Assembly: GCA_961205875.1 (NCBI GenBank)
Contig: OY540813.1
Span: forward strand, 12,433,001 to 12,497,000
Reading direction: 5' to 3'
From: Sialis fuliginosa
Lineage: Eukaryota > Arthropoda > Insecta > Megaloptera > Sialidae
Length of the DNA stretch: 64,000 nucleotides
Positions 1 through 64,000 of the stretch are shown here, one piece after another. The translations under genes and the position numbers were made by a program. Positions within the stretch are counted from its first letter, which is position 1, and every line of letters begins with the position of its first letter. The notes beneath the pieces were generated by a model. The model did not search any database, was not told the origin of the DNA, and saw only the letters and a program-made list of their open reading frames with translations.

Positions 1-1203
1 TAACATTTTATAATATCTTATATAGACAAAATAAAAATAAAATATAAACTAAATATTTTTTTTCTAATTGTAAGATATGTAAGTTGTGTCCTGTATCAGA
101 TAATTTACATTAATTTTATACTTTTTAATATATGTTTAATAATTTACACATATGTATCTAATTAAAATTTGAAGACATTATCTTAAATTCAACCTATTGC
201 ATAAGAAAATACATATCACAAACTTTTTTTTATATTTATTTTGTTGTATAACTTAAACATCTATACAAGTAAATAAAACAATGAATTACACCAAAATAAT
301 AAAGAGCAATTAAAGCCTTGGAACTTTACAGAAACGTTCCCCATCACCGCTTCGACCTTGCAAATCTATTATATGTGATTCAATACAAGTGGCATGTTAG
401 CTGCGTCGAAACGGCGCTGCGTTTTGACGCTGCTAACTTGTAATAGATTTGTAAGGTCGAAGCGGTGACGGAGACCGTTTCTGTAAAGTGCCAAGGCTTA
501 AAAATAATATGTTTTTCTAAACAATCAGCTTACAGAAATATGTAGAAGCAATATAATACAGGACTATCAAAAATTGATGAAAAATCCATTGATAAATTAT
601 GTGGGCCTCTTCAGTTGGGTCAAGAATTATTTTTTGCTCTTCGGTTATGTTTAAGTCTGACCCATTATATTGGCGACCAGGATAATATATTATTAATAGT
701 CATTTTAAAATCAAAATACTCAAAAATAATATTATTATATTGATATATACCTGATGACATATTGTTTTAATATCAAATCAGTTCACAATAAATCTTACTT
801 TAAACGAAGAGCAGTAATCTTCAAGAAATCCCCTGAAATGATAATATGTACAGTTAGTAGCATTATTACAAACATTTTGTGATATTAATTAAGTGTTGAC
901 GATAGTTATAGTTTAAAGTTTTATTTACTCATTCAAGATACATTAATTATTAATTCAAATGTAAAAATAAAATAAAACATCGCTAACGTGGAGCTGGACT
1001 ACCCAGAAGGCCCTGTGCACACTCTATACTCCCCTTTTGGGCCAATCCATATCAAGTAGTCCTGCACTGGTTGCTTGTAAAATCACTGCTTGTAGTTAAT
1101 TCCCAAGCTAAATTTTTTTAGTACATAGGGGGGGGGGGTGACACCAGGGGCGGAAATCAATTATGTAAGATACAAAAATAAACTCTTACTTTGATTATAT
1201 TTA
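1..1203. other. Downstream flank of the Ig gene (3'UTR and intergenic)
   Basis: This AT-rich stretch contains no convincing gene. On the minus strand it must include the 3'UTR of the Ig gene that stops at 1204. An AATAAA hexamer overlaps the stop codon (about 1199-1204), but I cannot choose a cleavage site. It also contains the foldback element at 314-498 and a run of G at about 1129-1138. Confidence 0.5.
314..498. mobile_element. PIF/Harbinger-like MITE, nearly fully palindromic
   Basis: A 185-bp non-autonomous element. Both ends begin AGCCTTGG and the two arms match for roughly 85 bp with a few mismatches (AGCCTTGGAACTTTACAG versus AGCCTTGGCACTTTACAG). It is flanked by the trinucleotide TAA on both sides (311-313 and 499-501), the 3-bp duplication usual for PIF/Harbinger. 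It has no coding capacity. The larger element at 63086-63616 shares the AGCCTTG-type terminus and the TAA duplication, which supports the family call. Confidence 0.7.
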
Positions 1204-1403
1204 TTAAAACCTCATTCGGCTATGATAGGGTTTTCTGTTCTTCACCGGTGTAATAATTTCTAATCTCGCAGATGCCTGCTCCACTCCAGCTTCGTTACGT
1301 AAGACTATGGTGTACATTCCACTGTCTTCAGGTGCAGCAATTGATATTTGGAGCATACGGGTATTGAATTTATGAACTGCTGAAATCCGCGATTCACCTG
1401 AAA
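1204..1403 (-). CDS. Ig gene, last coding exon (second half of Ig8 and C-terminus)
   Basis: Starts in phase 1 after a CAG acceptor and ends at TAA 1204. It encodes the E, F and G strands of the eighth Ig domain (core EDSGMYTIVLRNEAG), followed by a short basic tail ending HSRMRF. The usual second disulphide Cys is replaced: the motif reads MYTIV instead of YxCxA. A second AG lies 6 nt inside the exon (TTTCAG), so two in-frame products differing by Val-Ser are possible. Confidence 0.85.
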
Positions 1404-4400
1404 CTGTTGTTGATAGATACAAAAATGTTTATTTACTGATATAATATTATGTATATAGATAGATGCTGGTAAAAAATTCCGGATAGCTCCGCGTTTTGCG
1501 TTGTCTTTATGACGACGTTTCGGTCGAATCCTATCGGCCATCTTCAGATCTAGTCTGAACTTAGTTCTTTGAACTTCGTTTGACTAGTGACTATGTATAA
1601 GTATAATATACAAATATAAACGTGTCCTCATAGACTTATAACCAGCTCTATTATCTACTGTTACACGGTACTTTACTAATTTGACCAGAAAACGAAACTA
1701 AAAATAGCTATAGTTGTTGAGGATGCAATTTTAGAGGTCAAATTACAACTTTTTTATTATTTTTAATCAAAAAACAAGAATATAAGCTTATTTCTTGTAG
1801 TTTGAAGCATCGATATATCGAATGAGCAAATTATATTTTTTGTACTTTGTTTCATATAATCTTAAATAAGTACATTATTCAGAAAAAACTAAAGAACAAA
1901 AAATGCTACATAAAAATCGACGGCCCCACTGGCCTCCTACACCCTTGGTCTAAATCATTATTTGTTAAAGCAGGAAATTGATAATACTCATTACAGTAGA
2001 ACCTCGTTAGAACGTTTTTGAAAAGACTGAGGGAAAAATACGTACTAACGAAATATTTTAACATTGGGTCTTGAATGCCGGTATCTAAAAATAAAAACGA
2101 ACTATGGCGAAAAACATCTAAAGCAAAACGTACTAAAGAGGTTCCACTGTAATGATAAACCGATTATCAAATTTCACAACTGTATCACAATGGGTTCTCA
2201 AGATATTAAATTAAAACTAATTTATTATTATTAGTTTGAAATATTTTTCAATAAAATTAGAATCACGTACATTGTTCACTCTCAATGTTACGTATAAGAC
2301 CGTAAGTTCCGTGGCTTCCATGGCAGATATTTTATGAATAAAATGTATAAACTTAATGTTAGTGCTAACTGTTGCAAAAATTTAAAACATCAACGTTATT
2401 AACTCACCACCAACAGGACGGCCGTCTTTAAGCCATTGAGCAGACGGCGATGGGAATCCGCCCACAGCACACTCGAATCGAACAGCGTCTCCAACCCGAG
2501 CTACCACATCATGGGGGAATGTGTACAGCACCGGGGGAGTAACTCTATAACCACCGCGTCTGCGAGCGGGCGGGCTGGCCGGCGGCGATCTTCTACATGC
2601 TTGAATATCGGTCAGCCGTCTGAATACATCGAACCGACCTTGGACGGATTCACCGCGAAGCTCTCGTACCACTGTTAAAATTAGTCATTGAGGTTTATCA
2701 ACACAATATATCACACACCTTAGCTAAGGGACGTAACTAAAGGCTCTGGAGCCCCGGAGCAGCAAGCTGATCAAGGGGCGCCTAATAAAAAATTTGTTGA
2801 ACAATTTTCATGTATGTGACTATTTTCGAAAAAAATTAAAGTTTTTCAATAAAAATGTGAAGGCTTTCAAATTTTAATTATTTATATTTTTTTATAAACA
2901 ATTAAAACTACACCAGTAAATAATTTATTTGAAAAAAAACAATGATGAGGCTGTTTTAGTGTTTTTAAACCTTGTCGATTTCGTTTAAAAAATGTAAAAA
3001 AAAACTATCTTTGTGTTAAATTTAATTTTTTTTTTACGTCCAGTAGTTTCAGAGAAAATTGCTTGTGCCTATGACGGATGGACAGACACCAATTAGTATT
3101 TCGTTTTCACGGAACACTAAAAAAGTATTTTTTTCGTTTTGAATTTCCCTATAAAACCAAATATAATATAATATAATTCACAGGTGCAAGTTTCGGGTCG
3201 TGGATTCGTAAATGGAGTCATCAAGGAAATTATGGTAGAGGGACATTCTTTTTTTGTAGATTTTTTTATGTACTTTGTGATGGCGCTAAAGATAGTTCTA
3301 TAAATATTTTCAAAATCTAATTTTTTTTGTTTTTGAAAAATTTCCTCAGTGTTGAATCAAAATGAGTTTGACTCAATTTTTTTAATTTCGATTTCGTAAT
3401 GCTCGGGGACCTCGGGTAGCTACGGCCCTGCCTCAGCTACAATAAAACACTTCACACATATTTCGAATTCACATGACGCCCACGTTAGGAGCCTTATAGT
3501 TCCAGACAGTCTGGAACTATTAGGCTCCTACAATTCTAATTTACAAACAATAACTTCCATTATAAATCATAATAGTTGTATATGAAATACCTACTTAATC
3601 ATTAAATATTTTTGTATTGTTGATATAATTTTTTTGTAGCCTTAAAATTTTACAACTCAAAAACAGTTTTTAAGAAATATTTCATACTTACGTAATAGCA
3701 GTTAAGTACTTACCATTGTACGACGGTGTAGGTCGTGTAACAGTTATAGTGACATAGGCGCTATCGGCTCCTCTGCTGTTCGCTACACCTACTCTGTACG
3801 TGCCCATGTCCTTGGATTCGGCACGTTTGAGAACAAGTCTTCTGCCGCCCATGCCATCCGCATCTACACGACTGCGTGGATCCATCAGGACGTCTGCACC
3901 GCGTTTAGTCCACGTTACTGTAGTATGAAATTAACATAAAATTAACAAAAATGAGTTTCTTTTTTATATTGGTTAGTGCATATAGTATATATAGTTAGTA
4001 TAGCATATACAATAGTTTTGGATCAGTACGAAAAATGTCTTCTCCGTACGAAAAGTGAAATTTCGTTTTTCGTATGGAAAATACATTTATGTATGTATTA
4101 TGATCATGACTTTCATGTTCTATAATATCTTTTTAAATAATTTTTAATGTGTATATAAAAAAAATTCAATGGGATTTGTCAGATATAAATCTAAAATTTA
4201 GAGGGTAGTTTTCACCCCTTCAATGGTTGTTAAATAAGCGTCCTTTAGGTTCGATTGAACTACAAGTGTACCAAGTCTTATCAAAATTAATCAGATAACA
4301 CTCGCAACGTTCATTTTTTAGACGATAATAGGTACAAAATTTCCAAAAACCCCTGATCCGATTAGCATCAATATCAATAGGTCTCGAGTACTCACTAAGA

Positions 4401-7400
4401 CAAACATTTTCTCCAAAAATAATTCAAACTGATGCATTTTTGCAGTAGTTATCCTGAACAAAAGAAAATTCTACATCTAGAATCACATACACAGACACAC
4501 AGACGCACAGACATACGCACAGCCGCCATGCAGAAATCAACTTTTGGTAGTAGAAGGTAATGCAATCAAAATCTGCTCTTATCTCAGACACGATTTTTTG
4601 ATTTTCCATTACTTTCAGAACATGGAAGTAAAAACGTTTTCTGAGTTTAAAGTTTTTTGTTATAAAAATGTTTAATACCAAATTTACTTAATCAAATACA
4701 ATAGCATTATATGTATACTGTATTACTTAATTAAATAATCGCACGTTATTTGTATCAAAATGGAAATTACATCGAAAAACTGTTAATATAAAAATAATAG
4801 TATTGGTTCATTTTTAAACTTTAACACAAAGATTAAAAACTATATTGGTTAAATACATACAAATATAGCATTTGTAAAAAAATACATAAAGTAATCACAT
4901 GTACCTGTAGGTTTAGACTTCTCTTCTATTTGGAACTCGAACACGATGTCCTGACCGGGAGATACTGAAACCAAACTGGTTGGTCTAGAAATAAACGTGG
5001 CCGGTGAATCTACTGAGGCGAATAATTGTTGCGATGGTGCGGCTCGTAGGGTCACCTGGGGGCCGACGCCACGACCTCGACGCGTTGGCACCACGCGGAC
5101 GAACACAAACTGTGTACGGCGTTCCACACTGCTACATGTGTCTCTGTATACAAAATGTAAAATAATGTTTCATGTTGTTATCAAGCGATTTTTATTTCTT
5201 ATTTTATTTTTTATTCTATATAGAGATGACCGCGAGAGATGGTTAAAATAAAATGTAAAATTTAATAAAATAGAATTAATTTTTTTTTAAATTGCACTTT
5301 GTTTTTGCATAGGTATAAATATATTTACCAGAGTTGCATAAAAATTTTTTATATCAGATTTGATTGAGTTAGGTAAATTACAAATTTTAATAGAATTTTT
5401 TTACAAAACTTTTCAAAAAGCGTTCAATTTTAAGTATTTAGACAATAAAAAGTATCTATGCATTAAATAAAATGAAAAAAATAGTTTATTTACGAAAACC
5501 ATAAATGTTTTTAAAATCTAATTTTGTATAAATATCAACAAAAAATTACTTTATACATAAATTAAAAATAATTAAATACGTTGGTATATTCTTTGTAATA
5601 AACAATGGACTGGCATAGTTGTGCATATGTATTGTCGGTGGCACGTAATCAATGTTAAGGACCTTAGGCAGACTAAATATTCGGGCCCCCCATTTTTTTA
5701 AACGAATAAAAAAAAGTTATCCCAGCAATAAAAAAAAAATCATTTTACAATGCCTCTTTCTCGTCAAGCAATTGTAAGAGCAAAAAAGGAGGTCTTAATC
5801 TTACATAATTTGTTTACTTATTTCTTAAGCTCCCCCCTCCACCCTTTATCACGGGGCCTTAGGAAGTTGCCTAAAGTGCCTACTGTGCAATGGTGTATTT
5901 ACACGGGTCGATTTTCGCCGTGCGGCTAGTCACCTACCAAATCGCCTCACAAGGCCGCACAACAACACCATTTACACGAGTCGATAAAAATCGCATGCGA
6001 TTTGTTCATTTTTTTGAAAATATTGAGCAGAACAAATGTTCTACGTGCGATAAAAATCGCATACTTTGGCGCTTGCGATTTTAGTCATCTGCGGCCTAGC
6101 CGAATTACCATTTACACGGTCGGAAATCGACCCGTGTAAACCCCGTATAACGCATCACTGCATATTGTACAAATAAAATTATTATACAAGCTTAAGTATT
6201 AACTTTACGAATAAGTGTTTCCTGTAAACATCTCTTGACAAATTAAGTATCTAGGTATTAATGTATTAAAGATTTATCGATAAATTTTTAATTTTCTTCA
6301 ATATTTTTCTCAGTTATTAAAAAAGGATAGGTACCTATACAGTATACAGTTATACACTATACATGGTTATTTAATAAAATAGAATAAAAACAAAATTAAA
6401 TTAATAAATGTGATCGTAATCGATAAGAATAATTCAATAATAATTACCGTGCACTAGTAATTCGTCGTCGATCAAGAGGTGACACTCCCAACACCAACTT
6501 CGCTTCGGTGACAGGACTTTGACTTCGGTGTACACATGGATATGAATCGTCGTATTTTAATTTCGTAAACTGTAAACAAGCGCTTGGTGTTCTACTACGC
6601 GAGCCCCAATTAAAGTTACGCAAGGCATCGTGTAATAGAGTGACTTCGTATCGTCTTGGATATTCGTTAGAGGAACGCCATCGTAATCCGTCTCCACCTA
6701 AGTAGTTCAATCCAAATGGACGCATATTTTTCGTTATGAATGCTGTTGATTCATCTGATTTTCGTAATGCAAGAGTTAATGCTGTAATTAAAAAAAAAAC
6801 TTTGTTATTTACATATTACGAAAAATTAAAAATCATTAGTAAGGTTTTTTCATACATCAGTAGAATTTGAATTGTAAGTGATTAAAAGACTTGAATTCAG
6901 TTAATAAATACTCAAACAACGAATAGGGATAGATAATTCAAAATTAATACCTTTTGAAACATCTTCATTTGGCGGAGTCGAATCTCGTGCTTTACCAAAT
7001 TGTCGTGCAACGCTTTCTCGTTGCCTTCGTTCGAGCATTGACCGTATTTCTAATAAATTATCGAAACTGCAAGAATCTGGCCTGGACACTGTCCGAACTC
7101 TTGGACTATCTATATAACAACTACTCATTGCTAACAATGCATCAGAGGTACGATTAGCTGTACGAACGGCATCCTTAACTCGAATATCGGTAACATTTAG
7201 TCCTTGTTTTAATTTTGTAATGTCCCCATTATCTTCGGGAGGTTCACTGAAAGTTCCACGATAATGAGATTTTTTCTTGGGAACGTTTGGCTGGTTTTCT
7301 AACAAATATGAATGATCACGATATTTTGGATGTTCATAATTAGTTGATTTAATGTTGATATTAGTGCTTGAATCTTCCATAATATATTTTTCTTTGTAAT

Positions 7401-10400
7401 AGTCACTTAATCGATTGGGTGTTTTTTGTCTAAAGGCACTTAATTTTTCAACCGTGTATATATCTTTAGTTACTTTGATATCCTTTGTTAGTTTCGATGT
7501 TTCATTTTTATTTAAATAATTATACTTATCAGATCTAATGACATTTTCATTGTTCAGTTTATTACCAACAAGTGTTTTAGAAATTTCCTCTTGATTTTTT
7601 CTTTCCTTTGAATGTTTACTCAGAGAAACATTCAATGTATCAAATTTATCATACCTGCTTGTTATTTTATCATTTTTAGCTGTTACTTTAGTTACATTAA
7701 TAAGATTTTCATTACCTAATGTTTGTTTGGAACCCCCTTTTTCATTTGGTTCCATATCTTTGTTCAATTGGATTTCTTCTGTTTCTTGCGTTATTCGATG
7801 TATTTTAGATATTATTTTTTCATTATCAATATTTTCTTTATCAAGTTTCTCATTTTTAATTTTCTTTGCACTGTCTTTTCCAGTGCCTGTCTCTACTTTA
7901 ACATTATTTTCATTTTTAACCTTTTCTTTTATTAACAATTTATCTTTCTTAAGTAATTCCTTTTTATGTTTTTCTTTTTTCTCAAGTTCATTTTTTTCAA
8001 TTTCCTCTCTTTCTTTCTTTTCCGTCTTAATCTGCGTCTTTTTTAGTTTTTCTTCAGCCGCCTTCGTCGTTTTTTCTTTTTCTAATTTCTCTTTTTTCGC
8101 TATTTCTTCTTTTTCTTTTGTTTCTATCTCACATCGTTCCTTTTCTTTCTTTTCTTTTTCGAGTTGTTCCTTTTTAAGTTTTTCTTCAGCCTCTTTCTTG
8201 GCTTTTTCTTTTTCTAATTTCTCTTTTTTCGCTATCTCTTCTTTTTCTTTTGTTTCTTTTTCTAATTGTTCCTTTTCTTTTTTGAGTTGTTCCTTTTGAA
8301 GATTTTCTTCAGCCTCTTTCTTGGCTTTTTCTTTTTCTAATTTCTCTTTTTTCGCTATCTCTTCTTTTTCTTTTGTTTCTTTTTGTAATCGTTCCTTTTC
8401 TTTCTTTTCTTTTTCGAGTTGTTCCTTTTGAAGTTTTTCTTCAGCCTCTTTCTTGGCTTTTTCTTTTTCTAATTTCTCTTTTTTCGCTATCTCTTCTTTT
8501 TCTTTTGTTTCTTTTTGTAATCGTTCCTTTTCTTTCTTTTCTTTATCGAGTTGTTCCTTTTGAAGTTTTTCTTCAGCCTCTTTCTTGGCTTTTTCTTTTT
8601 CTTTTTCTAATTTCTCTTTTTTCGCTATCTCTTCTTTTTCTTTTGTTTCTTTTTCAAGTCGTTCCTTTTCATTCTTTTCTTTTTCGAGTTGTTCCTTTTT
8701 AAGTTTTTCTTCAGCTTCCTTCTTGGTTTTTTCTTTTTCTAATTTCTCTTTTTTCGCTATCTCTTCTTTTTCTTTTGTTTCTTTTTCTAGTCGTTCCTTT
8801 TCTTTCTTTTCTTTTTCGAGTTGTTCCTTTTGAAGTTTTTCTTCAGCCTCTTTCTTGGCTTTTTCTTTTTCTAATTTCTCTTTTTTCGCTATATCTTCTT
8901 TTTCTTTTGTTTCTTTTTCAAGTCGTTCCTTTTCATTCTTTTCTTTTTCGAGTTGTTCCTTTTGAAGTTTTTCTTCAGCCTCTTTCTTGGCTTTTTCTTT
9001 TTCTAATTTCTCTTTTTTCGCTATCTCTTCTTTTTCTTTTGTTTCTTTTTCTAGTCGTTCCTTTTCTTTCTTTTCTTTATCGAGTTGTTCCTTTTGAAGT
9101 TTTTCTTCAGCCTCTTTCTTGGCTTTTTCTTTTTCTTTTTCTAATTTCTCTTTTTTCGCTATCTCTTCTTTTTCTTTTGTTTCTTTTTCAAGTCGTTCCT
9201 TTTCTTTCTTTTCTTTTTCGAGTTGTTCCTTTTTAAGTTTTTCGTCAGCCTCTTTCTTGGTTTTTTCTTTTTCTTTTTCTAATTTATCTTTTTTCGCTAT
9301 CTCTTCTTTTTCTTTTGTTTCTTTTTCTAGTCGTTCCTTTTCTTTCTTTTCTTTTTCGAGTTGTTCCTTTTTAAGTTTTTCTTCAGCCTCTTTCTTGGCT
9401 TTTTCTTTTTCTTTTTCTAATTTATCTTTTTTCACTTTTTCTTCTTTTTCTTTTGTTTCTTTTTCTAATCGTTCCTTTTCTTTCTTTTCTTTTACGAGTT
9501 GTTCCTTTTGAAGTTTTTCATCAGCCTCTTTCTTGGCTTTTTCTTTTTCTAATTGCTCTTTTTTCGCAATCTCTTCTTTTTCTTTTGTTTCTTTTTGTAA
9601 TCGTTCCTTTTCTTTCTTTCCTTTATCGAGTTGTTCCTTTAGAAGTTTTTCTTCAGCCTCTTTCTTGGTTTTTTCTTTTTCTTTTTCTAATTTCTCTTTC
9701 GTCGCTATCTCTTCTTTTTCGTTTGTTTCTTTTTCTAGTCGTTCCTTTTCTTTCTTTTCTTCATCAAGTTGTTCCTTTTTAAGTTTTTCTTCAGCCTCTT
9801 TCTTGGCTTTTTCTTTTTCTAATTTATCTTTTTTCGCTATCTCTTCTTTTTCTTTTGTTTCTTTTTCAAGTCGTTCCTTTTCATTCTTTTCTTTTTCGAG
9901 TTGTTCCTTTTTAAGTTTTTCTTCAGCCTCTTTCTTGGCTTTTTCTTTTTCTAATTCCTCTTTTTTCGCTATCTCTTTTTCATTTGTTTCTTTCTCAAGT
10001 CGTTCCTTTTCTTTCTTTTCTTTTTCTAACCGTTCCTTTTCTTTCTTTCTATTTTCGAGTTGTTCCTTTTGAAGTTTTTCTTCTGCCTCTTTCTTGGCTT
10101 TTTCTTTTTCTAATTTCTCTTTTTTGACTATCTCTTCTTTTTCGAGTAGTTCCTTTTCTTTCATTTCTTTATCGAATTGTTCCTTTTTAAGTTTTTCTTC
10201 AGCCTCTTTCTTGGCTTTTTCTTTTTCTAATTTATCTTTTTTCGCTATCTCTTCCTTTTCTTTTGTTTCTCTCTCAAGTCTTTCCTTTTCTTTTTCGAAT
10301 TGTTCCTTTTGAAGTTTTTCTTCAGCCTCTTTCTTAACTATTTGTTTTTCTAATTTCTCTTTTGTGGCTATCTCTTCTTTTTCTTTTTTTTCTTTATCGA

Positions 10401-13400
10401 ATTGTTCCTTTTGAAGTTTTTCTTCAGCCTCTTCCTTGGCTTTTTCTTTTTCTAATTTATCTTTTTTGGCTATTTCTTCTTTTTCTTTTGTTTCTTTCTC
10501 AACTCGTTCCTTTTCTTTTTCGAGTTGTTCCTTTTTAAGTTTTTCTTCAGCCTCTTTCTTGGTTTTTTCTTTTTCTAATTTATCTTTTTTCGATTTCTCT
10601 TTTTTTTCTAGTCGTTCTTTTTCTTTCTTTTCCTTTTCAAGTTGTTCCATTTTAAGTTTTTCTTCAACCTCTTTCTTGGCTATTTCATTTTCTATTTTCT
10701 CTTTTTTGGCAATCTCGTCTTTTTCTTTTGTGTCTTTTTCGAGTTGTTCCTTTTTAAGTTTTTCTTCAGCGTCTTCAATGGCTTTTTCTTTTTCTAATTT
10801 TTCTTTTTTCGCTATCTCCACCTTTTCTTTCAATTCTTTATCAAGTTGTTCCTTTTTACGTTTTCCGTCAGATTCTTTTTTGGTTTTTTCATTTTCCAAT
10901 GTTTCTTTCTCCTCTTTCTCTTTCGTTTCTTTTTCCTGTCGTTCCTTGACTTGCTTTTCATTTTCAAGTTTTTCTTGAGTCTTGACTATTTCCATTTCAT
11001 TTACTAGTTGTGAAACAACAGCGACGTCAGCGGCTTTTCCAGTTAGAGTTTGTTGTTCTAGTTCCACAGATATTTTCGCAGTGGCGTGCTCAATCTTTTC
11101 TTTAACGTCTTGCATTTCTTTAGCCAGCTCAGCTACTAATTCTACATCAGCGTGCTTTGCAACTACTTCGGGCAGTTTCATTTCTTCAGAAACTTTGGTG
11201 GTGGCACGTTCGACTTTCTCTTTAACTACATCCATTACCTCGGCTAACTCTGCAACCAAAGCAATATTGGCCGATTTTCCAGAAGTTATCAAAAGTTTCT
11301 GCTCCTTAGATAATTTTGCTGAAGCATGTTCTAATTTCTCCTTAACAGCTTGCATTTCCTTTGCCAGTTCAGAAACTGATGCTACTTCTTTTGTTTTTCC
11401 TTCTGATATTAATACAGCCTTGTCTTCGGCTATTTTGACAGACGCTTGTTCCATCTTTTCTTTGACTATTTCCATTTCATTTACTAGTTGTGAAACAACA
11501 GCGACGTCAACGGCTTTTCCAGTTAGAGTTTGTTGTTCTAGTTCCACAGATATTTTCGCAGTGGCGTGCTCAATCTTTTCTTTAACGTCTTGCATTTCTT
11601 TAGCCAGCTCAGCTACTAATTCTACATCAGCGTGCTTTGCAACTACTTCGGGCAGTTTCATTTCTACAGAAACTTTGGTGGTGGCACGTTCGACTTTCTC
11701 TTTAACTACATCCATTTCCTCTGCTAACTCTGCAACCAAAGCAATATCGGCCGATTTTCCAGAAGTTATTAAAAGTTTCTGCTCCTTAGATAATTTTGCT
11801 GAAGCATGTTCTACTTTCTCCTTAACAGCTTGCATTTCCTTTGCCAGTTCAGAAACTGATGCTACTTCTTCTGTTTTTCCTTCTGATATTAATACAGCCT
11901 TGTCTTCGGCTATTTTGACAGACGCTTGTTCCATCTTTTCTTTGACTATTTCCATTTCATTTACTAGTTGTGAAACAACAGCGACGTCAGCGGCTTTTCC
12001 AGTTAGAGTTTGTTGTTCTAGTTCCACAGATATTTTCGCAGTGGCGTGCTCAATCTTTTCTTTAACGTCTTGCATTTCTTTAGCCAGCTCAGCTACTAAT
12101 TCTACATCAGCGTGCTTTGCAACTACTTCGGGCAGTTTCATTTCTTCAGAATCTTTGGCGGTGGCACGTTCGACTTTCTCTTTAACTACATCCATTTCCT
12201 CTGCTAACTCTGCAACCAAAGCAATATCGGCCGATTTTCCAGAAGTTATTAAAAGTTTCTGCTCCTTAGATAATTTTGCTGAAGCATGTTCTACTTTCTC
12301 CTTAACAGCTTGCATTTCCTTTGCCAGTTCAGAAACTGATGCAACTTCTTCTGTTTTTCCTTCTGATATTAATACAGCCTTGTCTTCGGCTATTTTTACA
12401 GACGCTTGTTCCACCTTTTCTTTGACTATTTCCATTTCATTTACAAGTTGTGAAACAACAGCGATGTCAGCGGATTTTCCAGTTAGAATTTGTTGTTCGA
12501 GTTCCACAGATATTTTCGCAGTGACGTGCTCAATCTTTTCTTTAACGTCTTGCATTTCTTTAGCCAGCTCAGCTACTAATTCTACATCAGCGTGCTTTGC
12601 AACTACTTCGGGCAGTTTCATTTCTTCAGAAACTTTGGTGGTGGCACGTTCGACTTTCTCTTTAACTACATCCATTTCCTCTGCTAACTCTGCAACCAAA
12701 GCAATATCGGCCGATTTTCCAGAAGTTATTAAAAGTTTCTGCTCCTTAGATAATTTTGCTGAAGCATGTTCTACTTTCTCCTTAACAGCTTGCATTTCCT
12801 TTGCCAGTTCAGAAACTGATGCAACTTCTTCTGTTTTTCCTTCTGATATTAATACAGCCTTGTCTTCGGCTATTTTTACAGACGCTTGTTCCATCTTTTC
12901 TTTGACTATTTCCATTTCATTTACTAGTTGTGAAACAACAGCGACGTCAGCGACTTTTCCAGTTAGAGTTTGTTGTTCTAGTTCCACAGATATTTTCGCA
13001 GTGGCGTGCTCAATCTTTTCTTTAACGTCTTGCATTTCTTTAGCCAGCTCAGATACTAATTCTACATCAGCGTGCTTTGCAACTACTTCGGGCAGTTTCA
13101 TTTCTTCAGAAACTTTGGCGGTGGCACGTTCGACTTTCTCTTTAACTACAACCATTTCCTCTGCTAACTCTGCAACCAAAGCAATATCGGCCGATTTTCC
13201 AGAAGTTATTAAAAGTTTCTGCTCCTTAGATAATTTTGCTGAAGCATGTTCTACTTTCTCCTTAACAGCTTGCATTTCCTTTGCCAGTTCAGAAACTGAT
13301 GCTACTTCTTCTGTTTTTCCTTCTGATATTAATACAGCCTTGTCTTCGGCTATTTTTACAGACGCTTGTTCCATCTTTTCTTTGACTATTTCCATTTCAT

Positions 13401-16400
13401 TTACTAGTTGTGAAACAACAGCGACGTCAGCGGCTTTTCCAGTTAGAGTTTGTTGTTCTAGTTCCAAAGATATTTTCGCAGTGGCGTGGTCAATCTTTTC
13501 TTTAACGTCTTGCATTTCTTTAGCCAGCTCAGATACTAATTCTACATCAGCGTGCTTTGCAACTACTTCGGGCAGTTTCATTTCTTCAGAAACTTTGGCG
13601 GTGGCACGTTCGACTTTCTCTTTAACTACATCCATTTCCTCGGCTAACTCTGCAACCAAAGCAATATTGGCCGATTTTCCAGAAGTTATCAAAAGTTTCT
13701 GCTCCTTAGATAATTTTGCTGAAGCATGTTCTACTTTCTCCTTAACAGCTTGCATTTCCTTTGCCAGTTCAGAAACTGATGCTACTTCTTTTGTTTTTCC
13801 TTCTGATATTAATACAGCCTTGTCTTCGGCTATTTTGACAGACGCTTGTTCCATCTTTTCTTTGACTATTTCCATTTCATTTACTAGTTGTGAAACAACA
13901 GCGACGTCAACGGCTTTTCCAGTTAGAGTTTGTTGTTCTAGTTCCACAGATATTTTCGCAGTGGCGTGCTCAATCTTTTCTTTAACGTCTTGCATTTCTT
14001 TAGCCAGCTCAGCTACTAATTCTACATCAGCGTGCTTTGCAACTACTTCGGGCAGTTTCATTTCTACAGAAACTTTGGTGGTGGCACGTTCGACTTTCTC
14101 TTTAACTACATCCATTTCCTCTGCTAACTCTGCAACCAAAGCAATATCGGCCGATTTTCCAGAAGTTATTAAAAGTTTCTGCTCCTTAGATAATTTTGCT
14201 GAAGCATGTTCTACTTTCTCCTTAACAGCTTGCATTTCCTTTGCCAGTTCAGAAACTGATGCTACTTCTTCTGTTTTTCCTTCTGATATTAATACAGCCT
14301 TGTCTTCGGCTATTTTTACAGACGCTTGTTCCATCTTTTCTTTGACTATTTCCATTTCATTTACTAGTTGTGAAACAACAGCGACGTCAGCGACTTTTCC
14401 AGTTAGAGTTTGTTGTTCTAGTTCCACAGATATTTTCGCAGTGGCGTGCTCAATCTTTTCTTTAACGTCTTGCATTTCTTTAGCCAGCTCAGATACTAAT
14501 TCTACATCAGCGTGCTTTGCAACTACTTCGGGCAGTTTCATTTCTTCAGAAACTTTGGCGGTGGCACGTTCGACTTTCTCTTTAACTACAACCATTTCCT
14601 CTGCTAACTCTGCAACCAAAGCAATATCGGCCGATTTTCCAGAAGTTATAAAAAGTTTTTGCTCCTTAGATAATTTTGCTGAAGCATGTTCTACTTTCTC
14701 CTTAACAGCTTGCATTTCCTTTGCCAGTTCAGAAACTGATGCTACTTCTTCTGTTTTTCCTTCTGATAATAATACAGCCTTGTCTTCGGCTATTTTTACA
14801 GACGCTTGTTCCATCTTTTCTTTGACTATTTCCATTTCATTTACTAGTTGTGAAACAACAGCGACGTCAGCGGCTTTTCCAGTTAGAGTTTGTTGTTCTA
14901 GTTCCACAGATATTTTTGCAGTGGCGTGGTCAATCTTTTCTTTAACGTCTTGCATTTCTTTAGCCAGCTCAGATACTAATTCTACATCAGCGTGCTTTGC
15001 AACTACTTCGGGCAGTTTCATTTCTTCAGAAACTTTGGCGGTGGCACGTTCGACTTTCTCTTTAACTACATCCATTTCCTCGGCTAACTCTGCAACCAAA
15101 GCAATATCGGCCGATTTTCCAGAAGTTATCAAAAGTTTCTGCTCCTTAGATAATTTTGCTGAAGCATGTTCTACTTTCTCCTTAACAGCTTGCATTTCCT
15201 TTGCCAGTTCAGAAACTGATACTACTTCTTCTGTTTTTCCTTCTGATATTAATACAGCCGTGTCTTCGGCTATTTTTACAGACGCTTGTTCCATCTTTTC
15301 TTTGACTATTTCCATTTCATTTACAAGTTGTGAAACAACAGCGACGTCAGCGGCTTTTCCAGTTAGAGTTTGTTGTTCTAGTTCCACAGATATTTTCGCA
15401 GTGGCGTGCTCAATCTTTTCTTTAACGTCTTGCATTTCTTCTGCCAGCTCAGCTACTAATTCTACATCAGCGTGCTTTGCAACTACTTCGGGCAGTTTCA
15501 TTTCTACAGAAACTTTGGTGGTGGCACGTTCGACTTTCTCTTTAACTACATCCATTTCCTCTGCTAACTCTGCAACCAAAGCAATATCGGCCGATTTTCC
15601 AGAAGTTATTAAAAGTTTCTGTTCCTTAGATAATTTTGCTGAAGCATGTTCTACTTTCTCCTTAACAGCTTGCATTTCCTTTGCCAGTTCAGAAACTGAT
15701 GCAACTTCTTCTGTTTTTCCTTCTGATATTAATACAGCCTTGTCTTCGGCTATTTTTACAGACGCTTGTTCCACCTTTTCTTTGACTATTTCCATTTCAT
15801 TTACTAGTTGTGAAACAACAGCGACGTCAGCGGCTTTTCCAGTTAGAGTTTGTTGTTCTAGTTCCACAGATATTTTCGCAGTGGCGTGCTCAATCTTTTC
15901 TTTAACGTCTTGCATTTCTTTAGCCAGCTCAGATACTAATTCTACATCAGCGTGCTTTGCAACTACTTCGGGCAGTTTCATTTCTTCAGAAACTTTGGCG
16001 GTGGCACGTTCGACTTTCTCTTTAACTACATCCATTTCCTCTGCTAACTCTGCAACCAAAGCAATATCGGCCGATTTTCCAGAAGTTATTAAAAGTTTCT
16101 GCTCCTTAGATAATTTTGCTGAAGCATGTTCTACTTTCTCCTTAACAGCTTGCATTTCCTTTGCCAGTTCAGAAACTGATGCAACTTCTTCTGTTTTTCC
16201 TTCTGATATTAATACAGCCTTGTCTTCGGCTATTTTTACAGACGCTTGTTCCATCTTTTCTTTGACTATTTCCATTTCATTTACAAGTTGTGAAACAACA
16301 GCGACGTCAGCGGCTTTTCCAGTTAGAGTTTGTTGTTCTAGTTCCACAGATATTTTCGCAGTGGCGTGCTCAATCTTTTCTTTAACGTCTTGCATTTCTT

Positions 16401-19400
16401 TAGCCAGCTCAGCTACTAATTCTACATCAGCGTGCTTTGCAACTACTTCGGGCAGTTTCATTTCTTCAGAAACTTTGGCGGTAGCACGTTCGACTTTCTC
16501 TTTAACTACATCCATTTCCTCGGCTAACTCTGCAACCAATGCAATATCGGCCGATTTTCCAGAAGTTATTAAAAGTTTCTGCTCCTTAGATAATTTTGCT
16601 GAAGCATGTTCTACTTTCTCCTTAACAGCTTGCATTTCCTTTGCCAGTTCAGAAACTGATGCTACTTCTTCTGTTTTTCCTTCTGATATTAATACAGCCT
16701 TGTCTTCGGCTATTTTTACAGATGCTTGTTCCACCTTTTCTTTGACTATTTCCATTTCATTTACAAGTTGTGAAACAACAGCGACGTCAACGGCTTTTCC
16801 AGTTAGAGTTTGTTGTTCTAGTTCCACAGATATTTTCGCAGTGGCGTGCTCAATCTTTTCTTTAACGTCTTGCATTTCTTTAGCCAGCTCAGCTACTAAT
16901 TCTACATCAGCGTGCTTTGCAACTACTTCGGGCAGTTTCATTTCTTCAGAAACTTTGGCGGTGGCACGTTCGACTTTCTCTTTAACTACATCCATTTCCT
17001 CTGCTAACTCTGCAACCAAAGCAATATCGGCCGATTTTCCAGAAGTTATTAAAAGTTTCTGCTCCTTAGATAATTTTGCTGAAGCATGTTCTACTTTCTC
17101 CTTAACAGCTTGCATTTCCTTTGCCAGTTCAGAAACTGATGCAACTTCTTCTGTTTTTCCTTCTGATATTAATACAGCCTTGTCTTCGGCTATTTTTACA
17201 GACGCTTGTTCCACCTTTTCTTTGACTATTTCCATTTCATTTACAAGTTGTGAAACAACAGCGACGTCAGCGGTTTTTCCAGTTAGAATTTGTTGTTCGA
17301 GTTCCACAGATATTTTCGCAGTGACGTGCTCAATCTTTTCTTTAACGTCTTGCATTTCTTTAGCCAGCTCAGCTACTAATTCTACATCAGCGTGCTTTGC
17401 AACTACTTCGGGCAGTTTCATTTCTTTAGAAACTTTGGTGGTGGCACGTTCGACTTTCTCTTTAACTACATCCATTTCCTCAGCTAACTCTGCAACCAAA
17501 GCAATATCGGCCGATTTTCCAGAAGTTATTAAAAGTTTCTGCTCCTTAGATAATTTTGCTGAAGCATGTTCTACTTTCTCCTTAACAGCTTGCATTTCCT
17601 TTGCCAGTTCAGAAACTGATGCTACTTCTTCTGTTTTTCCTTCTGATATTAATACAGCCTTGTCTTCGGCTATTTTTACAGATGCTTGTTCCACCTTTTC
17701 TTTGACTATTTCCATTTCATTTACAAGTTGTGAAACAACAGCGACGTCAGCGGCTTTTCCAGTTAGAGTTTGTTGTTCTAGTTCCACAGATATTTTCGCA
17801 GTGGCGTGCTCAATCTTTTCTTTAACGTCTTGCATTTCTTCTGCCAGCTCAGCTACTAATTCTACATCAGCGTGCTTTGCAACTACTTCGGGCAGTTTCA
17901 TTTCTTCAGAAACTTTGGTGGTGGCACGTTCGACTTTCTCTTTAACTACATCCATTTCCTCAGCTAACTCTGCAACCAAAGCAATATCGGCCGATTTTCC
18001 AGAAGTTATTAAAAGTTTCTGCTCCTTAGATAATTTTGCTGAAGCATGTTCTACTTTCTCCTTAACAGCTTGCATTTCCTTTGCCAGTTCAGAAACTGAT
18101 GCTACTTCTTCTGTTTTTCCTTCTGATATTAATACAGCCTTGTCTTCGGCTATTTTTACAGATGCTTGTTCCACCTTTTCTTTGACTATTTCCATTTCAT
18201 TTACAAGTTGTGAAACAACAGCGACGTCAGCGGCTTTTCCAGTTAGAGTTTGTTGTTCTAGTTCCACTGATATTTTCGCAGTGGCGTGCTCAATCTTTTC
18301 TTTAACGTCTTGCATTTCTTTAGCCAGCTCAGCTACTAATTCTACATCAGCGTGCTTTGCAACTACTTCGGGCAGTTTCATTTCTTCAGAAACTTTGGCG
18401 GTGGCACGTTCGACTTTCTCTTTAACTACATCCATTTCCTCTGCTAACTCTGCAACCAAAGCAATATCGGCCGATTTTCCAGAAGTTATAAAAAGTTTCT
18501 GCTCCTTAGATAATTTTGCTGAAGCATGTTCTACTTTCTCCTTAACAGCTTGCATTTCCTTTGCCAGTTCAGAAACTGATGCAACTTCTTCTGTTTTTCC
18601 TTCTGATATTAATACAGCCTTGTCTTCGGCTATTTTTACAGACGCTTGTTCCATCTTTTCTTTGACTATTTCCATTTCATGTACAAGTTGTGAAACAACA
18701 GCGACGTCAGCGGCTTTTCCAGTTAGAGTTTGTTGTTCTAGTTCCACAAATATTTTCGCAGTGGCGTGCTCAATCTTTTCTTTAACGTCTTGCATTTCTT
18801 TAGCCAGCTCAGCTACTAATTCTACATCAGCGTGCTTTGCAACTACTTCGGGCAGTTTCATTTCTTCAGAAACTTTGGCGGTAGCACGTTCGACTTTCTC
18901 TTTAACTACATCCATTTTCTCGGCTAACTCTGCAACCAATGCAATATCGGCCGATTTTCCAGAAGTTATTAAAAGTTTCTGCTCCTTAGATAATTTTGCT
19001 GAAGCATGTTCTACTTTCTCCTTAACAGCTTGCATTTCCTTTGCCAGTTCAGAAACTGATGCTACTTCTTCTGTTTTTCCTTCTGATATTAATACAGCCT
19101 TGTCTTCGGCTATTTTTACAGATGCTTGTTCCACCTTTTCTTTGACTATTTCCATTTCATTTACAAGTTGTGAAACAACAGCGACGTCAACGGCTTTTCC
19201 AGTTAGAGTTTGTTGTTCTAGTTCCACAGATATTTTCGCAGTGGCGTGCTCAATCTTTTCTTTAACGTCTTGCATTTCTTTAGCCAGCTCAGCTACTAAT
19301 TCTACATCAGCGTGCTTTGCAACTACTTCGGGCAGTTTCATTTCTTCAGAAACTTTGGCGGTGGCACGTTCGACTTTCTCTTTAACTACATCCATTTCCT

Positions 19401-22400
19401 CTGCTAACTCTGCAACCAAAGCAATATCGGCCGATTTTCCAGAAGTTATTAAAAGTTTCTGCTCCTTAGATAATTTTGCTGAAGCATGTTCTACTTTCTC
19501 CTTAACAGCTTGCATTTCCTTTGCCAGTTCAGAAACTGATGCAACTTCTTCTGTTTTTCCTTCTGATATTAATACAGCCTTGTCTTCGGCTATTTTTACA
19601 GACGCTTGTTCCATCTTTTCTTTGACTATTTCCATTTCATGTACAAGTTGTGAAACAACAGTGACGTCAGCGGCTTTTCCAGTTAGAGTTTGTTGTTCTA
19701 GTTCCACAGATATTTTCGCAGTGGCGTGCTCAATCTTTTCTTTAACGTCTTGCATTTCTTTAGCCAGCTCAGCTACTAATTCTACATCAGCGTGCTTTGC
19801 AACTACTTCGGGCAGTTTCATTTCTTCAGAAACTTTGGCGGTAGCACGTTCGACTTTCTCTTTAACTACATCCATTTCCTCGGCTAACTCTGCAACCAAT
19901 GCAATATCGGCCGATTTTTCAGAAGTTATTAAAAGTTTCTGCTCCTTAGATAATTTTGCTGAAGCATGTTCTACTTTCTCCTTAACAGCTTGCATTTCCT
20001 TTGCCAGTTCAGAAACTGATGTTACTTCTTCTGTTTTTCCTTCTGATATTAATACAGCCTTGTCTTCGGCTATTTTTACAGACGCTTGTTCCACCTTTTC
20101 TTTGACTATTTCCATTTCATTTACAAGTTGTGAAACAACAGCGACGTCAGCGGCTTTTCCAGTTAGAATTTGTTGTTCGAGTTCCACAGATATTTTCGCA
20201 GTGACGTGCTCAATCTTTTCTTTAACGTCTTGCATTTCTTTAGCCAGCTCAGCTACTAATTCTACATCAGCGTGCTTTGCAACTACTTCGGGCAGTTTCA
20301 TTTCTTCAGAAACTTTGGCGGTGGCACGTTCGACTTTTTCTTTAACTACATCCATTTCCTCTGCTAACTCTGCAACCAAAGCAATATCGGCCGATTTTCC
20401 AGAAGTTATTAAAAGTTTCTGCTCCTTAGATAATTTTGCTGAAGCATGTTCTACTTTCTCCTTAACAGCTTGCATTTCCTTTGCCAGTTCAGAAACTGAT
20501 GCAACTTCTTCTGTTTTTCCTTCTGATATTAATACAGCCTTGTCTTCGGCTATTTTTACAGACGCTTGTTCCACCTTTTCTTTGACTATTTCCATTTCAT
20601 TTACAAGTTGTGAAACAACAGCGACGTCAGCGGCTTTTCCAGTTAGAATTTGTTGTTCGAGTTCCACAGATATTTTCGCAGTGACGTGCTCAATCTTTTC
20701 TTTAACGTCTTGCATTTCTTTAGCCAGCTCAGCTACTAATTCTACATCAGCGTGCTTTGCAACTACTTCGGGCAATTTCATTTCATCAGAAACTTTGGCG
20801 GTGGCACGTTCGACTTTCTCTTTAACTACATCCATTTCCTCTGCTAACTCTGCAACCAAAGCAATATTGGCCGATTTTCCAGAAGTTATTAAAAGTTTCT
20901 GCTCCTTAGATAATTTTGCTGAAGCATGTTCTACTTTCTGCTTAACAGCTTGCATTTCCTTTGCCAGTTCAGAAACTGATGCAACGTCTTCTGTTTTTCC
21001 TACTGATATTAATACAGCCTTGTCTTCGGCTATTTTTACAGACGCTTGTTCCACCTTTTCTTTGACTATTTCCATTTCATTTACAAGTTGTGAAACAACA
21101 GCGACGTCAACGGCTTTTCCAGTTAGAGTTTGTTGTTCTAGTTCTACAGATATTTTCGCAGTGGCGTGCTCAATCTTTTCTTTAACGTCTTGCATTTCTT
21201 TAGCCAGCTTAGCTACTAATTCTACATCAGCGTGCTTTGCAACTACTTCGGGCAGTTTCATTTCTTCAGAAACTTTGGCGGTGGCACGTTCGACTTTCTC
21301 TTTAACTACATCCATTTCCTCTGCTAACTCTGCAACCAAAGCAATATCGGCCGATTTTCCAGAAGTTATTAAAAGTTTCTGCTCCTTAGATAATTTTGCT
21401 GAAGCATGTTCTAATTTCTCCTTAACAGCTTGCATTTCCTTTGCCAGTTCAGAAACTGATGCAACTTCTTCTGTTTTTCCTTCTGATATTAATACAGCCT
21501 TGTCTTCGGCTATTTTTACAGACGCTTGTTCCACCTTTTCTTTGACTATTTCCATTTCATTTACAAGTTGTGAAACAACAGCGACGTCAACGGCTTTTCC
21601 AGTTAGAGTTTGTTGTTCTAGTTCCACAGATATTTTCGCAGTGACGTGCTCAATCTTTTCTTTAACGTCTTGCATTTCTTTAGCCAGCTCAGCTACTAAT
21701 TCTACATCAGCGTGCTTTGCAACTACTTCGGGCAGTTTCATTTCTTCAGAAACTTTGGCGGTGGCACGTTCGACTTTCTCTTTAACTACATCCATTTCCT
21801 CTGCTAACTCTGCAACCAAAGCAATATCGGCCGATTTTCCAGAAGTTGTCAAAAGTTTCTGCTCTTTAGATAATTTTGCTGAAGCATGTTCTACTTTCTC
21901 CTTAACAGCTTGCATTTCCTTTGCCAGTTCAGAAACTGATGCAACTTCTTCTGTTTTTCCTTCTGATATTAATACAGCCTTGTCTTCGGCTATTTTTACA
22001 GATGCTTGTTCCACCTTTTCTTTGACTATTTCCATTTCATTTACAAGCTGTGAAACAACAGCGACGTCAGCGGCTTTTCCAGTTAGAGTTTGTTGTTCTA
22101 GTTCCACAGATATTTTCGCAGTGGCGTGCTCAATCTTTTCTTTAACGTCTTGCATTTCTTTAGCCAGCTCAGCTACTAATTCTACATCAGCGTGCTTTGC
22201 AACTACTTCGGGCAGTTTCATTTCTTCAGAAACTTTGGCGGTGGCACGTTCGACTTTCTCTTTAACTACATCCATTTCCTCTGCTAACTCTGCAACCAAA
22301 GCAATATCGGCCGATTTTCCAGAAGTTATCAAAAGTTTCTGCTCCTTAGATAATTTTGCTGAAGCATGTTCTACTTTCTCCTTAACAGCTTGCATTTCCT

Positions 22401-25400
22401 TTGCCAGTTCAGAAACTGATGCTACTTCTTCTGTTTTTCCTTCTGATATTAATACAGCCTTGTCTTCGGCTATTTTTACAGACGCTTGTTCCACCTTTTC
22501 TTTGACTGTTTCCATTTCATTTACAAGTTGTGAAACAACAGCGACGTCAGCGGCTTTTCCAGTTAGAGTTTGTTGTTCTAGTTCCACAGATATTTTCGCA
22601 GTGGCGTGCTTAATCTTTTCTTTAACGTCTTGCATTTCTCTAGCTAACATAGCGTGCTTTGCAACTTCTTCAGGTAATTTAAGGTCTTCGTTAACTTTGG
22701 TGGTGGCACGTTTGACAACATCCATTTCCTCGGCTAACTCTGCAACTAAAGCAGTATCGGTCGATTTTCCAGAAGTTATCAATAATTTCAGCTCTTTCGA
22801 TGATTTTGCCGATACACATTTCTCTTTTTCTTTGTCTGACGGTTCATTCAGAATTTCCTCTACTTCTTGTCTATTGTCAATACCTTTTTTATTTTTGTCA
22901 ATGTAATTGTTACTTGTTTTTACATTTTCTTTTCTATTTATATCTTGGTATTCTGATACTACTTCTGGCTGTTTAATTTTCTCGTGTATGTTTGAGGATA
23001 TTAGCTCGGATTCGTTACTATTCTTATTTTGAATATTTGAATCCTTTTTGTCATCTACTTTTTCAAAAATTTCATTTATCTGTAATTTCATTTGATCATT
23101 GTATTCTTTTATACCTGATACTTTTTCTAATATTAATAATAAATGTTCTTCTTCTGATTGTATACCAGAAGTTTGTATTTCAAGGTCTTCTACTTTTCTG
23201 TTTAACTCTGTAGCTGCTAAAAGTAACTCTTTTCTAAATATATCTTTCGATGTTTTTGGTTGGAATGTTTGTTGAACAGTGATGTCAAAAATTTGTGCAA
23301 TTAATGTTGAATATTCTGTATTTATTTCGCATAGTTCGTCGATTATAATTTCAATTATTTGTTTGTTAACCGATGTATTTCTGTTAAAATTTGTATGTAG
23401 TATTTCCGAGAAATAAATTAGTACGCTATCCATTCTGTCAAGAATTCTACATATTCCTATCATTATTTTTTCATCGTCAGCAATATCATTTTCATGCTCA
23501 GTATTTGAAATAATTTCTGTTGTATATTCGTTTATATTATAATTTTGTTCATCAATTTCACTTAGTATGAGACCATCAACATTATCAATATTTCCATGCT
23601 CTATATTTTGCCGTTGCTGTTCAATCAATCTTTCCATTTCACCTGTTTCGTCAACAATTACTATTGTCGAATTATCAATTTGTTGTGCAAGTTCTGTATA
23701 CTGTCCTTCTCCAATCTCTACTAGAATATCTTTCTGATTATTGATAAACATCTCATGCGTCAAAGTAACCAAATCATTAAAGTCATATCGGATATCAAGA
23801 ATTGTATCAATTAGTTTTTGTTTTGGTTCATCTATAATTTCTTTTTGGTCAATATCATCGGTATTGTTAAATCTCAAAACATCGCACATCAAATCTAGTA
23901 CGCTTATTATATTGTCACCCGTTTGATAAATGATTTGAATGCCGGTTTTTTGCACCAAATCATTTTGTTGATCTAGAATGCATTCTTTAATTGCACTCAT
24001 ATTATGTTGCAAATCTAGTGAAATACCAAATAAAACTTCCGTAGCTGTTTGATTGTTATCACCATGCCGTTTATTTTGTTTTAAACATAGAAAATATTTT
24101 CTTAGATCTTGTATGGATTTAATTGTACTACTGAGAATATCTAGACATTTTTGAATCGATGGGGAATATTCTTTTAAAGATTTTAAAAACATTTCTCTTT
24201 CCACATAACACAATCGTTCTTGGATTTCGGTTAAATTATTTGTTAATAAGACAACAAGGAACTGGATATTTTTTTGTAAAATTTGTAAATCATCAACTAA
24301 GTCTTGATCTTGTTTTTCGTCATCTGCACTACTTGTAGCTGCACTTCGAGAATTGTCAAGTGATTCTTGTGATATTTCTTTTTTACCACTAACCTTCATT
24401 GCTAACGGTTGGCGGTCGATTTCTAAGCTTTTGGCGCTCATGAATGTTTCAGTGTCGGCATCAATTGATTTACGTGAAAGTTCTATTGATTTTCTATTTA
24501 TTTTTTCATCAGAAACACTGTAATACATATCCGGACTTTGAATATTTGAATGTCCGCTTCTCCTACTTTTATTGTCACTCAATCGAGAGTTTAGCGCGTC
24601 ATCATATTCACTTTTTCTAAATTCATCTGAAAGCGCTCTAGAAGCTCGTGGAGATTGAAATGATTCTGTCAGTGCGCTACGTCTATCTTCTTCAGAGAAT
24701 GTTCGTGAGAGTCTAGAAGAATGAAGGGTGTCTTCAAGAACTGATATGTCTTCAATATCTGCTTCTGTGCGTTGGTCTTCTTCCATTACCGTGAAATATT
24801 CGGGAATCACATCGATTACTACTCCTTCCATACAAATGTTACTAGCTGTAGATGTTTCTTTTACAATTCGAAGTGGTGGTAGTTCTACAACGTTATGTTC
24901 TAAAAAATAAAAATAATATTTAGTTTAAATATTTATTGCATTGTTTATTAAAATAAATACCTGATATATTTTCAGATAACTGATCTGCATACATTTCAAC
25001 AATTTGCAAAGCTTGTTCATTTGTTAAATCTGGAGTATCGTAATACGAAACGGATATTTCCTTTCCATCGAATGAATATGAAATTTCATGGGGCAACGAT
25101 GGTTCTTCGTCAGGAGTTTTATATGACTCTTCTTCATTAATTGTTGACAATGATAAACGACGAGTTGGTCTAGGTAGGGGAGGTAACGGAGTAGCTGCTT
25201 CAACACCGTGTACGGCAGCCGAACTACTAGATGCACCCATACAATTTCTTGCTTCACAAGTATAAATCCCTAAACAGCATGTGCCATCCTAAAAATTTCA
25301 AATATAACACCATTGAAATATCACTTAAAACTATTATTATTTACCTGTCCAGACATTATTTTGTGAATATCTCCTGGATTTAACTCAACGCCATCTTTAA

Positions 25401-28400
25401 ACCACTTGAGTGTTGGCTGAGGAACACCAATCACTTTGCATTCCAAATTTACTATTCCGTCATCTGACAATATAGCCTTAAGATTTTCTAAAAATTTCGG
25501 TTTCTTGAAATGTTTTGGAATTATTAGTTTCAAAAAACACGATGTTTCTGCTCTACCGAATTCGTTGGTTGCTATACATTTCCATTCTGCTTGATCAGTA
25601 ATTTCTAATTTTAATATATCTAAATGAAAAGCTCCTATGCTTTCTGTCTTTTCCGTGTATTTATTAGAATCTGTTATTACTTGATCATCTTTGTACCAAG
25701 CTACTTTTGGTAATGGAGGAGTATGAACTGAAATATGTACTTGGTTAGTATAACATTAATTAAGATATTTATGAAAAAGACGTGTATTAACATCATATTT
25801 AATATATATACACTATAACACTACCGTCAAAAAGTTTGGAAGCAGGTATATTTTTATGTGTATCAAAACTTTATTGAGTTCTTTATTTTATTTGTTTTTG
25901 CGAATTTTCCAAAGAAAAATATAGTTATTTAAATTTTGAATTATTTGTAGGAAAACAAATTTATATTCGTTCGGAATATGAATTTTTGAAACTGTCTAAA
26001 TTACTCTAAATGATTTTCTAAATTGCAATTTTGATTTTAAAATTTTGTATTTAAAAATAAAGATTTAGTTTGAATTTAGACATGAATCAATTTATTATTG
26101 TTAATATTATTACGTATGAAAAAACACATACAAAATACATAATTATATAATATAGGACAAAAAATACCTTGAACAGTAAATCTAAAGGTTGTGTTGATTG
26201 AAGTTTCGCAACTCGTTAGTTTCTTTATAAATTTAGGTGGCTGTCGCATAGCAGTCAATGCTAAATTATCTTCAGCACTGAGTTGTTGTCTAATATCTTC
26301 TACAGTTAACTGTGCCTCGCTACTAGCCTCTCCCATACAGTTGCTTGCTACACAGACGTAGGCTCCTAGCGAACTAACGCCAGTCAATTGATAAATATCA
26401 CCAGCACGTAGTTCTGAACCATCTTTAAACCATCTTAATGCAGGTGTTGGATATCCTACTACTTTACATTCAAATGATACTAATCCATCTTCGGTTAATA
26501 CTGCTTTTAACTTATCAACGAAATATGGTTTGCGGTAATTTTTCGGCGCTAGTAACAATTAGTGTTTTTTTATTATAAAAAATAAATCACATTTTTTAAA
26601 TAGAACAATTTTAGTTACCCCATATATTGACTTCAGTCGAAGTAACGGCAACACTTCCATCAAGAGCAATGGCGACACATTTCCACGTTCCTTTATCGGC
26701 TTCCGTTGCTACAGTAACCTCCAACATGTATCCGCCCGTTCCATCAGAGTGTTGGCGATAACGACCGCCCTCTGTTATATCTTCACCTTGCGGGGTGTGC
26801 CACTTGATTACTTTTGGTGCCGGTGGTGCTGCCACTATAAACAACGAAATCTTAAGTAAAATAAACTAATTTCCCAGTATGGTATGACTATCAATACTTG
26901 AATACTGATTATTAATTCTTTCCATATAGTTTATGTTAATAATTTATTTTAACAGTAAGGGCCTAAAATATCACATAATACGCGTCTGGAATATTTTAAA
27001 AAAATTATCACTATTATATTCAAGGTTTCAAAGTATTTCAAAGTATCGATTGCCACCAAAACAAATTAGATCTGATAAATATTTTTCAAGAAATTCCGAA
27101 ATCTACTTTTTTGCAGTCTTTTTGTTTTAACAAAAAAAGGACGGGACTGAATTTGATGAAATTTCTTTCAGATCAAATTCACGTTAAGGCGCTTCGATTG
27201 GCATTCCAACGAAGTAAATAGCAATTTTTATTTGCGAGATTTCGTGCCGATAAAAATTAACTCGCACGTACATACGTGCATACATACACTGAAAATACTG
27301 TAAATATACTGTTGTATGTTGAAATTTTTTATTTCGAATTTCGGACCTATTACAATAACTTTTCAATACTGGAAAAACTGATTACCTATCAGTGTTTTTA
27401 GAACGTATGTACTTGTCCACAGAGTCAGCCCGATAAACTTTTTGTATTGACAAATATAAGTCATATTTGGTGTGAGACGTTTCTTTATTGTGACATAAAA
27501 ATAACTATTATGTCTGGCACTGCTAAAAAGGCTCAAGTTTTGCTCCGGGTCGAACAATTTTCCTAACCAGCCATATTTTTGTAGTTATTATTATATTTAT
27601 ACAAAAAGATTTTCACAAATATAAACCAGTATAATTTTAATTTAATTAAAGTACAATTCTACATAATTAATATATGAATTAATAAAATTAAAAATCAATT
27701 TAACTTACACTGGCATGACAAGACAAACGAATCCCCAACTTTAACTCGTTCACTTCGTAGTTGCTTAGTGAAAATCGGCGGTTGTCCGGACGGTAACACG
27801 CTGTATATCGCATCTGGCTTTCCACCATCTACATGAACACGTGAAGACGAGTACGCTTTGCCCATGCAGTTACTTGCTTCGCAAGTGTATGTTCCTAAAG
27901 AGACTTCGTCCTTTGACGTTGGCGATAACGCGAATGTGTCACCTGCTTTAATTTCTACTCCGTCTTTGAACCAACGCAATGTCGGTGTAGGTACACCGAC
28001 TACTTTGCATTGTAGAGAAACTGTTCCTTCTTCAGTCAGGATTGCTTCCAGCGCTTCGTAAAATACTGGTTTCTTGTAGGATTTGGGAACTAAATTAAAG
28101 TAAATATTTTTGGTGAAGTATTTATACCATTTAAAAATATTGTATTCATAAAATGATATAATTTTATCGACATTTTTGACAAAATATACATATATAAAAT
28201 CTACAAAAGTATAACTATAAACAAATAAACATGGTATTTGTATTTATTCAAAAATTAATAATTTGTGAAATGTTTGATTAGTATAATCATATTCATTAGA
28301 AACATAATTAAAGTGTACAGTACATTATAATTTAACTATAGTATTTATAACTGATATCTATCCATAAGTTAAAAATAAAATAAAACAGTTTAATTAATAT

Positions 28401-31400
28401 TATCATTTTGATTCTATTTCTCTTAAGTTAGTGTAAAATAATATAATATTTATCAGAAAGATGCAAAATAGCCAAAAAGCACAATGATGAAAACTAAAGA
28501 TAATTCGATGTATCTAATTTAAAATTTTATTTGGCGGAAACTAACATTGATTAGATTGCTCCAATGTACAGTGAAATGCAGAAGTGGTTGTACAGTTTTT
28601 ATTCAAATTCGCTTATCACAAACTTAGTAGGCTCCTCCCATTTGATTATTTTAATATTTAAATTCTTTATCCACGTACCAAACAAAGACAGATATTTTGA
28701 AATTCATTTGCTAGATAAAGAAGTACTCTTCGTTTATAGTACACATATATATTTGTGCGATTAAATTATTATGTAATCTTTTGAAAATTGTATAAGTAAA
28801 TTCTGTGGCAATAAATATTTGATATTCCGAATTTTAGTATTTATATTAATTAATGAAACGGATGTATATTTGTGTTTTTATTTAAAATAATGTAACTATA
28901 TAAGATCCGCCCTAGAAAAAGATAACCGATGATGTTTGTTTTAATATTTAGAATCTGTTGTAAGTGAATCTGATCTGTACGGTGACAGACGACTTCTGAA
29001 GCCCATAGTACATATATGTACATATATATTTAAATTGACAGAAGAAAACTCATATGTTGGTAAACTTACCGATAACTCGTAGAAAACACGACGTTATAAC
29101 TCGACCATGTACGTTTTCTGCTGTGCAAGTCCATCTTCCATGGTCTTGTACACCTACAGATTGAAGTTCCGCTGCATATAAGTCTCCTTCATGCATTAAA
29201 GAATATTCATCATCGTTAGTTACTTGGGTTTGATTACGATACCATGTTACCTATGAAAAGGTAAAATTGGTATTGATTTCAAATTAAATTTTTCACACTT
29301 TTTGGTCATGTAAACCATATATTTTTACTGTTTATTATTTGAAGATATACCATGAAACTAAAAATTGTTGCGATATTAACCGCTTAACTGGTACGGTTCT
29401 TTTCATTTTAAGACAGTTTAAGTGACAAAACTGACAGCAGCGAATTCTTTAGCAAATTATACCAAATTTAATTTCGGTTTTGCAAAAAAAGAATTTAAAT
29501 GTTTTTTTTTTCAATAGAAAGTCGTTATTTTTACACTTTAAATACACCGTTTTGAGTCCTCCATATTGAATTTCATAATTCTGATGTCAGATTTGGTTTT
29601 AGCATCCTCAAAAATTGTAGTATACTAAATTTTGTCCAAATCCTTAAGAAATTGTCAGTTATTTAAAAATTTAGGTATCCATTGCCCGTTAAAGGGTTAA
29701 ATCATCTTTTTTATATATAGAAATAATTATTTTAAAATTATGACAGATATTTTCAATATTCGATTCATAAGTATAATTATAAGTATACATCAGCGTAACT
29801 AGGAATTTTAGTACCTAAAGCTAATGGCCCTTAAGCGTTACTTAACCGCACTTAAAATTAGTTACGCTACTGCTACATATAACCACATAACACAAATTTT
29901 AAATATAAAAGTACAAAAGCGTTACTAATGCTCAGAATCAACTTTTGACAACCGCGTAACTTTCAAACAATTAAAATTTACTCTCTATATTTAAAAATAG
30001 TTGTCTGATATTCTAGGATCTAAATATAGATAAAATGTACGTCAAACTTTCAAACTAATATCACAACACTGTAATGGTGATTATAATAATATCATGGTTT
30101 ATTTTTTATCTTTTTTTATCTGAGCTACTGTAGTTTGCTAATTAATTAAAATCAACATTTTAAAAATTATAGGTATAAGTATTTGTACCATTTTAAATCG
30201 ATATTTAATGTGTTGTTTCAATGTTTAAAAATGATCAATGGATGACCACATCTCTATATTAAAAAAATGTATTTTTAAAAAGGAGGATTGAGTAAATGAG
30301 GTGTATTTTGTAATTTTATTTGCTGGTAATATAAATATATTTTTTGTTGTAATGTTTGTAATTTACAAGTTTTCTAAGACTACCTCAATCTGTCTAAAAC
30401 TAGATAAATTGTTATTAATAGGCGAGTTGCCAAATTTTTATCAATATATGAAAAATCACTTATAATTAGGGATGTAACGGATGTCGTTTTAGCGGATGAG
30501 GACGCAGATGCGGAAATTGGAAATGTATGGTTTGGAGATGCGGATTAAGACACGGATGCTATTTTAGAGGATGCGGATGTAGGTGTGAATTATTAATTTA
30601 TTTGATAAATAAGATTTATTGTTTTTTTTTTGTGTAAATGTTAATTTAAAAAAAAACTTAAATTAAACAATGGTAAAATCCGTTATAATATCCTTATAAA
30701 AAATATATTTAAATTCAAAGTTGCAAATAAGGATGCGAATATGTAAATAAATGAGGATAATCCGCAATTGCGGATGCGGATACGAATATGCGTTACAACT
30801 TATGATATATACTTATAATATTATTATTACAGTTATTCTGTAATAGGTGTTTGCTTTTAACTAACTGTATGTACTATATTCGAGAAGGGCTGATCGGATA
30901 TTATTGTCTAGGAGAGAGCTATTGTTTTATTTTTTATTTTAATGTGAGGGGGGGGGGATTTTTTTTTAAATCGGTAGAATTCATTTTTTTCACAAAAGTT
31001 TGTTCATGAGGGGGGATATTTTTGTTTTTTTTATGTATTATTTTTTTTTTATAAAAACCTGGACTCAATCTTTGCTACAATTAGCTGTCGATCTCGATAA
31101 TTCAAATCGTGTAAATAAATGAGTCTGTCACTTTAACCATTATTGAATAATAAATAACTAGGCACTAAAGAATAACAAGTAAAAACTATTGTTTTTTGTG
31201 ATTAATAGCAAATAAAAATCAGTCATTATTATTTCTTCAATAAATTCCATACACGATTGAAAATAAAATTCTATTATTAAATTTTTATTCGTTATTCAGA
31301 TAAAATATTGTTCAACATTGACATACATACCGTGAATTCTGCCGAACTTCGCAGTTCTACGAGTAAGGTAGTCTTGGCGCCGACCTTGACGCTGACATCT

Positions 31401-31535
31401 CGCAGTTTCCGGACAAACACCGGCAAGTCGGTCGCGTCGGCGGACAGCCCGACGTCCGAGCTGCCGGCGTCATTGCTGTCCGTCATGTTGAACACACCGC
31501 GCTGGATAGACGACGGTATGCTCGAACCCTGGTTC
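1204..31535 (-). CDS. Giant titin/zormin-like muscle immunoglobulin protein (whole gene model)
   Basis: Exons in transcript order: 31535-31331, 29250-29070, 28089-27709, 26834-26619, 26548-26168, 25727-25345, 25288-24961, 24899-6951, 6781-6448, 5128-4905, 3917-3714, 2671-2408 and 1403-1204. Every junction has GT-AG ends and the reading phase carries through to TAA at 1204. From the ATG at 31486 the product is about 7,070 residues. Its order is six I-set Ig domains, a giant repetitive rod, a basic linker and two Ig domains. Tandem I-set Ig domains joined to long flexible regions are typical of insect sarcomeric proteins (sallimus/kettin, zormin, projectin, obscurin). No kinase or fibronectin domain is present, which fits zormin better than projectin or obscurin; this is inference. 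The likely role is a structural or elastic linker of the sarcomere. Confidence 0.85.
1994..2149. mobile_element. pogo/Tc1-mariner-type MITE
   Basis: A 156-bp element with inverted ends (CAGTAGAACCTCGTTAGAACG at the left; the right end is its imperfect complement, ...AGAGGTTCCACTG), flanked by TA on both sides. It lies in the last intron of the Ig gene. A degenerate piece of the same family occurs at about 57608-57655. Confidence 0.65.
2408..2671 (-). CDS. Ig gene exon: linker and first half of Ig8
   Basis: A phase 1 to phase 1 exon. A basic linker (RRSPPASPPARRRGG) precedes the A-C strands of Ig8: PPVLYTFPHDVVARVGDAVRFECAV (two overlapping pieces: PPVLYTFPHDVV and ARVGDAVRFECAV). The Trp of the core follows (AQWLKDGRPVG). 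The first disulphide Cys is present. The exon is GC-rich against AT-rich introns, with donor GTGAGT. Confidence 0.88.
2724..3440. repeat. Dispersed repeat with GGGCCCC-type ends, intronic
   Basis: The left edge (gacgtaactaaaggctctgg) and right edge (gggtagctacggccctgcc) match the edges of another copy at about 38175-38385, where the ends read gttacttgctctggggcccc and tagttacggccctggc. The interior is AT-rich and includes a stretch like a LINE tail (gacggatggacagacacc). It contains no open frame. The family is unknown to me. Confidence 0.45.
3486..3530. repeat. 45-bp near-perfect palindrome
   Basis: Two 22-nt arms with one mismatch (TAGGAGCCTTATAGTTCCAG... and its complement) around a single central base. 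It sits in an intron of the Ig gene. It may be a miniature foldback element or a hairpin in the pre-mRNA. Confidence 0.85.
3714..3917 (-). CDS. Ig gene exon: second half of Ig7
   Basis: A phase 1 to phase 1 exon encoding VTWTKRGADVLMDPRSRVDA (core Trp) through SKDMGTYRVGVANSRG and ending in a short linker, RPTPSYN. The conserved tyrosine-corner motif DMGTYR is intact, but the second disulphide Cys is Val (YRVGV). The donor is GTAAGT. Confidence 0.88.
4470..4540. repeat. CA/GACA microsatellite-like tract
   Basis: An imperfect cacatacacagacacacagacg-type tract within an intron. It resembles the simple-sequence tails of insect LINE copies also seen near 49440-49480. No element body is recognisable around it. 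Confidence 0.35.
4905..5128 (-). CDS. Ig gene exon: linker and first half of Ig7
   Basis: Starts in phase 2 after a CAG acceptor and ends in phase 1. A basic linker (RVERRTQFVFVRVVPTRRGR) leads into the start of Ig7 (ATFISRPTSLVSVSPGQDIV). The position of the first disulphide Cys reads FEFQI, so Ig7 lacks both cysteines. GC content is high relative to the flanks. Confidence 0.87.
5889..6158. mobile_element. MITE with TTTACACGGGTCGATTTxCG ends
   Basis: The ends are inverted copies of tttacacgggtcgattttcg and cggaaatcgacccgtgtaaa. The interior has further ACACG and AAAATCGCA inverted motifs. It has no coding capacity. A hAT-like origin is possible, but I cannot see a clear target duplication. 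It lies in an intron of the Ig gene. Confidence 0.55.
6448..6781 (-). CDS. Ig gene exon: basic/aromatic linker after the giant exon
   Basis: Phase 1 in, phase 2 out (donor GTAATT). It encodes about 111 residues with no recognised domain: LTLALRKSDESTAFITKN, then a Gly/Trp/Tyr/Arg-rich stretch (GLNYLGGDGLRWRSSNEYPR) and two RSxSP-like Ser-Arg segments. It connects the giant rod to the last two Ig domains. Splice phases on both sides confirm that it is translated. Confidence 0.85.
6951..24899 (-). CDS. Giant 17.9-kb exon: repetitive rod of the Ig protein
   Basis: Acceptor TTTTTTAG at 24900-24901; donor GTATTA just below 6951. The 17,949 nt (5,983 codons) contain no stop. From the N-terminal side it encodes about 690 unique residues (Ser-rich, then predicted helix, then acidic), about 3,950 residues of 160-aa units, about 1,000 residues of 44-aa Lys/Glu helical repeats, and about 335 unique Ser/Arg-rich residues. 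It starts in phase 1 and ends in phase 1, so exon skipping would keep the Ig frame. It contains no Ig, PEVK or kinase domain. I do not recognise the repeat family; the sequence suggests a very long, mostly alpha-helical spacer. If all 160-aa units are extended helix, the rod would reach several hundred nanometres (inference). Confidence 0.9.
7950..10970 (-). repeat. 44-aa (132-nt) Lys/Glu helical tandem repeat
   Basis: About 23 degenerate copies of a unit whose core reads EEKLQKEQLEKEKKEKERLE, then ETKEKEEIAKKEKLEKEK, then AKKEA. Copies differ by two-residue EK insertions and scattered substitutions, so they are older or less homogenised than the adjacent 480-nt array. The density of oppositely charged residues at i to i+4 spacing is typical of a single stable alpha-helix or coiled coil. 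The region lies inside the giant exon, directly C-terminal to the 160-aa array. Confidence 0.9.
10981..22500 (-). repeat. Array of 24 near-identical 480-nt coding units (160 aa = 4 x 40 aa)
   Basis: Units repeat at exactly 480 nt with no indel across 11.5 kb. Each unit encodes four related 40-residue sub-repeats, beginning MEIVKEKVEQASVKIAED, MQAVKEKVEHASAKLSKE, MDVVKEKVERATAKVSEE and MQDVKEKIEHATAKISVE. The shared pattern is MxxVKEKVExAxxKxxxE, a loop with G-K or A-K, then xVAxVxELAxE, probably two helices with a turn. Copies differ at only a few bases each, so the array was recently expanded or homogenised. It is a two-level (higher-order) repeat: about 96 forty-residue modules in groups of four. 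Confidence 0.97.
22501..22830 (-). repeat. Degenerate N-terminal edge of the 160-aa array
   Basis: Continues the repeat pattern for one partial unit, but with substitutions and deletions. It reads KELKLLITSGKSTDTALVAE, then a shortened third sub-repeat (MDVVKRATTKVNEDLKLPEE) and a truncated start of the fourth (MLAREMQDVKEKIKHATAK). Array edges escape homogenisation by unequal exchange, so this is the usual place for older, diverged copies. Confidence 0.85.
24961..25288 (-). CDS. Ig gene exon: end of Ig6 and acidic linker
   Basis: Phase 0 in, phase 1 out. It completes Ig6 (LGIYTCEARNCMGASSSSAA), then a Pro/Arg stretch (PLPPLPRPTRRLSLS) and an acidic segment (NEEESYKTPDEEPSLP), ending EMYADQLSENIS. 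The disulphide Cys is present, plus the extra Cys of the NCMG motif shared with Ig2 and Ig4. The next exon is the giant one. Confidence 0.88.
25345..25727 (-). CDS. Ig gene exon: rest of Ig5 and start of Ig6
   Basis: Phase 1 in, phase 0 out. It encodes the Trp core of Ig5 (PKVAWYKDDQVITDSNKY) and its second Cys (QAEWKCIATNEFGRA). It then starts Ig6 with KKPKFLENLKAILSDDG, Cys in VNLECKVIG and Trp in LKWFKDGVELNPGD. Ig5 lacks its first Cys; that position, in the previous exon, reads FRFTV. Confidence 0.9.
25811..26060. mobile_element. Possible Tc1-like terminal fragment
   Basis: The string actaccgtcaaaaagtttgg near 25820 resembles Tc1-family termini, which carry a GTCAAAAGTTTGG motif. The sequence after it is AT-rich without a reading frame, and I cannot find the opposite end. 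It lies in an intron of the Ig gene. Confidence 0.4.
26168..26548 (-). CDS. Ig gene exon: Ig4 and start of Ig5
   Basis: Phase 1 to phase 1. The whole of Ig4 lies in this exon: NYRKPYFVDKLKAVLTEDG, Cys in SFECKVVG, Trp in LRWFKDGSELRAGD, second Cys in GAYVCVASNCMG. A linker (IRQQLSAEDNLALTAM) then leads to PPKFIKKLTSCE, the first strand of Ig5. It closely parallels the exon at 27709-28089, which has the same length of 381 nt, so the two arose by duplication. Confidence 0.92.
26619..26834 (-). CDS. Ig gene exon: second half of Ig3
   Basis: Phase 1 to phase 1, 216 nt. It encodes AAPPAPKVIKWHTPQGEDIT (core Trp), YMLEVTVATEADKGTWKCVA (second Cys) and the last strand (SVAVTSTEVNIW). The donor is GTAACT. 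The Ig3 first Cys (LSCQ) is in the previous exon, so Ig3 has both cysteines. Confidence 0.9.
27709..28089 (-). CDS. Ig gene exon: Ig2 and start of Ig3
   Basis: Phase 1 to phase 1, 381 nt. It contains all of Ig2: KKPVFYEALEAILTEEG, Cys in SLQCKVVG, Trp in LRWFKDGVEIKAGD, second Cys in GTYTCEASNCMG. A linker (GKPDAIYSVLPSGQ) then leads into the start of Ig3 (PPIFTKQLRSERVKVGDS, then FVLSC). Acceptor TTTAG; donor GTAAGT. Confidence 0.92.
29070..29250 (-). CDS. Ig gene exon: second half of Ig1
   Basis: Too short for simple ORF finding but clearly coding: phase 0 in, phase 1 out, 181 nt. It encodes VTWYRNQTQVTNDDEYSLMH (core Trp), then VQDHGRWTCTAENVHGRV with the second Cys, then SCFLRVI. Acceptor TTTTCATAG; donor GTAAGT. 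It joins the 31.3-kb exon and the 28-kb exon in frame. Confidence 0.88.
29790..29872. repeat. Short inverted-repeat element, intronic
   Basis: Inverted ends cagcgtaactaggaatttta and taaaattagttacgctactg enclose about 40 bp. It resembles the small dispersed elements with a gtaacta-type edge seen at 2724 and 38175. Confidence 0.5.
30466..30799. repeat. GGATGCGGAT-rich dispersed repeat
   Basis: Begins ttagggatgtaacggatgtc and ends gcggatacgaatatgcgtta. The interior is built of repeated GGATGCGGAT-like hexamer blocks separated by AT-rich sequence. It is non-coding and lies in the intron between the first two Ig exons. Confidence 0.5.
31331..31535 (-). CDS. Ig gene exon: N-terminus and first half of Ig1, with internal ATG
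   Basis: An in-frame ATG at 31486 in good context (TTCAACATGACG) begins MTDSNDAGSSDVGLSADATD. The first strands of Ig1 follow (LPVFVRKLRDVSVKVGAKTT, then LLVELRSSAEF). The first disulphide Cys is missing (LVEL). The frame is open upstream of the ATG to the acceptor (SSIPSSIQRGVFN), so upstream coding exons can join. Two AGs 7 nt apart, TAAAG and CCAG, give starts at 31535 (phase 2) or 31528 (phase 0). The first suits the exon at 35440 and the second suits the exon at 37838. The exon is markedly GC-rich. Confidence 0.85.
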
Positions 31536-31617
31536 CTTTACACAAATATAAATATTCATTGTATTATTACTATCAATAATAATATGTAAATCTGTAGATT
31601 CTGTAAGTAGGTACAAC

Positions 31618-32601
31618 TAGGGTTTGCAATCCCGCAGACTTTTTTTTCCCGCGGGAATTTTGCGGGAAATCTGCAAATCCCGCGGGATCCCGCAGTTTTT
31701 CCAAAATTTTTTTAAAATTTTTATTATTCATGCTTAAAATTACTATTATTTAGTTAACATGACAATTAAATAATGAAAAATAGTTTCATAGCGGTAACAT
31801 ATGATACATAAACGTAACATGTACCGTATAGACCGACGTAAAATCCATAAAATACACCTGTGAATAGGAGATTGTCTAATATGTTAGATACAAGTACAAG
31901 ATGCTTCTAACTACTGTTGTCTTTTAGTTCGATTATCCATTTCAATTTTTTTAAGTCCTTCGTTGCGTATAAATTAGCCCTTGTTTTATACGTAGGTCGC
32001 CTTTTACGCTGTGCTGGTATATGCGGTATGTCACGTAAAACTAAACCACTAAATATCATTATTTACGGTTGCATTTTAGGGACAATCTGTTAAAAAAATA
32101 TCGTGTAGATCGTATAGAAAAAGATAGTTTTAAGAAAACACGAATTTTGTGTATTAAATTTTTGTGGTTAACTTTCATTTAATCTGCCATTCTTCTTCTA
32201 AATTTTTGTATTTCGTATTTTTTATGTTTTTTTTTTTTGTAATCTGCGGGCTGTTCGAGCTTCTTTCGTCGCCTGAATCGCGCGAATCCTGGCATGTTTT
32301 AATCGGTTGTGCGGTCACATTTTTCGAACGTTTTTTTTTAAATTCTGTAGGTAATCGTGAACAAGAGATATATAATTTATTTCACTAGTTTCATATTCAG
32401 TCATCTCAACCTTAATTTTTTTTCTTCAAAATTGTTACCTTTTTTTATCCATATTTACGTTTATAAGTATTCAAAACGCACGCGACCTACAAATTTAATG
32501 TTCAAAAAATTCCGCATTTTCAGTGCGGGATCCGCAGATCTCCAAAACGTGCGGGATCCCGCGGGAATGCGGGATCCCGCATTGCGGGATTGCAAACCCT
32601 A
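31618..32601. mobile_element. Non-autonomous hAT-type element, complete
   Basis: A 984-bp element with perfect 16-bp inverted ends TAGGGTTTGCAATCCC, flanked by identical 8-bp target duplications GGTACAAC (31610-31617 and 32602-32609). Sub-terminal regions are packed with CCCGCGGGATCCCGC-type palindromes. The interior is AT-rich with no transposase frame that I can recognise. An 8-bp duplication with short TIRs is diagnostic of hAT. The intact duplication suggests a fairly recent insertion. It lies 83 bp upstream of an Ig-gene exon. Confidence 0.88.
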
Positions 32602-32609
32602 GGTACAAC

Positions 32610-35400
32610 GAATAAATAATTTTTTTAGTCTATACGTCGTTTTATAAGTAATATAATAAATCCATTTTGATAATTTTTTTTATTGTCTGTCTGTTTTTCA
32701 CTGTACAGAAGAATAAAACCCTATAATTAGATAGGGCTTCAGGTTAATTGAATTAGGGCAGACCCGTATTAAGAAAAATGTACAAAAATCTATTATTTGA
32801 TTAATTAAATTATTAAATATTAATTATGTTGAATAAGTTTGGCATATGTTGCGTTTTTTTTTCTTGAAGTTTTTTTGTTCAAGAAGTTATATCGTGAACA
32901 GAAAAATAACGACGCTTTTATATATTTATTATTAGGCTATTTCTGTTATGACGTGGATAAAATAATTCATTTCACACATTAACATTTCAAAATATTTTTG
33001 TTTGAACTTTAAAGTTTAGATAATTGCAGACGTTTTAATGAATTGGTATTTTAGATTTAAAAAATGCGTCATTAGGTCACCCCTCCCCCCTTCCCGATAT
33101 TCGAAAGTAGTTGATGGGTAGCCCTTTCGTTTCAGTGTAAATGTAAAAATTCTTGTATTTTTTTATTTTTTATTTTATTATTAATAAATTGTAATTGTCA
33201 TCATACTTAATATTCTGTTATCGGCCAACGTTTCATGGACATCTTCAGGGCTCTTTTAAAAGTGCACTTTTAGAAGAGCCATGAAGATGTTCACTTCAAT
33301 GTGTGACGAAACGTTGGCCGATAACAGGACCAAACCGACGCTCTAAATAAATAATACCATGCAAAAAATATAAATAAACGATATGTTTATATTATTGTAT
33401 GTCTTGTTTCATCAGATTTTTTGAACTTTTAAGTTATGGGATAACTAATACAAAAGTATTTGACATTTATTTCTTATTGTTACAATAAAATAAATATATA
33501 CGAAAAAGACATCAGTTTTCTATAAATAGTTAGTTAAAAATGCGTGCGGACTATAAATTGTCTTTTTCTTTGCCGCCCACTTTGATTAATCGCGTAAGAT
33601 TTAAATATAGGTACAACTTTGTTTTAGTTTTTTTCTTCTTCATTCCAACCTTGTGTCTTCATCTATTTCCTAAATATTTAGTTCATTCGTCACGAGAAAT
33701 ATTTCAACCACAATGTATTTCGTTTTTAATTTATGTTGTTAAAGTACATACTAAAATACACAAAATAATAATCTATTCAAAGACGGTTGAAAACGATGCA
33801 TATAAAATAAAAGTAAGTATCCATTTTACTTTTCGTAAATAAATACATTATAGTACCTCTATTTTCAGCAACGGATTAAGGGGGAGAGGTCCGCCCCAAG
33901 AGACAAGGTATAAGGGGTACCAAAATAAGGTAAAAGAGCTTAATGAGGATTAAAGAGTGGCATGATGACTAAAAAAGATTTTCACAAACTGCAGGAAAGC
34001 CCAAAAGTAATTTTTAAGGGGTGCCAAAAATTGAACCGACAACGTCGTTGGGGGGACAGGGGGACGCATAACTTACATTCCACCCCGGGTAATAACCTTC
34101 CTTAGTCCGCCACTATTTATTTCTTTTAAAATAACTAAATATATACAAAATACAAAAAGTTTTCAGTAATAAAAATGAAATAATACTGAAAAAAGTGTTT
34201 ATTTTAACCAATAGTTAGTTTATTCATTCTTTAATGTTAAATATTTTTAGTAACCAAAACACAGTAATTTATTTGGCATCAGTTTGTTGGCGATAAGACT
34301 AACGATTTAAAACTGTCCTCATTTATGCTATCCTGTACATATTTTGTGTTCAAATTGTTAAAAAAACTTTGAAGTTATATTAAATTTGCTCTTTGTAAAT
34401 AACAATTGAAATAACAGAAAATCTTCAGTTGTGATAATTTTAAATTAATGCTCTAACTCTAGGTCTATACAAATACTCAAACTACAAATACGAAAACTTA
34501 TAGCACCACTCTAATTGTAAATATCATTTAAAGTATGTACATGTACTTTTAGTAACCAAATTTAATTAGCTAATTAATAGCATCTTTATAGTATCTTTAT
34601 TCTGTAATTAATAGTAGTTTACTAATCTAGCTATAATTATTTATTTTTATTATTTTTATTTGAGTAAATGAGACTCAATATTCGTTAACAAATAACAAAC
34701 ATTGTATTTTCACAATCTACCTCCAATAAAAGTGTACTAGTAATTATGTTAAGACTTTTCTATGAAAGTTTATTGTAATAAAACTGTGATTTAAATACCC
34801 TACATGGTAGAACAGTCTCAATTAAAAAAAAATACAAGTTTATAATGATCAGTAATTTATTAGATCACATAAAATCTCTACAATCTAAAAGCATTGTCGA
34901 AAACTTATGGTGGGTTACATAGAGTAAAAATAATCATGATTATGTAGTAAATCATTCGTTTTCAAACAATGATTAACGTTAATCTTAAATATAATCTCGA
35001 TTAATAAATGGACAATTCAACTGCGGCCATTTTTAGGGTTCCGTAGAAACTAGGAACGCTTTTAGTTTCGCTCTCTGTCCGCCTGCTTGTCTATATAAAT
35101 TTTATACTGATTAACATGAAATTTTGTATATGGACGTAGATTGATAACCCAAAAACAGAAATGATGATATTTTTGAAAAAAAAAAATAATTTTTTGGACC
35201 CCTTTCCAATTGACTGAAAAGTATAATCAAAAAAAATTTTCAGTTAATCCATTGAGTGAGGTGTCTTTTTGCCAAATCGGGTTTAAATAGGGCAGGCTTA
35301 AACGTTTTAATCTACACATGAAGTTAGATTAGGTAGATAGTTGACAATTTGGGTTTAAATAGGGCACGCTCAAACGTTCTAATCTACACATGAAGTTAAA
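32610..35400. other. AT-rich intron/intergenic stretch with repeat debris
   Basis: No gene seen. It contains the foldback at 33213-33328, a non-coding repeat at about 33880-34110 with edges cggattaagggggagaggtc and cttagtccgccac, and a dispersed repeat beginning agggttccgtagaaactagg at 35036. There is also a 72-bp direct duplication at about 35279-35400 (unit core gggtttaaatagggcacgct). Confidence 0.5.
33213..33328. repeat. Foldback element with ACGTTTC and ATCTTCA motifs
   Basis: Left arm ctgttatcggccaacgtttc and its complement at the right, with a second inverted pair (agggctcttttaaaagtgca) meeting at the centre AGTGCACTTT. The left arm has lost about 14 nt relative to the right. A related fragment with acgtttcggtc and catcttcagat is at about 1500-1545. 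Confidence 0.65.
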
Positions 35401-35439
35401 TCACAGGGTTTCACACAAAACAAAAGCTAGCGAACTCAC

Positions 35440-35537
35440 CAGACACAATCTGCACTGAGTGGTCGCGTGGGGTAAGCTTTGTTCGCCTTGCGCTTAGCGT
35501 CATCCGCGGCGCAACATTTGCACACCGATTGCCCCAT
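35440..35537 (-). CDS. Candidate alternative first coding exon, lipidation-type N-terminus (MGQSVCKCC)
   Basis: A GC-rich island in AT-rich DNA. ATG at 35537 opens MGQSVCKCCAADDAKRKANK and runs 32 codons to a GTGAGT donor, phase 2. Gly2 with Cys6 and Lys7 fits the N-myristoylation consensus, and Cys6, Cys8 and Cys9 are placed for palmitoylation. If joined to the 31535 exon through its TAAAG acceptor, the frame continues ...SADCVW-NQGSSIPSS into Ig1. With the CCAG acceptor 7 nt later the frame would be lost. The product would be a membrane-anchored isoform of the Ig protein. No transcript evidence is visible, and the island could instead be a 5'UTR exon with translation from 31486. Confidence 0.5.
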
Positions 35538-35561
35538 TTACCCTCGGTTGCAGACGACCAT
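35538..35561 (-). promoter_or_regulatory. Seven-codon uORF abutting the MGQSVCKCC start
   Basis: ATG at 35561 in a good context (GCGAACATGG) encodes MVVCNRG and ends in TAA directly followed by the main ATG (TAAATGGGG). Such an arrangement could reduce initiation or allow termination-reinitiation. It depends on the 35.4-kb exon being transcribed as proposed. Confidence 0.4.
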
Positions 35562-37837
35562 GTTCGCCGGTCTTCAGCGCGCAAACTACTACAGGCGGGC
35601 ACACACAACACCACACGCGCAAGTAAAGCTTCAAAAACACTCACTCTCAATGCGGAGGTGTTCTATTGTTGTCGGTTTTGTTCGTAATCGGTCGTAAGTT
35701 TAATTCTTAAATATCGTTATCTATTTAACTCGTTTGTGGATCATAGGTGGTCGTGGTAATTGTTAATTTTTTTTGTTATGTTATATATTTGGTGGTATTG
35801 TTAATTATTTGACTTTTAGTAGTAATTAATTTGCTTTAATTTTATATGATTTCTTTGAGGTGTATTCAATTCATTTTTCTGTAATTATTTTATTTGAAAT
35901 CAAAATATTAAAATATTGTTCTTTCATATGTTATCATCAATAAAAGTTTCAGGAACTGATGAAAGAAATTCATTTAAAAAATCGCTCCGCGAGTCATTGG
36001 CGTATCATTCAGATTTTAAAAGAAATATCAATTATTTTGAATTATAAATTATATTAATAATAAATGTTTTATATTGTCTTTAAAAGTATTTCAGTGATAA
36101 TTTATTAACAGAGAAACGTCTATTTAGAACTATCATCTCTCATACATAATAAATTCAATTGCAATTTAAAGCATATTTGGATATTATAAATTTTCAACTA
36201 ACGCCTCTGGGATAATATGCGATTTTGACAATTAAAAAAAGATGGCTGCCGATAAATTTTGGTAACACTTTCATATACGGACTAGTAATGGTTGTTATGT
36301 ATCCATAGTCTTTTCTAATCTAAGATATAGATAACACATATTTTTATTCCTAAGTAGCCATTAGGATTAGGTACACTACTGGGGAGAGGGGGTGGTTACA
36401 GGGATACAGTCTGGGGGTCCGACGCAACGGAAAAAAGTAATTGAATGGTATTTACGAATTGAAATTTTTAATTAAATGACCGAAAAAATGCCATTTAGTC
36501 TTACTTACTTTTTTTTTTGTTATTGAAAGATCGAAATTTTTTGTAAGAAACCTGATCAAAAAAATTTCTTAAATGAATTCATAGAGGCCCGTAATAGAAT
36601 GTGGGAGCCATGCTACTATCTATTATAAAAATATGCAATACAAATAATGTATCATAATAAGATATAAATATCTAAAACACATTGGTTCATGTGACATCAA
36701 AGTTGGTACACATATGTATGCACTTACAACTTACATTGGTACTTAATACATACGCTATTAGAAGAGTTATAGTAACGTAGGAATTTTAATGTCTTTTACG
36801 ATCTTGAACCAAATTTAATTAGAATATTAAATTTTTCACTTGTTTACGGAATCACTTCTTCGGGCATTAACTTAATATTACGTGAATTTTTTTTTAATTA
36901 CGTGAAGAGTTTGTATAAATACGATTTCTATTTTGAGAAAATATGTATTTGCAACTGTTTATACAGACTAGTAGCTATTAAATTTGGAAAACTAATAATA
37001 AATTACATTTCTGCTCTATGTTTGTTTATGTTAATACTAATGTAATGTACGTTGGAAGTTTTCCTTTCAAATATATAATGGGTATTTTATCTAATCTTTA
37101 TATCATAAAAATAATTCCTATGTTATTGATACATTTATTTATTTATTTAATAATTATACAGAAAGCAAGAATAAGTTAATTAAAATAATCTAAAAATAAA
37201 AAATAGGAAAACAAATTAAAAAATAATCTTAATATTAGTTTATTTATAAACATTTAAAAATATAATCTTATACTTGCTTTCTCTGACAGCATATAAAAAT
37301 AAACATTGAATGAAAATTAACTGTCTGTATTTATCATAAGAAATTCATCCGATTTTTTTATATCATGATGTCTAATTCCAATTGTTTTTTCGAGCGATTA
37401 GATAATATATGTGGCGACAATAAAGAATTGGCAAGATTAATAAGAGCAAAACACACAGCAGTATTTTTAATTTCCCAAGCCCTACATTGAACACGGCATT
37501 ACATTATTGCCTATTTTTAAACTCATACATATATAAAACGCCGCGAAGTCTGTTACAATAGATCACCATACGAAAATATTTCGTTTTATATAATATTTAA
37601 GGTCACCGTAAAGAAATCATATAAAAATTAAAATCCGTTAACAGTCTTACGTTTTTTGGTAATAGTTTAAGATATGAAGATATGCGAACCGGGTGGAAGA
37701 AGCGTTATGAGATGGCACATGATTTTGCGTTTTATTTGTTTCACAACAAAACTACTGACATTGGGATCAGCGCGAAACAAAAATGAAAACAACACTGACA
37801 CACTTTGAGAGGGGCACAACACTAGAGAGATACTCAC

Positions 37838-37960
37838 GCGAGCCTGCGGTCTCGGGACTCGTACGTAAGCGGATTGCAAAGCGAACCATCCCGGACGTGG
37901 TATTTTTAACGACGATCTAGACGCCGCCGTTGACGTCGACCACTCAGTAGTACTCAACAT
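37838..37960 (-). CDS. Candidate alternative first coding exon of the Ig gene
   Basis: ATG at 37960 opens 41 codons (MLSTTEWSTSTAASRSSLKI, then PRPGWFALQSAYVRVPRPQA) up to a GTGAGT donor, phase 0. GC content is well above the flanks. The phase fits the CCAG acceptor of the next downstream exon (31528), giving ...PRPQAR-GSSIPSSIQ in frame into Ig1. It is the only upstream candidate that fits that stronger acceptor. No domain is recognised; the exon is Ser/Thr-rich and basic. It could alternatively be a 5'UTR exon. Confidence 0.5.
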
Positions 37961-38174
37961 TTTACATACACTTTTGTGAATTTTAGTACCTACATGTTTT
38001 GGAAGAATTTATTATTTAAATATCGAAACAAAAATTTTAACCAAAACTTTATTTATATCTACTAATTTTTAATGTTTCATTTATTTTTTCTGAAATGTAA
38101 TGTTGAAAATTAAGATTTATAGATTTAAGATTATTTAGTACAGCAATCGTACTTGTGAAGTATTTTAATAATAT

Positions 38175-38385
38175 CCACCACTTGGCCGTTACTTGCTCTG
38201 GGGCCCCGGAGCAACAAGTAACCGAATGGCCCCCACTATATGCTACTCGTACCTCAATCTACAATTTTTGTTTGTTACTATTTTTAATGACTTTTTTTGC
38301 CGATCCCAATTTTTACACTGCTGCGGAGGCTCCGGGGCACTGCCCCAGCTGCCCCAATGGTAGTTACGGCCCTGGCTTACCGTTA
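38175..38385. repeat. Second copy of the GGGCCCC-edge dispersed repeat
   Basis: Edges gttacttgctctggggcccc and tagttacggccctggc match the element at 2724-3440; the interior is much shorter. Another fragment with ggcccc motifs follows at about 38745-39010 (poly-C, then gtgggccccactaagaaatc). Confidence 0.45.
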
Positions 38386-38399
38386 TCCTAACATAATAA

Positions 38400-40060
38400 A
38401 TTTTGTTTGTATGGTAAAAAATCTTTTTTTTTGTGTACTTACAGTTAGTACAAATCAATCGAATATAGTGTATATTTTTCAGAAATAATTGTTTTGATAG
38501 AAATGGTACAACTGATCATTTTGCCCAGAATTTTGACACATTACTGCATTTTTAATTTTTTCTGACATTTCGTTCTCTCTTATACACGAGAATTATCTAC
38601 AAAATTGCAACATATTTCCAAATTTGGAATTGGAAATAATAAATTTTAAAAATAACAATTTTAAAATCACTTTTAAATTATATACTTTTTTGAAATTTAA
38701 CTAATGGAAATTTATAAAGAAAATGTGCTCTAAAATATAATCTTACTTACCCCCCCCCCCTCATCCTAGAGTGCCCACCGTGTCTATGATATTTTAAAAT
38801 GTGCTCTTCAGTACAAAACGGTTGCCGCCCGCTGATTTAGTGGATATCAAATCACATATCCTATCGCAGGCCTCCAGGTTAGAATATTCGGTGGGCCCCA
38901 CTAAGAAATCTAAGAAATTTTTTTTGACAGCGACCAAAAAAAATGTGTTTATTCGTCACGCCAGGCCGCACCCTTATCCTCGGACCCAAGACTAGAGCCC
39001 TGCCAGCTGCCCTTTACGGGGGCTATGTTTATGGCAGTTAGATAGTGACATCTCCTGATTGAATAATAAAAAGTTAGATCGTATTATAATTTAATTAATT
39101 TATAATTTTAATATTTTTTTTGGTTTGCTTGCATTTTTTTGAAATCATATGTATATTCAATAACCTGGAATATTATTTTGTAAATTCCTTTTATACCTAT
39201 TTAATACTCAATGTGATTTTCAAAAGTGTGTATTATTCCTCCCAAATATAAAATGATGAATTTTAAGTTCAAGTGTATCTCCCTTTGAATTTTTTTTTTA
39301 TTTATTAAATAATTCATTATAAACTACATATATTAAAATACCTGTAAGATACCTAGCCCTGTTCTATGATTGTGGCAAATAAATTCTATTTTTCAATTAA
39401 CTATAAATAAATACATGTATCATTTTAGTAAAGTTTAACACCAGTTTGACAGTTCATTCAGAAAATAATTCATTCATATATCATTTATTTAATGATTCGC
39501 ATCAATACCATATCCTGAAATATGTAGAATGATGTCTTTTTTTGGGGAGGGGGATCAAAATTCTAACTCTATCAATTACACTTATCATCATATTCGCTCC
39601 TAGTCTACGACAATCTTTTTATATTTTCAAAATTAAATGTTATCTATAAGGTAAAGAAAGGTATATTGATTTTTATCCTAATTCTTGTGTGTCCTTAAAT
39701 AATAATAATAATAAATGAAACAAGAAACTACAGAAAATGTAATGTTTTTTTATATTTTACATTGTAATCATTTTTGAGGGAAACTATAAAAGTAACAGTT
39801 CTTTTTTAATTTTACAGAAAATTTAACATGAATCCTAAATACTACACACCATTTTTTCAGTATTTTATATATAATATTCAGATATGTATTTAGTCGTCAA
39901 GTATCAAATTTGTAATAAGGCATATGGTCAACCTTGACAGCTTCTTATTTCACGTTGGTATTATATTTTGATATTATTTTGTTTTTGTTAGAAACCTGAC
40001 ATACATATTTCCTCTTCTAAATTATTTTGCGCTTTAAAAAATAAGTATTAATTGTTTTGA
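38400..40060. other. AT-rich intergenic stretch
   Basis: Apart from the repeat fragment at 38745-39010 and a poly-C run near 38750, I see no gene, RNA or transposon with recognisable ends here. Confidence 0.5.
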
Positions 40061-40069
40061 AACTTGCAT

Positions 40070-40680
40070 GATGTTGCTTTCTCGTGACAAAAATGATTCA
40101 TTTTTGAATCGAATTGTAATGTGTGATGATAAATCGATCCAGTATGATAACCATAAACATTCAGTACAGTGGTTGGACAAGGGCGAGCCATCCAAACACA
40201 GCACAAAGCGCAATATTCATTAAAAGGTGTTGATGATGAGTGTTGTTTGGTGGTCTGGGGAAGGTGTGATCCATTATGATTTCATGAAACCTGGCACATC
40301 GATCACGGCAGAAGTATACTGTATCTATCTGGACCAAATGTCCAAAAACTTACAGAAAAACAACCTAGATAAATAAATACCGCAAAAATGATAGTGGTAA
40401 AACTACAGGATTTAGAGTTAGAAGTTCTCCAGAATCCACCATAGTCACCAAATCTTTAGCCCACCAACTTCTTCCGGAATTTGGATAACTTTTTAATAGG
40501 AAAACGATTTAATTTCGACAATGCTGTAAAACAGGCCTTTCAAGTTTAATTGACTCTCGATTACTAGGCTTTTACACTACCGAACAAGCTACCACTGAAA
40601 TGACATAAGTATATTGACAATATGGTTGTATATTGTATAATATAGTATATAGTTTGATGAATAAAACTATTCCTTAAATT
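40070..40680 (+). pseudogene. Dead mariner transposase fragment
   Basis: Conceptual translation gives mariner landmarks in order: FLNRIVMCDDKSIQYDN (family FLxRxVTGDEKW), QWLDKGEPSKHSTK, VVWWSGEGVIHYDFMKPGTS, then TAEVYCIYLDQMSKNLQ, and a decayed C-terminal part. The N-terminal helix-turn-helix region and both TIRs are not seen. Several stops and at least one frame change make it inactive. It lies downstream of the tail-anchored gene, on the opposite strand. Confidence 0.85.
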
Positions 40681-41436
40681 TTTAAAACATTAACAAACTT
40701 TGGTTTTTTTTCTACTTTCATACTTGACGAAAAATAAATGTATGTTAGTGAGTGTTATAATTTTATTTGTTTGAAATATTTTTTGTAAGTTTAATTTTAC
40801 ATACTTACCGACTTACGATTATAAAACATTTAATTTCTAAAACAATTGTTTATAAAAGTCTTTAACATAGTATTTACATGATTATTTTATATATAATGTA
40901 ATAGATTAAAATAAAAATCTAATACATAAGTTATTTTACAATTTATATAAAGAAAGTGTAGACGAAATTAAACGAAATGTACATATATATAAATTTATAT
41001 TTCCATTTTTACTTACACAGCACATTTAACATACATGTCTTCGAATTGCTTTATTTACAATTTCGATTATTAAAAGCCAATTGCAGAGGATAAAATATAA
41101 GGAATAAAAAAGAAACATAATGAATGAATATGTAAATGAATGTTAACATGATTTTACTTTATTTCTAAAGTACAATATGTTTTCCAGTTTTGTAATGAAC
41201 ATTTAAATAAAATGAAGTATAAACAATAATTACAAATTCCTCGCAATAAATAAAAAACAATAGATATTAAAATAACAGATGAAGCAACTTATTACATATG
41301 CACAATAAATACATGTACATTTATACATTCGACATAGCATAATTTAATCATTGAATGTTTAAAGAATCAATGAATCAAAATACAACATGTGCATTTGTAT
41401 TAAGTTGTAGTAATATGATATAATCACATAACATTT

Positions 41437-43902
41437 TTATTGTGGTCTGCCTCCTCCATTGGGAGGATTGAAGAACTCCCAATGGTGGTGGTGCACAGTC
41501 TCACCTCCTCCGCCCATCCCCAAAAGAATCAGTCCTGCTATCAAAATGATAATAATAGTTAGTGCAGTTTTTGTATCCTGTTTTCCATCACCAGTTCTGT
41601 TCAGGTACGAAGAGATTTGCATGAGTAGTTGTCTTACCGTTCTATTGGCTGATGAGGAGCATGCCCTAAACAGCTCTGCAGTGATATCTGGAATGGATGG
41701 TTCTGAAGCAGAACTTGGCCCTGCAGTAGGTTCTTGACTCTGTTCCGTGAACCCGCCACTTGCTGTGTTACCGGAAGGACAGAAGGGTTGAGGAAGAACA
41801 TAAATGTGTGGATAAGGAAGACCTGGGACATTTTCAGGCAATATGTAACTCACTAAAGGAGGCGCGGGTTGTTCTGTTGTAGATTGCTGTTTAGGCAGTT
41901 TAGTATCATGTGCAGAAGATCTTTTTCTTCTTGGCGGAGCTCTTGTCTGAGGTTGAGTATTATCTGATGGCAACTGTTCTGTATCAGTTCGTGTTTCGCT
42001 TTGTTTTGGTAAGTTATCTGTTTCTTGAGTTTCTTGTGATTGTTCTTCTGTTTCAGTTTTAGTTTCAAGTGTCTTTAAAGCATCTGCGTCACTAACAACT
42101 TGTTCTGGTTCTGATTGTTTCACAAAATCTTCATGAACATTTTCAGTTTCATTATTTTGTACCGACTCTTTACATATCGGACTTTCAATGTTTTCACAAA
42201 TATTTTCTTGTTCTTGTGGTAACGATTCCGTTGTAGGATTAACAGAAGTTTTAGTGGCTTCAGTATCTTCTAGTTTTGTATCATCTATGCTAGTACTTCT
42301 ATCCGCCGTACTTACTTTTTTTGATTCTCCACTAGACTTCGATGCATTTACAAAATCGGCATCACTTGCAGAGAAATGCTCTTGTAACACACTTGGCAAT
42401 TTATCAAATATTTGTTGCCAAAACTGTGATGAAAGCTCTATTCCATCCACAACTAAATTACCAGAATTGGAACTTAATTCGTTAACTTTGAATGACATAC
42501 CATCCATTTCAGATACCAATATTTTATTTGCTAACAATTCGGACACAGATAATCGTTCCACATCTAAATCACCAACTTGTAAACGGTCGATCTTTAAGGT
42601 TTCTGGCATCATAATCGGTATTGATGTACTTGGTTGTTGTTCACTTGATATTGGAGGATGCTCATCATGCTTTACTGAAGATGATTGACTTGGTTCTTGC
42701 AAAACATCAAAATCCTCTTTGGCTTCGAATACAGTTTCAGGTTCAGTTGACGGATCTGATATATTCAGTGAATTTCTTACACTTTGATTTGTTCCGGTAT
42801 CCTTTTGCTGTGAACTTTTCCGTCGTCTCGTTGGCGCTAAAATTATATCGGTAGGTTCTTCAATAACTTCATCACAACAGAAATCATCGGGTAAAGGATC
42901 CGTTTGTGTATACGTTTCTACTTCGATCACAGTGTTGTCTGGTATATGTGTTTGTGCTACATGTACAAATACATTAGAAGAAACATCTACTTCTTGAATA
43001 TTTTCATTAATATTCGATTTAGGAATTTCTTCCTCAATATATTCATCCAAACTAGATACAGGAATTTGTTGTTCTAAATTAATTTGATTTTGTATTTCTA
43101 CCTCTTGTATTACTTCTTCTATAGGTTTAATATCATCAATAATTATATCATCTTCATGTTCAATGGGTTCAACATCTACATTAATTATATTTTCTAAGGG
43201 TTTAACATCCCTTTTTAAAATACTTTCGTCTCTATCGAGGTTAAATCTGATGGGTACATTTTCGACATTACTAATGTTAATTTCTTTAAGAATATTTTCT
43301 GTAGAATGACTTCTAGTTTTTCTAGGTGGTCTGGGTGGTGCTGGCAAAGGTCTACTTTTCATTTTTTCGATTACCTCGCCAGAATGCAAATTTCGCGTTG
43401 CTGATTCGTCATCGTCAATTTCGATATACTGTGTTGAATCGTCAGTTGCATCATTTTCTTTGTTTTCTTTATTTTCTCGTGATCTACGACTTGTTCGTAG
43501 AGTACTATAAGCGCGAACAGGTCTGACAGGTGGTGGTGGTGGTGAATGATCTTTCAATCGCCTCGGTACAGTAAAAAATTGAGTACCACGTTTCTTCTTA
43601 CGTTTTGTTCTAGGTGGAGGAAGAGTTTGCTGAGTACGTTTGTTTACTACTGAGTAGCCTGGAGGTGCAGACATATCCAATACATCAGGAACTTGTACGT
43701 TCAATACATCAAGTTGTACTGCTTCTTCATCGCTTATTTCGCGTGGTATTTCATCAAACATCAATGAATCAGCACCATGTGACGTACGATCCTCATCTAC
43801 AGTAGAGCGAGAATGAGATGAACGTAGTTGTCGTTTAACTGCTACCGGAGAGGAAACTATGCTATCATCAGCTTGTATTTCTGGTTCAGATATTGAATGA
43901 AT
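41437..43902 (-). CDS. Tail-anchored disordered protein, last exon
   Basis: Starts in phase 0 after TTTCAG and ends at TAA 41437; 821 codons. Mostly disordered: Ser/Arg-rich opening (QLRSSHSRSTVDEDRTSHG), Pro-rich basic motifs (PLPAPPRPPRKTRSHSTEN, a possible SH3 ligand), a long acidic Glu/Ile/Asp region, then a short ordered-looking segment (LQVGDLDVERLSVSELLANK). The end has VRQLLMQISSYLNRT followed by a hydrophobic segment (ALTIIIILIAGLILLGM) and a luminal tail of about 26 residues with HHHHWEFF and ending GGGRPQ. This is the layout of a tail-anchored membrane protein facing the cytosol. Family not recognised. Confidence 0.9.
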   Translation of the reverse strand: MHSISEPEIQADDSIVSSPVAVKRQLRSSHSRSTVDEDRTSHGADSLMFDEIPREISDEEAVQLDVLNVQVPDVLDMSAPPGYSVVNKRTQQTLPPPRTKRKKKRGTQFFTVPRRLKDHSPPPPPVRPVRAYSTLRTSRRSRENKENKENDATDDSTQYIEIDDDESATRNLHSGEVIEKMKSRPLPAPPRPPRKTRSHSTENILKEINISNVENVPIRFNLDRDESILKRDVKPLENIINVDVEPIEHEDDIIIDDIKPIEEVIQEVEIQNQINLEQQIPVSSLDEYIEEEIPKSNINENIQEVDVSSNVFVHVAQTHIPDNTVIEVETYTQTDPLPDDFCCDEVIEEPTDIILAPTRRRKSSQQKDTGTNQSVRNSLNISDPSTEPETVFEAKEDFDVLQEPSQSSSVKHDEHPPISSEQQPSTSIPIMMPETLKIDRLQVGDLDVERLSVSELLANKILVSEMDGMSFKVNELSSNSGNLVVDGIELSSQFWQQIFDKLPSVLQEHFSASDADFVNASKSSGESKKVSTADRSTSIDDTKLEDTEATKTSVNPTTESLPQEQENICENIESPICKESVQNNETENVHEDFVKQSEPEQVVSDADALKTLETKTETEEQSQETQETDNLPKQSETRTDTEQLPSDNTQPQTRAPPRRKRSSAHDTKLPKQQSTTEQPAPPLVSYILPENVPGLPYPHIYVLPQPFCPSGNTASGGFTEQSQEPTAGPSSASEPSIPDITAELFRACSSSANRTVRQLLMQISSYLNRTGDGKQDTKTALTIIIILIAGLILLGMGGGGETVHHHHWEFFNPPNGGGRPQ

Positions 43903-44033
43903 CTGAAATCATAAAATTATAATTATTAGCATGAATGAAAAGAATGAATAACTAAAAAATATATTTTCTAAATTTCTTTAAATTAGGGGTTTAACCCGTA
44001 ACAAATATATAAAAATATAACTGTTTTACTTAC

Positions 44034-46251
44034 TTCTTGTGATTGGTCTTCAATAAAATGATTCTTCATGTCCACTATTTCATTAATGTCTTGGACTGGT
44101 GGTAATGACTGTTGAGACACTGTATTACTTTTCAAACTCCTTTTTCTTCGCAATGGAGGCATTGGACTATCCTGGGCGATATGTTCATTACTTTTACTTC
44201 GTCTTTGTTCCAGATGTTCTTCATCCACTTCAAACTCGCCAAAACTTTCAAAATTTTGAATTGAATGTTTTGATTCAGAACTTTTGCGACTCCTTGTTGG
44301 TCTTGGTGGTGCGGTTTGAGTTAAAATTTCTTCATGAATATTTTTAATATCTTGATTTTCTTCTACCTCTTCGCTCCATTCTTTTCCTCCTCGTTTTAAT
44401 ATTTCATTAATTTCTTGGCTATGGTTTAATTCTTGATTTTCTTCAATTTCTTGAATTAGTACATCGCTATTATTACTATCTCGCCTTTTTTTCCTTCGAG
44501 GCGGTCGTTCTACCGGCGATTCTTTATATGATTCGTCTACATCAGCATCTGCTTGATCATCAGTAAAATCATCTGTTGGATATATATCTGTCATTTGAGA
44601 TAACGCATTTGCAGGTGTTTGGAATGCATCTCTAATTTCTGAAGAAATATATGCACTTACTTCAATATTCTCTTGAGAAATACCTTTTTCTCGAACAAAA
44701 AATTCATCTGCATTGATTTCTTCTATCACACCACCTCTTTCTGAACTTACATTAGATCGCTCCTCTTGTGTTGAGTCAGGATTCAAACTTTCTCCAGACG
44801 GAGCGTCATTGACATGTAAGGGTCTTTTAATTTCTTCATATCCAACTGTTTGGTCCAAAGCTGAATTTTTTAAGATATCATCACGTTCATCAATTTCATC
44901 TTCGTCTGTACTCTGTATAATTTGTTCTTCGTTATATTTTTCGTGTTCTTCATCGTATCTTTCTTTGTTTGGATTTAAACAAATTCTCATAACCTCAATA
45001 TTTTCTTCAGGTGCATCACTACTTTCCTCTGATTGCTGTTTAGTTATCGGATACGATCTTGGTTGTTGAGGTTGCTGTTGTTGCTGTTTTTCAGTTATTT
45101 TTGAAATGTCTGTAAGTTTGTGAGTTCGTTGTCCTATTGATCCTAATTTCTTCTTTAACCTTGGCATAGTTACCCATTCTGGTACAGTGGAAAAGAATGT
45201 GCCTTTTGATTCTTGATCAGGACTAGATGTGCTTATGCTTGTAGAAACTTTTGTTTTTTTATTTCTCTCGAATATTCGTGGATAAGTTCTAAAGTCAAAT
45301 GCCCGTTTTTTATGTACAGTATCACTAGTTGAACTCATTTCTTCTCGTTCATCACTTTCTGTTGTTTTAGAAGCTTTCTGTTCTTCAGCTTTTTTTGATA
45401 AATTTAATGTTGGCATTTTAGGCATTGATATTTTAGGTCTGTCTGGCATCTTTGGCATAGATATTTTTGGTCTATCAGGCATTTTCGGCATGGATATTTT
45501 TGGTCTTTCAGGCATTTTTGGCATTGATATTTTCGGTCTATCAGGCATTTTTGGCATTGATATTTTTGGTCTGTCTGGCATTTTTGGCATTGATATTTTT
45601 GGTCTGTCCGGCATTTTCGGCATTGATATTTTTGGTCTATCCGGCATTTTTGGCATTGATATCTTAGGCCTTTCAGGCATTTTCGGCATTGATATGTCTG
45701 GCATTTTTAATTTCGGACGGGCCGGCATTTTTGGCATCGTAAATCTCGGTTTTTCAGTTTTTTTTCTATCGATAGTACTGACAGGTCTATCAGATGAAGC
45801 GGTAGGCTTGTTTCGCCGCATGTGCATGTTAGGTTTTTTGATACCTCGCAGTTTTGTCCGAAGTCTGCCAGCTTGATCGTGAAACTTCTGTCTGAAAGTT
45901 TCACCTCGTGTTTGTTCGCCAGTAGCTAGAGTCGCACGCTTACGACTTCCGCGGTTCAGTGGCAAATCTTCTAGTGCAGACGAGTCGACTTGACTCGTGT
46001 TGATCTCACAATCGGTATGAGAGTCGATAGTTGTCGGAGTTGCGTCCAGCAGTCGTTCATCTGACATGGCTTGCTCTTCCAACCTTCCGTCATCTGGAAC
46101 AACGACCTCATCGTCCATTGGAATACGTAACGCATGATGCTCTATGGATCCTGCACTACTTGCCACGCTACCTGTATCGTCTTCCTCTTGTTTTGCTAAG
46201 GCTGCCATATCTGGCTCATGTCCACCACTTATTGGTTCGTACTCGTGGTCA
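44034..46251 (-). CDS. Tail-anchored disordered protein, second exon (MPKMPDRPK repeats)
   Basis: Phase 2 in, phase 0 out (donor GTAAGT); 2,218 nt. It begins DHEYEPISGGHEPDMAAL, continues with a basic segment (RQKFHDQAGRLRTKLRGIKK), then eight tandem 11-residue repeats, then a long Ser/Glu-rich disordered part with repeated PPRRKKRR and PPRPTRSRKSS motifs. It is open without stops and in frame with the exons on both sides. Pro-spaced hydrophobic/basic repeats are seen in AHNAK and periaxin, but I see no sequence homology to claim. Probably a cytoskeletal or membrane-linking scaffold (inference). Confidence 0.9.
45410..45740 (-). repeat. 33-nt coding tandem repeat (ISMPKMPDRPK x 8)
   Basis: Eight full copies of an 11-residue unit, ISMPKMP[D/E]RPK, preceded by degenerate MPKMPARPKLKMPD and followed by ISMPKMPTLNLS. 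Copies differ at few bases, mostly silent, so the array is recent or homogenised. Met and Pro spacing would give an extended basic segment. Confidence 0.95.
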
Positions 46252-46356
46252 CTGGAAAAAAATATATTTTATTATTTATAAATAAAGTTTCAAATACAAT
46301 TACGTTCTGTCTACGCAGAGGTACTTATATTATTTTCTTTAAAATAATTATGTATA

Positions 46357-46806
46357 CAGGTTGTCCAAGATAAGCGTGAAAAATACATGGGAATTTCCTA
46401 AACGGTAAGAGATACAGATTCAGTTAAATGAGATTTTATTTGCAAGGAAGGGGTGAGTATTACCAAATCAAAAAATATTAATAATTGTATGTGGTTTAGG
46501 CGGTACACCCAAAAATCTGAAAATTCGGAAATTCATTAAATAGTAATAACTTTTATACATAAAAAGGGCTTTAAGAAACCGCAAACAAAAAGTACTGATC
46601 TATTTTGACAAAAAAGTTATTGCCATTTAAAGAATTTCCGAATTTTCAGATTTTTGGGTGTACCGCCTAAACCACAAACAATTATTAATATTTTTTGATT
46701 TAGTAATACTCACCCCTTCCTTACAAATAAATCATCTCATTTAACCGCATTTGTATCTCTTACCGTTTAGGAAATCCTCATGCATTTCACGCTTATCTTG
46801 TACACT
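46357..46806. mobile_element. 450-bp foldback element with about 200-bp arms
   Basis: Left half (ttgtccaagataagcgtgaa ... tgtaccgcc-type core) and right half are inverted copies: taaacggtaagagatac versus gtatctcttaccgttta, ggaaggggtgagtatta versus its complement, and tttaggcggtacacccaaaa versus its complement. A spacer of about 100 bp separates the arms. It lies in the intron between the first and second exons of the tail-anchored gene. TATA-like flanks are a possible target duplication; the exact ends are uncertain by a few bases. Confidence 0.75.
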
Positions 46807-47320
46807 ATATATTTTCTAAAATTTTAAGTAATTCGATTGACTAATCGGTTATTTCATTACATAATTTAATTTTGGTTAAAAATACGACTATGTTTACTTC
46901 TTAATTATTGAGTAATTATAAAATAATTATAATATTTTTAGATTTATAAGATTATATTCCTTTGGTAAAATAATCAAAAATGTATCCTATTCAATAGATA
47001 AAATAATGTTTGTATATCTTAACTCAAGTATTATAATAAAATTCTTTTCAGGGCAATTGATGAAGGATATAAATTGAGAGACTGCTAAAATATTTGAAAT
47101 TAATATTTATATTTCCTAACTAACTTGTTTTTTAACCCATAAAACACCAAAAATAATGCAGTTTTTAAAACTAATATATATTGCAGATTTTTAGTCTCTT
47201 CCCACCCTAAAACTATAGATATAATTATTAAATAATAATACGAATAAACAGTAAACAAAGATATTCTATACACTCTTAATTCAATCTATACAAAAATATT
47301 ATCGTAACAGTATTGTTTAC

Positions 47321-47499
47321 CCATTGCAACGGGTGACACCTGTTACATAATGCACGTCGGCCTTGTAGGGGTTGAGTCGGTGTTCAGGCAGCAAGTTGTC
47401 ACTCTGGAAGAACTGGCAGGCGCATCGCACCTCGCGGGATGCTGCGGAATCGCGGGACTCCACGGACCGGGACCGTTTTCGACGACCGGTCATTGTTGC
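47321..47499 (-). CDS. Tail-anchored disordered protein, first coding exon (isoform 1)
   Basis: Acceptor TGTAG, short 5'UTR GCAACA, ATG at 47493 in good insect context (CAACAATGACC). It encodes MTGRRKRSRSVESRDSAASR, then EVRCACQFFQSDNLLPEHRL, then NPYKADVHYVTGVTRCN, ending in phase 2 with donor GTAAAC. It joins exon 46251 as ...RCN-GDHEYEPIS. The exon is GC-rich in AT-rich surroundings. The isoform totals 1,618 residues. Since it starts after an acceptor, a non-coding exon is expected upstream; a GC-richer patch at about 48560-48730 is one candidate. Confidence 0.82.
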
Positions 47500-47733
47500 C
47501 TACATTTATCTAACCACCCTATTGTTTACGAGAAAATTATAATAATAATATCAAAATGGTAGTTAATGACTAATATTTTGATATTGTTTATCTTGTTCGA
47601 ATGTTTTGAACGGACGTTATATTTTAAATATAATAAGACAATTTTATTTAATTTAAAAAATCGTGAACTTTCTTAGTATAAAACAGCGAAAAGATTGCCG
47701 AAATATATACATATATATTATTATGTATACATA

Positions 47734-48183
47734 CTAGGGTGTTTTTTTACTTTTTACTTACGACTGAAAACTTTTTTGTTTTAAAATTTCTCAGGGCAAT
47801 ATTTTGTAGAGAATTAAGTGCTCAATTCATAAATCTAGTAATTTTAAAGATATCTTTGTTTAAAAATTATTATAAAAATTAGATTTTACTTTTTATGATA
47901 ATGTTTAAACTGGATCTATGAATTGAGCATTTGGGATCTTTTTTGTAATAAATTTAATTTTTCTATAATATGCTGCTGTGAGAAATTAAAATAAATACAT
48001 TTTTCAATGAGCTATTCACACATACCTAAGTAAAAAATTAAATTTTCCCATGTTGATCAAATGGGAAAAAGACTCGGTTTGCACTGTTCACAGGTTTGAT
48101 CTACGAGTCTGAAATTTTGGGACAATTAACTTTTGATCTAAAGCTAAAACATAGGCTAATGGAACCGAAAAAAAACACTCTAA
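47734..48183. mobile_element. MITE with TAGGGTGTTTTTTT ends
   Basis: Left end tagggtgtttttttac and right end aaaaaaacactcta are inverted. A second, inner inverted pair contains tgctcaattcata / tatgaattgagca. About 450 bp, AT-rich and non-coding. It lies upstream of the 47.5-kb exon. Confidence 0.5.
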
Positions 48184-48559
48184 TACATACACGTAAATGA
48201 AAAATAAATTAAATTTAGATTAAACAAAATATATTACATAATATAGATATATTAAAAACAGTATGAGGTTCTTTATAAAATACTGAACATATTTTTGTTT
48301 TAAATATATCATACAATAAGCAATACAAAAAGATACAAATACAAAAGCGTAACTGAAAAATACTCAATTTGATTTGCAAATATTTTTAATTACGTATGCC
48401 AAAAGTCGTCGATCTCGGTCGTTCAAATCACATTCGGTACAAAATACTATTGTATATAGAATACGCACACTTTTCAGTAAATAAATGGAACTGAGTCGTA
48501 AAGCAGACAAACTTCGCGCTGCATTATTAAACGAATTAGTTACTTAATTGATTAATAAT

Positions 48560-48730
48560 CACATTTTACTTGAGGGTTCGATTCGCCAGGCGGGCTGCCT
48601 GCTACTATCCACTAGTTTATTGTTAGACTATCCGGGATCACGGTACGTGCCGATTTTGTACGAACCAGTACGAATTAAGTATTTTTAGTACACTAGATTT
48701 GCCTCGGTTTCAGTCGGTTGTTTTATACAC
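48560..48730 (-). other. GC-richer patch, possible non-coding first exon
   Basis: Read on the minus strand, a patch with GGCAGCCCGCCTGGCG is followed by a GTAAAA donor-like site. Base composition stands out from the flanks. It may hold the 5'UTR exon of the 47.5-kb isoform, but there is no coding or motif support. Confidence 0.2.
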
Positions 48731-49020
48731 TGATATTTTTTGTATTTTATTTACAAACACATATATGCACCCGTACACCTGTACTTGGATTTACAGGTTA
48801 AAAAACATCTGCCAAGTAAATGCACAGTGCTTCCTCGTGCTAAATTCACTAAAACCGATTGTGTTCAGATAAATTGCCTGGCATTGGTTAACTATTTAAT
48901 TTTTATACAAATTTTACTAAAAAATCTTAGTTCGAATTTTTTCTTAAAACGCACCTGAATATTTTTTCATATATTTTTAATTTTTTGACAATTTCAATCT
49001 AAATCTAAATTTATGCAAAT

Positions 49021-49100
49021 GTCAAAATGACATTTAAAACGTCAAAGTGACATTTAAAACGCCAAAGTGACATTTAAAACGTCAAAATGACACTTAATAT
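49021..49100. repeat. 20-bp tandem repeat, four copies
   Basis: Four head-to-tail copies of gtcaaaatgacatttaaaac with 1-4 changes each. Each copy holds the short palindrome GTCAaaRTGAC. Confidence 0.9.
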
Positions 49101-49204
49101 ATCCAATCAAATATCAATTTAGAAAAACAAAACACGAATTTTTAAAATTAATTTAGATAAATCTTTGTAAGGGAATATTTTACAACAAACGTAGTAGACT
49201 CATA

Positions 49205-49520
49205 TTATAGGAAATTTAATGGTCTACAAAAAATATTCTATAAAATTTCCACGTAACATGTGTCGTTCTTGAGATATCTTGAAAAAAGGAATATTTTGAG
49301 ATGTCACCCCTCCCCCTTACACACGATTTTGATGATTTTGAAAAGGGACCGTCCTCAAGCCAGGCCCAATCATCTAACCAAGTTTCAATAATATCGGTTC
49401 AGTGGTTCATGAGTTATGCGTGTGACAAGGATTCAGGGGACAGACGGACGGACGGACACACGGACAGACAGACATACACGGAACGAAAAGTGTTTGTCTT
49501 GACGTGAAACGGATAAATAA
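49205..49520. repeat. LINE-tail-like dispersed repeat with GACGGACGGACAGACA tract
   Basis: Contains tatcggttcagtggttcatg, agttatgcgtgtgacaagg and then a gacggacggacacacggacag simple tract. Such 'queried by ... GTTATGCGT ... GACAGACAGAC' tails are common at 3' ends of insect non-LTR retroposons. No coding part is seen. A similar phrase, caatcggtccagcaattttt, is at about 58646. Confidence 0.45.
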
Positions 49521-49703
49521 ATTTAAAATTTTGAAATTGGAGAACTTTTTTTTTGTCTCAATCTGAAACGATCACATAGCTTCTCGTATCTTCGATATTG
49601 CGAGGAAGCAAAATAGTTTTTATCTATATTCATGTTTGTGACGTCATCTTAATTTGACTTTTCCGTTTGGTTATTATTAAAAATAAATAGGTGTAAAATC
49701 AGT

Positions 49704-50245
49704 GAGTACGTTTACACAGCGCGCTGTTGTTCCGATTTTGCTGTAACCGATGTAGTTAAACCGTTTTAAGCGATGCTGTTTACACATACGAGAATAAGTA
49801 ACGTCAGTTGGATTTATAATTCCGATTTTAAGTACGCTATAAGTTCGATGGTGTACCAATAAGGAATTCCTAAAATACTTTGTCTACTCTACGTTCCCCA
49901 AATTACACTTTCTTTTGTTTTCAATCTCTTCGTCTCAGGTGTTTTAACCATGTTTTAACTGACGACGCTTATTCAAATGTTAATGCGAAGTGCATTACGA
50001 TGGTATCCCTACACTTAGTAGATACTTATATTTTTGGGGTTGGCTAAATAGATATATATGTCTATGCAGTTTACACGCGTTTTTATTCCGGATCTATTCC
50101 GGTTTAGTTAAGCTATGCCTGTAGACCAAGAGGAATAACCTGATTAGTTATGTCAGGTGTAAAGCGCCATCTACACGAATTTTACACCCGATTTTATTAC
50201 ATCGGTTACAATAAAACCGGAATAACAGCGCTGTAAACGTATTCA
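49704..50245. mobile_element. 540-bp MITE with TACGTTTACA(CA)GCGC ends
   Basis: Left end gagtacgtttacacagcgcg and right end, read inverted, gaatacgtttacagcgctgt match for about 55 bp, including ctgtaaccgatgta. The interior also carries ttacacgcgtttttattccg-like motifs. There is no transposase. hAT or a relative is possible. Confidence 0.65.
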
Positions 50246-52913
50246 ATGTCTGGTATTATAAATGAGCTAACAAACTTTTTTAACTAAAAAGAAATTTCAA
50301 CGGGCTACATGAGTGTATCTATTATCAAACACTTCATGATACTTCGAGGAACTGTCATATATGTTTGATAACTTATATGAAAGTGCTTGTTAGCTAACAC
50401 AATTTGTTAACTCTTTTATAATATGAATGTATAGGTATTCTTACTTGTTTAATTAGTATATCTGTTTACTCTTGTCCTCAACAGTTCATAATTCTATAAA
50501 AAAATCTAAAAATGATAAAACGTCTTTTGATTTAAAACAGAAGTTAGAACATGTAGTTGTTCGGACCGAATAGGTATTTGCTCTGAAATTAGAGCTAAAG
50601 TTTAAAAATGAGGAGCAGCAGAACAAAACTTGATAAATCCACTTTGAACCGAGGTGACTATTTTTCCAATTTAACCATACTCAAAAGTTTAAAAAGTGCA
50701 TGAAAATAGGGTAATTACATTTTGACCTCTCCTGTAAAATTTGAAAAAATGGATATATCCGGTTTTGTTCTGTTGCTCCTCAAATATTATCTAGTTTAGC
50801 TACGGTTTCAAAATTTTAATTCAATTTCTTTTCTTTCCAAAAATATTTAAAAACAATGAAAATTGTATTAAATTGCTTGATGTATTATTTTTATAATTTG
50901 AATAGATCTGTGGATAATATTAAAAAAAATGTTTTTAAGGTTTAACATTAAAGATATTTTATAATTTTTATGCTAAAATAATGTCTTCCTTGTCATTTAT
51001 TGTCATTAATATTTTTTATCGAAGTAAAACTGTATAGTCCTATTTATGAAAGATAAAAATATAAAAAATTGCTTTTATTATTTTCTTTTATTTTATATAG
51101 ATCTAGCCAAAAAAATTATCACGGCCAGTCGAGGGTCTCAAAATTGATTAAAATTTTCTATAAAGCAATAAATTTTGGGAGTCGGCGAGTTTTTTATAAT
51201 CAAATTCGTTTTCAGCACCCAAAAATACGTAAGTAAAACATAATCCAGTTAAGAGTACAATACCTTTTTGTGAGTCTGTGTTATAATAATTTTTTTTAAT
51301 TTACTTAACATATCCACATAAAGGTAATATATATTATCTTGACAAAAATGATATTCAAGTATATCCACTTACAATGTAATTTTCTATAAGAGCTTCCAAA
51401 TAAAATAATCCAAGGCAATGAGACACGCAAATTACACTTGCAGTATCATCAAAATACTAACAAAATACGTGCATATTCACTAACAGTTATTCTTTTTTCT
51501 AAAAGTCTTAAAATAGATAGCGTAATTTAAGTTTAATACGCAAACGTTTTAAAAAGAGTACATTAAAAAATGATGTTTGCTTATAAATAGAACGAAGTAA
51601 CAAAATGTTTTATAGAAATTCAGTCACTTGAGAGCGATCTGACCTCATTCATCTATTTATATTTTCGTTACAATTTTCTTACATCTGCGTATTTCAAGTT
51701 TTCCAATAGGACTAATGTGTTCAAAAAATCGGACACTATTGGCAATACTTCCACTTACATATATTATACGAAATCACAATCGCAACATACAGTGTATTCG
51801 TATAATTGGACAGCAGTCGTTATTAGTAAACATTTTAGGCAATAGGGCCCCGAGGTGAAAGAAAACCCCGAGTGGGATAAAAAATATCCTTTTTGCTGCG
51901 AAAATAATTCAAAGAGAAAAAAAGAAGACTTCAGATATTATATGGCGAAATTTTCCCATTTTTAAAAATATTTTGAAATTTTTGATTACATTTCAAAAAA
52001 AGGGGGGGGGGGGCTTTTTCTGACAGGCCTTCCACTATCATAACGCGCCACTGATTACGTGGTACCATAGATGCAACAAAAATAAAAGGAATAATCAAAA
52101 TTCTTCGTTTCATTAAATTCATTTTAACAAAATCTATACGTATCTAGTTAAGATGTTCCAGCTTCCTTCAGTGGCTAATTTGAACAACATAATAAGCATA
52201 GTTATTACACTAGTTCAAAATTTTGAATTTTTTACGTTCTCGTCGCCTGAACAGTTTTATTGAAATTAAATAAAATTAATTTCCCGTTCGGTGAACCATA
52301 TCTAGAAATATTTAAAGGTTTAAACTTCAAATGCAAAATTTTTAAACGCATTGATAGCAAATAAAATTTTTATTAAAATGAATAGAGTAAAAATTTTTTA
52401 GATGTGAATTCATGCATAAATACATATAATTTTTTTTTGAATAATGCCTTTTTCACCGACAACCACTGAAAATTTAATTTAAATAGTAACACACTATATA
52501 AACTATGTAGAAAATGTGTTATTTTTATTATACATATTACTACTTATAGTGACAGATCTAAAAATGGCACCCCATTACCTAATTTCACCAAGAGGATTGT
52601 ACAACCTCCCTGACCCCTTGACCCCCTGAAAACCTGCTACTACCTACTAGCAGACATTTTATCTTGTTATTTTAAGCTATACATTATATGTATATACTTG
52701 AATATGAATATAGTATCAATTAATTAATTAAGTTTTATTACCTACATTAGTAGTTCTTTGATCACTTATGTATAAACAAATACATTAGGTAAATATTCTG
52801 GAGGAGTTTCTAATTCGGAAACTATTACCATGAGTAAAAATGTATTATTATTATTAGTTTAGAAGTCAATATTTATTTTGTTTATTTCGTAATTTTGTTA
52901 CATATACAAGTGC

Positions 52914-53100
52914 TCCGTAAACATATCGACAAACTTTCCGGAGTTGTCAAGGACATTAAAACAATCGCTTTTTGTGAATAGACCCATGTCCGCAAATAAT
53001 TTGCTTTTTGGTTGAATTTTTTTGTGAAAATGATAGTTCAAAGTGTCCTGATCAAAAGTTGTTAAGTACACAACCTACGGAAATCCATAATTTCTGCTCC
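52914..53100 (+). repeat. Dispersed repeat, copy 1
   Basis: Begins gtaaacatatcgacaaactt and matches copy 2 at 57298-57530 (gtaaacataccgacaaactt) along its length, including aacaatcgctttttgt and ctgatcaaaagttgt. Copy 1 lacks about 70 bp present in copy 2. The family is unidentified. Confidence 0.7.
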
Positions 53101-53889
53101 AGAGAGCATCCAAACATTTTATGTTTAGGTAATACAAGATTTTATTTTTATTTTTATATGATCAATTTTTATTTTTTTTGCAAAGAATAAAAAGTGATTC
53201 GAATTAAAAAAGAAATAAAAAGAATTTTTTTTTAGATCTAATGATTACATTTTTTAGTTTTTTGGTTTAGCTGATTAGTTGATTTTTAGTCAAAGTGGGG
53301 CATTTGTGAGCATGACAACAGTTGCCTTAAAAACTTTATTCCTGTGTTTAGCCCTATACAATTTTTTCTGCGGTTTGGGTCACTAGATTGACGTACCAGC
53401 ATGCAAAACACGATTATATAGATAAAAACACGAAATAAGTCATTTTTGTCTGAAAACGAACACCCACCACCCCTCACTCAAAGACCCATTTTCATCAAAA
53501 TTTGACTGTTTGTTGCATTTTCAAAAAAAAAAAAACTTTTATGGTCAAATTTTCGAAACTGGGCTTATTGCGCGATTTGAAGACCGATTTAAAAAAAATG
53601 GTGACGTTATGCTTGTATTAATGAGTAGCATTATTACGATTCGATCCGGGAAAATGTCCTATATTTAATCCACCCTTAATATAGGTCTAACATATGCTTG
53701 TCTTTATTTAAACATGAGTGTAAAAAATATAGAGTATATGTTTGGATTATATCTCTATCTTCACTTTTTTTTAACCACAGAATGCAGCCATATCTCTAGA
53801 GATTATTTTAATGTGTAATTGTAAATTCTAAAAATGAAAAGTGCAGTTATAAAAGGTAATTTGCGTAATATAAAAAATTAAAAAATTGT

Positions 53890-54060
53890 ATAAATGAAAA
53901 AAAATGAAAGAAGTGTAGAGCAAAAAAAAGGTCATTGCAATTGTAAAAGCAAAAATGTAAGAAATGTAGAATAAAAAAAAGGTACCTGCAATTGTAAAAG
54001 TAAAAAATGTAAGAAGTGTAGAGCAAAAAGGTCATTGCAGACTTGCAATAGTAAAATTTT
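53890..54060. repeat. About 60-bp tandem repeat, three copies
   Basis: Degenerate copies containing gtgtagagcaaaaaaaaggt, cattgcaattgtaaaagcaa and atgtaagaa follow each other. Confidence 0.65.
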
Positions 54061-54952
54061 CTTAAAATAACCCCTGCCTGGTATCTCTATGTCTATGGTA
54101 TTTTTTAACACTGACAATGTCTAGGTTAAAATGTTTGCTATGTTGATACTTATTATTACTTTTGTACCTACTAAAAATACATTCCATAAAACTATTAATT
54201 TTCTAAAATTAGTATGTAGTTTTTTATTACTATTTTAAGATTTGTTTACTATCAAATATATATTTAGTTGAGAAAATGTTAAAACAACAATGTGTTTTTG
54301 TTTATAACAACAAAAATTTGCTATGAAATATTAGGTATGTATATTATTTCTTTTTAACAAAGATATAGGTACTGTTTTTATTTAGATGTCTAATAATCAA
54401 AGCACATTCACAGCAGTTATTTATAAATGAAACTGATTTAGTTACAATGACCAAGTCACTATTTTAAAATTTCGTAAGCTGCAATCATAAAGTTACTAAA
54501 GGATACAACAAAAATAAATTTTTATGTACTCATATTTCTGTGGGTTTGTCTTATTTATTACATTATAGGTATTAATAATAATTTGATCTATAAAAATTAA
54601 TTCAATTAAACCATTTAATTCAAAATCGAAGAAATTGATTGATTATCAAAATATTTTACAAATTTATTTTTGGTTTAATTTAAAAGTTTATTAATGTTTA
54701 CTAAACATTATTACAGTACAATAAACTTTATGAAATTTTAATTGGACCTTTCATTAATCAAAGAGACGAATTTCACTTTTCGTTAAAAGTATGTTTATTA
54801 TATAGATTTTTGCACGCTCATTTCAAATATGTCGAATAAAATCAAATCCGACCACCTGTTCAAAAGTTTTTGAAAAAACTGGCACTGAAGTTAGTATAAA
54901 AATAAATCTAAAACGGTTAAGTATGCACCTATTTGTTAAAAAAAATACTCAC

Positions 54953-55471
54953 TTTAACTTTGACCATTGAGTATAATCTTCCCCCAATGAAGTAGTTTTC
55001 ATTAACTTTTTATCCATGTAGCTCCTTTCCTCTTCCACAGACATACTCTGTTCTTGGTTGAGTTGTCCGAGTGGTGGAATTTTCTTCTCTTCATCTTCAA
55101 CAGGAAGTGTAATGACTAGAAGTTTATCATTTTGCAGAACATCCTTTAGATCTTCAGGTTTAACTTCCGGTGCGGGCGTGTCTATAAGAAGCGATCTACG
55201 CTGTATTGGTTCGTATCCACCATCGTCTGTATGGTCTACAGGCGATATTATTTCTGTGGACAGTTTTTCCGGTACTTCCGCTTTGCTGTGTTTTTCAGTT
55301 AATGTGTGATCGACTGGTTTTATGATTTCTGATATGAGTTTTTCGTCGGATGATTTTTCAGTTTCGGGTTTATTCGTTTCGATGATTTCTCCGTCATTTT
55401 TTGTTTCTGAGACTCCATTTTGTGATACTGCAGTCTCAGACATTTTGTTGTTTGATTGCAATTATAAGATA
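54953..55471 (-). CDS. Alternative first coding exon (MSETAVSQNG...), probably of the tail-anchored gene
   Basis: Acceptor TTTTTACAG above 55471, ATG at 55443 in optimal context (AACAAAATG), 163 codons and 2 nt to a GTGAGT donor at 54952, phase 2. It encodes an acidic, disordered N-terminus: MSETAVSQNGVSETKNDGE, two related segments (EIIKPVDHT and EIISPVDHT), DDGGYEPIQRRSLLIDTPAP and SYMDKKLMKTTSLGEDYTQW. The phase fits exon 46251 (…SKL-NDHEYEPIS), giving a 1,724-residue isoform. It does not fit the 47499 exon, which would give an immediate stop. It also fits the Ig-gene exon at 31535 (…SKLK-NQGSSIP), so its parent gene is inferred from proximity. Confidence 0.75.
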
Positions 55472-56969
55472 CTGTAAAAATAAATTATTAACGATAAATA
55501 AGAGAATTTAAAGCCATCTTAAGACGAAAACGTTATTAATAATAAATTCTTTGTAACCGATGAGTTATTCTACGTTCTAAAATAAAACAGTTACTTTTAT
55601 AAAAAAAAAACTATAGGATCTTTATTATTGAAAATTTTGTCAACTACAATTTTTGTCATAAAGCTAATAGTTTCCGAGATATTGCAAAAACTTATAAAAT
55701 TTTTAACTTGTTTACAATTTTTAAAAGATGCTTTATATATACTGGGTAGGAATTTTTATTCAGACAAAATCTATATAATTTAACTAGACTTATATTATTT
55801 TTAGAATTGCATTAAACAGACGTATAATTGACTTTTATTTTTTTAATCTTAAGAAAATAGCATCTGTGAAAAATGAAAATAAGTGTATTTCCCAGTTTTG
55901 AAATAACGAGGAAACTACACTGAAAATTTTTCAAACACAATAATCAAGCTATAAATAGATCATTTATACATACAAATTGAGAAAATATACATATGAATGT
56001 ACTTACAGTGTACGTGTACAATGTACATGGATATGTATCTCTATTTGTATTCTATATATGTATACATTTATTTTTATGAATTGAACGAACTACACTCACG
56101 GAAAAAATAAAGGACCACTTAAAATCGAAAAAATTGCTCATTTTCAAAATAGTACCAATAGATCAATTATGAAGAAAAAAATTTTTTTTTAATTCAGGAA
56201 TATTTTTGTGTTATTAAACATGTTTTTGTGACCAAACCGCGATTTAATAAAAAATAAAAAAATTGATTTTTTTTTGCAATTTTGAATGTTACCCACGGGG
56301 ATGTTTTTTTCTTCAAAAATTTCACGATAACCATTTTTTAGGAAATTTTCTCAGCTTTAAAACGCTTCTTTCAATTTGTTTTAGCATTTTTTGCTGTTGT
56401 GATATTCGAGTTTGAATGAAAAAAGTCGCACAGAAAAGGAAAAAAAAGAATATTAAAGCTTAATTATTGTCTAATAAACTCTAATAGCATTTAAAATATA
56501 TGAAAAAGAACAGATATTATATTTAAATATTGTTTTTCTAAAGGGCAAGGGGTCCACGGATAATGACTGTCTCATTTATAAATTAAAGCATACATAACTA
56601 ATTACCCAGGCGGTTAATTATGTTTAGTACATCAAGATGAAATGAGGCATATTAGTCATTTTATTCATACTTCATAAACATTCATATTTGAACATGTTCA
56701 TTTTGTTAAATGAAACATTAAACTTTTACGTTTTTTTTGTTAGCTATTGCATACAATAAATTTAATTAATTACATTTACATATACGAATAAAATATCAAA
56801 TAACATCAATAAAATTTGAAAGTTACCAATATATATAATCCGAATTACATCATCGAACAATTGCAGTACATGTGATAGGTAAATATTGACTTGTCTTTCA
56901 CCTCACTAAAACCCACAATTAATTATTATAAAAACACCTCATATATATTATAGATCACGTACTTGTTAT

Positions 56970-57230
56970 GTCGTGTCAGGACGTAGATCCATGAGCCATA
57001 ACTGTATGTTGCAAAAAAAGCGAGCCAGATTAGCTGGCGCGATCGGCAAACCACTGACTCCAATTCGCACTAAAATAGCGCAGCACTATTTCTGGCCCTG
57101 GAGACCCAGCCAGCATTCCGAACGGTGGTGGTGGTGGTGGCGCTGCTGCAGGAAGTCGACGGGGAAGTGTTTCGTCATGATGATGCCACTGTATGCTGTC
57201 TTGTTCGATCAGATAAGAAATAATGAGATG
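56970..57230 (-). other. GC-rich island, candidate first exon or promoter
   Basis: Sharply GC-rich in AT-rich DNA, about 1.5 kb upstream of the acceptor at 55471. On the minus strand it includes ATGACGAAACACTTCCCCGT (MTKHFPVDFLQQR, then a His run from CAC repeats) and a GTACGT donor-like site near 56962. It may be the 5'UTR exon that the 55471 acceptor requires. The plus strand also has an open frame of 113 codons with a poly-Trp run, which looks artefactual. Confidence 0.3.
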
Positions 57231-57297
57231 TTGACGAGAGGAACTATACAAGGAAAATTTATTTTATTTTATATAGATTTTGAAAAAAATAAATATA

Positions 57298-57530
57298 TAC
57301 AGGGTATCCCGTAAACATACCGACAAACTTTCAGGAGTTGTCGAAGACATTGAAACAATCGCTTTTTGTTAATAAACCCATGCCCACATACGAGCCGTTG
57401 TAAAAGTAGGGCAAAAGAAAGGATCCCACACAAATGCAATGAATTTTTCCTTTTGGTTGACATTTTTTGTGGAAATGATAATTCAAAATGTACTGATCAA
57501 AAGTTGTAAAGGGGGCAACCAAACAATTCA
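57298..57530 (+). repeat. Dispersed repeat, copy 2
   Basis: Longer copy of the repeat at 52914. It starts with acagggtatcccgtaaacat and retains a segment (cgagccgttgtaaaagtagg) missing from copy 1. Confidence 0.7.
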
Positions 57531-59062
57531 TGTTTATATTTATTTTTATATTTATCTCCTAAAGGGTCAACTTTAAAAAAAATTGCAAAGATTAAAAATT
57601 ACTTTGAATTAACGTACTAACAAAATATTTTAACATGGGGTCTTATATATGGAAGAATGCCATTTTGTATATCTATTAAAAAATTAAATTTCTTAATTAT
57701 TTATTACGATAAAAGGTAATTTTATTACTTTTTGAATAAATAACAAAATGCTAAGAACAGAATAAAAAAATGTTTTCTATTTTTTATTCACAAGACAATA
57801 ATCAGTATATGTAAACTTTTTGGCTGCCAAAAGATTCTGGGGTCAACAGCATAAACGGTGTCATTATGTACACATATATTTTTATAAGAACCTGTGAAAA
57901 TACACGTATTATACTATTATTACGTATTTGTATTTTCCATCTTATCAATTATACCTACTCATTGTCAAAGCAAATTATAATATGTATTTCATATTGCAGT
58001 AACAGTAAAAAAAACCGGACCAAAATTATTATCACCAGGGCTAACATCAGTTAATTTACCCCGGGATGACAGACGCAGCCCCTCTGTTGTAATTGAAGAT
58101 CTGTTTTTTGTAATTACTATTTTGCCGCACCTAAAACTTACTTTTGCGCTCTCTCTCAATTTCTGAAGACTTTTTTTGTATACATATCTCACGTCAGTTT
58201 TTAATACACGCTGGTTTTGGTCACAAGTTATAGATCTCGACTACTACAAGGTAAAAGTACAAACTAAAACATTGTACTTACTAGTTTTAGTGAGTGAAAA
58301 ACTTTAAATAATAAAAAATCAGAATGCCGGCTAAAATATGCGTAAAAGCCAGCATTAAATATTAAAGACGCATAGCATTGGAAAGATCGTCTCAGTATAA
58401 GCTATCACGGAAAATAAACCAGGAGGTTCAGTGTACGGGGTTTTATTTAACCCCACTGCCACAATCGACACGACCTTAGATTTGGAACGTACTCACGTCA
58501 ATCCCTCGACTGTGTATCCCGACATAATCACACGAGTATCTTTTCTGTGAATCATATCCATTTTTTGTTACGTTTTTCGAGATTATTGATATTATTCTTA
58601 TAATTTTTTATAATACCTACCCATTTATTCCAAATTTTAGCTCAATCGGTCCAGCAATTTTTGAGTTATGCTGCAAACAAGGGACAAAACAAATATGAAT
58701 GGTAATTTTTATTTTCAAAAACTATTTTATTAATATAAAATAATAATGGAAAAAATCGACTATATTAAAATTTCCCACCTAACAAGAGTAAATTATATTA
58801 ATTATGTACTTCAACTCAGGTCATTTTTTATTGCAATCCATTCCCTGCAATTAAATCCCATCACCCCGATAGTAAGTAATACTTTACAGGAACTTATCAG
58901 TAATGTAATAGGTATTCAATCTAATCAGTACCTACTTATAACTTGTAGCTTACATAACATACCCACGTGTACATCCCCACCTCCCTGATTAACACTGTTT
59001 ATCAAATCAGCTGGACAAGAGATTTTAACCTGAAAATCAGGCAATACAAATTTGGATTACAA

Positions 59063-61153
59063 ATGATTCGATTTTTTATAATAGTTTTCTTAATTGTTAC
59101 ATTTATAACTATTATAACGTGTTCTTCAGGAGATAGATCAGGTTTTTATCAAAGATGTTTGGAAAGATGCTCTTTAAATAATTGCACTGAGGGTAATTAT
59201 TTTAAGGTTATATTTGATATTACATATTATACTTAACTATAAAAATATTTGTAGGTAGGATAAACTTTAAATCAAATGTGAATCAAGGGATTATTTTGAA
59301 GATTTTGCAGTGGACTTGTAAAGATGAATGCCAATATGAATGCATGTGGAATACAGTCGAAGCATATCAAAAGAGAAACATGGATGTCCCACAATTTTAT
59401 GGAAAAGTATAATATCTTATACAAAAATAAATGAACACTAACTAGACTGGTGAAGTTTTTGAATTATTATAATTTCTTTATTGTATTTTCAGTGGCCTTT
59501 TGTACGATTTCTTGGATTACAAGAACCAGCGTCTGTCTTCTTCTCTGTACTAAATTTCGCAGTCCATTGTTGGATGATAATAGTGTTTCGCAGGACAATT
59601 CCTAAGAATACACCATTATTCTGGTTGTGGCATAGTTTTGCTATTGTAAGTAATTTATATTACCTTGTTTTTGTTTATTCATACTTTATATTAGTACAAA
59701 TTAACTTTAAAAGTATGGTACCTACTGGTACGTCATTTCAATTAAAAGTTTACTCCTTGAGTAAAGAAATTTAGAAAAATGAATGAATAATGTAATTATA
59801 AAGTTATTTTTATTAAAAATTGAATCTAAAAAATTTTTATTAATTTTTTTTATATTTTTTAATATAAATATAATATGAACGTTTCAAGTGAAATTCAATT
59901 TTTATAATGTAAGAAAATAGAATATAATTTTCAACAATCTTTGAAAAGAAAAAGTTAGCAGTTTATTGATTTTAAATGTTTTAGGTAAGCATGCATGCGT
60001 GGTTTTGGTCTGCAGTTTTTCATGCAAGAGATATTCGAATAACAGAAGTCATGGATTATATCTGTGCTTTTTCTATCATTATGTATTCATTTTTTTGTAT
60101 GGGAATCAGGTAAAGTTTAATTTAATTTTTTTCTAAATATGTATATATAATATTAGACACTAAATATAAACAATAAACTATAAAGTTTAAATTTAAGTCT
60201 GATAAAAAACAAAAAATAAACAATCCAGGAAATGTAATTTTTTTATTACGATAGAACATATCATATAGAAAACATCTCCCATTTGGCTACATATCACAGA
60301 TACTGAAACTTTATTTAAATGTTTTAAAATTTTTGATGTGTTACGTATAATTTTGTCTAACTTTTGTTAATCGCACAAAAACTCTTCAAATTTTATTAAT
60401 AAGCTAGTAATATTAGTTCTAATGGATATTTATTTATCATTTTAGATTTTTATACTGGCAGTCAATGAAAATAAAAGTTATTTTCAGTATCACCACTGCT
60501 GTAATATTTTTAAATCATTCAGCATATTTAAATACTGAAGGATTTAGTTATGCATATAATATGCAAGTAAACATATTTTTTGGTAAGTTAAGAAATATAA
60601 AATATATTTATACAAGTGTTAATAATTATTATTCATATTCGTTCTAGGATTTTTAAGTGCAGTATTTTGGTATTTGTGGTGTTTGTTATATCGTTCTCAA
60701 CAACCATATGTTTGGAAATGTGCTGTGTTCATTACTTTTACTGCGTTAGCAACATTATTAGAAATTATTGATCATGCACCATATTTATGGGTGTTTGATG
60801 CACATGCATTGTGGCATCTATCGACTGTACCATTAATGCCAATGTTTTACAGGTATTTATATAATTTTTTTTTAATTGTAATTATACTATTTACTATACC
60901 TACTTATCAAAATATAAATTCGGTATTAACAACCGGAAATTTTTTAGTAATATATCTAATATTATATAATTCTTTTTTTATCTTGAAACTATTAAAAAAA
61001 TAGAAAGGTGTTTTACAAACTCTCAGTACTTCATAAAAATATTGTTATCATCAATTTCGTAATTTCAGTTTTATTATGGATGACTGCAATTACTTAAGAA
61101 AATACGTGAAATTAAAACAAGACAAAGATGACAAAAGTTATAAATTATCCTAA
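59063..61153 (+). CDS. PGAP3: Post-GPI attachment to proteins factor 3 (PGAP3/Per1 family)
   Basis: Exons: 59063-59192, 59255-59406, 59493-59645, 59985-60109, 60446-60582, 60648-60852 and 61069-61153. All junctions are GT-AG and in phase; 328 residues. Family members remove the unsaturated sn-2 fatty acid of GPI anchors in the Golgi (human) or ER (yeast Per1). It has a signal peptide (MIRFFIIVFLIVTFITIITC), then the Cys-rich luminal head (GFYQRCLERCSLNNC, then WTCKDECQYECMW), VPQFYGKWPFVRFLGLQEPA, and several membrane segments. The conserved catalytic-type motifs are FHARD...MDYICA and LWVFDAHALWHLSTVPL. Length and every motif match human PGAP3 (320 aa), and it appears intact. It is a broad housekeeping function and unrelated to the neighbouring muscle gene. 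Confidence 0.96.
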
Positions 61154-61420
61154 TGGAAATTCATTTTTTATGGAACATGTAATTATCGTTATTTAAATTT
61201 GTTTTACGAAATTTTTTTGGAAAAAAACTTTTAAAATAAGCATTGGTGCTGTTGATTTTGCACGTTTTAGAAATTTCAATAACAGTGGCAACTATAAAAG
61301 ACAGGAAGGAGTGGGCCATATTTTTAAATTACACCACCGATAAAATTTTTATAAAAAATTTTACTTGTTTCTAGTCATTGAAATGTACAATATATATGTA
61401 GGTATATATATAATTATATA

Positions 61421-61971
61421 CAGTGAAACTTCGTTATAATGCTCTTGAGTGGATCGAATCAAAAACATGTTATAAACGCAATAAGCGAGAAATAAATTAG
61501 AAAATAAATATTATTTCTAAAAATATGTTTTAATGTAGAATCATAATTTTATTATAATATAAAAAAAATTACATACATTATGTAGATAATGTACTTGAAG
61601 CAATTTTTTTTGATTTCTTGACGATTTTTAAAAATAGATGCCGGAATTCCAAGAGTCTGCTAAATTTTTTTGTTTCAACACTTTGTTTTCGTCACATTTT
61701 CGTAAAATCACCATTTTTTCTTCTAGAGTTTGGAATGATCAACACTTGCACATCAAATGTTGCAAAGTTAATTTGAAGAATTTTGGCAAAATGTTTTCGT
61801 TGTCCGCACAAAAGGTGTTAACAACCTTTTGAGTGTTATAAACGGGATTTGTGAGCGTTAAAAATGGGAATATTTGTGTATTAATTTACGTGTGGGAGTC
61901 AGGACCATGGCAAAAACACATAATATATGGGATAGTGCTATAAACGAGAGCGTGATATCAAAGTTTCACTG
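61421..61971. mobile_element. pogo-type element, 551 bp, non-autonomous
   Basis: Ends CAGTGAAACTTCGTTATAAT and its imperfect complement (...TATCAAAGTTTCACTG), flanked by TA on both sides (61419-61420 and 61972-61973). Internal ATGTTATAAACGC and TGCTATAAACGAGAGCG repeat the sub-terminal motif. The minus strand includes a short frame (LADSWNSG region) that may be a relic of a DNA-binding domain, but it is too weak to claim. It lies 270 bp past the PGAP3 stop. Confidence 0.72.
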
Positions 61972-61979
61972 TAGTTCAA

Positions 61980-63080
61980 TACATAGCATTTTAAAAAATT
62001 AATAATGCAATTATAAAATATTGTTTAAAATGACCACAAGTTTTTTTATGTAATATATTATACAAAAACAAATATTATGTTATAACCAAAAAAATGGTTA
62101 GAGCATAACTTTTAGATAATAATATTTTCTATAACTTCTATTTTAAACAGTTTTACGGATTGTTTAAAAAATAATTAGAACAAATTAAAAATGTAAACAT
62201 CTGTTTACAGTTTAGTGATACCCTTCAAAAATAAAAGGTGCACATCTCTGTATTAAAGAACTTTAAGTTTAAAATTTCACGTTTTGAAATTGGTTAATAT
62301 CAAACAATCATTTTTATCCAACATGGACCCCTTTCTCCTATCATCAGGAGGTTTTCTTGTGTTCCTGATGAATTTTCATCTTAATCTGATCCTTCAGAAT
62401 TTTTTTAGCGTTTAAAAAAAAATCACTTTTTTGGTCAAATTTTCAAATATTGACCAATTTAAAATTTGCGTAAGTTATTTTTGTATTATGAGGAGTAATT
62501 TTTACAAACTATTAATTTAAATTTTCCTAAATTCAACTAATGTTACTATAAGTAGCGTTTCCCAAAGTGGATTCCGCAAAACTCGGGATTTCCATAGAAA
62601 AATTGTTTTGCTTAAAAATTGTAGAAGGGTTCCATTACAAAATAAGTTTGGGAACCACTACTATAGATTATTCACTGACCAATAGACAGACTTAGAGACG
62701 TCACTAAGATAACGACTGTACTTAATTCAGAGACCCTCAAAATGTGTAATTCCATTAAAATCTCAAGCTCAAATTTGTTCATGATTTTACTATACAGTAC
62801 ATGTATAAATTAAGATGTGTGTTATGAGATTAAGTATTAATTTAGTATTAATTAATTAATAAATGCATTTAACACTTTTTGTTGAATTTTCAGATGAATT
62901 CTTGTCGATTGTTTAAAAAATCTGAAATTTCAAACATGTTGCAATGTTTATTCTCAGAGATGTCTTGATTCATATTTCATGACACCTCTGAGGACAACTC
63001 TGCAATGTATTTGAAATCAGGTGTTTAAATAATATGGACAATATGAATTCATACAAAGACTTAATGAAGAAGAATATTTG
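61980..63080. other. AT-rich intergenic stretch
   Basis: Nothing with codon structure or clear repeat ends. A gtttcccaaagtggattccg-type phrase near 62560 occurs in many insect dispersed repeats. Confidence 0.45.
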
Positions 63081-63085
63081 TGTAA

Positions 63086-63616
63086 AGCCTTGTTTACATA
63101 AGCTTAGTGCTAATCATTAGTACTCAGTTGCGTAGAAACGGGGGGGGGGGGGGAGAGTAGAAGTTCACACTAGTTGGGAGTGTGAACCTGGCATTGTTAG
63201 TTGTTAGTGTGCAGTGATATCAATGCACAATGGACCGCTGTCTAAAATTGAACCGTGTTTATAAAAATTATTCAAATGTTATTATAAAATCATTAATAGA
63301 AGAATTAGGTGAAGAATTAAGGAAAGATAAATGCATATGGACGAGAAATTAATTGCTGAGAAGGAATACTCATGAAAGTTCAGTTGGATTTTTAAGGGAG
63401 CTTGCAGTAGAGGATCAACAGGAGTACAGAAGTATAATGAGAATGACACCTTTACAGTTTGCTTGTTTGTTAAAAAAAGTATTTCCCTTAACTTATCACT
63501 AAAGTATTCACTCTCACTTGCATTTTTACTGTACTAATACTTCAGGTTTACTTGTCCCGGTATTGGTGCGAGTGGTTAGTACTAATGATTAGCACTAAGC
63601 TCGTGTAAACAAGACT
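63086..63616 (+). mobile_element. PIF/Harbinger element, internally deleted, with transposase N-terminal relic
   Basis: 531 bp. Ends AGCCTTGTTTACA and AGTCTTGTTTACA (inverted), extending into a shared gcttagtgctaatcattagt, flanked by TAA on both sides (63083-63085 and 63617-63619). Inside, at about 63230-63480 on the plus strand, a decayed frame reads MDRCLKLNRVYKNYSNVI, then ELGEELRKDKCIWTRN, then LRRNTHESSVGFLRELAVED, then YRSIMRMTPLQFACLL. This matches the N-terminal region of Harbinger transposases (family WxRxWLxRR...LxxEDxxxYRNxLRMxxxxF). An in-frame stop replaces the Trp-Leu pair, and the DDE core is gone. A run of 14 G lies near 63150. Confidence 0.82.
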
Positions 63617-63739
63617 TAAGTTTTAAGAAATGAATTTAATGTTGTCGTTATTAAAAATAGCATCTTATTAGTAATGATTGTGTACCTGTATTTTATAAAG
63701 ATTTAATAAACATTTGTTAAATTTATATACAAGCATTTA

Positions 63740-64000
63740 TTTTAATGGTTTATAAACAATAACCATCAGTTAAGAGCATAAACAATATAGATTCTAATAA
63801 TAACGATACCTTAAAACTTAGAAAACAATGTATTCATAAATATATTAATTTTAAATATCACATTATACAAATATAAACATAACACAATATTACATAATAC
63901 AAAATATTGACTATATCTACATATCAATTTCTCATAGCTTTTTTCGAACAGCAGGGCGTGGAATACGGCCTCTATATACTATTTGAATATTTTCTGTACT
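63740..64000 (-). CDS. 3' end of an unidentified gene cut by the window edge
   Basis: On the minus strand the last 22 codons, from 64000 to TGA at 63932-63934, read STENIQIVYRGRIPRPAVRK, then KL. The composition is basic, and GC content is higher than in the UTR that follows. About 190 nt downstream on that strand an AATAAA lies at about 63737-63742, fitting a short 3'UTR. The protein family cannot be told from 22 residues. It is convergent with PGAP3. Confidence 0.55.

Follow-up and report, generated by a model that had tools for sequence, protein, structure and literature searches.

Coding higher-order repeats, in which several monomers are copied together as one block, are not new, but one built like the alderfly array described here looks unusual. 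Talin has 13 bundles, which are mutually different in contrast to the near-identical alderfly units, and it is not known to carry Ig domains; the nebulin module is about 35 aa long. Nebulin is a giant muscle protein with 22-29 super-repeats of 7 modules per protein, each super-repeat spanning 38.5 nm on the thin filament, and both alternative splicing and copy-number variation are described for it (excerpts of PMC7109182). Its 7-module units are spread over many exons and bind actin, whereas the alderfly array has 4-module units in one exon and no known ligand. Like the alderfly array, the NBPF/Olduvai triplets consist of diverged monomers that keep a fixed order and are copied as a higher-order block, and in NBPF20 on human chromosome 1 the copies are about 1.6% diverged on average versus about 18% between monomers (excerpts of PMC9584774). 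The NBPF monomer is about 1.6 kb long with two exons and introns, whereas the alderfly array has a 480-bp unit, lies in one exon and is predicted to form helical bundles. In the talin rod, part of a cytoplasmic protein that bears load, helical bundles follow one another (PMC4941051), as is predicted for the alderfly array. The full alderfly units share 96-99% identity with the first of them. Like the titin-family intracellular Ig proteins sallimus, zormin, projectin and obscurin, the alderfly gene has a long insertion flanked by I-set Ig domains; in contrast to them, no Pfam family reaches the cut-off in the alderfly insertion.

In the analysed window, a stretch of 64,000 nt, the repeat array occupies the minus strand (22803..10981) within a predicted coding exon of an Ig-domain gene. 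According to Tandem Repeats Finder, positions 10982-22644 hold 24.3 copies of period 480, with 98% matches and an indel rate of 0%. The array starts with a 10-residue module fragment and a diverged first unit of 150 aa (22324..22803 together; unit at aa 687-836 of the minus-strand frame). This unit is 10 residues short, 4 of them seen as a gap in the profile alignment and the other 6 obtained by difference. Then follow 23 full units of exactly 160 aa (11284..22323, aa 837-4516), each 480 nt long and made of four modules of 40 aa, and a last unit that ends inside the third module and runs straight into an E/K-rich tail (10981..11283, aa 4517-4617). The module order was identical in 23/23 full units and in both edge units, as an earlier note on this DNA had described it. 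That note had counted 24 units of 160 aa at exactly 480 nt, about 96 modules and no indel. Exact length and freedom from indels hold for the 23 full units, but the first unit is short and the last truncated, and we counted 98 modules, two of these shortened, plus two fragments. The coding strand, which the note did not name, is minus. A search of the whole genome with the unit yielded 53 candidates, all of which were scored; at least 25 matches were found (repeat counts being lower bounds), 25 of 25 inside the giant exon. A Fourier scan of the array peaked at residue periods that divide 40 or 20, with little power at 3.5 or 3.6. Chance is not possible as an explanation of the array.

The predicted giant exon (6951..24899, minus strand) is 17,949 nt long, divisible by 3 and stop-free. 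Its predicted splice sites are acceptor TTTTTTAG/AACATAAC and donor TTCAAAAG/GTATTA (slash, exon boundary). Joined to the neighbouring exons it gave in-frame read-through, and the neighbours joined directly were also in frame; since the exon has phase 1 at both ends, skipping it would keep the frame. The exon directly upstream (24961..25288, minus strand) ends at a donor and starts with its open frame; by eye it carries the end of an Ig domain and a linker, and Pfam gave no match when this frame was scanned alone. The exon directly downstream (6447..6781, minus strand) starts at an acceptor, ends with its open frame and had no Pfam match. The minus-strand ORF covers 6901..24831 and has 5976 aa counted from the first ATG. 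The view that the repeat lies inside a coding exon is supported by an array within one predicted coding exon, an open frame and in-phase splice sites. We also weighed an antisense ORF of 3,974 aa over the array as a rival coding frame but did not adopt it, since it starts and stops about at the array edges. The minus frame, which we preferred, leads on into exons that have splice sites and Ig domains, and it has a relative. For the modules, pN/pS was 0.39 in the coding frame versus 0.48 in the same-phase antisense frame, values which that test alone separates little. No tRNAs and no RNA families at gathering score were found in the window.

Open frames with I-set Ig domains were found by Pfam on both sides of the giant exon, all on the minus strand. 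Those upstream are at 25324..25755 (two matches, E 4.1e-22), 26079..26558 (E 3.7e-13), 26614..26865 (E 8e-06), 27698..28087 (E 9.7e-14; best PDB chain, titin) and 29050..29250 (partial, E 4.9e-09). Those downstream are at 3691..3930 (partial, E 2.8e-09), 2385..2684 (first part of a domain, E 4.3e-08) and 1207..1428 (last part, E 1.7e-06). I-set was above the Pfam cut-off in 5 of the 6 upstream and 3 of the 5 downstream frames scanned near the exon. The gene therefore has several I-set Ig domains, as members of the titin superfamily do, where only the next exons are splice-joined to the giant exon and the other Ig frames are assigned to the gene by strand and spacing.

Within the exon the array is flanked by an acidic, non-repeated N-terminal part (22804..24831, minus strand, aa 1-676 from the first ATG) and by the E/K-rich tail (7942..10980), which is followed by a non-repeated C-terminal part (6951..7941). 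The tail has 1,013 aa, 73% of them charged. Like SAH domains it is E/K-rich and proline-free and has an excess of opposite charges at i+3/i+4 (699 pairs vs 534 +/- 16); its LIVMF residues are spaced mostly 10, 5, 6 or 13, with no heptad of hydrophobics. By these sequence criteria it resembles a single alpha-helix (SAH), about 1,013 aa long compared with residues 813-909 in the myosin-10 case (PMC4183817). Its repeats are variably spaced (34-53 aa, with 12 of the 20 intervals measuring 44 or 46 aa). The array and the tail are two unrelated repeat arrays in one exon. As sources of the module, the N-terminal part, the C-terminal part and the tail all stayed below the inclusion threshold of hmmsearch.

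AlphaFold2 predicted one helix per module and packed four consecutive modules as a four-helix bundle with moderate confidence, the pLDDT of the five models ranging from 45.9 to 69.2 and from 53.5 to 64.3 in two constructs. In a construct shifted by 80 residues the bundles followed the construct ends, so the models do not fix their register. Both models score lowest in the blocks around the one proline, where the first module meets the second, and we guess that the domain boundary lies there. Because four consecutive modules are packed in this way, the number four probably corresponds to one folding domain. Used alone, Foldseek returned 514 matches up to E 10, 0 of them at E <= 0.001. Talin was a weak structural match with the first model and was absent from the best 50 rows with the shifted model. 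The PDB matches include four-helix bundles, in part named so by their entry titles; at the observed Z level such matches can be a common arrangement. No Pfam family was above its curated cut-off in two units (16 families at E <= 1, the nebulin repeat not among them), and these families, the best being SPATA1_C (4e-05, 24.0 bits vs cut-off 27.8), were set aside as helical-repeat noise. When two units were compared with PDB sequences, the single row returned was PilO (E 0.038).

We lean towards reading the array as a coding higher-order repeat whose helical bundles, together with the charged helix, would form an extensible tether between Ig domains. The DNA itself shows the repeat array in its fixed order, an open exon and its splice phases, the Ig context and two time-scales of divergence; the helices and bundles are predicted; and we infer the spring function, the muscle or cytoskeletal site and the alternative splicing. 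An old 40-residue helix would have been duplicated into four diverged helices making up about one four-helix bundle, and this block would recently have been amplified and homogenised by unequal crossing-over and/or gene conversion. The protein would then carry about 24 near-identical bundles in series and after them a charged helix of ~1,013 residues, framed by Ig domains. Under load the bundles may unfold and refold singly, buffering force in the way the talin rod works at about 10-25 pN, with the charged helix as a soft, near-constant-force spacer, and inclusion or skipping of the exon would give long and short forms. More tentatively, the array may be a lineage-specific spring, one four-helix domain copied about 24 times in a skippable exon, whose copy number may tune extensibility.

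If this lineage-specific reading is right, the insertion would be a natural near-homopolymer of helical bundles whose contour length recombination could alter and which splicing could take out in full. Each unit gained or lost would change the unfolded chain by about 58 nm, and the number of copies might set how extensible muscle or cytoskeleton is in different individuals or species. The locus would be a candidate case of a load-bearing protein whose length is changed directly by copy-number variation, and the array a natural series of near-identical bundles for force spectroscopy. The DNA repeat level (480 bp) matches the predicted size of the folding domain, which raises the question of whether domain boundaries set the multiple that is copied.

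Between units, 0-16 of 480 bases differed (mean 9.87; 0-3.3%; 253 pairs of the 23 full units), whereas in the 6 pairs of module consensuses 68-75 of 120 bases and 16-22 of 40 residues were identical, so that modules differ at 45-52 of 120 bases (37.5-43.3%). For higher-order repeats, excerpts of PMC9584774 give monomers about 20-40% diverged and copies less than 5% diverged. The alderfly modules lie at or slightly above this range and the full units fit the copy criterion at 0-3.3%, with monomers in fixed order and copies in tandem. This agrees with the earlier note, in which the 160-aa unit and not the 40-aa module was said to be copied now. The note's likeness to alpha-satellite higher-order repeats is apt as far as this divergence goes, but it misses the likely reason for four, a four-helix bundle. 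Two time-scales, an old divergence of modules and a recent copying of units, can be told apart in these values.

All four combinations were present at 65 of 300 informative site pairs among the units, and some non-adjacent units are near-identical (7 and 12, 0 differences; 17 and 20, 1; 18 and 23, 1). Units farther apart in the array tended to be more diverged (Mantel r 0.227; 21 of 5000 permutations gave as much), but adjacent units were no closer than expected (743 of 5000 permutations). Recent homogenisation of the units is supported by the divergence of ~2%, the four-combination site pairs and the near-identical non-adjacent units; the earlier note had proposed a very recent expansion as one option.

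The same homogenisation and mosaic units would also arise if the array were mostly a by-product of recombination, a satellite in coding sequence with drifting copy number, tolerated for its harmless fold and kept frame, the exon perhaps being skipped in most transcripts. Such an origin seems unlikely to us, yet it has several points on its side: two unrelated arrays share the exon, the exon is skippable in frame, and in the 527-aa ORF of P0002, a relative of the N-terminal part, no array module was found (best domain -0.9 bits). Besides, dN/dS among units (0.40 for pooled pairs, 0.52 for distinct variants), which had been put forward as a check, was little different from the control frames (stop-bearing 0.44-1.19, open antisense 0.66). 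At ~0.4-0.5 it is no proof of selection, because stop-bearing frames give such values. Against a by-product are the constraint between modules in the coding frame, the 0 stops among 56 variants versus 2.5-3.1 expected (P 0.04-0.07), and the constancy of length. The array has 0 indels against 56 substitution variants, whereas the tail has 16 indels per 166 substitutions (adjacent pairs), a rate that predicts 5.4 indels in the array (P(0) about 0.005). This contrast is rough, the tail being slippage-prone low complexity and counted by adjacent pairs, not distinct variants. Counting the array by adjacent pairs like the tail predicts 19.9 indels; we preferred 5.4 because the 22 adjacent pairs share variants. 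Selection on unit length is moderately supported by these counts, which is less than the strong length-periodicity selection suggested earlier. The indel-free array and the indel-rich charged helix of the same exon would make a built-in, if imperfect, control for length selection.

P0002 was the one relative obtained when the N-terminal part (676 aa) was searched among 8,000 candidates (E 2.9e-55; a local alignment covering aa 1-365 has identical residues in 142 of 369 columns). Past aa 365 a gapped MAFFT alignment extends to about residue 596 with little identity. Its source label 'lgn' we read as Logan contigs. It is weak evidence for a lineage-specific array because the contig is 2,032 nt long and the gene model uncertain. 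No array-bearing relative was found for P0001 region 1-1200 among 1,010 candidates scored or for three array units among 7,999 candidates, so that function is not inferable from conservation. In the open-licence literature on 160-/40-residue repeats or Sialis fuliginosa no earlier description of the array was found.

The fixed module order and exact unit length would also suit a ruler or scaffold with regularly spaced contacts on a filament, as nebulin has on actin, each 160-aa unit being one docking site and the copy number setting a length. Nebulin, with 7-module super-repeats of 38.5 nm, is a precedent (excerpts of PMC7109182), but we hold a ruler to be rather improbable here. No partner-binding motif is known in the unit by Pfam, and since the units are near identical through recent copying, their constant length may have nothing to do with the period of a filament. 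Nebulin lies along the filament, and the predicted bundles do not run along one as nebulin does.

In a long coiled coil or oligomerising rod the modules would pair between chains and not in intrachain bundles. A heptad-like hydrophobic pattern does fit each module, as the best of seven registers with no shuffle control, and the AlphaFold2 models are of moderate confidence and of a single chain. Such a rod would, however, be interrupted by the glycine-containing breaks (xGK) that start 3 of the 4 modules, by the proline ahead of the fourth and by turns predicted by AlphaFold2 every 40 residues, and we regard it as doubtful. It is very improbable that the array is spurious or its length an assembly artefact: assemblers can collapse or expand near-identical 11.8-kb repeats, and units 7 and 12 are identical, but the locus, very likely on chromosome 5 of Sialis fuliginosa, would be part of a HiFi assembly (ikSiaFuli1.1, 65x reads, QV 63.7; alternate haplotype GCA_961205855.1, PMC11549539), the window has no N, most units have distinct variant combinations and the frame is open across 5,976 codons.

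As to which Ig gene carries the array, the PDB matches of the Ig domains do not identify it, and zormin is a possible candidate. Pfam found no FN3 and no titin-like kinase in 21 window pieces (19 minus-strand, two of the Per1 gene), and no spectrin at E <= 1 in the N-terminal, array, tail and C-terminal pieces of the exon, nor at E <= 0.1 in a further 15 pieces of the minus strand. In the fly, zormin is located beside sls and CG15822, which has SEC14 and spectrin (PMC12198301). No sign of the order CG15822-zormin-sls was found with Ig profile and CRAL_TRIO_2 matches. An Ig profile built from five pieces of this gene, although it failed to detect two I-set frames of the gene itself, picked up no further Ig within 130 kb to the left and 110 kb to the right. 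CRAL_TRIO_2 had 7 matches, 0 of 7 on C5 and none near the Ig cluster on C1. That cluster, dense among the matches listed, is at C1 3.77-3.90 Mb, and our guess is that it is sls.

Counted from its first ATG, an open frame on the minus strand (6901..24831) encodes 5,976 aa and contains a tandem repeat at 10982-22644 that has a period of 480 bp and 24.3 copies, at 98% matches and 0% indels. The array, a higher-order repeat of 160-aa units in a predicted giant coding exon of an Ig-domain gene, extends from aa 677 to aa 4617 of this minus frame (22803..10981). Its 23 full units, each exactly 160 aa long (aa 837-4516, minus strand), are preceded by a 10-residue fragment and a diverged 150-aa unit and followed by a unit broken off within the third module. 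By module profile search, the first unit has four 40-aa modules, two of them shortened, and the last has two modules plus a fragment, giving a total of 98 modules and two fragments. The order of the modules is the same in all units, as the earlier note had stated. Its figure of about 96 modules without indels needs correction in the count, and the lack of indels applies to the 23 full units but not to the first, which is 10 residues short. A genome-wide search with the unit gave at least 25 matches, all of them within the giant exon. An antisense ORF of 3,974 aa also covers the array (10982-22906, plus strand), because the 480-bp unit is stop-free in one antisense frame. The array is unlikely to be a gross assembly artefact, since the assembly of the alderfly Sialis fuliginosa is described as based on 65x HiFi reads with a QV of 63.7 (PMC11549539).

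Full units differ from each other at 0 to 16 of 480 bases (mean 9.87; 253 pairs among 23 units). The four module consensus sequences differ pairwise at 45 to 52 of 120 bases and share 16 to 22 of 40 residues, which bears out the proposal that the 160-aa block, rather than the 40-aa module, is the unit now being copied. Between module consensuses pS was 0.67-0.87, with synonymous sites near saturation, and pN was 0.26-0.35. Over the six module pairs pN/pS was 0.39 in the coding frame; the antisense frame of the same phase gave 0.48, and the other four frames gave 0.99-1.44. Low divergence of units together with high divergence of modules, with pN below pS, points to four old modules kept under purifying selection inside a block that appears to have been copied or homogenised recently. 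All four combinations of variants were seen in 65 of 300 informative site pairs, so that variants have been reshuffled among units, and the 11 pairs of units that differ at no more than four positions sit 2 to 10 units apart (units 7 and 12 are identical; units 17 and 20 have one difference). To judge from the sequence, this is the trace expected of unequal crossing-over and gene conversion.

Directly after the array, the same exon carries a second, unrelated repeat (7942-10980, minus strand), an E/K-rich tail of ~1,013 aa with a period of mostly 44 or 46 aa and many indels. Its motif spacing ranges from 34 to 53 aa (20 intervals), and 19 adjacent pairs of repeats showed 16 indels per 166 substitutions. 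At this rate the array, with its 56 distinct variants, would be expected to show 5.4 indels, and the probability of finding none among the full units is ~0.005; the tail is of low complexity and slips easily, and the two repeats were counted in different ways. As evidence that the absence of indels exceeds chance, the contrast is thus supportive, not decisive. The suggestion of strong length-periodicity selection or recent expansion stands as regards recent copying, and in part, by this rough contrast, as regards length. N/S among the units, a comparison that had also been proposed, was 0.40-0.52. Stop-bearing control frames gave 0.44-1.19, so no recent selection can be read from N/S. The 56 variants created no stop, where 2.5-3.1 were expected (P 0.04-0.07).

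The tail (residues 4618-5630) is 73% charged and has no proline. Opposite-charge pairs at i+3/i+4 number 699, compared with 534 +/- 16 in shuffled sequences, and its hydrophobic residues are mostly spaced by 10, 5, 6 and 13 rather than by 3 and 4. By its composition the tail resembles a single alpha-helix, which would span ~150 nm at 0.15 nm per residue. Low, almost constant force is reported to extend single alpha-helices (PMC4183817). A force-buffering role is described for talin, whose rod bundles R4-R6 and R9-R12 unfold singly at 10-25 pN (PMC4941051). For the whole mechanical part, we infer that serial helical bundles would unfold one after another, each unit lengthening the unfolded chain by ~58 nm (0.36 nm for each of 160 residues). 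About 24 bundles and a charged single alpha-helix, bounded by Ig domains, would then make a long, soft, refoldable tether.

Coding higher-order repeats are already described for NBPF (PMC9584774), and super-repeats in giant muscle proteins for nebulin (PMC7109182). Unlike these, the alderfly block that is copied coincides with a predicted folding domain, one exon holds all copies, and the flanking N-terminal part has a relative without the array in its ORF. This relative, P0002, is a 527-aa ORF that stops at about the point where the array begins in the window, and it contains no array module.

The giant exon is bounded by a predicted acceptor at 24899 and a predicted donor at 6951. Its length of 17,949 nt is a multiple of three, and both ends are in phase 1. 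The reading frame stays open across the joins to both neighbour exons, and also when the neighbours are joined directly; by these predicted sites, skipping of the giant exon would therefore leave the frame intact. Retention of the following intron would add 16 residues before a stop (6901-6950, minus strand), yielding an alternative C-terminus. Matches to I-set Ig domains that exceed the Pfam cut-off were found on the minus strand in five of six frames scanned upstream (25.3-29.3 kb) and in three of five downstream (1.2-3.9 kb), and the best solved relative of one Ig frame is titin. Fly zormin is described with four spectrin repeats, several Ig domains and the neighbours sls and CG15822 (PMC12198301). 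In the scanned pieces of the alderfly gene, Pfam gave no spectrin match. No further Ig domain was found in 130 kb to the left and 110 kb to the right with a home-made profile, which missed two of the gene's own Ig frames. None of seven CRAL_TRIO_2 matches lay on C5, the scaffold taken as chromosome 5, which carries the giant exon, but none lay near a dense Ig cluster on scaffold C1 either. Zormin is thus one possible identity for the gene.

A candidate first exon (54949-55461) has, by eye, no signal peptide at its start, and the protein is therefore taken as intracellular. At the end of an 823-aa open frame (41437-43908, minus strand), a run of hydrophobic residues is followed by a few polar ones; this frame may encode the C-terminus of an isoform anchored in a membrane. 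The open frame 43983-46268, which may be a further exon of the gene, includes an 11-aa proline-rich repeat (45412-45695, minus strand; 33 bp, 8.6 copies, 89% matches). A Per1/PGAP3-family gene adjoins on the other strand (59463-61003, plus strand), with two open frames matching Pfam Per1.
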